Assembly: GCA_963921825.1 (NCBI GenBank)
Contig: OY997592.1
Coordinates: forward strand, 52,286,336 to 52,350,335
Origin: Erodium maritimum
Taxonomy: Eukaryota > Streptophyta > Magnoliopsida > Geraniales > Geraniaceae
Reading direction: 5' to 3'
Length of the DNA: 64,000 bases
Shown here: positions 1 to 64,000 of the stretch, one piece after another
Layout of the letters: every line of letters begins with the position of its first letter
How positions within the stretch are numbered: the stretch's first letter is position 1
Made by a program: the position numbers and the translations under genes
The notes under the pieces: model-generated
Told to the model about the DNA's origin: nothing
The model's database searches: none
The model's input: the letters and a program-made list of their open reading frames with translations, nothing else

Positions 1-189
1 ACTTTTCCCAAATTGGTCAGAAAGTTGCCCTGAGTCCCCCGGAACTCACTTTGGTCGATATCGCGGTCAACTTAAGCCCGGTATGACCCTCGGGGTCAAA
101 TTTAGGTTCATTTAAGTGTCTGTCCAAATTTTTTAAATTTTCCTGTTTTTCGCCGATTCTACTGGCGTTGACCGGGAGTGGTTCTTACA
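1..189 (-). repeat. 5' end of a gypsy LTR (reverse orientation, cut by window edge)
   Basis: The segment is the reverse complement of the first part of the same LTR family found at 14354, 31016, 39352 and 55963. It ends at 189 with the complement of TGTAAGAACCACTCCCGG, matching the LTR start TGTAATAACCACTCCCGG with one base change. The rest of the LTR lies left of the window, so solo LTR or full element cannot be decided. Confidence 0.8.
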
Positions 190-690
190 AATAAAACCCG
201 AAAGTTAGATGAATTCATAAATCGTAGTGCTATATACCTTTCTACACCTAGATTAGAGATAATTAGGTGGACTGCGTACGTTAGGGTCCTAATACGATCG
301 AGAGATGGTTAGGATTACATTGAGAGAATTCCCGTTGCCATTGGAATAGTAGTAGTTGCAAATGTATACCGAATCCTGTTAAGTTGTTCATCGCATTCGA
401 ATCCTGTTAATGTCCTAGATCGCCTTTTAAATCTGTTATTCGAAATCACTTGTGACCTTGTGCTCATTTTTGGATCATTCATATATTCTCATTAGTTGCA
501 TGAATTTACTATTTTCTAAAAAAAATCAAACACCATTATAGGAATAGCTTGACGACGAATTAATTAACTAAAGTGCTTGTCTAATTGTTCCCTTGGGTAC
601 GATATCTCGGACTTAAAACCCGAATACTACTTGACGACCGGTGCGCTTGCCGTACCATTCTGAGGGTTAAATCTCGGAGTGTCAAGCTAA

Positions 691-708
691 TGGCGCCGTT
701 GCCGGGGA
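691..708 (+). other. Primer binding site, tRNA-Asp type
   Basis: TGGCGCCGTTGCCGGGGA is complementary to the 3' end of plant tRNA-Asp and is the primer site used by Athila-type elements. It lies six bases after a plausible LTR end (GTGTCA). Confidence 0.75.
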
Positions 709-805
709 GCAACTAAGGCAACTCTGATACGTTTGTAATTCGTGTTAAGACTATTCCATTTTTTTGTATATATTTGCTTAGTTGATTCATTGAATTATAA
801 CTTTT

Positions 806-1993
806 ATGGAGAATTGGTATTTTGATACTGTGTATTGTGATTGTTGCGGAGCTTATGATCATTCTAACTATTATTGTGAGTACTTGAATTCAAATGCATA
901 TTGTCAATATTGGGAGGACCCTTCCACTTTTGATCAAGGTTATCAAGTGGAACCACAAGAGTCTTCCTCCAAACTGGAGCAGATGATGCTAACCATGATG
1001 GCACAGATGAAGGAGGATAGTGAGCTGCACAAGGTATCTGTGCAGGATCAGTAGATAGTGAACCGGAACAATGATTCCCGTTTTCAGAAGTTGGAAATTC
1101 AATTGGGTCAAATAGCCAATGCAATGAATCAAATATATCCTCACATACAAGTGGTGAATGAGAGAGCTCTACACGATCAAACAAGTCACATTGAGGAAGA
1201 TCATTCTGAGCACTTAGGTGATTCAGTAGAACAAGAAACTCATTATCCAACCATGGGTTTAGAGATAAGTGCAGAATGTGAGGTATCAAGTTCTTATTCC
1301 TCTTGTACAATATCTATTCCATCTCCATGTAGTTTTGATGCTTTGAATTCTTTAGATGTAAATAATAATTGTATAATTGAGAAAAATAGTTCACAAACTA
1401 TTGCTGAGCCGAATCCTTCCATAATATTCATAGAGTTGGCTGACAAGTCTATTAGATATCCAAGGGGCACTATGGAAGATGCTCTTAAGAGAGGGGTTAT
1501 ATTTGAATCTCCCATTGATTTTATTTTCCTAGACATCGAGAATGATGTCGAAATTCCATTTGGTGTGGGAGATTCATTTTTTGATTCTAGCAAATCAACT
1601 TTGTATGTTCAACCTGTCCCATTAATTTTTAAATTAAATGTTGAGCATAGAGTTGTTAATATTACGCATGAATTTGTTGATACATTTGCTAGTCCCCAAT
1701 CCCCGTTTGTGAGCTTATGTTACTCTATTGTGGTAGATGCTCTTGACCCTCGCTGTCATGAGTATTTTCCGCTTAATGGGATTCATATCCCTATCAAGTT
1801 GAGCCAAGATGAACCAAATTATAATTATTCTGTTAAGGCAAGCTTGATGAAGTTAGCCTTGAGTTTGGAACTTTTACAAAACTCAAGGAAAAGAATTTTG
1901 TACTGCATTGTGTTTCTTCTCCTAGTTTTTCACTCATATTTAAAGAGAAGGATGCAATGGAAGTATGAGATTTGTGGGAGGCCTCCTGATTGA
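806..1993 (+). pseudogene. Athila-like gag/protease remnant with one in-frame amber codon
   Basis: One frame runs from the ATG at 806 to a stop at 1993, broken only by a TAG at 1052-1054. The N-terminal 82 residues are rich in Cys and Tyr (CDCCGAYDH). Just after the stop a stretch with QLGQIANAMNQ resembles the end of Athila/Tat Gag. Residues read at about 1437-1580 (ADKSIRYPRG, then an FIFLDIENDVEIPFGVGDSFF-like stretch) resemble the protease region of these elements, where the usual text is close to YPRG...DVEVPIILGRPFL. The C-terminal part, Leu- and Ser-rich, is not recognised. No reverse transcriptase follows, so this is a deleted, non-functional polyprotein. A non-autonomous element that still uses this frame cannot be excluded. 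Confidence 0.6.
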
Positions 1994-2004
1994 GCCTCCT
2001 TCCT

Positions 2005-2052
2005 GTCGAGCAAACGACGTTAAACAAATGCGCTTGTTGGGAGGCAACCCAA
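2005..2052 (+). other. Athila/Tat-type conserved noncoding block
   Basis: The segment contains GACGTTAAACAAATGCGCTT followed by TGTTGGGAGGCAACCCAA. This text is a recurrent feature downstream of Athila/Tat polyprotein frames. GTTGGGAGGCAACCC can form a short hairpin. It supports the family call for 190-3286. Confidence 0.6.
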
Positions 2053-3286
2053 TATTCCTACCCCTCGTTGTTTTGTATATGTTATGTCTTGCTCTTATTC
2101 TCTAACTATTTGTGCAAGTTGGTGATACTGGATGGAAGCTTGAGGGTTAGAGTCATATTTGTTAGCGCCGAGTTCTCGAGAACTCACTTGGGCGAAGTAG
2201 TATTCCATCTACCATGCACAAAGGCAATTTCAAGTATTCAGGAAAAAGTAGTACCGGTGAAGGGGCAGTATCTCTATCCCTCTATTGTTTATTATGTTTA
2301 ATATCTACTTGTGAATTTTGATGTTTTTTGTGGTGGGTGTTGAGCACCCGACTTGCTGTGCTGATAGGTTATACATCTTAGTTCTCTGATTTGCTTGATT
2401 GTTCTACACAAGTGTGGGGTTGCCTATATGTGGTTAGGAGCATGTATAAGATTAAGTCGCACTAGGGACAGTGCAAGGTTTTATGTGTGGGGTAGGAGAC
2501 CGTAGATCTTAGTGTGTTTGCATTGTGTGCTTCATGCATCATCGTGTTTCAAAGTTTTCAAAAAAAAAATCGAAAATCAAAAAAATATTTTCTGGTGGTT
2601 TATTGAGCTTAGTGCATATGATTTTAAGGTTTCAATGATTGGAATGTTGGACATGATCATTTTTCTTGCATAATTCAAAGGATTGCATCGATTTAGTATG
2701 AATGAATTGACTTGTGTAAGCACATGTAGTGAGGCATGCTCATTTGTTTGCATTATGGGCAGTTACTTTGATGTGTACTTGAGTCCTCTAAGTTCTATGC
2801 ATGGTAACCTGAGTCTAGAACTTCACATATATCCTCTCGAGGCGAAATAAAATAAGGAATTAGGTGATTAATAAAATGATCATAGGCCATTCTTAGACCG
2901 TTTGTGCTAAATTTCCTACTTATGAATATATGATTATCTACTAGTCACCCATGTTGAGCTTTAGCCTTTCGTTTCTAACCTGAATACTACAAACCTATGT
3001 GCCCTTCATTTCATTTAAATATCCTCAGTTTTATTTGAACTCATACTTCTTGGCTTAGGTGCTTCTTGAGTGTGGATATTGTGGTTGGTGGTTGGGAATG
3101 AGATTTAAATGTCTGGAGAAATAAGTATTTTGTTAATGTGCCGGGTATATTGTAATATTTGTGCTCTAAGCCTTTCCTGTAAAAGATAAGAAAAAAAAAA
3201 TGAAAGCTCTCTTCTGTGCAAAAAGAAAAGTGAGGGGTAAGGCTAAAAATTAGCACGGGTAGAAAGAAAAGGCAATAGAAGTCATT
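2053..3286 (+). other. 3' noncoding part of the Athila-like remnant
   Basis: No credible gene is seen. A purine-rich stretch around 2484-2500 (GTGTGGGGTAGGAGAC) could be a decayed polypurine tract. A short A-rich run follows at 2560-2590. The remainder is AT-rich sequence with short chance frames. Confidence 0.4.
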
Positions 3287-3289
3287 GAA

Positions 3290-3309
3290 TATATATATAT
3301 ATATATATA
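3290..3309. repeat. TA microsatellite
   Basis: An uninterrupted AT/TA run directly precedes the first MITE. The same dinucleotide flanks every MULE-like end in this window. Confidence 0.85.
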
Positions 3310-3646
3310 GGGTAGCTATCCAGTAAAAATCACTCTTATTGTGCAAACTACGAACTCACCAGGTGCTGACACGTGGCGCGCACAGTGCTGATAGTTTGCG
3401 CAGAACGGTGCTAATAGTTTGGGACTATTAGCACTGTGCGCCCAAACTATTAGCACTCTGCGCGCCATGTGTCAGCGCCTGGTGAGTTCGTAGTTTGCAC
3501 AATAAGGTGCGGTGTTTTATATATATATATTGTCCACGTGTCAGCATCTGGTGTGCTCTGTTGACATCACTTTGGGGGGATCCTATGGCTCTCATGGGTT
3601 CGTAGTTTGCACAATAAGGGAGGGTTTGTACGTGATACCAATCCTA
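3308..3646. mobile_element. Foldback MITE (copy 1) in a TA microsatellite
   Basis: The left end starts TAGGGTAGCTATCC and the right end is ACCAATCCTA, both against TA repeats. The left part holds CTTATTGTGCAAACTACGAA, and its complement recurs at about 3488-3510 and again near 3597-3618, so the left 220 bases form a long hairpin. The hairpin centre has a perfect 11-bp inverted repeat, GTGCTAATAGT and ACTATTAGCAC, five bases apart. The reversed right end resembles the left end of G2 at 29773. It encodes nothing and looks like a non-autonomous relative of G2. A second copy lies at 29399. Confidence 0.7.
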
Positions 3647-3660
3647 TATATATATATATA

Positions 3661-3730
3661 TAGGGACGCTATCAGGTGTGAACCACCTGTAATATGCGAA
3701 CCTGCGAACTGCATCCGGACCGTCCATCTA
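3661..3730 (+). repeat. G1 left terminal inverted repeat
   Basis: It begins TAGGGACGCTATCAGGTGTG next to a TA run and contains TGCGAACCTGCGAACTGC and GGACCGTCC. The right end (29301-29370, complement) has the same blocks in the same order with a gap of about 18 bases. The first 24 bases match at 18 positions by eye. Confidence 0.65.
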
Positions 3731-3899
3731 TCAGCAGCGCGCGCGATCTACGGCTCAGAGCTAAGCGTGCGAATGCGCGCGAATTGGAACCAATTATGGG
3801 CCACGCGCCTCTTCTTAGGGGCAAAAATGGAATTTACCCTTTTAAATTACGCGCGCGGCCCAGATTCTCTCGCAAAACAGAATAATTATATCCGCAATC

Positions 3900-5042
3900 T
3901 ATGCATGTTCTTCTGAGATTTTAATTTGGACCAAATTGTCGTAAATAAAAACTGATAAACACAACGCTTGTCGTTTTAAACTGGAAAAAAATTAAAAAAT
4001 TCTGATCCTCAAACAAATTCTTCTATATATGCAAAAAATAATAACAGTATCATCAAAAAAAATTTTGTCTGCTTTACTTGTCTATCATTTGACCTCTTTA
4101 TCTTTACAGCAAACAATTTGTTCTTTATCTGCAAACAGTTATATCTATATCCGCAAAAAGATTTCATTTTGGTTTACTTGGTCTAAATTGCATTGTTTGG
4201 CAAACTGGAATGATTATATTCTAAAACAATAAAAAATAAAACCACAAAAAACAACCTATGTACGCTCCTCTTTTGTTCAACCTATGTTACGAAGGAAAAT
4301 GTTTTGCTTTGTATTCTGTCAACTTTCGGAAACTGGGATTCCTCTATTCGCAAACGAGATTAATTGTATCCTCATCAAACAATTCTGCAAACTAAAAATC
4401 AAAAACGGATTTGTCCTCTTTAGCTTATCTGCAAACGATTTGTTAGTCATCCGCAGATGATTATATCGTTTTGAGCAAACGAGATTAACTGTATCCTCAT
4501 ATGAGATACAGATGAAACAACTGAAGATTAAACATGTTTAGGGACCCACAAATCCAACTAAACCCTACATTTTGGTTTAGTTGGTTTTGATTTCATTATA
4601 TTCTCAAACAATAAAAAATAAATCCTCAAAATACACCCTATGTATGCTCCTCTTTTGTTCAACCTATGTTACGAAGGAAAATGTTTTTCTTGGTATTCTG
4701 TCAACTTTCGCAAACTGGGATTCATCTATTCGCAAACGACATTAATTGTTTCCTCATAAAACAATTTTACAAACTAAAAATCAAAAACAGATTTGTCCTC
4801 TTTAGCTTATACGCAAACGATTTGTTAGTTATCCGCAGAAGATTATATCGTTATCCGCAAACTAGAAAAACTGTATCCTCATATGAGATACAGATGAAAC
4901 AATTAAAGATTAAACATGTTTAGGGACCCACCAATCCAACTAAACCCTACATTTTGCCTATATATACAAAAAAACTGGGCAAACAAAACATAAACTCAAC
5001 ATCAACTCTTAGCAAACCTCAACTCTCTCCCAATTATAAACC
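3900..5042. repeat. Gene-free G1 spacer: phased motif plus a 381-bp tandem duplication
   Basis: There is no gene here. GCAAAC-type cores are scattered through it. A block of about 381 bp starting near 4258 (GCTCCTCTTTTGTTCAACCT) is repeated starting near 4639 and ends in the promoter of the tiny gene at 5043. The start of the block resembles the 3' untranslated region of that gene (near 5420-5460). The spacer therefore looks like the leftover of earlier tandem gene copies whose coding parts are gone. Confidence 0.65.
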
Positions 5043-5357
5043 ATGAATGCTTGCAACACCGAGAAGGGTAAGAGCACGAACATCAATCTTCTAACTAAGG
5101 AAGAGGTGCTGAAGAGGGGAGATGCCATATTCGCAAAATACAACGTTCTTCTCAATATTGAGAAGGTCACAATGAAGCACAAGAACTTAAAGGTGATGAT
5201 GCTGGAGGCAAAACTTGATATCGATCTTCTTGTGGTTGAGACAGCCAAAATCGCCGATAACGACATGTCAGGTGACTGCATAACTATAGCCAAAGACCTC
5301 TTGTGCAGAGTGACAGAAGTTAACAGGGCACTGGATGTTGCTATTGGTATGTTGTAG
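5043..5357 (+). CDS. Tiny helical protein, copy a (104 aa)
   Basis: It is a single uninterrupted frame with a TATA box (CTATATATAC) about 84 bases before the ATG. The predicted protein is charged and appears all helical. A first helix carries KNLKVMMLEAKLDIDLL, then comes a polar turn (IADNDMSGD) and a second helix (LLCRVTEVNRALDVAIGML). This two-helix plan is shared by eight other genes of 87-115 residues in this window. No catalytic motif, signal peptide or membrane segment is seen. It lies near the left end of G1 and points the same way as the transposase. I do not recognise the family. A coiled-coil accessory protein of the transposon is the most economical guess. Confidence 0.65.
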   Translation: MNACNTEKGKSTNINLLTKEEVLKRGDAIFAKYNVLLNIEKVTMKHKNLKVMMLEAKLDIDLLVVETAKIADNDMSGDCITIAKDLLCRVTEVNRALDVAIGML

Positions 5358-5723
5358 TTGGGTACCAAAGAGTCAATGAACGACCTAGAAGAAGATGGCT
5401 TTCTTCTACTCCTTTTTTGTATGGTGCTCTTTTGTTCAACCTGTGTTATGAATGAAAACATTTCCGAGAAATATCATTTGCTCTATTTAGCTTCTGCAAA
5501 AGATTTGTTCTTCATCCGCAAACTATTATGTCGATATCCGCAAAAGGCTTTCAGTTTGGTTTACTTTTTGCAAATTGAAATGATTATCTACGCAAACTGG
5601 GGTTCTTATATTCGCAAACGAAAACAACTGTATCCACAAACCAAAATTAATCTTAAACATGATTGATTTCATATGTTGAAAATATTTACTTTCCACAAAA
5701 AAAAAATTAAAAAACTACAGTAA
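5358..5723. repeat. G1 spacer with phased GCAAAC motif
   Basis: It holds the 3' untranslated region of the preceding tiny gene and motif copies such as CATCCGCAAACTATTATG and ATATCCGCAAAAGG at roughly 22-base steps. No gene is seen. Confidence 0.6.
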
Positions 5724-6236
5724 TTAAGCATCATCATCATCATCCCAGAAATCTTCTTCATCTTCAACAACTCCTTCCTCAGGATCCTCCCCATATGGGT
5801 CTATGTTGTCTTCTTCTTCCTCTTCTCCCTCTTGCTCTTCTTCATCATCCTCTGCATGGACATCTTCTTCCTCATCATCCAACAAATCTTCATCAACATA
5901 ATCAGGGGGTTCTTCTTCTTCCTCATTCTCCTCTTCTTCTTCATCTTCTTTCTCATTGTCCTCTTCATCTTCATATTCATCCGGGGGTGATTCATAATCA
6001 GGATCCCCCTGTTGAGGAATGTCGTACTCATTGATGAGAGGGTCATCATCATTATTAGAGGAGGAGGAGGAGGAGGAGGAGGAAGAATTCAGCCTGCGCC
6101 TCTTTGAACAGACGTTGTCGTCGTCATCATCACTACTGAAGATTTGTGATGGTGGAGACTTGCATTCGAAAGATTGCCATTTGTCTCCATCACTGTTAGA
6201 ATACAGAATAGATGGAGACTTGGGAGTTGCTGACAT
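5724..6236 (-). CDS. Acidic Ser/Glu/Asp-rich protein (170 aa)
   Basis: This intact reverse-strand frame starts MSATPKSPSILYSNSDGDKW. Residues 33-40 are an acidic patch (SSDDDDD), followed by a basic cluster CSKRRRL that could be a nuclear signal, then a run of about ten Ser. From about residue 75 on it is almost entirely Glu and Asp, ending FWDDDDDA. The low-complexity tail resembles acidic histone- or activator-binding tails, but no domain is recognised. The gene lies between tiny genes on the other strand inside G1, and a decayed acidic frame at 20579-20690 may be a second copy. The many GAA/GAG triplets could make a chance open frame, but the ordered N-terminal half argues for a real gene. 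Confidence 0.55.
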   Translation of the reverse strand: MSATPKSPSILYSNSDGDKWQSFECKSPPSQIFSSDDDDDNVCSKRRRLNSSSSSSSSSSNNDDDPLINEYDIPQQGDPDYESPPDEYEDEEDNEKEDEEEEENEEEEEPPDYVDEDLLDDEEEDVHAEDDEEEQEGEEEEEDNIDPYGEDPEEGVVEDEEDFWDDDDDA

Positions 6237-6518
6237 GGCTACCTACTACGATAGGGATGATGAAGAAATAATTGATTTGTGCTTCAATATAAAGATATCA
6301 AAAGGGTATCAGAAAATTTGGGGAAATGGAACAACGCCATTAATTTGGGAAGCTTTTCGTTTGGCGCGAAGAGATTTTTGTAATGATGACAGAAGATATT
6401 GAAATGAAAGGGCGAAATGAAAGGGCGGTTGTAGTCATATCAAAAATGAAACGACGGTTGCGTGTATTCACATCAAAAATTAAAATCATGATTACCTTAC
6501 TTTTTACTGCACGCTTGA

Positions 6519-6748
6519 CACGTGTTCTACCCTGTTGAATTTCGGAAATTAGTATTCTGAAAATACAAAATTCTAGTTTGCGGAAATAATCATTCTGTTT
6601 TACGGAAAATGGTTTACCAGTTTACGGAAATTACAATGACGTTTTGCGTATAATGGACATTCTGTTTGCAGAAATGTGCTTTCATCACATTACGTGCGTG
6701 TTTGGCACGTGTCCCACCAAATACTCTAAATCAATACCCCTATAAATA
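6519..6748 (+). promoter_or_regulatory. Promoter of tiny gene b: two CACGTG boxes and a TATA box
   Basis: CACGTG occurs at 6519-6524 (GACACGTGTT) and 6706-6711 (GGCACGTGTCC), and TATAAATA at 6741-6748, 81 bases before the ATG at 6822. Comparable GACACG(T/C)GTC palindromes lie upstream of genes c, f and g. G-box type sites are common plant regulatory elements; the use here is inferred. Confidence 0.5.
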
Positions 6749-6821
6749 TACCCCTTCTATCACCCATGAAAAATTATTCACACTCACATCTCTTCTGAAT
6801 TATCAGATCATATACACGAAA

Positions 6822-7088
6822 ATGGAATCATCATCAAAAAAACTCAAAATGGAAGTTCTAGCCAAAGAACATCATGTGTCCGTACGTGAGCTTCGACATC
6901 TGAAGATGTCCATCATCAAGTCACATTTGATGATAGCACATGACAGGGTCATCAACCTGATGGCTGAATTGGAAGAAGAAGACATATCCAACGCGGATGA
7001 AGAACACATGGATTGTAGGGAAAGCATGGCGAACAAACTCTTGAAGTATAGGGCTGCACTTAGAATCATTGTGAAAGAGAGCTCCTAA
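6822..7088 (+). CDS. Tiny helical protein, copy b (88 aa)
   Basis: The ATG at 6822 (AAAATGGAATC) is chosen rather than the upstream in-frame start because it follows the TATA box by 81 bases and gives the family's usual length. The protein starts MESSSKKLKMEVLAKEHHV. Helix 1 contains SIIKSHLMIAHDRVINLMAELEE, a polar loop follows (EDISNADEEHMD), and helix 2 carries MANKLLKYRAALRIIVKE. The pattern of a helix ending in L..EL(E/D), an acidic loop, and a second helix of about 20 residues is the family signature. Function is unknown, and no known domain is recognised. It sits 765 bases before copy c in the same direction. Confidence 0.7.
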   Translation: MESSSKKLKMEVLAKEHHVSVRELRHLKMSIIKSHLMIAHDRVINLMAELEEEDISNADEEHMDCRESMANKLLKYRAALRIIVKESS

Positions 7089-7852
7089 GGGATTGCTTGT
7101 ACTTTCTCTTCTGTTTTCATGTCTTTTGTGTTGGCTTTTGGTTCTTCTGTTTGATGTCGTATTTTTTGTTGTTCTTTCAGACTCCAGATGAATCAATGAA
7201 AAGCTTTTTGTTTATCTAAATATGCATTAAAATTGACACAATATATTACAATATACTACTTAGTTTGCAAAATGTATACAATATTTCGCAAACAAGATAC
7301 CTTGGTTTCTCAAACTCGTAAAGCCACAAACGCAAATATCAAATTTCGTTCTTCTTAAATATTTGAGAAAATATTTCATGTGGCTCGAGATAAATTCCTA
7401 GTATTCAAAATGTACATTATAGTTCCGCAAACAAGATGCCTTATATTCTCAAACTCGTAAATTCACAAACGTAAACTTCATAATTCGTTATTGTTTAATA
7501 TTTGAGAAAATATTTCGTGTGGCTCGAGAGAGATTTACCAAAGATACTGATCAGACAATGGTGAGATCTGGAAGTGACGCGTGTCAAGACACGATTGTAT
7601 ACTGCTAAGAGCCAGTGATTTTTATTTTGAGGATAATTTTATAATTGTTTGAGAATTTAATACATATGAAATACAAATCGTCAGTTTTGGATAAAACACT
7701 TGATATTCTGACCTTGAAAAGTAACTACCCACTAACCCCATTACTTTGTGCAAGATTACAATAATACCCCCTATGACCATTGCTATAAATACCACTACTG
7801 AGTAACTACTTTCACACATCTTTCACTCTTCAACTCAAAAAAAGCAACGAAA
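7089..7852. repeat. G1 spacer between tiny genes b and c
   Basis: It contains a partly duplicated segment (the GCAAACAAGATACCTTGGTT region near 7296 and the GCAAACAAGATGCCTTATAT region near 7427), a palindrome TGACGCGTGTCA at 7575-7586, and the promoter of copy c (TATAAAT at 7784). No gene is seen. Confidence 0.5.
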
Positions 7853-8122
7853 ATGGCCTCAATGAATGTTGAATGGGCTCGGATGAATGCCGATGATGAA
7901 GCCAGGCGTTTGGCTTCCATCCACCATTTATGGAAGCTCAAATACACAAAAATCCAATACAATATGATGATGATTGATGTGCAGGTGGTCAAGCTCCTGG
8001 CTGAAATCGAAACGGACGAAAACCTTACCTGGAACACAGAAGAAAGAGCTTCGAAAGAACGCATGCTTGAGAAACTGAGGGAGTATCAAGAATTCCTCGG
8101 GAAAATAACTGTAGATCCCTAA
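7853..8122 (+). CDS. Tiny helical protein, copy c (89 aa)
   Basis: The gene is one exon. The ATG at 7853 (AAAATGGCCTC) lies about 69 bases after TATAAAT. It starts MASMNVEWARMNADDEARRL. Helix 1 holds TKIQYNMMMIDVQVVKLLAEIE, the loop is TDENLTWNTEERAS, and helix 2 is ERMLEKLREYQEFLGKI. Spacing and hydrophobic pattern follow the other copies, though residue identity is low, so copies a-c are older duplicates than the d/e and f/g pairs. No enzyme motif is seen. Confidence 0.7.
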   Translation: MASMNVEWARMNADDEARRLASIHHLWKLKYTKIQYNMMMIDVQVVKLLAEIETDENLTWNTEERASKERMLEKLREYQEFLGKITVDP

Positions 8123-8294
8123 GCCACATCCAGAAGAAGATTGGTGGTATCTAGTTTTTCATGCATGTCGTCTTTTATGTTTTTGTTTGGTGTTTCACAC
8201 ACCATCTTTTCGTAATGAATCTATAAATATTCTCAAACTAGATGTTGTATTTTCTCAAACCATGCCTTCTGTATTCTCAACATGACTGACAGTA

Positions 8295-8391
8295 TCCGCA
8301 AACAATAACTCAAAAATCCGCAAACTAGATATGAAATATCCGCAAACTACATCGGAAATATCCGCAAACTTTACATTAAAAATCCGCAAAC
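8295..8391. repeat. Five TCCGCAAAC cores at an exact 22-bp step
   Basis: TCCGCAAAC begins at 8295, 8317, 8339, 8361 and 8383. The 13 bases between cores differ from unit to unit, so the core and the spacing are conserved rather than the whole repeat. The array lies between tiny gene c and the promoter of the transposase gene. Confidence 0.85.
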
Positions 8392-8874
8392 TAAATCTGA
8401 AATACGCAAAGAATCTATTCGCTAATAAAATAAAATGTTTCGATTGAACTTTCAAACTGAATCGGGTTCGTCCATTGCGAATAATATATCGACGGTCCTA
8501 GATTAGCGCGCGAATTTACCCCAACTTTCTCTATAAAACCTCGAAATTCAAAAACGGAAAGTTCCTAAACAAGAAATAAGAAATCGAATCAAACACAGAG
8601 TTACAAAGTATCTCGAAAAAATATCTACGATTTTCCAAGTATCAACCCTAGATCGGAGTTTTCTCGAAGAAATCTAGATCACGGACAAGGTTAAAAGAAC
8701 TGCTATTCTTCGAAACTTGATTCCAAAACAAAATATCATATCGCACCTGAGATCGCATCAGAGATCGCACCGACAGGATCGCACCGTGAGATCGTCGGAA
8801 ATCGCAACAGAGATCACCGGAGATATTGATTGATATCGTCGGATTTTAACACAGCAACCAATACACAAATCGAG
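8392..8874 (+). promoter_or_regulatory. Probable promoter and 5' leader of the G1 transposase gene
   Basis: CTATAAAACC near 8531 is a plausible TATA box. It is preceded by TCGACGGTCCTAGATTAGCG and GCGCGCGAATTTACCCC (8491-8520), which resemble the GC-rich terminal sequence of G1 near 3710-3840. The stretch to 8874 would be the leader. No other gene is seen here. Confidence 0.4.
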
Positions 8875-9310
8875 ATGTCATATACAATATGTAAGTATAG
8901 ATCTATTCAACAAAATTGATTTTCTTCTAGAATCGCTGCAAATTCTGTTTTTCCGTTGACCAAAACGTCATGATCATGGTGGTTTTTTTATCCGTAAACT
9001 AGAATGCCTAGATACTCAAAACAGTAGTTTGTGTTGTACGATATTTAGCGACATATAATAATTGTTTCTTCTCATACAATATATAAAATCTCCTTCATGA
9101 CAAACTCTCAAACTAGGTGTGCAGTATCCGCAAACTAACTTGCTTATTTCCGCAAATTCTAAATAATCTACTTTTGCCTGTTACTATATACTACTGCCTG
9201 TGTTTCAATTTGAGTATATTATAACTATCTGATTCTATGTGTGCTGTATATGCAATCCGAAATTATTACATCCTCAAACTGATCCTTATTTCGATGAATA
9301 TCAGCTGCAG

Positions 9311-10107
9311 GCACAGACAGTGACTGTACTGCAGAATCAGATCTCCAAAACACTGTTCTGTTTTCTGCTGGAGGAACCAGGATATACTTGCCATCCTGCC
9401 AGCCTGAACGAACGCCGTTTGTAGGAAAGGAATTCAAGACACTGAATAAGGCGATAGATTTCTACCAAAATTACGCTAGACTGTCTGGATTCACTACAAG
9501 AAGGTCTACCGAGAAGAAGGATAAAACAAACAACATAAAGCTAAAGTACATGGTATGCTCCAAACAGGGTGAGATCCCCGAACAAAACAGTCCTCAACTT
9601 TCAAAGCCTACAAAAAAGAGGAACAGATTGCTCACAAGAATTAATTGTGAAGCAATGATAAGGTTCACATTTGTTTCGGAGGAATTGGGATACAAAGTAT
9701 CAAAATTTGTTGAAGGTCATAACCACTCTATGGTTGGAGCGGAGCACAGACATGAGATGAGAGGTAACCGACACATGGAAGGCAACCATGTTGAGTATGT
9801 GAACTTTTGCGAGAGATCGGGAATAGGTCCCTCAAAGGCACATAGACTAATCAGTGAAACACGTGGAGGCCCCAGCCATGTTGGAGCTTTGAAGCAAGAT
9901 TTCTTCAACTGCCACAGGGACTTGAAAGCCTATATTAGAGGAAGTGATGTTCAGATAATCCTTGACCAGTTCCGTGACAAGAAGGTAGCCAACAACAAGT
10001 TCTACTATGAGTACGATGTTGACCCAAGCGGAAGCCTCACTAAACTATTCTGGTGTGATGAAATAGCTATCAAGAATTACGAGCTTTACGGGGATAATGT
10101 ATACTGA
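9311..10107 (+). pseudogene. G1 transposase segment: FAR1 DNA-binding region and start of the MULE core
   Basis: The frame is open upstream of the ATG at 9388 as far as a splice acceptor (GCTGCAG) at 9310, so the exon very likely starts at 9311. It encodes a short acidic lead (TDSDCTAESD), then PSCQPERTPFVGKEFKTLNK, the FAR1 zinc-binding region, and a conserved stretch RGGPSHVGALKQDFFN. It aligns along its length with the G2 copy at 50700-51530. The frame ends in TGA at 10107, where the G2 copy continues to its first catalytic Asp. Confidence 0.75.
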
Positions 10108-10506
10108 CCTTAAGACGAATCATTCTGAAAGCGATGAATGGGAAGAAACCAATGTATCTGGTGACAGATCAAGACCCAACAATGAAAGTTGCAATACCGA
10201 AAGTCATGACATACACTAAGCACAAACTCTGCATGTGGCACATTATGAATAAGATTCGTCTTAAGGTCAGTCTCTATAAGGAAATCATATACTCTGTATC
10301 CACATCTTGTAATGCTTGTTTACTCAAAACGTTTTATTCTTAATATGGTTCTCATAGTTAACTACTATGCGATGAGTTTATATCTATTCTGAAACTGTTA
10401 TGTCTGTTTTCTCAATCTATGAACACAAAATATCCATACGCCACAGTATTGTCAATTTCTATTATTTATTTCTTCGACTTTACAAATCTTACGAAAAATG
10501 TTACAG

Positions 10507-11004
10507 GTGCCTGGAAGTATAACAAATGATACAGACTTTGAGAAAAGGTTGGATTCCATAGTATACAATAACCTTATAGGCCCTGATGAGTTTGATGAAG
10601 AGTGGGCTAGCATCATTGAAGACTTCAATTTGCAGGACAACACTTGGCTCAATGGCATATTCGATTTGCGACACAGTTGGATCCCAGCATACCATAGGGA
10701 TTTCCCAATGGGGTTGGTTATGAGAACAACATCAAGGTCTGAATCAGCCAACCGGGCCTATCAACAACTCACAGATCAGTACCTAAACCTCGTTCACTTA
10801 ATCTGGCGGTGTGGAGTGGTGATAGAGAACCAAAGGAGTGAGCATTTCAGTCTTATGATGCACAGCTACAATTCATATCCGGTGCTGAAGACAAACACGT
10901 GGTTTGAAGCGGATGCTTGGACCGTATACACACATACTGTGTTTGCTGACATACAAAAGCATATAGTTTACGCTCTCAACCGCTGCATCTTGCCAGGCAT
11001 GGAT
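10507..11004 (+). pseudogene. G1 transposase segment: second half of the MULE core
   Basis: It follows an intron of about 241 bases (donor GTCAGT at 10266, acceptor TTACAG before 10507). Reads include NTWLNGIFDLRHSWIPAYH and SRSESANRAYQQL, which align with the G2 copy (NTWLQQLFEMREDWIPAYF, SRSESQNSTFRKL). The open frame is cut at 11004 by the reversed solo LTR. Confidence 0.8.
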
Positions 11005-14000
11005 TGTCACGCCCCAATTTCAGTAAACCGAACTAGGGACGCGAACGTTTTAAAAACATAAAAGCACTTGAAACCTGTTTTCATTAAACACTTTGAAATA
11101 CCAATTTAGTTCATCAAAATAATAATTACAGTTTAAAACACGTCCCAACAAGTGGACAAAAGTACAAGGTATCCGTCACTAGACTCAAAAGACAAAACCC
11201 GGACTCCGCTCCTAGCTCCACAAACTTCGAGAGCTCACCTAGTCCGTCCCACGAACCGTACCTGTAGGAAAAGCAGCTAGGGGTGAGCGTTCGCTCACCA
11301 CCACGGATAACAGACTGACTACGACATAATTAGTAGATAAAGCCAGTAACACTAAAACCAAACCCAACACCGGGACTACAGTCCCCAACTCAAGTACCCA
11401 ACTGACCCACAAACCGTTACTTTCCTCAACAGACCCAACACTCGATAACACCACGTAGACCCGACACAGCTCCAAGGACACGACAGAAAGACTACACAAC
11501 GCCAAACAAGATCACAAAGGATCGCACACCAGCTGCTCAGTAACCAATCTCAATCAGGTCAGGGATCGACCTATCGCAATTCCTCGACACGAAGTCGGAT
11601 CAGGCTGTCGACCTTTAGAACTCGCAATTCATCGACACTAACTCGGATCAGGTTGTCGACCTTTAGAACTCGCAATTCATCGACACTAAGTCGGATCAGG
11701 CTGTCGACCTTTAGAACTCGCAATTCATCGACACTAAGTCGGATCAGGCTGTCGACCTTTAGAACTCACAACTTCAGGTAACCACAATCACAATCACAGG
11801 CAAGTTCAATCACACAGGCACTCAATGCCACTCAAAACACCTCAACAATCAAGACTCGGGTTCAGCAACCCCATGGGCACTCACTGCCACTCAAGACACA
11901 CCAACGGTCAAGACTCGGGTTCAACAACCCCACGACACTCACTGCCACTCAAGACACACCAACGGTCAAGACTCGGGTTCAACAACCCCACGGCACTCAC
12001 GGCCACCCCGAAGCATCAACAGTAAGACACGGGCACTCATGGCCACCCAAGACACCAATTTAAATACACGGGCTCTCAAGGCCACCCAAACTCAACAATA
12101 AATAACACGGGCTCTCAAGGCCACCCAAACTCAACAATAAATAACATGGGCTCTCAAGGCCACCCAAACTCAACAATAAATAACACGGGCTCTCAAGGCC
12201 ACCCAAACTCAACAATAAATAACACGACTCTCAAGGCCACCCAAACTCAACAATAAATAACACGGCTCTCAAGGCCACCCAAACTCAACAATAAAACACG
12301 CTTGCAACTTACCGAGACTCTAACTCGTAAGCCAGCTAAAACACCAACACTAAAGTACGGGCTCTCATGGCCACCCAAACACGAATAATAACACGGGCTC
12401 TCATGGCCACCCAAGACTCAACAATAAATAACACGGGATCTCAAGGCCACCCAAAACGCCAAAATAAACAATCAACCTCCGGCTTAACCCAAGCCTCCAA
12501 CAGTCCTATTATCAACAGTTTCACAATCAACCTCCGGGCATGGTCATATGCCTCCAGTACTCCTAATATCGATAAGTTCACAAACAACCTCCGGGCATGG
12601 TCATATGCCTCCAGTAAATCAATTACGCTAAGTTCTCTGCTCCTACGACACTACTAAGTGTCACATGCCTTTCCAATAATTACTAAGTTCCCGTAACATG
12701 CTTTTCTAATAAACGCTACAATCCCGTATCATGCTTTTCTAATAATTAAATAACCTACTCCACCCACGACACCCCGGTGTCACATGCAATTCTACTGTTA
12801 ACTTTCCCCAGTCAGGGCCGAGATCCGACTACTTTTCCCTACCTCGTGCGTGTTCTCCAAAAGCCAACCAACGAGCTCCGGTGTGATCTCAGTCACTCAC
12901 CCAGCTTTCCATTGCCTCGGTCCGCGACACGATCTAAAAGAACACCATTTTAAGTACTCTTAAGTTCGCAGACATAAACTGGAATTTAACAAACTTAACG
13001 CCCACAAGTAACCCCGACAATGTCGATCCCTCCCAAACTCCCCAATTACTCGACATTGTCGATATTGGACCCGGAAAAGCCCGATTCGCCCGACATGGCG
13101 AATCTGCCCGGGTTTTGGAAACGCCCTTCCGGGGCTCCGAAAATTCCGTTTTCGTTTCTACGGTCTTAGAATAATTCAAGGGTTCATATGCACTCGACGG
13201 AATCCAATTCCGACTTCCGAGTAATTTAATTAGCGTTTTAAGTTTCTAATTGCACTTTCCGAATTTTCACGAATTATAAATCCTAATTCTCTATTTCTCT
13301 ATACACAAATAACATTTCAAGACTAAACCATCTCTTGCTATAATTATTTATGACCTCCAACCCAACCCTCAAATATTAGCATTTATCAGAATCGTAACTC
13401 ACAAAGCACCTAAACTTTTTAACTAAAATAATAATAAAAAAAGAAACAGAAGGCAAGCCTCTTACCAAGTCACGGTGATGCTTTCTCCTAGGTAAATAAG
13501 ATGATCAAAAACTGCTCATCATGACCATAAGAGCATTTAATGCTTCCAATCCCATTATAACCCAAGTATAAGCTCCACGTGTGTTGAAGATGATGCTCCT
13601 CATCTTGATGTCCACTCACGCCCCACACGCAGCATGATCAACAGATCATTTGATGAATGATCCAAAAAATCAAAGAGAAAGAGAAGTAAACACCGGTTCT
13701 CTAACCAGATGATGAAACCGCCACTTGCCCCTCTGCCTTTTCTCTCCAAAATAAATCCCCCAAAAAAACCCCTTATGGCCGAACACCCCCAAGCCACTTA
13801 TCTTTATATTGTTTCAAAAATACCTAACCCCACCACATACCTGACATGTGTCAAGTGTGTCCCACACCTTTTTGAAAAGATATCTAGAAGATATTTTCCA
13901 ATCAGATTCGCGAAATTCGGACGTTTCGGGCCCCGAACGGACACTTTTTCAAAAAAAATACGAAACTTGGCGGGCTACAAGGAAATGGCTCAACTAAGAC

Positions 14001-14285
14001 CGCTGCGACGACGGCTAAGCTTTTTGGATCCAAAACGGTCCTCGAATGGACCAAAACGTCGCTCGGTTGACTTTTCCTGCGAAAACTCAACATTTCTCAA
14101 ATTGATCAAAAAGTTGCCCTGAGTCCCCCGGAACTCACTTTGGTCATTAACGGGGTCAACTTAAGTCCGGTATGACACTCGGGGTCATTTTAGGTTCACT
14201 TAACTGTCAGTCTTAATTTTTTTTTAAATTTTCCCGTTTTTCGCAGGTTTGACTGGCGTTGACCGGGAGTGGTTATTACATGGAT
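11000..14285 (-). mobile_element. Solo LTR of a Tekay-like gypsy element, reverse orientation
   Basis: The LTR runs from 11005 (TGTCACGCCCC, the complement of the LTR end) to 14280 (complement of TGTAATAACCACTCCCGG), 3276 bases. A perfect 5-bp target duplication TGGAT flanks it (11000-11004 and 14281-14285). No internal element sequence is present, so it arose by LTR-LTR recombination. It contains the 48-bp tandem repeats (about 11590-11770) and the GTGAGCG hairpin (11283-11298) of this LTR family. It interrupts the transposase exon. Confidence 0.9.
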
Positions 14286-14353
14286 GACACCATTGTCTAT
14301 AAAGTCAAGGATTCGTCGATTATTAAAGATGGTAAGGAATTCAGGGTGACCTG
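14286..14353 (+). pseudogene. Transposase exon island between two solo LTRs
   Basis: These 68 bases encode DTIVYKVKDSSIIKDGKEFR followed by VT and two bases of the next codon. They continue exactly in frame from 11004 and into 17884. They are the part just before the SWIM zinc finger. The two flanking insertions have different target duplications, so they were independent. Confidence 0.85.
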
Positions 14354-17300
14354 TGTAATAACCACTCTCGGTCAACGCCAGTCAAACTTGCGAAAAACAG
14401 GAAAATTTAAAAAATTTAAGACTGACAGTTAAGTGAACCTAAAATGACCCCGAGTGTCATACCAGACTTAAGTTGACCCCGTAATTGACCAAAGTGAGTT
14501 CCGGGGGACTCAGGGCAACTTTCTGATCAATTTGGGAAATGTTGACTTTTCGCTGGAAAAGTCAACCGAGCGACGTTTTGGTCCATTCGAGGACCGTTTT
14601 GGATACAAAAATCTTAACCGTCGTCGCTGCGGTCTTAGTTGAGCCATTTCCTTGTAGCCCGCCAAGTTTCGTAATTTCTTGGGAAAAGTGCCTGTTCGGG
14701 GCCCGAAACGTCCGTTTTTCGCGAATCTGATTGGAAAATATCAACTAGATATTTTCCAAAAGGTGTGGGACCCACCTTGACACTTGTCAATTATATGGTG
14801 GTGTAAATTTTGGGGGGAAAAGGTGTGGATGGGAGTGTTGGCCGACCATATGGGTTAAGGGAGAGAAAAGTGGTGTTTTTGTGGTTAGTTGTTTTAAATT
14901 AGAAAGAAGAAGAGAGAGGTTAGAGAGAGGAGAAGAAGAAGAAGAAGAAGAAGAAGAAGAAGAAGAAGAAGAAGAAGAAGAAGAAGAAGAAGAGAGAAGG
15001 AGTAAGGGTTAGGGTTTGGAGGAAAATCAAGCCCTTGGATCGTCTTGAAGCAAAGAGCAATCCCGTTCCCCTCATCCTCCTCTACGGTAATACCCAAACC
15101 GATTCTCGTTTTGATTATTTTGGAAAGCTAGGGTTTTGTTAAATTGAATGATTTAGGGTTGTGTGGAGGTTGGGGAGGTGTTGGAGACGTTTTAGAGGTG
15201 TTTGGGGGGTTTAATTTCATGTTTTCCGGTGACCAGAGACTCGGGAGGAGCTCCGGCCACCGTGGGTGGTGGCCGGCCGGCCATGAGGTGGCTGGCCAGA
15301 GCTGGCAGCAGCCACCACATGGTGGCCGAGCCCCCCACCTTAACCCTAGGGCACGGCCAAGATGGTTGGGTGGGGCCCACGTGCTCGGGTGCTCGGGTTT
15401 TATCGTTCGGGTGGTTTAAAACGTTCCCCGGACCATTTACCCTTAATCGAATCGAAATTTGGAATTAAATTGGAGAAATTGTAATTAACGGTTTTTGGAA
15501 ACTTTAAACGTTAATTAATTGACTTAGAAGTCGGAATTCGATTCCGTCAAGTGCGTTGGGTTCCTTGAATTATTCTAGGACCGTAGAAACGAAAACGGGG
15601 GCTTTCGGAGCCCCGGAAGGCAATTAACAAAACCCGGGCAGACTCGCCATGTCGGGCGAATCGGGCCTTTACGGGTCCTTTATCGACAATGTCGAGTAAT
15701 TGGGAAGTTTGGGAGTGATCGACATTGTCGGGGTTAAGTTTGGGCTTCAAGTTTAATGGTTTTCGGTTTGTTCCTGCGAGTTGTTAAGTGACTTTTAGAT
15801 CGTGCCATGGACCGGGGCAAGGGAAAGCTGGGTGAGTGACTGAGATCATCACCGGAGCTCGTGATTGGCTTTTGGGAGAACACGCACGAGGTAGGGAAAA
15901 GTAGCCGGATCTCGGCCCTGACTGGGGAAAGTTAACAGTAGAATTGCATGTGACACCGGGGTGTCGTGGGTTGAATAGGTTTATTTAAATATTAGAAAAG
16001 CATGCTACGGGAACTTGGTAATTATTAGAAAAGCATGCTACGGGAACTTGGTAATTGTTAAAAAAGCATGATACGGGATTGTAGCGTTTATCAGAAAAGC
16101 ATGTTACGGGAACTTAGTAATTATTGGAAAGGCATGTGACACTTAGTAGTGTCGTAGGAGTAGAGAACTTAGCGATAATTGTTTTACTGGAGGCATATGA
16201 CCATGCCCGGAGGTTGATTGTGAACTTATCGATATTAGGAGTACTGGAGGCATATGACCATGCCCGGAGGTTGATTGTGAAACTGTTGATATTAGGACTG
16301 TTGGAGGCTTGGGTTAAGCCGGAGGTTGATTGTTTATTTTGGCGTCTTGGGTGGCCTTGAGAGCCCGTGTATTATTATGGTTGAGTCTTGGGTGGCCTTG
16401 AGAGCCTGTGTATTATTATTGTTGAATCTTGGGTGGCCATGAGAGCCCGTGTTATTATTCGTGTTTGGGTGGCCATGAGAGCCCGTACTTTACTGTTGGT
16501 GTTTTAGCTGGCTTACGAGTTAGAGTCTCGGTAAGTTGCAAGCGTGTTTTATCGTTGAGTTTTGGGTGGCCATGAGTGCCCGTGGGGTTGTTGAACCCGT
16601 GTCTTTACCTTTGGTGTTTTGGGTGGCCTTGAGAGCCCGTGTACTAAGGTTGGTGTCTTTGGCTGGCCTACCGAGTTAGAGTCTCGGGGGGTTGCAAGCT
16701 TTCTTTAGCTGACTTACGAGTTAGAGTCTCGGTAAGTTGCAAGCGTGTTTTATGGTTGGTGTCTTGGGAGGCCGTGAGTGCCTGTGGGGTTGTTGAGTCT
16801 GTGTCTTACTGTCGGTGTGTCTTGGGAGGCCGTGAGTGCCTGTGGGGCTGTTGAGTCCGAGTTTTACGGTTAGTGTCTTGGTGGCCATGAGTGCCTGTGG
16901 ATGTTGAACCTGTGTTGTTACTGGTTGTTGATTTTACTTGTGATTGTGTTTGTGATTGTGATTGTGGTTACCGGAGGTTGGGGGCCCGCTTCCTGAAATG
17001 GGGGTCCACGAGCACACGCGTCTGCATGTTCAGACGGGTTAGGGGGCCCGCCCGCCAATAAAGGGGTCCTGGCCGCGCGTGTGTGGTTTGGGTTTGTGAG
17101 CATACCTTGGCTGGCTTATGGGTTAAAGTCCCAGTAAGTTGCAGCATTTTCCGGCTGGCTTATGGGTTAGAGTCCCAGTAAGTTGCAGCATTTTCCGGCT
17201 GGCTTATGGGTTAGAGTCCCGGTAAGTTGCAGCATTCTTGGGTTGGCCTGACCGGGTTAGAGTCCCGGGAGGGCGTTCTTGGCAGCTGGTTTGCGATCGT

Positions 17301-17883
17301 TTGTGATCTTGTTTGGTGTGCGATCCTTCGTGATCTTGTTGGTGCGTGATCCATTGTGATGATGTTTGGTGTTGCGTAACTTTCTTTGGAGTCCTTGGAA
17401 GAGTTCGTCAATGGTTGTGTCGGGTCTACTTTACGTGTCAGGGTGTCGAGTTGGTCAGGGAAAGCAACAGTGGGTGTATGTTCAGTTAGGGTGCTTGGGT
17501 TGGGGATGGTGTTCCCCGGTGTTGAGTTGTTGTTGGTGTTACTTGTTTTGTCTGCTAATTATGCCGTAGTCAGTCTGTTATCTGTGGTGGTGAGCGAACG
17601 CTCACCCCTAGCTGCTTTTCCTACAGGTACTGTTCGTGGGACGGACTAGGTGAGCTTCTGAAGCTTGAAGAGCTTGAAGCGGGTTTCTGGGTGTTTTGAG
17701 TCTAGTGACGTGTACCTCGTTTTTGTCCACTTGTTGGGACGTGTTTTAAGTTGTAATTATTATTTTGTTGAACTAAATTGGTATTTTAAAGTGATTTAAT
17801 GAAAACAGGTTTCAAGTGTTTTTATGTTTTTAAAACGTTCGCGTCCCGAGATCGATTTCCTGAAATTGGGGCGTGACAACCTG
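14349..17883 (+). mobile_element. Solo LTR of a Tekay-like gypsy element, forward orientation
   Basis: The LTR is 14354-17878 (TGTAATAACC to GGGGCGTGACA), 3525 bases, with the 5-bp target duplication ACCTG at 14349-14353 and 17879-17883. There is no internal sequence. With the reversed LTR at 11005-14280 it forms an inverted repeat with arms of more than 3 kb and a centre of only 73 bases. A GAA-rich tract, the GTGAGCG hairpin (17590-17605) and several copies of a GGGTGGCC(T/A)TGAGAGCCCG unit lie inside. Confidence 0.9.
14931..14992. repeat. GAA microsatellite within the solo LTR
   Basis: A run of about 20 GAA triplets. The corresponding place in the LTR at 31016 has only a short GA-rich stretch (about 31570-31620), so the tract expanded in this copy. 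Confidence 0.85.
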
Positions 17884-18496
17884 GACGATGAGTACACACA
17901 ATTTTGAGTGCAATTGCAACAAGCTTCTAACAACGGGCTATGTATGTTCTCACATATTCTTTGCGCTGCAAAACACAACGTTAAGGAAGATTCCTAGGAC
18001 GCTGGTAAACCCGAGATGGTGTAAAGACATAAACTTGACAGCTACATTGTCTTCTAATGGTGTTGCACCTGAAGGTCCTAGTCTGAAGGACGATGAAGTT
18101 ATGGATGCAGTGAAAACCAGGTTTACTGAAATGATTGGGACAGAAGATGCAGCAATTTCAAGTATTCGAGGATTGTTGGACACTCTAAATCGATACAGAG
18201 TGAAGACGGTGGATGACATAGTGAATGAGAATAGACTCAATAGAACAAGTTTCATAGCATCGGTGACAGGGATCAAATTACCAGAAATAGTCACTGTCCA
18301 GCCACCAAATATCACAAACACCAAGGGCTCTCGCTTGCGATCTGGGAGTAGAATGATCAGTAATAAAGAAAAGGCAATCAATGCTAGTAACAAGCGAAAA
18401 CGGCTATGCGCCACATGCCGCACATTGCAAGACCACGACAAAAGGACCTGCCCTCTGAATATGAATAAGAAGAAGAAGAAGAATAAGAAGAAGTAG
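17884..18496 (+). pseudogene. G1 transposase segment: SWIM finger and C-terminal zinc knuckle
   Basis: The frame is open to the stop at 18494-18496. It begins with the SWIM finger (NFECNCNKLLTTGYVCSH), typical of FAR1-type MULE transposases. Later come LLDTLNRYRVKTVDDIV, a basic stretch (SRLRSGSRM) and the knuckle LCATCRTLQDHDKRTCP followed by a Lys/Asn-rich tail. The G2 copy ends the same way (LCHGCFKMTNEHDKRNCP). Confidence 0.8.
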
Positions 18497-19079
18497 AAAT
18501 GATGTATATTTTCAACTGCGGATTTCGTTGTTTCCGTTTGCGAATATAGACAATAAGTTTTGCGAATAAATAAATACTGTTTGATGATACATTTGTTTGA
18601 GTTTTCCGAATTAATAAATTTCGTTTCTGCACATGTTTTTATTTATATGAAATTTAATATAATATATTGTACACGCATAACGCAAGACCATGACAAAAGG
18701 ACCTGCCCCGCTGAGTAAGAATAGGAAGAAGAAGTAGACTGATGAAGATTATCGATTGCGGATTTGTCTTCTTCTGTTTGCGGATATAGGTCAACGGTTT
18801 TGCGGATTTAATATAAAAAATTGTTTGCGAATATTTCAAATTTCGTTTACTAAAAAATATATAATGATTTGAGAATTTACTACTTTCATTTTGCGTACGA
18901 AAGGGAAGTGAAACGGTTTGTGGTAGACCAATCAAATAATGACAGCGTGGAAACGTGGGTGAGAATTAATTGCTCCACTAACCCACGATGCCCTGGATGT
19001 TCCCCTATATATACCCAAATAGAGTATCCTTCTATACTCAACCCTCAACTCTTCGAATACCCAATTTTACTCTGAAAAA
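18497..19079. repeat. G1 spacer with the phased motif in reverse orientation
   Basis: Cores here read on the opposite strand, for example CTGTTTGCGGATATAGG and GTTTGCGAATA, unlike most of G1. It also includes a short copy of the transposase 3' end (18680-18740) and the promoter of tiny gene d (TATATATA near 19006). Confidence 0.6.
18680..18740 (+). pseudogene. Duplicated fragment of the transposase 3' end
   Basis: GCAAGACCATGACAAAAGGA, CCTGCCC and a following AAGAAGAAGTAG copy the end of the transposase gene at 18426-18496 (HDKRTCP ... KKK stop) with small changes. The flanking noncoding sequence with the reversed motif is duplicated with it. Confidence 0.7.
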
Positions 19080-19397
19080 ATGGCGTCGTCAAGCAGCAGG
19101 AAGCGTAAAAGCTATGAAGATTATCTCGACGAACGCGAAAGGAAGCTGAAGGAGCAGAACAATAATGACAAAAAACAAAAGCGTCTCATCAAACACGAGA
19201 AGTTCGTGACGAGCTTCAATGAAATCAAGCCCAAGCTTTCTGAGATCGAGCTTGAGCTTGAAATATTGGCCTCGGATGTTGGCGACGAGCTGTGCACTGA
19301 AATGAGCACCGAAGAGGTGCTTGCAAACACAGCCCTCACCGGGAAGATAACCGAAGTGATCATAGCTGTGAACAAGGCTATGAAACTGGTGGTATAG
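19080..19397 (+). CDS. Tiny helical protein, copy d (105 aa)
   Basis: The gene is one exon, with a TATA box near 19006, about 74 bases before the ATG. It starts MASSSSRKRKSYEDYLDERE and is very basic and polar at the N-terminus (possible nuclear signal RKRK). A helix with KKQKRLIKHEKFVTSFNEI runs on into SEIELELEILASD, then an acidic turn (CTEMSTEEVL) and a final helix ITEVIIAVNKAMKLVV. The Leu/Ile spacing suggests a two-helix coiled coil. The KRLIKHE block is shared with copy e and with the G2 copy at 54748 (RRLIEHE), tying the two elements together. Copy e is a tandem duplicate 812 bases downstream. The function is unknown. Confidence 0.75.
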   Translation: MASSSSRKRKSYEDYLDERERKLKEQNNNDKKQKRLIKHEKFVTSFNEIKPKLSEIELELEILASDVGDELCTEMSTEEVLANTALTGKITEVIIAVNKAMKLVV

Positions 19398-19891
19398 GGG
19401 TAGCAAACCCTATTCTCTTCGATTCCTTTTGTCTGTTCTTAACCAGTTTAAAGTAATTAAAAAAAATCGTTTTTCTTAAAAAAGTTTATATTTCACTTTC
19501 GATTATATATAATTCCGTTATTTATTTTACATGCGAAACACTTACTAGAATCAGCAAACCATGATCTCTGTATCCGCAAACCAGGATCTATGTTTCCACA
19601 AACTTCCGTCCTTAATTATAGTCGCGAAACATAATAAAAGTATCCGCAAACTACAAGATCGTATACGCAAACACCAAGTAAAGAGAAAATACAACTTCGT
19701 TTTTGCGTACAAAAGGGAAAGTGGACCGGTATGTGGTAGACCAATCAAATATTGACAGCGTGGAAACGTGTGGGAGAATTAATTGCTCCACTAACCTACG
19801 ATGCCCTAGATATTCCATATATATACCCAATATTGTATCCTTCTATACTCATCCCTCAACTCTTCCTATAACCAATTTTACTCTGAAAAAA

Positions 19892-20209
19892 ATGTCGTCC
19901 TCAAGCAGCAGGAAGCGTAGAAGTTATGAAGATGAATTCGACGAACGCGAAAGGAAGCTAGAGGAGCAGAATAAGAAGGACAAAAAACAAAAGCGTCTCA
20001 TCAAGCATGAGGAGTTTCTGATGAAGTTCAAGGCAATCGGGCGTCAGCTTTCTGACATTGAGATTGAGCTTGAAATTTTGGGTATGGAAGTAGGCGAACA
20101 GCTGTGCACTGACATGAGCTCCGAAGAAGCGCTTGCAAACTCAGCCCTGAACAGGAAGATAACCGAAGTTATCATAGCGGTGAACAAAGCTAAGAAACTA
20201 GTGGTATAG
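19892..20209 (+). CDS. Tiny helical protein, copy e (105 aa)
   Basis: This is a close tandem duplicate of copy d: same length, same start context (AAAAAATGTCGTCC), and a TATA box about 74 bases upstream. It begins MSSSSSRKRRSYEDEFDERE. Differences are mostly conservative (FLMKFKAIGRQLSDIEIELE against FVTSFNEIKPKLSEIELELE) with no stop or frameshift. The conserved frame despite diverged flanks suggests the protein was under selection. The upstream segment starting GTGGTAGACCAATCAAATA is duplicated too. Confidence 0.75.
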   Translation: MSSSSSRKRRSYEDEFDERERKLEEQNKKDKKQKRLIKHEEFLMKFKAIGRQLSDIEIELEILGMEVGEQLCTDMSSEEALANSALNRKITEVIIAVNKAKKLVV

Positions 20210-21211
20210 GCATAGCAAACCCTAGCCTCTTTTGTTTCCCTTTATCTGTTCTTAACCAAATCTTATTAATCAATAACAAAATCTTTTTCCTTAAATACAT
20301 TTATATTTCGCTTTCAAGTTATGTATGATTCCATGATTTGTGTTACACGCGAAACAGAATATAACTATCAACAAACCATGATATCTGTATCCGCAAACCA
20401 GAATCTCTGTATTCGAAACTTTAAGTCAATAATAATAGGCATAATAATAGGCAAATTTACAATATAAGCAAACCAGTATATATGAATCTGCAAACTACAA
20501 GTCCGTATCCGCAAACAACATGTTAAGAGAAACAAAATAACAATAGTAGCAAAACAGGATCTCTGTATCCGCAAACTACAAGGCCATATATGACCATTAT
20601 ACCCATCATCGTCTTCCTCCACATTTTCTTTATCCTCCTCTTTCTCATCATCGTCATCGTCACTGATGATAATAGGGCAATCCTCTTTCTATATGGTGAC
20701 ATGACATAATTAAAAAAAAAGGTCTATGATGACATGATTTGTAGGGTTAAAAAATTGATTTAAACTAAACCAAACGGCGGTGAAAAGACATAACAACGCA
20801 TTAAATGAGATAAGATCTTGGTGCATTCAAGGAGGATTTTAGTAATGATGTACTGTAACCGTGGAAACTTAACCGTCAGATTTTGAAATCATACCATCTG
20901 ATTTTGGGGAACGATTGACACGCGTCCTCTACAAGATCTTATCGTATCACATTCCGATAGACGTAAATCAGCATTTAGTTTGAGAATTATGAGTTATTGA
21001 TTGCGAAAATAATATATATGTTTTGCGGAATCCTTACCAGTTAACTAATCTATATATAATTAGAACTCTACTTTTAACAAAATAACGATAATGCCACCGC
21101 AAGATTTCAACTATAAATACCCCCACCCCTATAATTCTTAACCCTAGAACTCTTCTTCAATTTCAAAACCTCTTCTCTAATAACTTCAAACCACCAAAAT
21201 CTGCAAAAGAG
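20210..21211. repeat. G1 spacer with phased motif and start of a 1.17-kb tandem duplication
   Basis: It holds motif copies at about 20385-20580, a decayed acidic frame on the reverse strand (20579-20690), and from about 20780 the first copy of a duplicated block that includes tiny gene f. The palindrome-like GACACGCGTCC lies at about 20917 and TATAAAT at 21112. Confidence 0.6.
20579..20690 (-). pseudogene. Possible remnant of an acidic-protein gene
   Basis: On the reverse strand a short open stretch reads PIIISDDDDDEKEEDKENVE and then EDDDGYNG. It resembles in composition and in the SDDDDD patch the acidic gene at 5724-6236. It has no start and no full-length frame. Low-complexity DNA could give the same picture. 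Confidence 0.35.
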
Positions 21212-21559
21212 ATGGCCTCCAACAGGAAACGCACCAGATCTCAAGGTAACGTTTGCACTGAAGAAGCTGTGGAACGTACCATTGAGGAACGTTCTAAGAA
21301 GATGCGTGAGATGGAGCAAGCGACTATGGATACGACAATGGAGATTCGCAAAGTAAAGTTGGCACTAATCCAATGCCACTTTTTTCTGATGGAGGAGAAG
21401 GTGGAAAACCTTATCCATGAACTGGAAGTGCTTGACATGAGAAACGGGACTGCAAAGCTTAACGAAGATAGAGACAAGATGATGACGGCACTGAAACAGA
21501 TTCATGATTTCTTCAAAACCATGGCGATAGCAGAAGACGAAGGCACATCCGGCCCATGA
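21212..21559 (+). CDS. Tiny helical protein, copy f (115 aa)
   Basis: The gene is one exon, with a TATA box (CTATAAATACCCCC) 100 bases upstream. It starts MASNRKRTRSQGNVCTEEAV, again with a basic N-terminus. Helix 1 contains IRKVKLALIQCHFFLMEEKV and continues ENLIHELEVLD, followed by a polar turn and helix 2 with DKMMTALKQIHDFF. An insertion of about ten residues (RSKKMREMEQ) relative to copy g extends the first helix. It ends EDEGTSGP. The layout is the same as the other copies; no known domain is recognised. Confidence 0.75.
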   Translation: MASNRKRTRSQGNVCTEEAVERTIEERSKKMREMEQATMDTTMEIRKVKLALIQCHFFLMEEKVENLIHELEVLDMRNGTAKLNEDRDKMMTALKQIHDFFKTMAIAEDEGTSGP

Positions 21560-22383
21560 AGGATGTAATCATATTTTCACTTTTATCATGTCAATCGTCT
21601 TTTGATGTTTTTGTTTTGGGTTTTGAACACTTGGTTTCTCAATGAAATGATGATTAGTATCTACCTATTCTACTGTTAAAGTAATCTATATAAATTCGCA
21701 AAAGACATATTATGTATTCTCGAAGACGTAGTTTTAATTTCGTAAATGAGAACATGATTGTTCGCAAACGAAAATTACTGAAATGATAACATGTTTGCAC
21801 ACAACTAGGGCATATCAGCAAAATACAGGAAATAATTAAATTCGCGAAACATAATAACAGTATCCGCAAACAACAAGTCCGTATCCGCAGACAATGATCT
21901 CTGTATCCGCAAACTACAAGTCCTTATCCGCAAAACTAAGTGCGATAAGACTGACCAACGCATGAAATGCGATAAGATCTTCCTGCATTCGATTGGGATT
22001 TTACTAATGATGAAATATAACCGTGAAAACTTAACCGTCTGATTTTGAAATCATATCGATTACATGATACGTCTAATTTTCGTAACGATTGACACGTGTC
22101 CTCTACAATATCTTACAGTATCACATACCGATACACGTAAATTAGCATTTAGTTTGAGAATTATGAGATACGGATTGCGAAAATAAGGTATATGTTTTGC
22201 GGAATTATTATTAGTTAACTAATCTGTCTATAATTAGAACTCTACTTTAAACATAATAACGATAATGCCACCGCAAGAATTCAACTATAAATACCCCCAC
22301 CCCTATATCACTGAACCCTACAACTCTCTTTCAATTTAAAATTCTCTTCTCAAATAACTTCAAACCACCAGTCTGCAAAAGCG

Positions 22384-22701
22384 ATGGCCTCAAACAGGAA
22401 ACGCACCAGAGGGGAAGGAAACGTTTGCAACGCAGAAGCTATAGAACGTACCAGAGAGGAAGCCGCTTTGCAGTATAAACTGCAGTTCCGCAAAATAAGG
22501 TTGGCACTATGCCAGATCCACTTTTCGCTGATGCAGGAGAAGGTGGAAAGCCTTGCCAATGAACTGCAAGTGCTTGACATGAGCAACTCGACTGAAAAGC
22601 ACAAGGAAGATAGGGACAAGATGATGGCGACACTGGAAAAGATTCAGGACTTCTTCAAAACAATTGAGGTAGACATGGAGCAGGGCACATCCGACCCATG
22701 A
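22384..22701 (+). CDS. Tiny helical protein, copy g (105 aa)
   Basis: Tandem duplicate of copy f, about 1172 bases downstream, with the same promoter text (GACACGTGTC near 22091, TATAAATACCCCCACCCCTA at 22286). It starts MASNRKRTRGEGNVCNAEAI. The middle helix reads IRLALCQIHFSLMQEKVESL, then ANELQVLDMSN and a second helix with MMATLEKIQDFFKT. Substitutions from copy f are spread out, and the frame is intact, consistent with selection on the protein. Confidence 0.75.
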   Translation: MASNRKRTRGEGNVCNAEAIERTREEAALQYKLQFRKIRLALCQIHFSLMQEKVESLANELQVLDMSNSTEKHKEDRDKMMATLEKIQDFFKTIEVDMEQGTSDP

Positions 22702-22899
22702 AGGATGTAGTTATATTTTCCCTATTATCATGTCAATCGTCTTTTTAGGTTTTTGTGTTTTGTTTTGAAAACTTAGCTTCTCAGTGAATGTATGACTAGT
22801 ATCTGCTTATCAATGTGAAAGTCACCTATATTTAATTCGCAAACGATATTGCATAATCTGAAACAAGGAACCCCATTTTCTAAAACCAAGGATTGACAA

Positions 22900-23065
22900 T
22901 TCGCAAAACAGAAAAATAGTTCCGCAAACTAGACACTGTTATTCGCAAAACAGAAAACACATTACCTCAAAAAACAGAGGAACCCCAGTTTCGCAAAACA
23001 GAAAAACAATACCCGTAAACTAGACACTATACATTCGCAAAACAAAAAACACATAACCTCAACCA
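22900..23065. repeat. Phased GCAAAC array downstream of tiny gene g
   Basis: Cores start at about 22900, 22921, 22942, 22964, 22990, 23012, 23034 and 23056, that is steps of 21-22 bases with one 26-base step. Variants include TTCGCAAAAC, TCCGCAAAC, CCGTAAAC and CTCAAC. Confidence 0.7.
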
Positions 23066-23253
23066 ACAACTTGTTTATCCTACAATACAGCATATTCAGA
23101 AACAAAAGATCTTATAAATTCTGAAAATAGTACACAGATTATTCTCAAACAATATATCATAAATTCTCAAACAAAGAAAATTTTCGTTTCTGAAAACAAA
23201 CACCAGTAATCAAAAAGAGTAATTCACTAAGCTTTATGACGTTCGCATGGTAA

Positions 23254-24653
23254 TTAGGCTTTATACTTGACACTAAATTTGAATGTGACCTTCTTCTTTT
23301 TGAAATAATCTTTGATATTCTCCTCAATTCCTAGCCACAGGCTATTCTTCTCAAATGTGATCAACTTAAAGAGGAATCTTTTCCTCAATAATTCGATTTG
23401 TGCAGCCTACAAAATCAAAATTTAAAGATCAAATCTATACTCATTGCTATATACTGACAAAGAAATAATTGTTGGTTTAACTTACATCATTAACGGTCAA
23501 TTCTCCTGCCCAATTCCCATTGCCAAGATACGATTCCATGTGCCACATAGCATGCACCCCACAATCCATATGATTGTCATTAGATTCCCATGGTACATGT
23601 AACCGATCAATCTTACCGTTGAAAATTTTCTGAGCTAGAGCTTTATCAGTTTTTGATATGACCTTGCAAATTTTAGACCTCTACGCAACACAAAAACACC
23701 AAAGAAAAATAAATAAAAACAGAAATGAATAGATAGACAGTAATCAAACACATACTCAATGAGAAAAGAATGCGTACCAATGTATAGTGAATTTTTCATA
23801 ACGAACATCGTCATCAACCGTTCCTTTCACATTGTCAATAATATTTGAATTTCTGTTCTTCATGTCGATGCATAACAGTGTGAAGTGATTGCTCTTAAAA
23901 GCAACTATGAAAACCTGTAGAAAATATATAAAATGCATCAGCATATTAATATAATGGATAAATGGGTTTATATAATACAATCATTCACTACTATATCAGC
24001 AAAACACATATTCACTATCAGCAAACTACATTTTCATTATCAGCAACCCAGGGAAACTGTTTCTCAAACCAGGGTGCGCATATCCGCAAAACATGTATTC
24101 AGTTTCCGCAAACTTGATAGAAAATATTCGCAAACAAGAAAATCCATACCCTCAAACCAGATATTGGGTGTCTCAAATAGGTAAACGTTATTTCTCAACC
24201 AAGGGTGCGTATAGACGCAAAACATACAAACCTTACCCGCAACCAACATATTGAATATTCTAAAACCAACCATGTATTATACTTACCAAGTCCAACTTCC
24301 TCCATGAAAAAGAAGGGAACTCCTTAGTTTCAATGTTGAAAATTTCGTCAAAATCTACATCTTTTTTATGTGCCAAAAGCGTAGCCTACAAAATAAAAAT
24401 ATTAATAACAAAAACATATTAAAATAATTCAAACTATAAACGTAATCAACAAAAAAATTGCGCAAATTATCCTTACACTAAGAGTAGTTGAAAAGAAGAA
24501 CTGGTTAGGTGATGAATCACTCTTGATAGTTTCCAGATGATTCAGATAGTGACACCACCCATTAATGGTTTCCACTTCAATCCATGCATCATTTTTGAAA
24601 GAATTAAAGCCCCCCTTGGTAATATAATTTTCAGAGCACTGAAACATAAAAGC
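23254..24653 (-). pseudogene. Ulp1-like catalytic domain exons (end of the gene)
   Basis: Exons by splice signals and phase: about 24653-24477 (WIEVETINGWCHYLN ... FFFSTTLS), 24385-24287 (33 codons, ending FPSFSWRKLDL), 23914-23778 (with SNHFTLLCID), 23678-23486 (with DCGVHAMWHMESYLG) and 23406-23254 (51 codons with stop, AAQIELLRKRF ... VKYKA). Phases agree from 24477 on, so this end of the gene is intact and could encode a complete peptidase core. The junction with the preceding exon (donor GTAAGT near 24745) does not fit by phase, so one edge or frame there is wrong. Confidence 0.75.
24018..24178. repeat. Phased GCAAAC array in an intron of the Ulp1-like gene
   Basis: Cores at about 24018, 24040, 24061, 24083, 24105, 24127, 24149 and 24170: seven steps of 21-22 bases. 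The array sits in the intron between exons 24385-24287 and 23914-23778 and stops before both. Confidence 0.8.
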
Positions 24654-24741
24654 CTTGCATTCACAGAGAGAAAAAAAGCCTATTCACTGTATTTGCAAAA
24701 ATAAAATATAAAAACAAAATAAGGGAAAAAAAATATTTTAC

Positions 24742-26140
24742 TTACCAATCCTCGGTTTTGCTTTTATTCAGCACCCAATCTGCAACACAATCCTCAACCT
24801 CCAGAATATCGGACCAATAATCTGTTTGACGATCAACGTACAGAGAACACATAAATTTAGACGGTGCAATCAAACGAGGTAAAGGTTGTTTGTCTGGGGT
24901 TTCCCTTAATAAAGATGTCTTGCTACATCCAATTGACGTAAAACTATTGCCACTTGCAGTAGGTTTCTTAACAACAGGGGGATTTTTCTTAACACCACCT
25001 TGAGCTTTTTTTGCTGCAACAGTACGGGGTACTTTCTTCTCGGGGACAACAGCGGGGCCTTTCTTACCGGGTGCACGAGCGGGACCTCTCTTCTTCGGTG
25101 GATCAATAATTGAGCCAGGCTCCACATGACCAACACCATCAGTCGACTTCTTAGGAGGATGCATGAACCCTTTTTTTTATCAGGAAGAGGTATGCCAGCA
25201 GGGCGTTGGACTATGGATTCACGAAATCTTGTCATTGCAAGTTCAGGATTCTCGTCAACTGTCTCAGAGACCTCTTTCCCACCAATAGAACGATTGATAT
25301 TTTGGTCAACCCGTGCAATAACAATTGGCGGGGGTTGAGTCTTGCAAGCTTGATTAACAGGTGGATCATTGTTGACATTTTTTTCGACAACAATTATATT
25401 GAGTGGCTCGGGTTGCTCTTGAAGTGTCTGACAAAAGTCATTAACAGACGGAGACCCGTTGACATTTCCTTGACTGCATTCTATAGTAAGTGGGTCTGAC
25501 TCCACTACAAGAGCCCAACAATCATCTTTGTTAACAACATCGGGAGCTTCACATTCCGCGATTGGATAATCAACAACCATGTCACAAGCTTGCTTCCCAA
25601 TACCATAAGCAACAGAAATAGCGTCAAACTCATCGCCAACACTGTTATTCTTTTCTGGCTCAGTTTGTTCTGCAACAATATTATCCACAGGGGTTGCATC
25701 ATTACTTGCGAACAATTTCCGAACCACATTATCGCATTCAGGGCTTGACAATGTAGTGGATCCAGCAGGGCATGGTGAAAGAACATTGGCAGGCGATTTT
25801 TGGGATGGTGAAAGAAGTCTGAATGATGGTGGAGTAACGGCACGAGCAGGTGGCTTCTCTCCTCCTTTGTACCCTTCCCCAACGCGTGTTGCTGCTTCAA
25901 TCAATTTCTCAATGGTCTCAATAACCCCAGGTAGATTAAACTATGAGTCTTGTGACAGCAACACACTTTGTGTGTTAGGCATGGCATCTTCGGGATTTTT
26001 TTTCCCGGTCAAACCATCAAACAGGGTTGACATTGTCTTGAAACACTCAGTATTGGGATCAGCAATGTGCCCTTCAACCAACAACTGATGCCATTCCAAA
26101 AAACATTATGCAACCTTATTCCCTGCTATTCGAAACCTTT
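24742..26140 (-). pseudogene. Linker region of the Ulp1-like gene
   Basis: The frame starts MIAERFRIAGNKVA near 26140, carries in-frame stops soon after, then is open from 25904 as a low-complexity stretch (PSFRLLSPSQKSPANVLSPC). A frameshift at the A run near 25175 moves the reading to GFMHPPKKSTDGVGHVEPGS and a Lys/Pro-rich segment (PPKKRGPARAPGKKGPAVVP). It ends with SDILEVEDCVADWVLNKSKT, which again looks like conserved protease-family sequence. The disordered basic linker may be a nuclear or nucleic-acid contact. Confidence 0.55.
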
Positions 26141-26295
26141 CTGCAATCATCTGAATACGATAAAAAGAAGCATGTTAATGTGATTAAATGAAAACAAATA
26201 AAACACAAGGTATGCATCAACTACAAAACACATCTTCAAACCAAAATGTGCATATTTGCACACAATAAACCTAGGCACAAATCACATGCAGCAAA

Positions 26296-26475
26296 TACTC
26301 AAAACTGTTTCGCAAACCAGAGTGTGCATACTCGCAAAACAAAGAATCACTATCCGCAAACTAGGTAAAGCATACACGCAAAACATAAATTCACAATCCG
26401 CAAACAGGGTAAGCATATTCGCAAAACATATATTCACAATCCGCAGACTAGGTAAAGCATATTAGCAAAAAGTTC
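26296..26475. repeat. Phased GCAAAC array, intron, first block
   Basis: Cores at about 26309, 26331, 26353, 26375, 26397, 26418, 26440 and 26462, steps of 22 or 21 bases. Units alternate between CCGCAAACTAGGTAAAGCAT and TCGCAAAACATAAATTCACA types, giving a 44-base higher order. Confidence 0.85.
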
Positions 26476-26586
26476 AATCAATAACAGAGAATGCATCAAC
26501 TAAAACACACATCTGCAGACCAAAATGAGCATATTTTAAAACTGTTCCTACCAGAGTACGCACTATCGCAAAACATACAATCACTA

Positions 26587-26818
26587 TCCGCAAACTATTT
26601 AAACCATACTAGCGAAGCAAAAATTCACTATCCGCAAACTAGGTAAAGCATATTCGCAAAACATATATGCACTATCCGCAAAACACAATTTCACTAATCG
26701 CAGAACATATATTCACTATTCGTAGAACATATATTCACTGTTCGCAGAACATAAATTCACTATCCGCAAACTAGGTAAAGCATATTCGCAGAACATATGT
26801 TCATTATCCGCAAAAAAA
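26587..26818. repeat. Phased GCAAAC array, intron, second block (eleven 22-bp units)
   Basis: Cores at 26587, 26609 (weak), 26631, 26653, 26675, 26697, 26719, 26741, 26763, 26785 and 26807: every step is 22 bases. Core variants are TCCGCAAAC, TTCGCAAAAC, TTCGCAGAAC and TTCGTAGAAC. It lies in an intron of the Ulp1-like gene. Confidence 0.9.
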
Positions 26819-27291
26819 AAAACAAGTCAATCAATAAACCTAACTGTATATTTGAAAAACATAATTCCCCCACAAAAAAATTAATTAAATAATAGAATAC
26901 CTCTGCAGAACCCCTTTCACTATGAAGATGGGGTATTCGGGGCCGGCGGATCTCCACCATTTCTATCACCACTTTCATTATCCCTATTTACGTTAGGTGG
27001 TGGATGCTGAGCAACATTCTCTTCCTCCCTAACACGTGGAGGACCCTCCCTCCGTATGTGACCCATTCCAAATGACTCACACTGTAATTCATCACCGACT
27101 CTTCTGTTCACCAATGCAGTATTCCATCCAATCAAAGACGGCCACGCCCTAGGAACCTCACACGTGCTGACTTCAACACGATCAAGATAAAACAACTGCA
27201 TCATTGAAAGGAAAAGACATGTCACATGAATATAACATAAGAGTTTATTAAATATAAAATACAACACATTAAAATGAAAAATAAAACTTAC

Positions 27292-28247
27292 CAATAAGAG
27301 AGTTATTGATCCAGAAAAATTCTTTGAACCTTCGTGTTGTTTTAACCAGATTTTTTTTGTATCCACAAGTTTCTTGACTAAAAACTTGCACCAATTAAAA
27401 TCTTGTATGTGAGATACATCAACAATAGAACGGAAGCATGACTGATTCACATAACCCTCATTCCCCTAATCGATCATGCAAGTCACAAACAACATCATGA
27501 AGTTTCTTTTGAAATCATCTCCCCCTTGAAGTTGCGTCTTCATCTGATCAACCAACTGCTTACTGGTGATAAGACGCTTGATCTCGCCTTTGTCTTTTGT
27601 ATCGAACTGCCGCTGCCACAATTTAAGTTTATCAGTACACAGGGTGGCCAACTTATCGACTATGACGTCGCGCACACCATTTGGAATGCCCAAAGTTTCA
27701 TGCACTTCATTCTCTGTGATACGCAATTTGGAATCTGGTAATTCCAATGATGAGCTAAGGTGGTTATACTTCGACACCAGGTAATATCCAATCTTGCTTG
27801 GAATGATCTTCACAGCCAAATGAAGAATGTGCCCAAACCCAATTTCCCGCACTGCTTCTTGTTGGCGTTTATTCAAACTCTTCACCAACTCAACCAATCT
27901 CTTTGGAGATGACCTGGTCTTTAAAATAGCATCCACGCCAACCTTATCAGATAACGGGACAACTCTATCAGACTCACAACCCTTGGTGCGCTTAACATTC
28001 TTCTTCTCAACAGCTAATTCTCCACTTCTCTTCTTTCCGGCTTTAGCAGGGCGGACAGCTACATCGAGACATTCACGAACCTCAGCTACCTTCTTCTTCT
28101 TAATTGAAAGTCTTCGTTTATTTTTATTCTTAATAGACTTCTGCTCCTTCAACATATTAGCAAGAGTCGTATTTCCTTCACCAACATCAGCCTCTGTGGA
28201 TGGCCTATCCATTAAAAGAAGAGGTACCACTGTATCTGGAGTTTTAT
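27292..28247 (-). pseudogene. DUF1985-like exon of the Ulp1-like gene
   Basis: The acceptor TTATAG before 28247 joins exon 1 in phase; the donor GTAAGT follows 27292. The N-terminal third is basic (KSIKNKNKRRLSIKKKK, NVKRTKG), likely nuclear. The middle matches the conserved plant region with REIGFGHILHLAVKIIPSKI, SKYNHLSSSLELPDSKL and NEVHETLGIPNGVRD. A TAG at 27466-27468 breaks the frame between VTCMID and GNEGYVNQSCFRSIVDVSHI, where the family normally continues, so this copy is mutated. Confidence 0.7.
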
Positions 28248-28250
28248 CTA

Positions 28251-28890
28251 TAATTCGCAAACAAGGGTTAGTATTTCAGCAAAACAGACAATATACAAAA
28301 ACATTGAATATTCACGAGAAAGAAAAACAGTGCCCGCAAACAAGATACTATATATTCGCAAAACATAAATTCACTACCCGCAACTACATAAATCTAATTC
28401 GCAAAACATATATTCACTATCCGCAAACAAGGTAAAGCATATTATCAAAACATGTCAAACAATAACAGGGTATGCATCAACTACAAAACACATCTGCAAA
28501 CCAAAATGTGCATATTTGCATACAATAAACCTACGCACATATCAAATACAGGATTATTCAAAACTGTTTCTCAAACCAAAGTGCGCACACTCGCAAAACA
28601 TAAATTCTTTATGCGCAAATTGGGTAAAGAATAATCGCAAAACATGAATTCATTATTCGCAAAACAGAAAAACAAAGTCCGCAAAACAAGATACTCGCAA
28701 CACAGAAACCCCAAAACCTCAACCAACAACTTGGTTTTCCTCAAAAGTAGATCAAAATCATCTCATAGTTGAATAATTTCATGGTATTTCATTATTCACT
28801 TGAAATGGTGTACACTAAAAGCAAAACACAAGCACTCTGAAAACATAGCACCTATAAAAAATCCGCAAACTACAAACACTATATTCTCAA
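28251..28890. repeat. Phased GCAAAC motif region, first intron of the Ulp1-like gene
   Basis: Many cores occur (ATTCGCAAACAAGG, GCCCGCAAACAAGATAC, TATCCGCAAACAAGGTAAAG, ACTCGCAAAACATAAATTC) at about 22-base steps. The stretch GCATCAACTACAAAACACAT is shared with 26213-26235 and points to local copying between introns. Confidence 0.75.
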
Positions 28891-28950
28891 ATTACCTGAT
28901 TCGCTGTCCCTGTTGCAGAATGTTGTAGATTCAGCAACCTTGTTCTTCAT

Positions 28951-29366
28951 TCTCTACAAACGGATTACTATAATCAAAAAGCTAAATAACCAAACGAACA
29001 AGATTGAATCAAAACCCTAAAAACACCAAAAATTGTAACTCACCACAATGAACTATTGAAATTCACTTCGAAATCGCGCAGAAGACGAATATCAAGGCAA
29101 TGGAAGCTCAAAAAATCAGATTCCGAAATGTTCGTTTCGCTAAAAACTCGATTCTGCAAGTGTTTTGGTGAGCACGAAACGTTTCTGCGCGAACGGGTAG
29201 ATAAAAGTACGTTTATACCCCCGAACCATAGCAAATCAGTTAAAATGAATCCCACGCGCGACTTATTTACGACGCGTGCCACTAATGACGCGTTCAAATC
29301 TGCGCCATCGCGAAATTCACATCGGACGGCCATCACGCAGTGCGCAGGTTCGCACCTGATTTCTCT

Positions 29367-29370
<4 letters not shown>
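28951..29370 (-). promoter_or_regulatory. G1 right end with the presumed promoter of the Ulp1-like gene
   Basis: On the reverse strand the element end (CAGGTGCGAACCTGCG) is followed by GC-rich text, a possible TATA box (GGGTATAAACG near 29215) and a leader with a possible intron donor (GTGAGTT near 29043). The terminal repeat therefore may double as promoter. No gene is seen beyond this. Confidence 0.5.

Positions 29371-29400
<30 letters not shown>
29371..29400. repeat. TA microsatellite at the right end of G1
   Basis: A pure TA run between the G1 right end (TTCTCTCCTA) and MITE copy 2 (TAGGGTAGC). Confidence 0.9.
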
Positions 29401-29406
<6 letters not shown>

Positions 29407-29678
29407 CTATCCAGTAAAAACCACCCTTATTGTGCAAACTACGAACTCACCAGGTGCTGACACGTGGCGCGCACAGTGCTAATAGTTTGGGACTATTAGC
29501 ACTGTGCGCCCAAACTATTAGCACTGTGCGCGCCACGTGCCAGCGCCTGGTGAGTTCGTAATTTGCACAATAAGGTGCGGTGTTTTATATATATATTGTC
29601 CACGTGTCAGCATCTGGTGCGCTCTGCTGACATCAGTTTGGGGGGATCCTATGGCTCTCATGGGTTCGTAGTTCGCAC

Positions 29679-29682
<4 letters not shown>
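29399..29682. mobile_element. Foldback MITE (copy 2)
   Basis: This is the same element and orientation as 3308-3646, with a shorter centre. It has TAGGGTAGCTATCC, the GTGCTAATAGT/ACTATTAGCAC hairpin, and the block CCACGTGTCAGCATCTGG. Its right end differs, finishing GTAGTTCGCACCTGA, and runs into a long TA repeat, so the terminal 30 bases seen in copy 1 are missing. Confidence 0.7.

Positions 29683-29774
<92 letters not shown>
29682..29774. repeat. Long TA microsatellite (about 46 units)
   Basis: An uninterrupted TA run of about 92 bases separates MITE copy 2 from the left end of G2. Confidence 0.95.
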
Positions 29775-29776
<2 letters not shown>

Positions 29777-29965
29777 ATTGGTATCAGGTACAAACCCCCC
29801 CTTATTCTGCAAACTATGAACCCACTGTAGCCACGCGATCTGCCAGTCTTGACGTCACCAGAGAGAGCCAGATTGCGCCATGCGTCCAAAGAGTGCGCGC
29901 CAGCTCATTTGAACAGAACGCCGAATCGCGCGAGAAATGAAGTCGATTATATCGTTTGGCGATAT

Positions 29966-31015
29966 TGTTGGGTCTCGAGGTAGGGTTGGAGATGAACCAA
30001 CTCGCAGCGGAAAATCAAGGAAAACCAAGAGACGATTAAAACCATGAAACAACTAACAAAGAATGGATTCACAAGAGAAAAATTCAGCACTAGTTCTTAC
30101 CAAAACAAGAACACCGGGTAACGAATGATTGGCTTGAGTCTCCAAGACGCCTACGTATCCACATGGGAATCAAAGCCACGTAGTTCTTCTCTTTGAGGAC
30201 TCAAGAACACAAAAATGGAGGTGGGAGCTTGCCAAACCCGAAATTGCAAGGGAAGGGAGAGAGAAGTTGTGTTTCCTATTCTTGTCGTGTGTTTGTTATG
30301 TTGAAAAAAGATGACTTAAACATAACAAAACCCATACTTGTCCAACTAAAGGCATGGGACAAGTATGGTGTCAAGTAAGGTGTAAATAGGACAAAGTATG
30401 GCAAGACAAGATTGGGTTAGGTGGTGAATCAGCAACACCTTAATCCTTGTCTTGCTTGCTTAGTACTAATTAATCAAGACTTGATTAATTAGTTCCATGG
30501 GCCTTGGTTGCATGGGCCTTTCATGGGCCTCTTGGAACATGGCCCGTGGCCATTTCCAACGAGGTCCCGTGATTCGCTCATCGCCTCCAAGCCTTCCATA
30601 CCGGAAATGTCCAACATTATCCGACGCAATCAATCCCAAGACTCCAAGTCTTGTCTCGATCCGTAAAGTTCTATTCACTTACGGGCACATGACCCAAAAC
30701 CCAGTTTTGGTCATGTCCCGAGACAACTCCCTTTTGGCCATTCTCCATAAATGTGTCAATGAGTTTCATCCTCCGGTGTGACCCTTAGGTTTATGCATGT
30801 AAATAGATCAAAGTAAAATCCCATTTTACTTGATCCTATTTAAGTGGAAACTAACGAGACTTTAGTATTGCCTGACACTGCATAACGAATCGACCCTGTC
30901 GATTCTAACCTTTCCGTCATCCCTGTCATTATCCTTTTATCTCCGATATCCTGATTGAGATAAGGCATAGAGCCGTCATCCTTATTATTCTCAATCAATG
31001 TTCCTTGATATGTTA
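29966..31015 (-). repeat. Copia 3' LTR, distal part
   Basis: It aligns with the first 1050 bases of 47943-49629 (both begin TGTTGGGTCTCGAGG on the plus strand) with scattered base changes. It is cut at 31015 by the gypsy insertion and continues at 42225. Confidence 0.9.
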
Positions 31016-33883
31016 TGTAATAACCACTTCTGGTCAACGTCAGTCAAACCTGCGAAAAACAGGAAAATTTAAAAATTTTAAGACAGACACTTAACTTAAC
31101 TTAAATTGACCCCGAGGGTCATGCCGGACTTAAGTTGACCCCGTTATCGACTAAAATGAGTTACGGGGGACTCAGGGCAACTTCCTGGTCATTTTGGGAA
31201 AGATTGATTTTTCGCTGGAAAAGTCACCCGAGCGACGTTTTGGTCCATTCGAGGACCGTTTTGGACCCGAAAAGCTTAGCCGTCGTCGTAGCGGTCTTAG
31301 TTGGGCCGTTTCCTTGAAGCCCGTCCAGTTTAAAATATTTTTGGGAAAAGTGCCCGTTCGGGGCCCGAAACGTCCGTTTTTCGCGAATCTGATTGGAAAA
31401 TATCAACTAGATATTTTCCAAAAGGTTGGGACCCACCTTGACACTTGTCAATTATATGGTGGTGTATTTTTGGAGGGAAAAGGTGTGGTTGGGAAGTGTT
31501 GGCCGACCATATTGGTTAAAGGGGGAGAAAGTTAGTTTTGTTGTTAGTTTAATTAAATTAGAAATTAGAAGAGAGGTTTTAGAGAGAGAAGGAGAAGGAG
31601 AAGAAGAGAGAAGAAGGGAGGTTGAGCTAGGGTTTGTGATCGAGCCCTTGGATCGAGTCAAAGCAAAGAGCAATCCCGTTCCCCTCGTTCTCCTCTACGG
31701 TAATACCCGAACCGATTCTCGTTTCGATTATTTTCAAGAGCTAGGGTTTGGTTATAAAATTTGGTTTAGGGTTGTGTAGAGATTAAAGAGGTGTTGGAGA
31801 CGTTTTAGAGGTGTTTGGGAGAGAAATTTCACGTTTTCCGGTGACCGGAGGCTCGGGAGGAGCTCCGGCCACCGTGGGTGGTGGCCGGCCGGCCATGTGG
31901 TGGCTGGCCGGAGGTGGCAGCAGCCACCACTTGGTGGCCGAGCCCCTCCCTCAAACCCTAGGGTCTCGGCCAAGCCTCTTGGGTGGGGCCCACGTGCTCG
32001 GTTGCTCGGGTTTTAATGTTCGGGTGGTTTAAAACGTCCCCCGGACCACTTTATCCTTAATCGAATCGAAATTTGGAATTAAATCGGAGAAGTTGTAATT
32101 AACGGGTTTTGGGAAACTTTAAACGTTAATTAATTGACTTAGAAGTCGGAATTCAATTCCGTCAAGTGCGTTGGGTTCCTTGAAATATTCTAAGACCGTA
32201 GAAACGAAAACGGGGACTTTTGGAGCCCCGGAAGGCAATTAACCAAAACCGGGCAGATTCGCCATGACGGGCGAATCTGGCACTTACGGGTCCTTTATCG
32301 GCAATATCGAGTAATTGGGAAGTTTGGGAGTGATCGGCATTGTCGGGGTTACGTTTGGGCGTTAAGTTTATTAATTTTCGGTTTACTCGTACTAGTTTAA
32401 AAGTACTTTAAATTTGTGTTCTGTTAGATCGTGCTACGGACCGAGGCAAGGGGAAGCTCGGCGAGTGACTGAGTGTGTTTCGGGTGTTGTTGGAGCGCTT
32501 TTGGGATTGTATACGAGGTAGGGAAAAGTAGCCGGATCTCGGCCCTGATTAGGGAAAGTTAATAGTAGAATTGCATGTGACACCGGGGTGTCGTGGGTTG
32601 AGTAGATTTATTTAATTATTAGAAAAGCATGATACGGGATTGTAGCGTTTAAGAGAAAGGCATGTGACACTTAGTAGTGTCGTAGGAACAGAGAACTTAG
32701 CGATAATTGAATTACTGGAGGCATATGACCATGCCCGGAGGTTGTTTGTGAAACTAGCGATTTTAGGACCGTTGGAGGCATCGAGTATGCCGGAGGTTGT
32801 CGTGCGTTTATTTAATTGTTGAGTTTGGGTGGCCTTGAGAGCCCGTATTTAATTGTTGAGTTTGGGTGGCCTTGAGAGCCCGTATTTAATTGTTGAGTCG
32901 GGGTGGCCATGAGAGCCGTGTATTTAATTTGGTGTCTTGAGTGGCAGCGAGTGCCCGTGGGGTTGTTGAACCCGAGTCTTGACTGTTGAGGTGTCTTGAG
33001 TGGCCTTGAGTGCCTGTGTGATTGAACTTGCCTGTGATTGTGATTGTGGTTACCTGGGGTGGTGAGTTCTAAAGGTCGACAGCCTGATCCGACTTAGTGT
33101 CGATGAATTGCGAGTTTTAAAGGTCGACAGCCTGATCCGACTTAGTGTCGATGAATTGCGAGTTCTAAAGGTCGACAGCCTGATCCGACTTAGTGTCGAT
33201 GAATTGCGAGTTTTAAAGGTCGACAGCCTGATCCGACTTAGTGTCGAGGAATTGCGAGTTTGAAAGGTCGACAGCCTGATCCGACTTCGTGTCGAGGAAT
33301 TGCGATAGGTCGAACCCTGACCTGATTGAGATTGGTTACTGAGCAGCTGGTGTGCGATCCTTTGTGATCTTGTTTGGTGTTGTGTCGTTTCGTTCGAGTC
33401 CTTGAGGAGGTCGTCGATAGTTGTATTGGGTCTACACTGTTTTTATCGAGTGTCGAGTCTGTTGAGGAAGGTGACGGGTTGTGGGTCAGTTGAGTACTTG
33501 AGTTGGGGACTGTAGTCCCGGTGTTGGGTTTGGTTTTAGTGTTACTGGCTTTTTCTGCTAATTATGCCATAGTCAGTCTGTTATCCGTGGAGGTGAGCGA
33601 ACGCTCACCCCTAGCTGCTTTTCCTACAGGTACTGATCACCGGACGGACTAGGTTAGCTCTTGAAGTTCATGGAGCTTGGAGCGGAGTCTGGTCTTTACT
33701 TTTGTTGAGTCTAGTGACGGATGTTGTACCCTGTCCACTTGTTGGGACGTTTTTGTATTGTAAATGCTATTATTTTGAGAAGTAAATGGAAATGTCAAAG
33801 CTTTTATTGAAAACAGGTTTCAAGTGTTCATGTTTTTAAAAGTTCGCGTCCCGAGTTCGGTTCGCTGAAATCGGGGCGTGACA
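31016..33883 (+). repeat. 5' LTR of the young gypsy element
   Basis: TGTAATAACC to GGGGCGTGACA. It includes a GC-rich block (31850-31990 with GGCCGGCCGGCC), repeats of GGGTGGCCTTGAGAGCCCG, five tandem 48-base units (33074-33313) and the GTGAGCG hairpin (33593-33608). Confidence 0.95.
33074..33313 (+). repeat. Five 48-bp tandem repeats in the LTR
   Basis: Units begin GGTCGACAGCCTGATCCGAC at 33074, 33122, 33170, 33218 and 33266. The same block is at 41410-41649. Related 48-base arrays occur in the other LTRs of the window. Confidence 0.9.
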
Positions 33884-33886
33884 GCT

Positions 33887-33898
33887 TGGTATCAGAGC
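33887..33898 (+). other. Primer binding site of the young gypsy element
   Basis: TGGTATCAGAGC, complementary to the 3' end of initiator tRNA-Met, three bases after the LTR end. Confidence 0.9.
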
Positions 33899-34500
33899 TT
33901 CAGGTTTCAAACCTCGGACTGTCCGTCACTTAGGGGGGGGAGTCGAGTCAGTGTAGACCCGTCATGTCTTGAGTCTTCTTTTTGTTTGTGCGTATGTTAC
34001 AGTATTTTGTTGCTGGCATACTGATTGTGTGTGATTGCGTGAACTGTTTTTTAACTGTCGCGGGTCGACTCAGGAGCGCTCCTGTAGTCGAACGTGACGG
34101 TGTTGATGTCAAGTCGGTACAACGTGGTTCGGGGACGCCTGAACCGGGTTGTAACTACGTGATGTCAAGGAACGAAGTTTTAAAATGAAAGGGTGAAGGT
34201 TTTAAAATTATTGGCCCTATGGGCATATGTTTGATTTTTGATTGGCCCGGTGAACGGGGGTCGTCGTGTTGTGTGGGTTGGTTTGCCGTCGCTTGTTTGG
34301 TGCACGTCGGTGCGGTCTCGTTGTGGTCTCGTTTACTAATGCTAGTATATAAAGTACGTTTAGCTTGAGCGGTGTAGCGCTTTAGTGATAAGCACGTTAG
34401 TGTAAGCTTAAGAGGGTGGACGTTAGTGCGTTTGTACTGTCGTTTTTATTTAAGTTCGCAAACTGAACGTTTGCGTGTATCCGTGCAGAGGATACTGTTT
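33899..34500 (+). other. Leader of the young gypsy element
   Basis: This is an untranslated leader between primer site and Gag start with no credible gene. The text TCGACTCAGGAGCGCTCCTG and the GGGGACGCCTGAACCGGGTT region recur in the leaders at about 59240 and, reversed, 62900-62990. Confidence 0.6.
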
Positions 34501-37092
34501 ATGGCTCGCGGTAAGCGGGGACGACCATCAGGAACGCGGGGCCAGGCACCCACGCGAGGCCGGCGGGGACGGTCAGCAGGGGCACCAGGGAGGGTGCCGA
34601 CCGTCGAGCCCGCCGACTATGCGGAGGCACAGGGTACTCCTGTCGGAGAAGACAGGAGGAGTGATGCGGGGCCGTCTGCAGGCACCCCCAGTGTTCCGCC
34701 AGTCGCGGACCCTCCAGTGATGACTGCCCTGGATGAGCTTACCAGGACCGTTCAGAGTTTGGTGGCGATCATCGCCAGCCGAGAGTCGGCTTCGCCAGCA
34801 CCAGAGGCAGCCGCAGTCCCGGTGAGGGCCGCTCAGACAGAGGATCTTACCTCCCGAGCGCTACTAGATTTCCTGAAGCTCGGGATACCTGTTTTTGTCG
34901 GGGAGCCGAATCCCGACCTGGCTGAGCGATGGATAGAGCAGGTCACACGAGACTTGGACACATCGGGTGTCGAGGATGGCCGTCGGAGAGTGTCCTTCGC
35001 GGCCCATCAGCTGAGAGACAGCGCCTACCACTGGTGGGGGCGGGTGAAGGACACGGTCGGATACGACTACAGCGTATTCCAGGAGGTATTCATGGCACAG
35101 TACTTCCCCGAGTCGGCTCGGCTGGAGCGACATCGGCAGTTCTTAGACCTGGAGCAAGGGGGGATGACGGTAGGAGAGTACGAAGCCAGGTTCACAGCCT
35201 TGGCCAGATTCGCGCCTGAGATGGTGACGAGCGAGGCGAACCGTTGCCTGCGGTTCCAGGACGGACTGAGGCTGGGCATCCGGAACCAGGTTCTCGCCTT
35301 GAGGATACGGAAGTATACCGACCTCGTGGACACCGCAGCTACAGTAGAGCAGGGCGCCAGGGATGCAGTCAGGAGCCGTGAGGTCCGACCTCGGCCGATC
35401 AGTTGGGCAGGGCCGTCAGACTCACGAGACTCGCGGAGGCAGAGGACCGCGGGATCCTTCCGACCACCGCCTCATCAGAGTGGATCGAGACAGCAGGGGT
35501 CAGTGGCATCAGTGGGGCCAGTCGCCTCAGAGAGGAGGCCGTCATGCTATCACTGCGGGCAACCAGACCACTTACATCGAGACTGTCCGACGAGGGGAGG
35601 AACCGCGGCAGTACCAGCTACTAGCCGGACAGGCCAGGGCTCGGGGTCGAGGGCTGACGAGATCAGCTGTTACCGATGCGGCCGGGCCGGTCACACTATG
35701 GCATGGTGCCGAGAGCAGTTGGGGGAGACATCAGTGCAGCGACCGCAGCAGTCGCGGACAGTACAGTCGCCCAGAGGTCGCCCTCGACAGGGTCAGCAGC
35801 CGAGATCATCACGGCCGTCTACGAGCGCACCAATTCCGAGACAGCAGCAGAGTCACGGGTATCCAGCAGCCAGTGCGCAGGGTCAGAGGCAGCAGGCCTC
35901 GCAGGGGAGAGTATATGCAGTCACCGACTCCAGAGCCCCAGGACCTAGCACGTACCGTGAGACCATCCAGGGTACGTGTTTGTTGTATCATTTATGGGCT
36001 TTGTTCTTGTTTGATACCGGGGCATCGCACTCTTTTATTTCGTCGGGTTGTGCTGAGAGGTTGGGGTTGAGCTTAGAGCCGTTGAGTCCACCCCTATGCC
36101 TGGACACCCCAGTTGGGGGTGGTGTATCGTTGACTAGAGTATGTCGTGCCTGCGAGATTAGAGTCGCAGACTGTCCTTGCCCTGGTGACCTTCTCGTGTT
36201 GGGGATGACTACCTTTGATGTGATTTTGGGTATGGATTGGTTGTCGAGGTACCGAGCCAACATCGATTGCTACAGACGACGAGTGACAGTGACAGTGGGC
36301 GGTACGAAGGTGACGTGCGTGCTGGGGAGTAAGAGTGGGGTCCTCCTGTCGGCGTTGTCTGCAGAGGAGGAAGTACCGGCTGTGCAGAGCCGAGAGTTAC
36401 CGAGAGTGGTATGCGAGTTCCCCGAGGTCTTTCCTGAGGAGTTGAGCGGGCTGCCACCGATTCGTGAGGTGGAGTTCGGGATTGACCTAGTGCCGGGAAC
36501 GGCGGCGATATCGATGGCGCCTTACAGGTTTGCGCCGGCAGAGTTGACTGAGCTGAAGCGTCAACTGGAGGAGCTTCAGCAGAAGGGGTTTATCCGTCCG
36601 AGTGCATCGCCGTGGGGAGCACCAGCACTCTTCGTGAAGAAGAAGAGTGGAGAGCTACGGATGTGTATAGATTACCGGAAGCTGAACCGGGTTACGGTGA
36701 AGAACCGGTACCCGATGCCGAGGATCGATGACTTGTTTGACCAGTTGAGAGGGGCGACTCACTTCTCGAAGATCGATCTGCGATCCGGTTATTATCAGTT
36801 GCGAGTCCGTGAGGGGGACGTCGCAAAGACTGCATTCCGGACACGCTATGGGCATTACGAGTTCCTGGTGATGCCATTCGGACTGACGAACGCGCCAGCA
36901 GCGTTCATGGACCTGATGAACAGCATCTTCCGGCCGTACCTGGATCAGTTTGTGGTGGTGTTCGTGGACGATATCCTAATATATTCGCAGAACGAGGCGG
37001 CGCATGAGGCACATCTGAGGGTTGTTCTGACCCTACTGCGCGAGCACCAGCTATATGCCAACTGGGAGAAGTGCGAGTTCTGGCTCTCTTAG
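34501..37092 (+). pseudogene. Gag, protease and reverse transcriptase part of the gypsy polyprotein (863 aa, ends at a premature TAG)
   Basis: The start is set at the ATG at 34501 ([11 protein letters not shown]), since the open frame upstream begins with GTG. Residues: Gag core about 110-270 ([10 protein letters not shown]), two CCHC knuckles at about 349 ([14 protein letters not shown]) and 390 ([14 protein letters not shown]), aspartic protease at 505 (DTGAS), and reverse transcriptase from about 670 with FVDD at 821-824. The TAG at 37090-37092 falls in CEFWLS, where relatives have a Gln before the RNase H side, so CAG to TAG is the likely change. Everything else in the frame is open. The products are the capsid-like protein and enzymes used for reverse transcription in the particle. 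Confidence 0.9.
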
Positions 37093-39408
37093 GTGAGATT
37101 CCTCGGCCACATCGTATCCCGTGACGGTATCCTGGTCGATCCGTCGAAGATCGACGCGGTCTCGAAGTGGGCACGGCCCACGAGTGTTTTCGAGATCCGC
37201 AGCTTTCTGGGATTGGCAGGCTACTATAGGCGATTTGTCCAGGATTTTGCACGACTAGCCGCACCGATGACTCTGTTAACGCGCAAGGGTGTTGGGTTCG
37301 TGTGGACAGATGACTGTGAGCGTGCGTTCGCGGAATTGAAGACTCGACTGACTACAGCTCCAGTGTTAGTGGTGCCCGAGCGAGGGATTGGCTATGATGT
37401 TTACTGCGATGCATCCGGAGAGGGACTGGGTTGCGTGCTGATGCAGTCGGGCAGAGTTGTGGCTTATGGCTCCAGGCAGTTGAAGATACACGAGCGCAAC
37501 TATCCTACCCACGACTTGGAGCTAGCAGCAGTCGTGTTTGCGCTAAAGAGCTGGCGATATTACCTGTACGGCGAGGGGTTTCAGGTGTTCTCGGATCACA
37601 AGAGCCTCAAGTACATATTTTCCCAGCGAGACCTGAACATGCGTCAGCGACGGTGGATGGAACTACTCGAGGAGTACGACTTCGAGCTACACTACCACCC
37701 AGGCAAGGCGAACGTTGTCGCCGACGCCTTGAGTAGGAAGTCGGCTCCGAGCCTCGCCAGCATATCTGTCCGAGAGTGGGACATGATGGGGGAGCTGAGC
37801 ACATTCGGGCTTGAGCTAGAGGAGGTTACTGGCGGTGTTGCCATGTGCTCCCTAGTGGCTCAGCCCTCACTGCTTGCCCAAGTGTTGGAGGCGCAGAGGG
37901 AGGACGTCGAAGCATCAGAGATCCGCGAGAGAGTCGTCAGGGGTGACGAGGTGGTGGGCTGGCAGGACAGTACTGATTGGGGACTACGGTACCGCGGGGG
38001 GCTGTTCGTACCAGTTAACTATAGAGATGCCGTGTTACGAGAGGCACACCATTCGCGTCTCGCAGTGCATCCGGGGGGCACCAAGATGTACCGTGACCTC
38101 AGGAGGCACTACTGGTGGCGCGGCATGAGGAGAGCAGTCGCAGAGTTTGTGTCGAGATGCCTTGTCTGTCAGCAGGTGAAGGCAGAGCATCAGCGTCCCG
38201 CGGGATTGTTACAGCCACTACCGATTGCTCAGTGGAAGTGGGAGCACATTACGATGGATTTCGTGTGTGGACTACCGAGATCGCCCAAGGGAAACGACGC
38301 CGTGTGGGTGGTAGTCGACCGGTTGACCAAGTCGGCCCATTTTCTGGCTATGAGGATGACAGACCCGGTCGACAAGTTGAGCAGTCTGTATATCCAGGAG
38401 ATAGTGCGCCTCCACGGGGTCCCGGTGTCGATAGTGTCTGACAGGGATCCCCGCTTCACGTCCAGGTTCTGGCCGAGTCTGCAGAAGGCACTGGGGACAG
38501 AGGTCCTACTCAGCACAGCACATCATCCTCAGACAGACGGTCAGTCTGAGCGTACCATTCAGATCTTGGAGGACATGCTGCGAGCATGTGTGCTGGATTT
38601 CAGGGGATCTTGGGAGACCCACCTGCCATTGGCCGAGTTCGCCTACAACAACAGCTTCCAGGCCAGTATCGGGATGGCACCGTTCGAAGCGTTGTATGGT
38701 AGGCCGTGTCGGTCACCAGTATGCTGGGCAGAGGTGGGGGACAAGAGTCTGCTGGGGCCAGATCTTGTCAGAGAGACGACGGAGAAGGTCACATTGATCC
38801 GCGATCGGTTGAGGACCGCGCAGAGCCGGCAGAAGAGTTATGCAGACAGGCGACGTCGACCTCTTGAGTTTGCAGTCGGGGATCACGTGTTCCTGAAGGT
38901 GAGCCCGAGGAAGGGGCTGGTGCGGTTCAGGCGCAGCGGGGGAAAGTTGGCTCCGAGGTACATAGGCCCGTTCCAGATCTTAGACAGAGTGGGAGTCGTG
39001 GCTTATCGTCTGGCGTTGCCACCGCAGCTTGGGAGAGTACATAACGTCTTCCACGTATCCCAGTTGCGGCAGTACAACGCAGACCCCTCCCACGTCATCG
39101 AGTGGACTGATATCGAGGTGGCTGATGATGTCTCCTATGAGGAGCAGCCGGTTCGGATCATGGACACACGGCAGCAGATTCTGCGGGGAGGCAAGATTAT
39201 CCGCTTGGTCCGAGTGCAGTGGAAACATCACGGAGCTGAGTCGACGTGGGAACGCGAGGACGAGGTTCGCGCGAAGTATCCCGGCCTGTTCGACTCCCGA
39301 GGTACGTCTGTTTTAAATTTCGCGGACGAAATTTCTTTAAGGGGGGTAGACTGTAATAACCACTTCTGGTCAACGTCAGTCAAACCTGCGAAAAACAGGA
39401 AAATTTAA
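37093..39408 (+). pseudogene. RNase H, integrase and chromodomain part of the gypsy polyprotein
   Basis: It is in the same frame directly after the TAG. Numbering from 37093: RNase H from about 95 ([13 protein letters not shown]), HHCC zinc region about 318-355 ([17 protein letters not shown]), and integrase core Asp 389 (MDFVCGLP), Asp 450 (VSDRDPRF) and Glu 486 (SERTIQ), which gives the classic 35-residue D-E spacing. The C-terminus ([20 protein letters not shown], then KYPGLF) is a chromodomain of the type found in chromoviruses. The frame runs on into the 3' LTR and stops at 39406-39408. Apart from the stop upstream it appears complete. Confidence 0.9.
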
Positions 39409-42219
39409 AAATTTTAAGACAGACACTTAACTTAACTTAAATTGACCCCGAGGGTCATGCCGGACTTAAGTTGACCCCGTTATCGACTAAAATGAGTTAC
39501 GGGGGACTCAGGGCAACTTCCTGGTCATTTTGGGAAAGATTGATTTTTCGCTGGAAAAGTCACCCGAGCGACGTTTTGGTCCATTCGAGGACCGTTTTGG
39601 ACCCGAAAAGCTTAGCCGTCGTCGTAGCGGTCTTAGTTGGGCCGTTTCCTTGAAGCCCGTCCAGTTTAAAATATTTTTGGGAAAAGTGCCCGTTCGGGGC
39701 CCGAAACGTCCGTTTTTCGCGAATCTGATTGGAAAATATCAACTAGATATTTTCCAAAAGGTTGGGACCCACCTTGACACTTGTCAATTATATGGTGGTG
39801 TATTTTTGGAGGGAAAAGGTGTGGTTGGGAAGTGTTGGCCGACCATATTGGTTAAAGGGGGAGAAAGTTAGTTTTGTTGTTAGTTTAATTAAATTAGAAA
39901 TTAGAAGAGAGGTTTTAGAGAGAGAAGGAGAAGGAGAAGAAGAGAGAAGAAGGGAGGTTGAGCTAGGGTTTGTGATCGAGCCCTTGGATCGAGTCAAAGC
40001 AAAGAGCAATCCCGTTCCCCTCGTTCTCCTCTACGGTAATACCCGAACCGATTCTCGTTTCGATTATTTTCAAGAGCTAGGGTTTGGTTATAAAATTTGG
40101 TTTAGGGTTGTGTAGAGATTAAAGAGGTGTTGGAGACGTTTTAGAGGTGTTTGGGAGAGAAATTTCACGTTTTCCGGTGACCGGAGGCTCGGGAGGAGCT
40201 CCGGCCACCGTGGGTGGTGGCCGGCCGGCCATGTGGTGGCTGGCCGGAGGTGGCAGCAGCCACCACTTGGTGGCCGAGCCCCTCCCTCAAACCCTAGGGT
40301 CTCGGCCAAGCCTCTTGGGTGGGGCCCACGTGCTCGGTTGCTCGGGTTTTAATGTTCGGGTGGTTTAAAACGTCCCCCGGACCACTTTATCCTTAATCGA
40401 ATCGAAATTTGGAATTAAATCGGAGAAGTTGTAATTAACGGGTTTTGGGAAACTTTAAACGTTAATTAATTGACTTAGAAGTCGGAATTCAATTCCGTCA
40501 AGTGCGTTGGGTTCCTTGAAATATTCTAAGACCGTAGAAACGAAAACGGGGACTTTTGGAGCCCCGGAAGGCAATTAACCAAAACCGGGCAGATTCGCCA
40601 TGACGGGCGAATCTGGCACTTACGGGTCCTTTATCGGCAATATCGAGTAATTGGGAAGTTTGGGAGTGATCGGCATTGTCGGGGTTACGTTTGGGCGTTA
40701 AGTTTATTAATTTTCGGTTTACTCGTACTAGTTTAAAAGTACTTTAAATTTGTGTTCTGTTAGATCGTGCTACGGACCGAGGCAAGGGGAAGCTCGGCGA
40801 GTGACTGAGTGTGTTTCGGGTGTTGTTGGAGCGCTTTTGGGATTGTATACGAGGTAGGGAAAAGTAGCCGGATCTCGGCCCTGATTAGGGAAAGTTAATA
40901 GTAGAATTGCATGTGACACCGGGGTGTCGTGGGTTGAGTAGATTTATTTAATTATTAGAAAAGCATGATACGGGATTGTAGCGTTTAAGAGAAAGGCATG
41001 TGACACTTAGTAGTGTCGTAGGAACAGAGAACTTAGCGATAATTGAATTACTGGAGGCATATGACCATGCCCGGAGGTTGTTTGTGAAACTAGCGATTTT
41101 AGGACCGTTGGAGGCATCGAGTATGCCGGAGGTTGTCGTGCGTTTATTTAATTGTTGAGTTTGGGTGGCCTTGAGAGCCCGTATTTAATTGTTGAGTTTG
41201 GGTGGCCTTGAGAGCCCGTATTTAATTGTTGAGTCGGGGTGGCCATGAGAGCCGTGTATTTAATTTGGTGTCTTGAGTGGCAGCGAGTGCCCGTGGGGTT
41301 GTTGAACCCGAGTCTTGACTGTTGAGGTGTCTTGAGTGGCCTTGAGTGCCTGTGTGATTGAACTTGCCTGTGATTGTGATTGTGGTTACCTGGGGTGGTG
41401 AGTTCTAAAGGTCGACAGCCTGATCCGACTTAGTGTCGATGAATTGCGAGTTTTAAAGGTCGACAGCCTGATCCGACTTAGTGTCGATGAATTGCGAGTT
41501 CTAAAGGTCGACAGCCTGATCCGACTTAGTGTCGATGAATTGCGAGTTTTAAAGGTCGACAGCCTGATCCGACTTAGTGTCGAGGAATTGCGAGTTTGAA
41601 AGGTCGACAGCCTGATCCGACTTCGTGTCGAGGAATTGCGATAGGTCGAACCCTGACCTGATTGAGATTGGTTACTGAGCAGCTGGTGTGCGATCCTTTG
41701 TGATCTTGTTTGGTGTTGTGTCGTTTCGTTCGAGTCCTTGAGGAGGTCGTCGATAGTTGTATTGGGTCTACACTGTTTTTATCGAGTGTCGAGTCTGTTG
41801 AGGAAGGTGACGGGTTGTGGGTCAGTTGAGTACTTGAGTTGGGGACTGTAGTCCCGGTGTTGGGTTTGGTTTTAGTGTTACTGGCTTTTTCTGCTAATTA
41901 TGCCATAGTCAGTCTGTTATCCGTGGAGGTGAGCGAACGCTCACCCCTAGCTGCTTTTCCTACAGGTACTGATCACCGGACGGACTAGGTTAGCTCTTGA
42001 AGTTCATGGAGCTTGGAGCGGAGTCTGGTCTTTACTTTTGTTGAGTCTAGTGACGGATGTTGTACCCTGTCCACTTGTTGGGACGTTTTTGTATTGTAAA
42101 TGCTATTATTTTGAGAAGTAAATGGAAATGTCAAAGCTTTTATTGAAAACAGGTTTCAAGTGTTCATGTTTTTAAAAGTTCGCGTCCCGAGTTCGGTTCG
42201 CTGAAATCGGGGCGTGACA
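39352..42219 (+). repeat. 3' LTR of the young gypsy element
   Basis: Offset by 8336 from the 5' LTR with the same length. All open frames inside both LTRs have the same sequences and relative positions. Its 48-base array is at 41410-41649 and its hairpin at 41929-41944. Confidence 0.95.
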
Positions 42220-42224
42220 TGTTA

Positions 42225-42861
42225 GATGACTAAAGATATGATACCCAGTATCATGTGCATGGCCATACTATTCTTTCAGTCACTCTCGATCAAGCGGCCG
42301 AGAACCGATATCTTTCTCATACCTCAGTATGAGGGATAAATCCCTTAGCCGTCTTTCGTCTCACTCATGTAGCCCGTCCCCAAGCCAATCCTGGCCGTTA
42401 TGGAAGCCCTGTTACGGACAACGTTAGGCTCAGGTCAAACTCAGTTGTTGACTACATAGCGATCACAAAGACTCCTTGGTCTAAGGATACATGACAAGCT
42501 ACGACACTGAATATGTTCATGACTTAATTATGGCACATATTCAGGGCGGGTCGTCCAATATCATGTCCCACATGATATCTATGATCAGACTCCGGAATCC
42601 CATTCCAATGACTAACAGAACGTAAGTCATAAAGAGCCATCTTTCATACTAGTCGCTTCTAATGAAGCTTTGTTGACTAGGGACCCATCGAGTATGATCT
42701 ATCTAAATCTATGGTTCTATTCGCATGGTGGGCATAGATCAGAGCACACATCGATATATTACTCCAACACATAAGTAATATAAAGCCGTTTTGATTTTAT
42801 TGCTAATGATGATATATACATTTGGACATTTAGGATTGAACTATGGGCACTAAGACTAACA
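42225..42861 (-). repeat. Copia 3' LTR, proximal part
   Basis: It continues from 31015 after the gypsy element and its duplicated TGTTA, ending CTAAGACTAACA. It aligns with 48993-49629. Confidence 0.9.
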
Positions 42862-43027
42862 ATCTCCCACTTGCCCTAGTTCCAATCTAAACTCCAATAT
42901 GTCCCCATCGACTTTACATGTCTAACATGTTCAGGCAGCGACACCGCCTTAGTCAAAGGGTTGGCTATGTTATCATCTGTTGCAATATAGGTTATCTTCA
43001 CTTCATCTCAATTCAGTGTTTCTCTGA

Positions 43028-45759
43028 TTAGATGGATACGCCGTAGTACATGTTTGGATTTGTTATGCGATAGGGGCTTTTAGCTTGCGCAATGGCCCTT
43101 GTGTTGTCGCAAAATGGATTCACCGGGCTGGATGGGTTTTTAATTACATCCAACCCTGCCGTGAATTTCCAAATCCACATAGCCTCCTTAGCTGCCTCTG
43201 CAGCATCCATGTACTTGCCCTCTGTTGTAGATTCGGCAATGGTATCTTGCTTTACGCTCTCCCAGCTAAAGCTCTGCCATTCAACATAAACACATATCCG
43301 GTCTGACTTCTAAAGTCATCTGGATTTGTCTTGGAAAACTAACATCTACTCATCCTTCGACGACTAGTTCAACATCATCTTTCCCGGGTTAGACTGATGT
43401 CTACTGGTACAACATAAGGCTTACGAGACAACTGGTCTCATACATGTCATGACATATATGATCGATCCTGCCTCCAGGCGCATAGGATTCTCATCATCCT
43501 TTTCATCTCATCAGGTGTCTTAGGACACTGAGTCTTGCTGAGATGAATGCCATGACTAGTGGGTAAGAGTCCTTTCTTTGAATCGAGCATTAAGAACCTA
43601 CTCAATGCCTTGTTCACATAGGTTCCCTGACTTAAATCCAAGACCCTCTTGGTGCGTTCTCTACATATCGTAATCCTAAAGATATAAGAAGCATCGCCTA
43701 AGTCCTTTATTGAAAAACACTTCCTCAACCAAGCTTTAGTCTCGTGCAAGGTTGTGATGTCGTTTTCAATGAGAACCAGAAAGGTAATCTTGCTCCCACT
43801 AGCCTTCTTATAAACGCAAGATTCATCCTCGTTCTTGATTAAGCCAAATCCAATTACAACTTCATCAAAACGAAGGATCCAACTCCGAGAAGTTCGTTTC
43901 AATCCATAAATGGATTTCAACGACTTATAAATCTTTCCCGTATTCTTCGGATCGTCAAAACCTTTGGGCCGAGACATACAAACGTACTCAGTCAAATTTC
44001 TATTTAGGAAAGCGGTTTTGACATCCACTTGCCATATCTCGTAATTATGATACGCAGTTATGTCAAGAAGAATTTGGATCGATTTTGACCATAGCCACTA
44101 GGGAGAAGGTTTCCTCATAGTCAATCCATTGTATCTGCCTATAACCTTTCGCCACCAGTTGAGCTTTGTAGGTCAGAGGGTTGTTGTCCATGTCCATCTT
44201 CACCTTGAAGATCCATTTGCATCCGATGGTCCTCACACCATTGATGGGATCAACCGTTTCCCAGACTCGGTTGTCCGACATGGATTGCATTTCCTCCCTC
44301 ATGGCTCCCAGCCATAACTCGGAGTCGGGCCCATCCACGACTTCTTGAAAGGTGGCTGGATCATTGTGATCCACCATGACTTCATTGTCACCTCCGGATA
44401 CCATATCTTGGAGGTGGAAGATTGACCCTTTCAAATCGCCTTGGACCTTCCGGAATTGTAACAGGAATTGGTTCTCACTCTACGACAATCTCTGGCTCCT
44501 TTCTACTGGGTTGTCAATTGGTTTAGACAGATCTGTACCATCCTGAATTTCTTCGAGATGCACAGTCCTCCCAATGACGTCTTTGGAAACAAAACTTCTT
44601 TTCCATAAAGACCCCACCCCAAGAGACGAACACCATGTTCTCACTGGGATTGTAGAAATAGTATCCCCTTGTTGCTTTGGGATACCACACGAAGGTGCAT
44701 ATCTCAGATCTTGGTTCGAGCTTAGTCGAAACCAAATGTTTCACATAAGCCTCGCAACCACAAATCTTTAGGAAGGACAAAGCGGGCATCATCCCGTACC
44801 ATTTTTAAAATGGTGTCCTTTCCACACCATTCGTCGAAGCCCGATTCACTATGAATGCGGTCGTCTCTAGAGCAAAACCCCTAAAAGAGATTGGGAGATC
44901 AGTCCAACTAATCATGGAACAGACCATTGTCTAACAATGTCCGATTTCTCCGTTTGGCTACACCTTTCAACTACAGTGACCTAGGAGGAGTCCATTCCAA
45001 AAGGATCCCATTCTCTTTTAGATGATCTAATAACTCTGTGGTCAAGTATTTTCCACCTCGATCCAATCGAAGTGCCTTAATACCTTTGTCGAGCTGGTTT
45101 TCTACTATAGTCTTAAACTCTTTGAATTTATCAAAAGCTTCAGACTTATGTCTCACCGAATAGACATAACCATATTTACTATAATCATCAGTAAATGTGA
45201 TAAAGTAGCTAAAACCCCTCCTGGCAAGTGAACTTATTGGTCTACACACATTCGAGTGTATCAGCCCCAATAATTCACCCGCCCTTTCATCGCGATCGAT
45301 AAAGGGCACTTTAGTCATTTTGCCCATCAAACAAACCTTGCACCTATCGATCGAATGGAATTCGAATGAACCTGAAAGCCCGCACTTCTGAAGTGCTGAT
45401 AGGCGCTTCTTGTTTATGCGACCCAAATGACAGTACCATAACAGAGTTAGGTTTAAATCGTTGGATTTAGACCTCTTGGTATTAACGGAATATATAGAAC
45501 TTGAGGCATTGTTACCCATATCTAATATGTACAATCCTCCAACCATGTCAGTACTGGTATAAAACATATCATTGCATAGAACATTGAAAACTCCATTTCC
45601 AATATTAACATTATATCTTTCCTTGTCAAACACGGATACAGATATAATATTTCTACTAAAAGTAGTTATGCAATATACATTATACAATACTAAGACAAGG
45701 CCTCTTGGCAAAGCAAGACTCATGGATCCTACAGCAGTTGCCACAACTCTGAGGTCCAT
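43028..45759 (-). pseudogene. Copia pol remnant (integrase, reverse transcriptase, RNase H)
   Basis: Fragments in order on the reverse strand: a pre-integrase zinc region and integrase core (45759-44971; CRPISSLARRGFSYF, RLDRGGKY), 44792-44523, the start of reverse transcriptase (44434-44063; WKTV-type DNRVWETVDPINGVRTIGCK), the main part (44028-43447; MDVKTAFLNRNL, SIYGLKRTSRSW) and RNase H (43210-43028; CDNTRAIAQAKSPYR). Key residues are lost: the reverse transcriptase YVDD is replaced by an IEND-like text, and the integrase HTD is HSN. It is an inactive relic. Confidence 0.8.
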
Positions 45760-45891
45760 TTCGTGCTTTCCAAATCTCTCCTACTTTCAGCCACCATATA
45801 TTAGTGCATGTGTGAGATTCAGTCATGGTATCTAATACCCATGAATCTTTGGAAGTAGAGAGATGTAGCTCTATAGAGTTAATACCGAATG

Positions 45892-46030
45892 AAGGCACGG
45901 TCCCACCGCCCTTCCTTAGATCATCCAGGTTTCCTGATGAAGGCGCAGTCCTACTGCCCTTCTTCAGATCATCCAGGCTATTTGATGAAGGCGCAGTCCC
46001 ACTGCCCTTCTTCAGATCAGCCGTGAACTT
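45892..46030 (-). repeat. Three tandem repeats near the copia gag zinc knuckle
   Basis: A unit of about 48-51 bases (GATGAAGGCGCAGTCC...CTTCAGATCATCCAGG on the plus strand) occurs three times. It encodes DDLKKGSGTAPSS-type repeats just after the zinc knuckle CFYCQQPGHWNRD (about 46070-46030). Confidence 0.7.
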
Positions 46031-46154
46031 CCTGTAATCTCGGTTCCAATGACCAGGCTGTTGGCAGTAGAAGCAGACATTCTCAGGTGTCTCATCTTTC
46101 CTGCCAAGTGCGCTTGGGCCCAGCCCTTGCCACTTCCAATTCCCTTGTTGACCA

Positions 46155-46388
46155 TCAGAATATCCTTGGATCCCAGATCCCTGAGATATTCTTCTCAGCA
46201 GTTAATGACACTTCATGTAACTCTGATATGGTCTTAGAGACAGCCTTGTCAAGGACATATTCTTTGCGTTCAGACTTGAGGACTATCCTCAAAATTCTGT
46301 ACCAGTCCAAATAGTTTGTCCCATTTAGCTTGACCCTGTCAAGAATGGTTTTTAATGACAAACTATTAATGTTCGCTGAATTTGCCAT
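46155..46388 (-). pseudogene. Copia gag N-terminal remnant
   Basis: The open stretch starts MANSANINSLSLKTILDRVK and continues LNGTNYLDWYRILRIVLKS, the usual beginning of copia Gag. The frame breaks after KTISELHEVSL and the knuckle lies further on in another frame. Confidence 0.75.
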
Positions 46389-47942
46389 TTGATCTACAAC
46401 AGATAAAATTCAATCAGTAAACTGAATAAATTTTATGAAGATCAAGCTTAAACACCAACAATCAATTCTAAACCTTTAGAATCTGAAACCAAGATCCTTG
46501 ATTCACTCGATTAAGCTGAACTAATGCTCACCACTTAATCGAGCTATGTAGGTAGGACTACATCCAATCACATCCAATGTGACTCTTGGCTAGGGTATGC
46601 ACTTATGTACACGGCTTACCCTATCTGTTACCCTAGCTCAACCTCAGGCTGAGAATCGTAGTCGGGTCCACCAATTTTCAACTATGGCCCGTCACTATGT
46701 AGGTGCTCCGCTAATGCGCACGACACCCACATATGTCGTCCAAACCTACTACCCCGCTTTCCCATGGATGCTCCGCTAATGCGCACGACACCCATAGGAC
46801 GGGGAGGTAGTAAGGTGTTGATAATTGGGAGGTATCGGACATGACCCGTTTTTACTTGTCCGGTTGTGTTTAAAACTTTGACACATCCTAGATGCGATGA
46901 GTACATCAACTACATTCCAAATGCAATGATGCCTCACATTACATCCAATGTAATTCTTCCTTCGAACCAGTCAACCACATCCAATGTAATGACGATTCTA
47001 AGGGCTCACACACAAGGATTAAAATTCCAATTTTATCTTTGCATGTGAGGTGATATGCTCGGTAAATAAAGTTAAGCATGCAATTCTAAAGCACAGAATT
47101 AATCATGCATAAACTAAACCAAGCATAAAGCGATAAATATGCACATAATAGCCCCCTAAACTAACTCCCACTAGCTTCTTGAGCTCCACCGACTCTAAGC
47201 CGATGCCAACACCCGAAAAGCCACCAAATGACCTTTTCGCCCTTTCTTCATCTTGAGTAAAATATTACAATTTAATACACGACTCGCAGGTCGGGAATAA
47301 ATAAATATTACAAACAAGTGGTTCGACGACCACACCTTGAAAGAATAATTACACGCTAACACTAACGGCTCGCAGGCCGTGAAAAGCGATAAATAATTAA
47401 ATTGAGCTCGGGGCTATTATGTACACCATGCCAACATCACATCACACATCGTGTTATCAAACAAGCATGTTATCAAACATCATGTGATTTTCCGGTTTTA
47501 ATTAATAGCCTAGTTTCGAAATTTTTTGATGCTCGGTTTATCGAAACCGTTCAAAAATGAAACTTTTGAACATTTGATCTTCGAGTTCGTCATGACGGTT
47601 CCAAACTCGTCATAACTAACAAAACGGTTTAGCCTTGGCATATCAACCATCCAATGGTCATGCTTGGCCTAGCTCCGTCCAACGGAGCCCCGTTCGGTCC
47701 CAGTTTCGGCTCCCCGAGAGTCCCGCTCCCGAGACCCGAAAAATCAAATTTTTTTCAAAATTTCCAGATTTGAAATAATTTTCAAAAATTCATTTTACAT
47801 GAATTAAATCCATAAACAAGTATTTAAAACATGTTATCAAACAATTTAGCAAAACAACACGCCAAAAACGAAACTTTCAAGCAAAACCGAAACTTTGAAC
47901 ACCGTCTTGTGAATCCCGAAGGTAGCACGGCTCTGATACCAC

Positions 47943-49629
47943 TGTTGGGTCTCGAGGTAGGGTTGGAGATGAACCAACTCGCAGCGGAAAATCAAGGAAA
48001 ACCAAGAGACGATTAAAACCATGAAACAACTAACAAAGAATGGATTCACAAGAGAAAAATTCAGCACTAGTTCTTACAAAAACAAGAACACCGGGTAATG
48101 AATGATTGGCTTGAGTCTCCAAGACGCCTATGTATCCACATGGGAATCAAAGACACGTAGTTCTTCTCTTTGAGGACTCAAGAACACAAAAATGGAGGTG
48201 GGAGCTTGTCAAACCCGAAATTGCAAGGGAAGGGAGAGAGAAGTTGTGTTTCCTATTCTTGTCTTGTGTTTGTTATGTTGAAAAAAGATGACTTAAACAT
48301 AACAAAACCCATACTTGTCCAACTAAAGGCATGGGACAAGTATGGTGTCAAGTAAGGTGTAAATAGGACAAAGTATGGCAAGACAAGATTGGGTTAGGTG
48401 GTGAATCAGCAACACCTTAATCCTTGTCTTGCTTGCTTAGTACTAATTAATCAAGACTTGATTAATTAGTTCCATGGGCCTTGGTTGCATGGGCCTTTCA
48501 TGGGCCTCTTGGAACATGGCCCGTGGCCATTTCCAACGAGGTCCCGTGATTCGCTCATCGCCTCCAAGCCTTCCATACCGGAAATGTCCAACATTATCCG
48601 ACGCAATCAATCCCAAGACTCCAAGCCTTGTCTCGATCCGTAAAGTCCTATTCACTTACGGGCACATGACCCAAAACCCAGCTTTGGTCATGTCCCGAGA
48701 CAACTCCCTTTTGGCCATTCTCCATAAATGTGTCAATGAGTTTCATCCTCCGGTGTGACCCTTAGGTTTATGCATGTCAATAGATCAACGTAAATTCCCA
48801 TTTTACTTGATCCTATTTAAGTGGCAACTAACGAGACTTTAGTATTGCCTGACACTACATAACGAATCGACCCTGTCGATTCTAACCTTTCCGTCGTCCC
48901 TGTCATTATCCTTTTATCTCCGATATCCTGATTGAGATAAGGCATAGAGCCGCCATCCTTATTATTCTCAATCACCGTTCCTTGATATGTGAGATGACTG
49001 AAGATATGATACCCAGTATCATGTGCATGGCCATGCTATTCTTTCAGTCACTCTCGATCAAGCGGCCGAGAACCGATATCTTTCTCATACCTTAGTATGA
49101 GGGATAAATCCCTTAGCCGTCTTTCGTGTCACTCATGTAGCCCGTCCCCAAGCCAATCCTGACCGTTATGGAAGCCCTGTTACGGACAACGTTAGGCTCA
49201 GGTCAAACTCAGTTGTTGACTACATAGCGATCACAAAGACTCCTTGGTCTAAGGATACATGACAAGCTACGACACTGAATATGTTCATGACTTAATTATG
49301 GCACATATTCAGGGCGGGTCGTCCAATATCAAGTCCCACATGATATCTATGATCAGACTCCGGAATCCCATTCCAATGACTAACAGAACGTAAGCCATTA
49401 AGAGCCATCTTTCATACTAGTCGCTTCTAATGAAGCTTTGTTGACTAGGGACCCATCGAGTATGATCTATCTAAATCTATGGTTCTATTCGCATGATGGG
49501 CATAGATCAGAGCACACATCGATATATTACTCCAACATATAAGTAATATAAAACCGTTTTGATTTTATTGCTAACGATGATATATACATTTGGACATTTA
49601 GGATTGAACTATGGGCACTAAGACTAACA
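47943..49629 (-). repeat. Copia 5' LTR
   Basis: A complete LTR of 1687 bases, TGTTAG to CCCAACA on the reverse strand, followed by the primer site complementary to initiator tRNA-Met. Confidence 0.9.
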
Positions 49630-49634
49630 GATAT

Positions 49635-49825
49635 ATTAAAATTCGCGCCATTCAAATTTCCTTCTTCAACCTTCTGTCTTTGCGATTTCTCAGACAAATT
49701 TATATCTCTTCCTACTTCAACCTACTGTGTTTGCGATTCGTGATTCTAGAGACAGATCAGCGTCAATTGAACAAAAAGCTGTCTTTGAAGGTCAAAAAAA
49801 CACGAAGCTCGACCAAACAAACCAT
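49635..49825 (+). promoter_or_regulatory. 5' leader exon of the G2 transposase
   Basis: It lies between the copia insertion and a GTAAGT donor at 49826. The acceptor TCTACAG is at 50235, 14 bases before the ATG, so an intron of about 410 bases lies in the 5' untranslated region, much like the intron near the start of the G1 gene. The promoter would lie left of the copia element near 29860-29960. Confidence 0.5.
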
Positions 49826-50235
49826 GTAAGTTCTGAAATTTGGTATGTAAACCCTAATTGTTGCACAGAAACTGCGACTTGATTTGAGATAGTGCTTGTA
49901 GCATCAACATAGGGATGTTAGAAGCATCTAGAAGCCTCCGAGATATTTTCGGGATGCTTGTAGCATCCCATCGATAAAGGATTTTAGCACTGTTAGATTG
50001 AGAGTCCAATCACTAATAGAGAGTGTGGATTCTGTCCATCCATAAAGGATATTAGCACTAGTAGATTTAGTGTTCAAACCACTGATACAGTGTGTTGGTT
50101 GGTAACTAGTATACACACTTGTTGTTATTTGCATATTCACATTGTAACATGCACAACACTAATAGTTTGAGTGGCCAATTGCTAGTGTTCTATGTGTCCA
50201 ATTACTTATACACTGCCTGTTATTTGGTTCTACAG
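49826..50235. repeat. G2 leader intron with its own motif family
   Basis: It contains copies of the G2 core such as TTAGCACTGTTAGATT, ATTAGCACTAGTAGATT, CAACACTAATAGTTTG and CAATCACTAATAGAG. No gene is seen. Confidence 0.6.
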
Positions 50236-50248
50236 TGAGGGGAAAAAT

Positions 50249-53228
50249 ATGACTACACCAAATAGTAATACCACACCAACAACCCCTCGTGTCACACTCC
50301 AAACTGCTCAAAAACCACCGTGTGTGCCCACACCGACAACACCTCGTGTGACACGCCAAACAGCTCAAAAACCACCACGTGTGCCCACACCGACAACACC
50401 TTTTGTAACATGCCAAACAGCAAAAAAACCACCGCGTGTACCAATACCACGTGTGCCCACACCTGTACCTGTGAACACATGCACAATACCCCATGTACCT
50501 CATCCAGTAGTAGCTCCAGAGGAGAGAAATGAGCCTGCCAACTCTGATAATACAGTGATGGTCGAAGACATTGAGTGTCCACCAGATGTGACAAATATCC
50601 CCGAACAACCTCCTAGTGAAAACACTGAACATTCAGAACATTCTGCGTTCCGAGTGCCTGTTGTGGAAGCTGTAGTAGAAGCAAATCCAAACCAACCAAG
50701 TTCAAGTGAAAACATACATTCTGAACATTCTGCAATCCCGGTACCTGCTTCATTCATCCAACTGACAGAGGATGGGAAAAAGGAATACATTCCAAATTGC
50801 CACGAGGACAGGAAGCCGAAAGAAAAAAAGGAGTTCAAGACACTAGCTGCTGCAATTAACTTTTATGAGAGTTATGCAAAAGTGACAGATTTCAGCGTTC
50901 GGAGAGGGGCAGAAAAAAAGCACAAAGATCAAACCATGACCCTCAAGTACTTGCTCTGCTCAAAAGAAGGGCATAAGTACGAGCGCAAAGAACCTAAGGA
51001 TGACGAGCCAATAGAAGAAAAGATAAGAAACCGGCTATTGTCAAGAACTGGTTGCAGAGCGAAAATAGCTATTAAATTCAAAGCAACGGAAAATGGGAAC
51101 GTGTACTTCATAAAGGAGTTTGTTGAAGCGCACAACCATGAGTTGTTCGTCATGAATGACAGGCAGTACATGAGATCCAACAGGAGGGTGGCATCACCGA
51201 TGCAGAACTGGTTACTGAATTGCCAGAAAGCTACAGTTGGTCCTGTTCTGTGTCACAAAGTTTTAAGCGAAACGCTTGGAGGTCAGGAAAAGGTTGGTGC
51301 AACTACGAGGGATTTCATGAACTAGCAGAGGGATCTACGGGCTTATGTAATGGATACGGATGTCCAGATGGTACTGGACAGGTTCCATGAGAAGAAGGAG
51401 TCCAGCCCTGAATTCTTTTTTGAGTTCAAAACTGACCGCTCCGATAGGTTGACCGCTGTTTTTTGGGCTGATGCTGAAATGTTGAAGGACTACAAGCTCT
51501 ATGGGGACTGTGTAGCTTTTGACTCAACTTATCACACAAACCAGTAAGTAACGTTGAGATATTCTTCGTCTGGTGGTTTATATAGAATTGTGGTTTTTAT
51601 TATTATTTTTTTAATTTTGCAGGTATGACATGGTATTCTCTCCATTCACTGGAATAAACAGCCACAACAAATCAGTGACCTTTGCGGCAGCCCTGATATC
51701 AAAAGAAGATGTACCATCCTTTGTTTGGATTTTCCAAACATTCCTCAAGGCGATGGACGGGAAGGAGCCTCTATGCATCATTACTGACCAGGACCCTGCA
51801 ATGAAGATTGCAGTGAACGAGGTGATGAAAGAGACAAACACCGGTTCTGCATGTGGCACGTCATGGAGAAAATTCCAAAAAAGGTGAGTACAAGTTCAAA
51901 TTCATTATCGTGCTGATTGATTTTGGACTAAGACTAGTGGTGCAATGTTAAAGTACAGAGTAACTGGTTGGATGACTTCTTACTTGTTTGCCACTCACTG
52001 ATAATTTAATAATCATACTGCTAGTAGTTTACAAATGCACTGTGCTGATAATTTAGCATGTTAATTATTGTTTTGGCAGGTTTCCCTTGCCAATCTGTCT
52101 GAAACTAACTTTAAGCAAGAGATTAAGGAAGTGGTGTGGTCCAGGACTATGACGATAAATGAATTTGAGAAAAAGTGGCCTGCGATAATCAAGAAGTGCA
52201 ATTTAGAGGACAACACCTGGCTGCAACAACTATTTGAGATGAGGGAGGACTGGATACCCGCCTACTTCCATGATTTGCCGATGGCGAGGCTGATGAGGAT
52301 GACATCCCGTTCTGAGAGCCAAAATAGTACCTTTAGGAAGTTGACCGACAAGTATCTCCCGCTGGTCCATTTCATGTGGAGAGTCGACGGTGTAGTGAAC
52401 AACCAAAGGGAGGAAACAAGGTACTTGGCCATGAAGTCTGCCACGTGTCACCCACAGTACAAGCTGAATTCAGAACTGGAGCGCCATGCTTGGAACCTAT
52501 ACACATTGCCCATTTTCTTCAAGGTGCAAAAGTACATGATGCTGACCGACAAGCTCGAACTCCACAAGATGGGTGACAAGAAGACCAGCGAAGGAATGTT
52601 AAAGTTGTACTTCATTAGAGACGACAGAAAGACTGAATTCATTGTGTCGAGGATGATGGAGACGAACCACTTTGACTGTTCGTGCAAGAGATTCCAGGCA
52701 AAAGGTTTGCTGTGCATCCATATATTCCTAGCAATGAGAAATGCGAGGATGAAGCTAATCCCGGACAGCATGGTGAATCTGAGATGGTGTAGGGAGACAA
52801 CCAGACAAGACCAAGAAGCAAGGGAAAACATGGATCCTGAAGATACGAACAAACTGATAGAGGACATCAAGAAACGATTTGCTGAGCTGATCAAAGTCCC
52901 GGATCCTTCCTTTTCTAATCTGTAGAGTCTGTTGCACACACTGAAGAACACAACCATACACAGCAACAACGAAGACTACAGGGCGACAAAAATGCAAAAG
53001 CACAAGAAGATGGAGAAAATGACAGGGATTAAAAGGCCCATAGAGGTGACGGTCCAAAATCCGCCGCAGTCAAACAACAAGGGGTCTCGAAAGAGCAGAA
53101 GAAAACAGTCGGATTTCGAAATAGCAGTACAAGCAGCGAGCAAGCCACTGAGGCTGTGCCATGGATGTTTCAAGATGACAAACGAGCATGACAAAAGGAA
53201 CTGTCCAGAGATTAAGGAGAAAGATTGA
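50249..53228 (+). pseudogene. FAR1-type MULE transposase of G2
   Basis: Exons: 50249-51543 (with a TAG at 51323-51325), 51623-51882 and 52080-53228 (TAG at 52923-52925), with clear GT/AG introns at 51544-51622 and about 51883-52079. The start at 50249 (MTTPNSNTTPTTPR) follows a splice acceptor. The N-terminus has three repeats of about 19 residues (RVTRQTAQKPPRVPTPTTP). Then come the FAR1 region (LLCSKEG, TGCRAKIAI, AHNHE), the MULE core with first Asp in FDSTYHTNQ, second Asp in TDQDP, a CMWH motif reached only after a one-base frameshift near 51837, and Glu in SRSESQN. It ends with a SWIM finger (CSCKRFQAKGLLCIH) and the knuckle LCHGCFKMTNEHDKRNCP. Two nonsense codons and one frameshift make it inactive as written, but all catalytic residues are kept. 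Confidence 0.85.
51883..52079. repeat. G2 transposase intron with G2 motif copies
   Basis: Text such as CTGCTAGTAGTTTACAAATG and GTGCTGATAATTTAGCATG shows the G2 core inside an intron, absent from the flanking exons. Confidence 0.6.
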
Positions 53229-54094
53229 ACAAGTATTAGCATATGTTTATGATTTTGTGTTAAACATGTCTTACTTTTGAACACTTGGGAAATATTAGTA
53301 TGGTATGGAACTTTGAATGACTTGTTGCTTAAAACAATTGTGTTTTTAGTTATATATGGTTTTGAAGTTTCAAAGTGTTAAAGAACCATAATGCAGTATT
53401 GCTGATGGACTGGTGCAGGAGTACTAATAGATTGGTCGACTTGTACTAATATACTCATGAACATGTTCCTGGGTGCAACCAAATTTATAGTGTAGAGCGC
53501 TGCACACCACTAGAAGTTTAGAGTGCACACCACTAAAAGGCTCTACTGCACACCACTAGAAGTTCAGAGTGCAGACAACTGGAAGGTTATATTTCTTCAG
53601 TTTCCTTCAGTTTAATATAAAAAATGTACATGGTTTCCATGTTTGGATAAAAATTTTGTGATAATGAATCCAAATTTAATAAACATATAAAATAAAGACC
53701 TTTTCAGATTATGCATAAATTGCTAACAGTTTCTCTGCAACTAGAATTTTTAGCTTGCATATTACTAACAGTTTAGCATACACACCACTAATTTTTTAAC
53801 ATGCAGAGTGCTGACAGATGTTAATTTTCTTCTCTAGTGAAAAACACAAACAAAACACTGGATAACATATATTACTAATAGTTTAGCATGCACACCACTA
53901 ATTTTTTGACATGCACAATGAGGACAGACAGTAATTTGATTCAACAAGTCCACACAAGAACAAAAAATTTAAAGAAAGCAGATATATATATATAAAACAA
54001 GTTGTCCAAACAAAAAAGCAGATTTATAAAAAGTCCAACAAAAAACAGCAAATTTAAAGAAAGCATAAGTAGAATGGAAATGAAGTAACGGGAT
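53229..54094. repeat. G2 spacer with a 23-bp phased motif
   Basis: Cores CTAnAAGTT or CTAAnAG occur at about 53402, 53424, 53446; at 53510, 53533, 53556, 53579 (exact 23-base steps, unit TGCACACCACTAGAAGTTTA); at 53741, 53765, 53788, 53811; and at 53875, 53898, 53921. No gene is seen. Confidence 0.8.
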
Positions 54095-54358
54095 CTAAAT
54101 GGCCTGCTCTGCTCTGGAGAACTGCTCCAGTACACGACGAATTGCACTCAACAGACGAACGAGCGCTACATGTCTCCGCTTTTCTTCCTGCGACCATTCG
54201 TTGGTGTTGATGTGAGTCAGGGTCACCAGTTGTTCGTTGACCTCGGCCTGGACACTGAAAATTTTATCTTCGATGTCCTTATATGCCCTCAGCCTCGTGT
54301 AGTGCTCCAGCTTTCTTATCCCTGAAACGATCATCTGGGAATCAGAAGGAGCAGCCAT
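54095..54358 (-). CDS. Tiny helical protein, copy h (87 aa, G2)
   Basis: One exon on the reverse strand, with a TATA box (CTATATAAAC on that strand) about 90 bases upstream. It starts MAAPSDSQMIVSGIRKLEHY. Helix 1 contains YKDIEDKIFSVQAEVNEQLV, the turn is THINTNEWSQEEKR, and helix 2 reads VALVRLLSAIRRVLEQFSRA. The plan matches the G1 tiny proteins in length, helix-turn-helix spacing and acidic turn, but identity is low. It diverges from copy i, with the two promoters between them. The function is unknown. Confidence 0.65.
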   Translation of the reverse strand: MAAPSDSQMIVSGIRKLEHYTRLRAYKDIEDKIFSVQAEVNEQLVTLTHINTNEWSQEEKRRHVALVRLLSAIRRVLEQFSRAEQAI

Positions 54359-54747
54359 GGATGATAGACTCAGAGTTGGGATTCCTGCAAAAAACTGAGT
54401 AGAAGTAAAAGTAAAATGTGAAAGAAATGGAACACGGTTGTTCGTTTATATAGAGGATGAAAAGGAACCACCACCTTAAATGGGGAGAGAAAACAAACTT
54501 TCACCAGCGTTGATATATGTGTAAAAATTTATTAAGGACGGTTTGATTAGACTATTGATATGACAGATAAATGTTTGAAAATATAAGAAGAATACAAGCG
54601 GTTTCTTAACTATCCACTCAGTTAAGGGAGATGTGGCAAGTATTAAAACTGCCCACTAACTCCATCACGAGTTACAGTTCCCTATAAATACACACCTGAC
54701 TAATACCCAAACCCAACCACGAAAAGAGTTTTGTCTAGTTAAAACAA

Positions 54748-55020
54748 ATGGAGTCAGGAAAATCTATCCAAAGTACACTGTCAAAGGAGATCAAGCGTCA
54801 GAGGCGCCTCATTGAGCATGAAAGGGCAGTGCAAAACTACACGGAGCTGAGGCTGAAGCTGTTGGAGACCCAACTTGAAGTGACTTTAATGGTAAATGAT
54901 AAATGGAACGTGGATGCAAAGGATATGACACCGGACGAGAAGGATGCAAACCAGACCCAAATGAAGAAGTTTGCAGAGCTTAATGTAATGCTTGAGGAAA
55001 TTATTAAGAAGTTGGATTAG
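54748..55020 (+). CDS. Tiny helical protein, copy i (90 aa, G2)
   Basis: One exon, with TATAAATA about 65 bases before the ATG. It starts MESGKSIQSTLSKEIKRQRR. The block RRLIEHERAVQNYTELRLKL parallels KRLIKHEKFVTSFNEIKPKL of copy d, the clearest similarity between the tiny genes of G1 and G2. The turn (VDAKDMTPDEKDAN) and second helix (MKKFAELNVMLEEIIKKL) complete the family plan. The frame is intact while the transposase beside it has stops, so this gene may have outlived the transposase in function. Confidence 0.7.
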   Translation: MESGKSIQSTLSKEIKRQRRLIEHERAVQNYTELRLKLLETQLEVTLMVNDKWNVDAKDMTPDEKDANQTQMKKFAELNVMLEEIIKKLD

Positions 55021-55646
55021 GTAATTCCAATCTTGGCTGTTATTTGTATTCATCCAAAAAAAATCATGAACATGGTCATGATTTTTATGCTTTAAATTTA
55101 ATGAAAAAAGTAATTTCCTCCAGTTGAATCCAAATTGTGTTCTTCTCTTAATTTTCTACAATTCTATATCCGTGATCACTAAAAGGTTAGTGTACACACT
55201 GCTAAAATATTAGAATACATGCTGCTGATAGTTCATACATAAAAAGCTTATTTAATATTCATAGATGTATTATAAAATGAATTTGAGACTTGCAAAAAAA
55301 TGTACATGATTGACATGTTTGGATCAAAAGTTTGAAGAATTCAAGATAATGAATCTGAATTTAATAAACGAAAATGCATAAATTGCTAACAGTTTCTCTG
55401 CAACTAGAATTTGTATCTTGCACATTACTAACAGTTTAGCATGCACACCACTAATTTTTTAACATGCAGAGTGCTGACAGATGGTAATTTGCTTCTCTAG
55501 TGAAAAACACGAACAAAACACTGGATAACATATATTAAGCATCAACCAAAATTACACAACGCAGTTGTCCACCTAAAAACAAAACATCTTCAACTATTCA
55601 GGTGGACAAGTTCAACAAAAACAACCAGGTTAAAGAGAAAGCGTAA
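55021..55646. repeat. G2 spacer with phased motif and a copied segment
   Basis: The stretch 55378-55510 (TGCATAAATTGCTAACAGTT, then ACATTACTAACAGTTTAGCA) is a near copy of 53711-53850, motif units included. Further cores at 55180-55230 (CACTGCTAAAATATTAG). No gene is seen. Confidence 0.7.
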
Positions 55647-55962
55647 TTAGTTGATGTTACGAACAAGCTTCATTGACTCAATGTCAATTAAACAGTCAAT
55701 ACACACATATCTAAGTTCTCCGGCACCTGCGATATCGTACAGCCTACGCCTCCAATGGCCAGCATCGTGAGGAGTTTCGCAGATGCTTGATATCCTCAAC
55801 TGTGACCATCTGCCAAAGTGTAGCATGGCACGAAACTCACGACGACATTCATGCAACATTGCCTTCTCTGGATCACTTATCAGAAAAAAGATACCGTAGA
55901 ATATGTCTGCAACAAGGTCATCTTTCCCACCTAATTTGATTAGAGCAATTGCATGGATATAT
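55647..55962 (-). pseudogene. Unknown G2 frame truncated by a gypsy LTR
   Basis: The reverse-strand frame reads YIHAIALIKLGGKDDLVADI, FFLISDPEKAMLHECRREF, and ETPHDAGHWRRRLYDIAG down to SMKLVRNIN and a stop at 55647. Residues right of 55962 come from the LTR and are not part of it, so the N-terminus is missing. It has the composition of a real globular protein with Trp, Cys and His. I do not recognise the family. By position it could be the last exon of a gene on the right side of G2, as the Ulp1-like gene is in G1, but it does not resemble that protein's end. Confidence 0.45.
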
Positions 55963-58900
55963 TGTAATAACCACTCCCGGTCAACGCCAGTCAAATCTGC
56001 GAAAAACAAGAAAATTTAAAAATTTTGGTCAGACACTTATTTAAACCTAAGATTGACTCCGAGGGTCATACCGGACTTAAGTTGGCCCCGTTATCGACCA
56101 AAGTGAGTTCCGGGGGACTCGGGGCAACTTTCTGATCAATTTGGGAAATGTTGACTTTTCGCTGGAAAAGTCAACCGAGCGACGTTTTGGTCCATTCGAG
56201 GACCGTTTTGGATCCAAAAAGCTTAGCCGTCGTCGCATCGGTCTTAGTTGAGCCATTTCCTTGTAGCCCGTCAAGTTTCATAATTTCTTGGAAAAAGTGC
56301 CCGTTCGGGACCCGAAACGTCCGTTTTTTGCGAATCTGATTGGAAAATATCTAGTAGATATTTTCCGAAAAAGGTGTGGGATCCACTTTGCCACTTGTCA
56401 AACAAGTGGTGGTGTTAGGTTTTGGGGGGAAAATTAAAGATGAGGACATTAAGAGGGTTTTAGATTGAAGGGACAAAGTGTGGCGGCTTCTTTGAGTGAG
56501 TGAGAGCTGTGTCTTGTACAGGAAGAGTAGCGGCTGGTTTTTTGGGCAGAGAGAGAGCAAATATCAAAGAGGAAGAACATAGAAGAAGTAGGCGTGCTTG
56601 TTCAAGGTCTTGTGGATGGCGTTCTCTGCTGAAAATCAGTTTGCTCTTCGAATGGTGTGGTAGCTCGTGGTCGGCAATACCATCACCGTGTGACAACAAA
56701 GCGTTAAGGTACTCTTCAATTCTTTGATTGCTGTAATTAAAGAACACTTAAGGAGCATTAAATGCTTATTTGATGAAGCATAAATGGATGGTGTCATTTC
56801 CACGAAGAATAGTACCATTGTATGGTAATTTCTGAGTAAGTGGCTGGACAAAGTATAAAGGAAACAAGAGTTTATTTTTTTCTTGAGTTTATTTGATTTA
56901 TTTTGAGGTGCTACAATATATTTTCAAGGTGCTTCGTGAGAGATGTCAATTAGTATTTGAGTGTTGAATTAGACAGTTAAGAGGTGGATTAGTTTTGGGT
57001 TTTCATAATTGTATATTGAGAAGTAGGGAATTAGGGTTTGTAATTCGGAAGAATTCGGAAATTATGGTTCGAAATTTTAAATTCGGAATTAGAACGCTCG
57101 GGCGTCGGAAATTGATTCCGTCGAGTGCATAGGAACCCTTGAATTATTCTAAGACCGTAGAAACAAAAACAGGAATTTTCGGAGCCCCGGAAGGGATTTT
57201 CCAAAACCCGGGCAGATTCGCCATGTCGGGCGAATCGGGCTTTTCCGGGTCCAATATAGACAATGTCGAGTAATTGGGAAGTTTGGGAGTGATCGACATT
57301 GTCGGGGTTACGTTTGGGCGTCAAGTTTATTAAATTCAGTTTATGCCTGCAAGCTTAAAAGAGTTTAAAATTGTGTTCTTGTTAGATCGTGCTGCAGACC
57401 GAGGAAAGGGAAAGCTAGGCAAGTGACCGAGATCATGCCGGAGCTTAATTGTGCGCTTTTGGAGAAAGCATACGAGGTAGGGAAAAGTAGCCGGATCTCG
57501 GCCCTGACTAGGGAAAGTTAACAGTAGAATTGCATGTGACACCGGGGTGTCGTGGGTTAAGTAGGTTTATTTGAATATTAGAAAAGCATGATACGAGATT
57601 GTAGCGTTTATGAAAAAAGCATGTGACACTTAGTAGTGTCATAGGATCAGAGAACTTAACGATAATTGATTTACTGGAGGCATATGACCATGCCCGGAGG
57701 TTGTTTGTGAAACTAGTGATCTTAGGACTGTTGGAGGCATCGATTATGTCGGAGGTCGTTGTGCGTTATATATTGTCGAGTTTGGGTGGCCTTGAGAGCC
57801 CGTGTTATTTTATTGTCGAGCTTGGGTGGCCTTGAGAGCCTGTGCTATTTATTGTTGAGTTTGGGTGGCCTTGAGAGCCCGTGTTATTTATTGTCGAGTT
57901 TGGGTGGCCTTGAGAGCCCGTGTACTAAGGTTGGTGTCTTTGGCTGGCCTGACCGAGTTAGAGTCTCGGGGGGTTACAAGCGTGTCTTTACTAGTTGGTG
58001 TGTCTTGGGTGGCCATGAGTGCCCGTGGGGTTGTTGAGCCCGTGAGTTCTGGTTGGTGTGTCTTGGGAGGCCGTGAGTGCCCGTGGGGTTGTTGAGTTTG
58101 TGTTTTACTATTGGTGTCTTGTGTGGCCATGAGTGCCTGTTGAGTGTTGAATCTGTGTTGTTGTTGTTTGTTGAACTTGCTTGTGATTGTGATTGTGATT
58201 GTTGTTACCTGAGTGAGAGAGGTGACTGAGACAGGTCGACCGCCTGGCCTGAGTGGTTCGACAAAGCGCGTGAGTGAGACAGGTCGACCGCCTGGCCTGA
58301 GTGGTTCGGCAAAGCGCGTGAGTGAGACAGGTCGACCGCCTGGCCTGAGTGGTTCGGCAAAGCGCGTGAGTGAGAGGGGTTACTGATACAGGTCGACCGT
58401 CTGGCCTAAGTGGTTCGGCAAAGCGCGTGATTGAGGGAGGTTACTGAGCAGTTGGTATGCGATCCTTTGTGATCTTGTTTGGTGTGCGATCCTTTGTGAT
58501 CTTGGGTGTTGTGTGGGTTCAGTCTTTTGAGTCCTTGGAAGAGGTCGTGATCATTGTGTTGGGACTACTTTACGGGTCAGAGTGTTGAGTTGGTCAAGGA
58601 ATGTAACAGTGGGCGTGTGTCAGTCGGAGTACTTGAGTTGGGGATAGTGTTCCCCGATGTTGAGTTTATTGTTGGTGTTACCAGCATTGTCTGCTAATTA
58701 TGCCGTAGTCAGTCTGTTATCTGTGGTGGTGAGCGAACGCTCACCCCTAGCTGCTTTTCCTACAGGTACTTGTCGCAGGTCGGACTAGGTGAGCTTCCGA
58801 AGCTTGAAGAACTAGGGGCGGGAGTCCGGGTTACTTTTAGTCTAGCGACGGATACCTCGTTTTTTTGTCCGCTTTTGGGACGTTTTATTTTAAGTTGTAA

Positions 58901-59022
58901 ATATTATTATTTTGTTGAACTAAACTGGCTTTTAAAGTGATTTAATGAAAACAGGCTTCAAGTTTTGTAACTTTTTAAACGTTCGCGTCCCTAGTTCGGT
59001 TCGTTGAAATTGGGGCGTGACA
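55963..59022 (+). repeat. 5' LTR of the decayed gypsy element
   Basis: It carries GGGTGGCCTTGAGAGCCCG repeats (57780-57920), a tandem array of 48-base units starting GGTCGACCGCCTGGCCTGAG at 58234, 58282 and 58330, and the GTGAGCG hairpin at 58729-58744. Confidence 0.85.
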
Positions 59023-60600
59023 GCTTGGTATCAGAGCTCGAGGTTTCATACCTCAGACTGTACGTCAATTAGGTGGGGAGAGTCGAGTCAGTGAAGTCCC
59101 GTCGTGCGTTGGGTACGCAGGTCGGAACCGGGTGTATACCCGTTGTGTTGTGAGTCCTGTTTGTGTTTGTGTGTATGTGCAGTACGGGGTTACTGGCATA
59201 CTGTTTGTGTGTTGCTGCGTGAAACATTTTTAAACTGTCGTGACTCGACTCAGGGGCGCCCCTTTGGTCGAGCGTGATGGTGTTGACATCAAATGGGTAC
59301 AATGTAGTTCGGGGACGCCTGGACCGGGTTGTAACTACCTGATGTCAAGAAATGAGGTTTTTAATGAAGTGGAGAAGGTTTTAAAATTGGTTGCCCCTGT
59401 GGACGCGTTTTAAAACTTGATTGGCCCTGAGGGCGTGTTTGATTTTGATTGGCCCTATGGGCGGGTTTTGGTTTTGGTTGGCCCGGTGGGCGTTGTTCGG
59501 TGTTGGTTGGCCCGGTGAGCGAGTGTTGTTGTGTTGTTGTTTGGCCGTGTCGGCTTGTGTTTCGGTTGAGGTTGAATGACTTGATTTGTCGGTGAGTCGT
59601 GGCGCGTGTGTTGGTTGAATTGGCAGTCAACCGTGTGTGTCGGTTAAGGCTTTTGTTTTAGGGTTAAAGCGGGTTAAGATTCGAGTTTGAAACGAGTTTG
59701 GAAAACAGGTCTGCGCGAGCGTCACGGATCCTGTCACGGATCCGTGACGGACTAGAGCGATTTGGCGAATTTTAGGCTTTCGTCACGGCTCCGTGACCCC
59801 AACCGTGACGGGGTCTGTCACAGATCAGTGATCCCTATCTGTTCCACCGTCTTGAGTGTGCAGTTTGAGTGTTGGTTTTGCGTGGCGGTGTTCATGGTTG
59901 TGTTGGTGGTAGAGGTCGTAATTTCGGTGTTAAAGGATGAGGTCTTGGGTTCGACACTCATCGATAACCTACGGTAGTGATACAGCGCCTCGGTGTGAGA
60001 GTCACGCCACGGAGAGGGGTTAGGGTTGGTGCGCTATGGCGCCATACGAACTAGGGTTCCCCTAGGTGAACGGGTGGTTTGAGGTTTCCTTCACGTGAGT
60101 GGGTTGTTTGAGGTTCCGCACATGATTGAGTAACTAGGGTATCGAGGGTGTGAGCAATAGTGGGTTGCTGAGTTAAAAGTAGGATTCCCGTCGAGATTTC
60201 TCTACGTGATCGGGTAATTGGGGCATTGAGGTTGTAAGCAATAGTGGTTGCTAATTTGAGAACAAAATCCCAATTTCGAGGTTTCCCTTACATAAGAGAG
60301 TATTTGAGGTGTTAATAGCGTGAGCAGTGTGACGTCTGGCATCGGGTTTGAGGTAGTGGTTTGCCCTGGTTAGATAGGTAAGTCGTTGATGCTTTACTAG
60401 TATGCCATAACCGAACGGGTGTCCGTGGAGGTGAGCATAACGCTCATCCCCTTTACTACTTTCCCGCAGGGGACGAGTAGCGAATACTGGTTTGGTTGCG
60501 GAAAGTTATAAGTAAATGCATCGAGGAACGGGTGGGGTTTGTGCTAGACTTTACCAGAGTAACTAATGGAGGGGTTGTTCGGTCTCTGATTTAGGCGTCA
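59023..60600 (+). other. Leader and unrecognised region of the decayed gypsy element
   Basis: It follows the primer site at 59027-59038. Part to 59360 matches the leader of the young element. At 59390-59530 GATTGGCCC(T/G)GnGGGCG-type units repeat. At 59715-59830 GTCACGGATCCGTGAC-type palindromes cluster. At 60065-60300 a unit with GTGAGCAATAGTGGGTTGCT repeats. Near 60430 a copy of the LTR hairpin occurs as GTGAGCATAACGCTCAT. No gag frame is seen. Confidence 0.5.
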
Positions 60601-61750
60601 GTTTTATTGGATACCGGGGTGTCACACTCGTTTGCTTTGTCGAGTTGTGCTGAGAGGTTGGGGCTGAGTTTAGAGCCGTTGAGTCAACCCCTGCGTCTGG
60701 ACACGCCGGTTGGGGGTCATGTGGTGTGGACTAGGGTCTGTCGTGCCGGCGGAGTTAGAGAAGCGAACCGATACAGGAGGTTCGAGGGAGGGCTCGAGAG
60801 TCCTGATGCTGGATCGAGTCCTCACCCCGAGGGTTCGGGTATGTTCGGAGTTGGTGGGCACGACGGCGCTAGTGGAGCGAGGTCTTAGAGAGACTGCGAG
60901 GATCCGTGAGGATCGGCAGCGACTGAGCTTGTGCGTATATCCGTGGGAAGGATACTTACGAAATGACAACCTTAAGCGTAATCTTGGAAATGGATTGGCT
61001 GGCGAAGTGCCGAGCCAATATCGACTGCTATAGGCGATGAGTGATAGGGTCAGTAGGCAACACGAAGGTGTCGTGTGTGCTGGGTAGTAATAGCGGGGTT
61101 CTCCTGTCGGCATGGTCCACAGTGGAGGAAGTATCGGCCGTGTAGAGCCGAGAGTTACCGCGAAGGGTATGGGGGTTCCCCGAGGTCTTTCCTGAGGAGT
61201 TGAGCGGGTTGCCACCAGTTCGTGAGGTGGAGTTCGGGATTGGCCTGGTGCCGGGAACGGCAGCGATATCGATGGCGCCTTACAGGTTCGCGCCAGCAGA
61301 GTTGACCGAGCTGAAGAGTCAGCTCGAGGAACTTCGGGAGAAGGGGTTTATTCGTCCGAGCACATCGCCGTGGGGAGCACCAGCACTCTTCGTGGAGAAG
61401 AAGAGTGGAGAGCTTCGGATGTGCATGGACTACCGGAAACTGAACCGGGTTACGGTGGATGACCGATACCTGATGCTGAAAATTGACGACTTGTTCGACC
61501 AGTTGAGAGGGTCGACGTACTTCTCGAAGATCGACCTGCGATCCGGATACTACCAGTTGCGAGTCCGAGAAGGGAACGTCTCAAGGACTGCATTCCGGAC
61601 ATGCTATGAGCATTACGAGTTCTGGGTGATGACTTTGGACTGCCGAACGCACCTGCAACGTTCATGGATCGGATGAACAGTATATTCCGGCCATTCTTAA
61701 ATCAGTTTGTGGTGGTGTTTGTAGACGACAAAGATCCGGGAGAGAGTTGC
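60600..61750 (+). pseudogene. Protease and reverse transcriptase remnant
   Basis: A protease-like piece begins near 60604 (LLDTGVSHSFALSSCAERLG; the usual Ala of DTGAS is Val). After frame breaks and stops, 61200-61676 is open reverse transcriptase ([40 protein letters not shown]) and it ends in a frameshift. FVVVFVDD is still readable near 61705-61730, where an internal deletion begins. Confidence 0.8.
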
Positions 61751-62635
61751 CGGCGGTGCTGACGCCGAGGGCTGGGATTGTTGTGCTAATTGGGGGTTAC
61801 GGTATCGCGGAGGTTTGTGCATGCCGTGTGACGACGGAGGCGACGAGCAGCGAAAGTCGCAGCCTTCGCGTCTAACGGTGCACGTGGATGGCACTAAGGG
61901 GAGCGCGACATCAGGTGGCATGTCTAGTGGAGAGGGAGGCGGAGAGCGGTCGTGGGATTAGTTATACGATGCCTCATTCGTCGGCAGGTGAGAGCCGAAC
62001 AACAACGTCCCGCTGGTTTACTGCAACCACTGCGGGTTGCATAGTGGAAAAGGGGGCACGTCACGATGGGTTTCGTGAACGGTTAGCCTAGTTCGCCTAC
62101 AACAACAGCTTTCAGGCCAGTATCATGATGGCACCGTTCGAAGCATTGTATGGTAAGCCGGGTCGATCGCCCGTGTGCTGGGCAGAAGTGAGGGATAAGA
62201 GTTTACTGGGTCTAGAACTGGACCGAGAGACAGCTGAGTCGGTCGTGCCGAAACATGAGCGGTTGAAGACCGCGCGGAGTCAGCAGTCGATGGTCATGTA
62301 TCCCTAGAGATGAGTCTGAAGGGTGGACTGGTGCATTTCAACCGCGGCGGAGGTGGGTTAGCCCCGCGGTGTATCGGGCCTGTCGAAGTCTTGAGTACGT
62401 CTTTGAGTGGGAGGATGTCGAGGTAACGGGTGATGTCCCGTATAAGGAGAAACCGATGTGGGAAAGGGATCCACGGGAGCAGGTCCTGCGAGGAAAGGTT
62501 ATCCGCTTAGAACTGGTGTTGTGGCGACACCACGAGGCCGAGTCGACTTGGGAACGCGAGGACGAGGTTTGCGCGAAGTACCCCGAACCGTTCGACTCCT
62601 GAAGTGCGTTGTTTTAAATTTCGCGGACGAAATTC
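61750..62635 (+). pseudogene. Integrase and chromodomain remnants
   Basis: After scrambled sequence, 62092-62307 encodes the integrase end ([37 protein letters not shown]) and 62390-62602 the chromodomain-like end (VIRLELVLWRHHEAESTWER, KYPEPFDS). The RNase H domain and the integrase catalytic core are deleted. Confidence 0.75.
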
Positions 62636-63200
62636 GGGACCGAACTCGGTAAACCGAACTCAGGACGCGAACGTTTAAAATAAGAAAACACTTTGAAACT
62701 ATTTCCATTAAAACCCTTTACAATACCAGTTTAGTTCAACAAAAGGATAATTACAACTCAAAATCAAACACGCCTTCAGGGCCAATCAAAATCAAACACG
62801 AACGCCCACGGCGTCAAACAACATCAAAACAATCAAAATTTTAAAGCTTTCTCTACTTCATTAAAACCTCATTTCTTGACATCAGGTGGTTACAACCCGG
62901 TCCAGGCGTCCCCGAACTATGTTGTACCGACTTAACATCAGCACCGTCACGTTCGACTACAAGAGCGCTCCTGAGTCGACCCGCGACAGCTTAAAAACGT
63001 TTCACGCAGCACACACAAACAGTATGCCAGTAGCCCCGTACTGCACATACACACAGACAAAACAAAACTCAAGACATTAAGGGTTTACACACGGTTTCCG
63101 ACCTACGTACCCAACGCACGGCGGGACTTTACTGACTCGACTCTCCCCACCTAATTGACGGACAGTCCGAGGTGTGAAACCTCGAGCTCTGATACCAAGC
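62636..63200 (-). repeat. Reversed gypsy LTR end and leader fragment
   Basis: About 62640-62755 is the complement of an LTR 3' end (ACTCAGGACGCGAACG, then GTTCAACAAAAGGATAATTA). 62756-63185 is the complement of a gypsy leader, and 63186-63197 is the complement of the primer site TGGTATCAGAGC. Orientation is opposite to 55963-62635, so this is a junction of two elements or a rearranged one. Confidence 0.75.
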
Positions 63201-64000
63201 TGTCACGCCCCAATTTCGGTAAACCGAACTCGGGACGCGAACGTTTAAAATAAGAACACACTTTGAAACCATTACCATTAAAACCCTTTACAATACCAGT
63301 TTAGTTCAACAAAAGGATAATTACAACTCAAAATAAAACGTCCCACAAGCGGACAAAAAGCGAGGCATCCGTCGCTAGACTAAAAGTAACCCGGACTACC
63401 GCCCCTAGCTCTTCAAGCCTCGGAAGCTCACCTAGTCCTACCTGCGACAAGTACCTGTAGGAAAAGCAGCTAGGGGTGAGCGTTCGCTCACCACCACGGA
63501 TAACAGACTGACTACGGCATAATTAGCAGACAATGCCGGTAACACCAACAACAAACTCAACCCCGGGGATCACTTCCCCAACCCAAGTACTCTGACTGAC
63601 AAACACCCACGGTGACCTTCTTCGAACGACTCAACACTCAAACACGTACGTAGACACGACACAACGATCACGACCTCTTCCAAGGACTCAAAGGAAAAAC
63701 GTAACGCCAAACAAGGTCACAAAGGATCGCACACCAAACAAGATCACAAAGGATCGCAAACCAGCTGCTCAGTAACCTCCCTCACGCCATTTACCGATCT
63801 CATCAGGTCAGGCGGTCGACCTGTTGCAATTCCTCGACACAAAGTCGGATCAGGCTGTCGACCTATCACACTCACAACCACCGAACCACACACGCGCGGC
63901 CAGGACCCCTTTACGGACGGGCGGGCCCCCTACCCCGTCTGAACGTGCAGACGCGTGTGATCGAGGACCCCTGTTTAATGAAGCGGGCCCACAACCTCAG
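63201..64000 (-). repeat. Gypsy LTR, reverse orientation, cut by window edge
   Basis: It starts at 63201 with TGTCACGCCCCAATTTCGG, the complement of the LTR end, and includes the hairpin (63476-63491) and the beginning of the GTCGACC repeats near 63810. The LTR start lies right of the window. Confidence 0.85.

Follow-up and report, generated by a model that had tools for sequence, protein, structure and literature searches.

A short motif repeated at a 22-bp step in the non-coding DNA of a FAR1/Jittery-type MULE, possibly a docking array for an element-encoded protein

A short motif is repeated at a step of 22 bp in the non-coding DNA of a transposon of ~25.7 kb, and our analyses confirm that this array is real. 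The transposon, termed F1, lies within a stretch of 64,000 nucleotides from Erodium maritimum (hereafter the window) and is a MULE of the FAR1/Jittery type. We infer that its arrays form part of a putative self-encoded array-binding system, most likely with an anti-silencing role.

The window is plant DNA that carries gypsy, copia and MULE proteins. F1 was delimited within it by ten copies that align between position 3645 and positions 29356-29472, mostly at 94-98% identity. The ends of the element are inverted and are bordered by TA tracts, which were seen at both ends in the window, at two of two left ends (c5 and c9) and at seven of eight right ends (c1-c4 and c6-c9, with c4 deviating). A 9-bp target duplication, if present, would be hidden by this TA repeat. 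A TA-flanked, MITE-like repeat adjoins both ends of F1 in the same orientation (3289-3612 and 29380-29678, 89% identical). When the genome was searched with the intron array on which the original prediction had centred (hereafter the flagged array), 361 first-look candidates were obtained, and the 40 that were scored at full length, the window's own included, are 96-100% identical.

The transposase of the window copy matches PF03101 (FAR1, E=9.8e-17) and PF10551 (MULE, E=1e-7), and that of copy c10 matches the same two families (PF10551, 8.6e-23; PF03101, 7e-15). A CxC..CxH pattern is visible at the C-terminus of the F1 protein, where no Pfam SWIM match was obtained. In the window, ~200 bp of the gene are missing near 10101-10122 and the remainder is split by a nested insert, and the three exon pieces are stop-free in three of the nine copies that cover them (c4, c7 and c10). 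Without the insert F1 measures about 19 kb. Long inverted arms that contain tandem repeats make up most of the nested element, and relatives of it occur elsewhere in the window at ~32-34, 40-42, 57-59 and 63 kb. Beyond the right end of F1, a gypsy retrotransposon occupies 31016-42219. Its two LTRs (31016-33883 and 39352-42219, each 2,868 bp) are 100% identical, and this element is therefore very young; the sequences that flank it (29966-31013 and 42215-42861) recur at 47943-49629 with ~98% identity. Rfam and tRNA scans of the window yielded no matches.

Table 1. Coordinates of the F1 and F2 elements, their genes and their arrays in the window.
Feature	Position	Strand	Basis or remark
F1 transposon, FAR1/Jittery-type MULE between TA tracts, nested insert included	3662-29368		Ten-copy alignment
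Arrays near left end of F1	3872-5695	+	Weight-matrix hits
Arrays left of transposase exons, including five exact GCAAAC at 8298-8386	8233-9152	+	Weight-matrix hits
F1 transposase	9298-18496	+	FAR1 region 9298-10107; MULE/C-terminal pieces 10119-11003 and 17880-18496
Nested 6.9-kb inverted-arm element, outside the array system	11004-17879		Missing at this site in all nine of the ten copies that cover it
Small coiled-coil-like genes, two tandem-duplicated pairs	19023-22701	+	~19023-20209 and ~21092-22701; duplications 79%
Two arrays beside small genes (19554-19667, 20393-20571)	19554-20571	+	Tandem Repeats Finder, weight-matrix hits
Array between small genes	21698-21930	+	Tandem Repeats Finder, weight-matrix hits
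Array 3' of antisense gene	22839-23192	+	Weight-matrix hits
Antisense gene	23257-28212	-	Exons by eye, at least eight; C-terminal part weakly Ulp1-like
Antisense-gene exons	28212-27292, 27195-26921, about 26105-24746, 24653-24477	-	By eye
Antisense-gene exons, continued	24385-24287, 23914-23778, 23680-23486, 23406-23257	-	By eye
Array in second antisense-gene intron	23990-24262	+	~1 unit left in diverged copy L048, missing from L049
Flagged array, antisense-gene intron	26306-26841	+	Without counterpart in diverged copy L048
Arrays upstream of antisense gene	28257-28956	+	Weight-matrix hits
F2 FAR1-MULE	50186-55560	+	Transposase ORFs 50186-51325 and 52065-52925, then few 23-bp repeats
F2 23-bp repeats	53501-53589, 55179-55226, 55419-55468	+	

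The 22-bp step is readily apparent in an autocorrelation of the element. The 112 occurrences of GCAAA between 3661 and 29370 are paired 32 times at lag 22, 23 times at lag 44 and nine times at lag 66; lag 21 has eight pairs and lag 23 has none. Fifty dinucleotide shuffles of the same segment gave a mean of 0.06 and a maximum of one pair at lag 22, and the flanks hold no such pair (1-3660, with five GCAAA; 29371-64000, with 29). The same check was suggested for CTCAAA, for which the three lag-22 pairs among 34 hits do exceed the shuffle maximum of one (mean 0.08), but the signal is weak. In a cross-validation, a weight matrix derived from either half of the element gave 22 as the top lag in the opposite half (21 and 22 pairs). 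Its plus-strand hits number 5.9-6.0 per kb in the element versus 0.26-0.30 per kb in the two flanks and zero in the nested insert; on the minus strand the corresponding densities are 1.4-1.7, 0-0.41 and 0.44 per kb. The consensus of the arrays is about TATCCGCAAACNA, with one occurrence per 22 bp.

The sites first read from the letters fit the 22-bp grid only if the core is relaxed. Five exact GCAAAC cores at a step of 22, predicted at 8295-8383, stand at 8298-8386, and the eight cores predicted at 26309-26462 with steps of 21-22 were recovered at 26312-26465 (seven GCAAA and one GCAGA, with steps of 22, 22, 22, 22, 21, 22 and 22). Eleven further cores had been described as GCAAAC at a constant step of 22. 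A grid of 11 places does exist at 26590-26810, but a relaxed core is needed to fill it (six GCAAA, three GCAGA, one GCGAA and one GTAGA), and the term 'GCAAAC core' was overstated because exact GCAAAC is found at only three of these places. Likewise, the sets placed at 24018, 19551 and 22900 hold when variants (CTCAAA, GCAAC, ACAAA and GTAAA) are admitted, but not without such variants and gaps. The positions first quoted for the sites begin at TCC and are ~3 bp too low. The proposal that the step is about two helical turns holds only roughly, in that a step of 21 is tolerated and one of 23 is not, and the phase coherence of the sites reaches its maximum near 11.0 bp and is below the printed threshold at 10.5 bp.

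Across the genome, the 22-bp step is nearly exclusive. Counted such that copies of the same arrays add weight and do not represent independent events, pairs of TCCGCAAA occur at step 22 in 2,833 places and at steps 23-27 in 17 places together, with a reversed control giving zero in each case. Steps 12-21 yielded 247 places (control, one), and 97 of the 100 places listed have, by eye, the length expected for step 21. On C1 (4-30 Mb), the 100 step-22 places listed group into 36 clusters, and both orientations are present in 12 of them. In 11 of these 12 the arrangement is '-..+', with eight clusters spanning 480-850 bp and three spanning over 1 kb. This arrangement suggests short non-autonomous elements that carry the same arrays and that would be kin to F1. 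Opposed step-22 clusters 0.5-0.85 kb apart can be seen, for example, at C1 13763971-13764844 and 8665903-8666567.

As had been predicted, the repetition runs across non-coding DNA. With exons annotated by hand, CGCAAA on the plus strand occurs 68 times in the 11,139 non-coding bases of the element (6.1 per kb) and three times in its 7,693 coding bases (0.39 per kb), and the minus-strand counts are 11 and three. The 45,168 bases outside the element hold five on the plus strand and 12 on the minus strand. Arrays occupy two antisense-gene introns, flank that gene on both sides and also lie beside the small genes and to the left of the transposase (Table 1). All GCAAA pairs with a step of 21-22 in the ten joined copies and in L044-L049 fall within stretches that align to F1.

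Arrays also come and go among copies of F1. The flagged intron is 858 bp long in copy c1 and 810-816 bp long in the window and the other nine copies. In the diverged copy L048, whose exons align to those of F1 copies at 77-89%, window positions 26306-26841 and 24008-24262 are almost without counterpart, and one TATCAGCAAAC remains in the second intron. The second intron array is also missing from L049, where the first intron is hidden by a foreign insert. Judging from these two copies, the intron arrays appear either to be a gain of the younger lineage or to have disappeared from the older one.

The antisense gene that houses these introns matches PF02902 (Ulp1, Peptidase_C48) with E=0.0029 and 17.9 bits, below the Pfam cut-off of 20.7. 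The whole protein from copy c1 produced no Pfam match up to E=10, and a PDB sequence search with the Ulp1-like part produced none up to E=1. A putative triad of H, D and C can be discerned by eye in the window gene, and the context of D or C is changed in c1. The window copy is probably dead because two in-frame TAG codons and a change of frame disrupt it; of eight other copies, four have a stop-free exon E1, and these include c3, which has a deletion, and the partial c10. For exon E7, 453 candidates were obtained in the genome, the 150 scored being 78-100% identical, and dN/dS for the antisense gene between F1 copies and the decayed L048 is only 0.52-0.67. DUF1985 was considered as the identity of the E1/E2 part and was rejected, as neither E1+E2 nor the c1 protein has a Pfam match to it, and no DUF1985 place listed for the genome falls at the window E1. 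At least 150 DUF1985 places in the genome lie above the cut-off (150 scored of 841 candidates). Genuine DUF1985 genes are thus abundant, and classical VANC-like transposable elements may coexist with F1. Neither the E1 ORF nor the F2 FAR1 ORF has a protein relative at E<=0.001 in the database searched, which is probably plant-poor, given that even FAR1 found no match there, and the negative carries no weight.

A second MULE family in the window, F2, has a transposase exon that is ~36-38% identical to that of F1 copies and matches SWIM above the Pfam cut-off. Its arrays have a motif and a step (23 bp) different from those of F1. In the 3,954 non-coding bases of another F2 copy, six-mer pairs number 26 at lag 23 (shuffle mean 1.15, maximum 9) and 16 at lag 46 (shuffle maximum 8), and the five pairs at lag 69 are within the range of the shuffles (maximum 7). 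In the window copy, the 23-bp step is weak, with four TGCAC pairs. Several antisense genes of F2 (L047 joined with L044; 5275-8654 and 13383-13799) are weakly TPR_27-like with E of about 1e-5, below the cut-off. TPR_27 is of the plant F-box-associated type, and these genes were possibly captured from the host. F1 and F2 have a small protein in common (BLASTP E=6e-7 over 63 residues, possibly aided by coiled-coil composition). No Ulp1-like gene was seen by eye among ORFs of at least 75 aa in 13.8 kb of one F2 copy whose ends were not reached, and the presence of arrays in this family makes the Ulp1-like gene weaker as the sole candidate for the binder.

We propose, with confidence that is about evenly balanced, that the phased F1 arrays are binding sites for an element-encoded protein that removes silencing marks, as VANC does on VANDALs. 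The dense phased sites that fill F1 introns, intergenic spacers and upstream regions would permit this protein to dock in rows, and the docked protein would then strip silencing marks from the element in a VANC-like manner. The first candidate for the docking protein is the product of the antisense Ulp1-like gene, because of where this gene lies, how it is oriented and the arrays that fill its introns; the small coiled-coil proteins rank second. In favour of the proposal are the lag-22 excess and the cross-validated motif, the kept core beside drifting spacers, the concentration in non-coding DNA, the nearly exclusive step, the gain or loss of arrays between copies, the scarcity of CpG C>T changes in cores and the separate motif of F2. 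Against it count the lack of a DUF1985 match, the sub-threshold Ulp1 match and the c1 protein that matches no Pfam family, the array-bearing F2 copy in which no Ulp1-like gene was seen, the small core-versus-rest difference in old duplicates, the core deficit that loses significance by distinct changes, and the low contrast in dN/dS (only 0.52-0.67).

Alternatively, the arrays could be sites for the transposase or for a cofactor such as the small proteins, and could serve to assemble a transposition complex like the sub-terminal repeats of CACTA elements. Such a function would suit two families that share a transposase type and a small protein while each has arrays with its own motif, and it would also suit the opposed orientation seen in 12 of the 36 array clusters elsewhere. 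However, the F1 arrays span the element, introns included, and face mostly one way (71 CGCAAA on the plus strand, 14 on the minus strand). Furthermore, they are missing from introns of the diverged copy, whereas sites for end joining would be expected near the ends. We regard this function as unlikely.

The arrays might also be a 22/44-bp minisatellite that grew within the transposon by neutral expansion and serves no function. The original prediction held that core and spacing are kept while spacers drift, and this is borne out when all GCAAA in the element are compared unconditionally with the positions 22 bp to either side (n=222 neighbours). The match of these unselected neighbours is 0.45-0.73 for columns -1 to +4, 0.50 for column +7, 0.36-0.45 for columns -5 to -2, and 0.23-0.40 elsewhere, including -9 to -5 and +8 to +12. 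Exact GCAAA neighbours are found 64 times out of 222 at step 22, and 16, two and zero times at steps 21, 20 and 23. A neutral repeat is expected to decay evenly, and the columns of this unit do not decay alike (0.45-0.73 versus 0.23-0.40); the kept core and decayed spacer thus count against a neutral minisatellite. A held core and a nearly exclusive step would fit a protein-bound array.

Among 25 copies of the segment 26100-29000, C>T changes at CpG positions affect 15 of 1,299 cells in the core, 26 of 606 in the spacer and 45 of 1,596 in coding DNA. They are rarer in the core by column permutation (p=0.0018) and by Fisher test against spacer and coding DNA combined (p=0.015), with p=0.025 against coding DNA alone and p=0.051 against spacer alone. 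This deficit would fit either less methylation at the cores or selection. In all base contexts, the core of the 25 copies is lower when cells are counted (z=-2.37) and not significantly so when distinct changes are counted (z=-1.22). Over eight regions, 94 of 6,197 core cells and 543 of 29,602 spacer cells differ. Old internal duplicates are identical at 262 of 309 core positions versus 1,207 of 1,486 others, and the direction is reversed in one pair. Because the copies share ancestry, such substitution counts are not independent and none is a clean test.

A genuine tandem-repeat component is also present in the arrays. Units of 44 bp were reported by Tandem Repeats Finder, and these units, the one longer intron and the absence of arrays from the diverged copy indicate that arrays grow and shrink in a minisatellite-like fashion while the core is kept. 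A neutral minisatellite would account for these features, for whole arrays being present or absent and for the small difference between core and rest in old duplicates. It would not readily account for spacer columns that are at background next to a kept core, for a step of 22 that stands almost alone, or for the reappearance of one core and step at numerous distinct non-coding sites but not in coding sequence. The neutral minisatellite is thus already disfavoured, and we judge it quite improbable. The earlier statement that the array suits a multimeric DNA-binding protein better than a simple satellite is thus partly supported: core and spacer behave accordingly, but this tandem-repeat component must be accommodated, and the multimer is hypothetical. 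Very improbable, finally, is a host transcription factor or nucleosome-related factor for which the phased sites would act as enhancer-like elements of transposon genes: arrays do occupy both introns and regions upstream of genes, and a step of ~two turns puts sites roughly on one helix face, but two MULE families in this genome have different motifs and steps, and arrays come and go within one family, so that a fast-evolving element-encoded partner fits better than a host protein.

Docking of an element-encoded anti-silencing protein thus remains our preferred reading. A broader proposal, which we offer tentatively and hold to be rather unlikely, is that sequence-specific anti-silencing through arrays is not confined to VANDAL/DUF1985 but also occurs in FAR1/Jittery MULEs that target TA, where it perhaps evolved independently. 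Motif, helical step and effector would then be particular to each family: F1 would combine a 22-bp step with a tethered Ulp1-like protease, and F2 a 23-bp step with TPR/F-box-like genes. Short non-autonomous elements that bear the arrays would be carried along. If the arrays do dock an element-encoded anti-silencer, two families that differ in motif and step within a single genome would make it possible to test how the protein reads sequence and helical phase, and could provide orthogonal tools for removing silencing at chosen plant loci.

The sites of Spm/En TnpA are short, repeated and sub-terminal, whereas the F1 arrays span the whole element. Like the proposed F1 binder, TnpA is element-encoded, and it is linked to demethylation in the available text of its source (PMC10398659). 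The pairing of a Ulp1-like gene with a MULE transposase is also known (PMC2528002; PMC13317346), and ULP genes are described for Jittery-like MULEs (PMC2528002). In ULP-carrying MULEs (KI-MULEs of Arabidopsis, and elements of melon and grapevine that include Jittery-like ones), ULP lies downstream of the transposase, as in F1, in which the orientation is reversed (PMC2528002, PMC13317346). The available parts of these sources mention no phased motif arrays for the Jittery-like elements, and the Ulp1 match of F1 differs in being below the cut-off. Titles and the opening lines of abstracts likewise revealed no motif arrays in FAR1/Jittery-type MULEs.

F1 has a FAR1 N-terminal domain, a MULE core and an insertion site in a TA microsatellite. 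TA-targeting Jittery-like MULEs such as MuTAnT are known that, as far as the available text describes them, share its Jittery/FAR1-type transposase and its insertion in (TA)n (PMC4486113). AutoMuTAnT is 4.9 kb long with one ORF in that account, whereas F1 without its insert has several genes and motif arrays.

In the accessible portion of its description, VANC21 binds YAGTATTAY in tandem repeats, which lie within VANDAL21 introns and in its upstream regions and vary between copies (PMC5735166). The VANC-target arrays of Arabidopsis VANDALs (VANDAL21/Hiun and VANDAL6) resemble those of F1 in that a short tandem motif occupies MULE introns and upstream non-coding DNA, repeats are gained and lost rapidly between copies, and related families have different motifs (PMC5735166). 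In contrast, the F1 motif is TATCCGCAAAC-like with a strict 22-bp step, and is neither YAGTATTAY nor AGTTGTCC. F1, which is known here from sequence alone, has FAR1 in its transposase, and DUF1985 was not detected. FAR1 is listed for group 36 Jittery and not for group 45 VANDAL in the part of the classification available (PMC6446971). By domains rather than by a tree, the F1 transposase is of the FAR1 and MULE type and not of the VANDAL group, and F1 was not filed as VANDAL/VANC because of this transposase type and the lack of DUF1985. We nevertheless think that the F1 array system works like VANDAL/VANC. If its arrays dock an element-encoded anti-silencer, this strategy would be wider among plant MULEs and not a VANDAL speciality.
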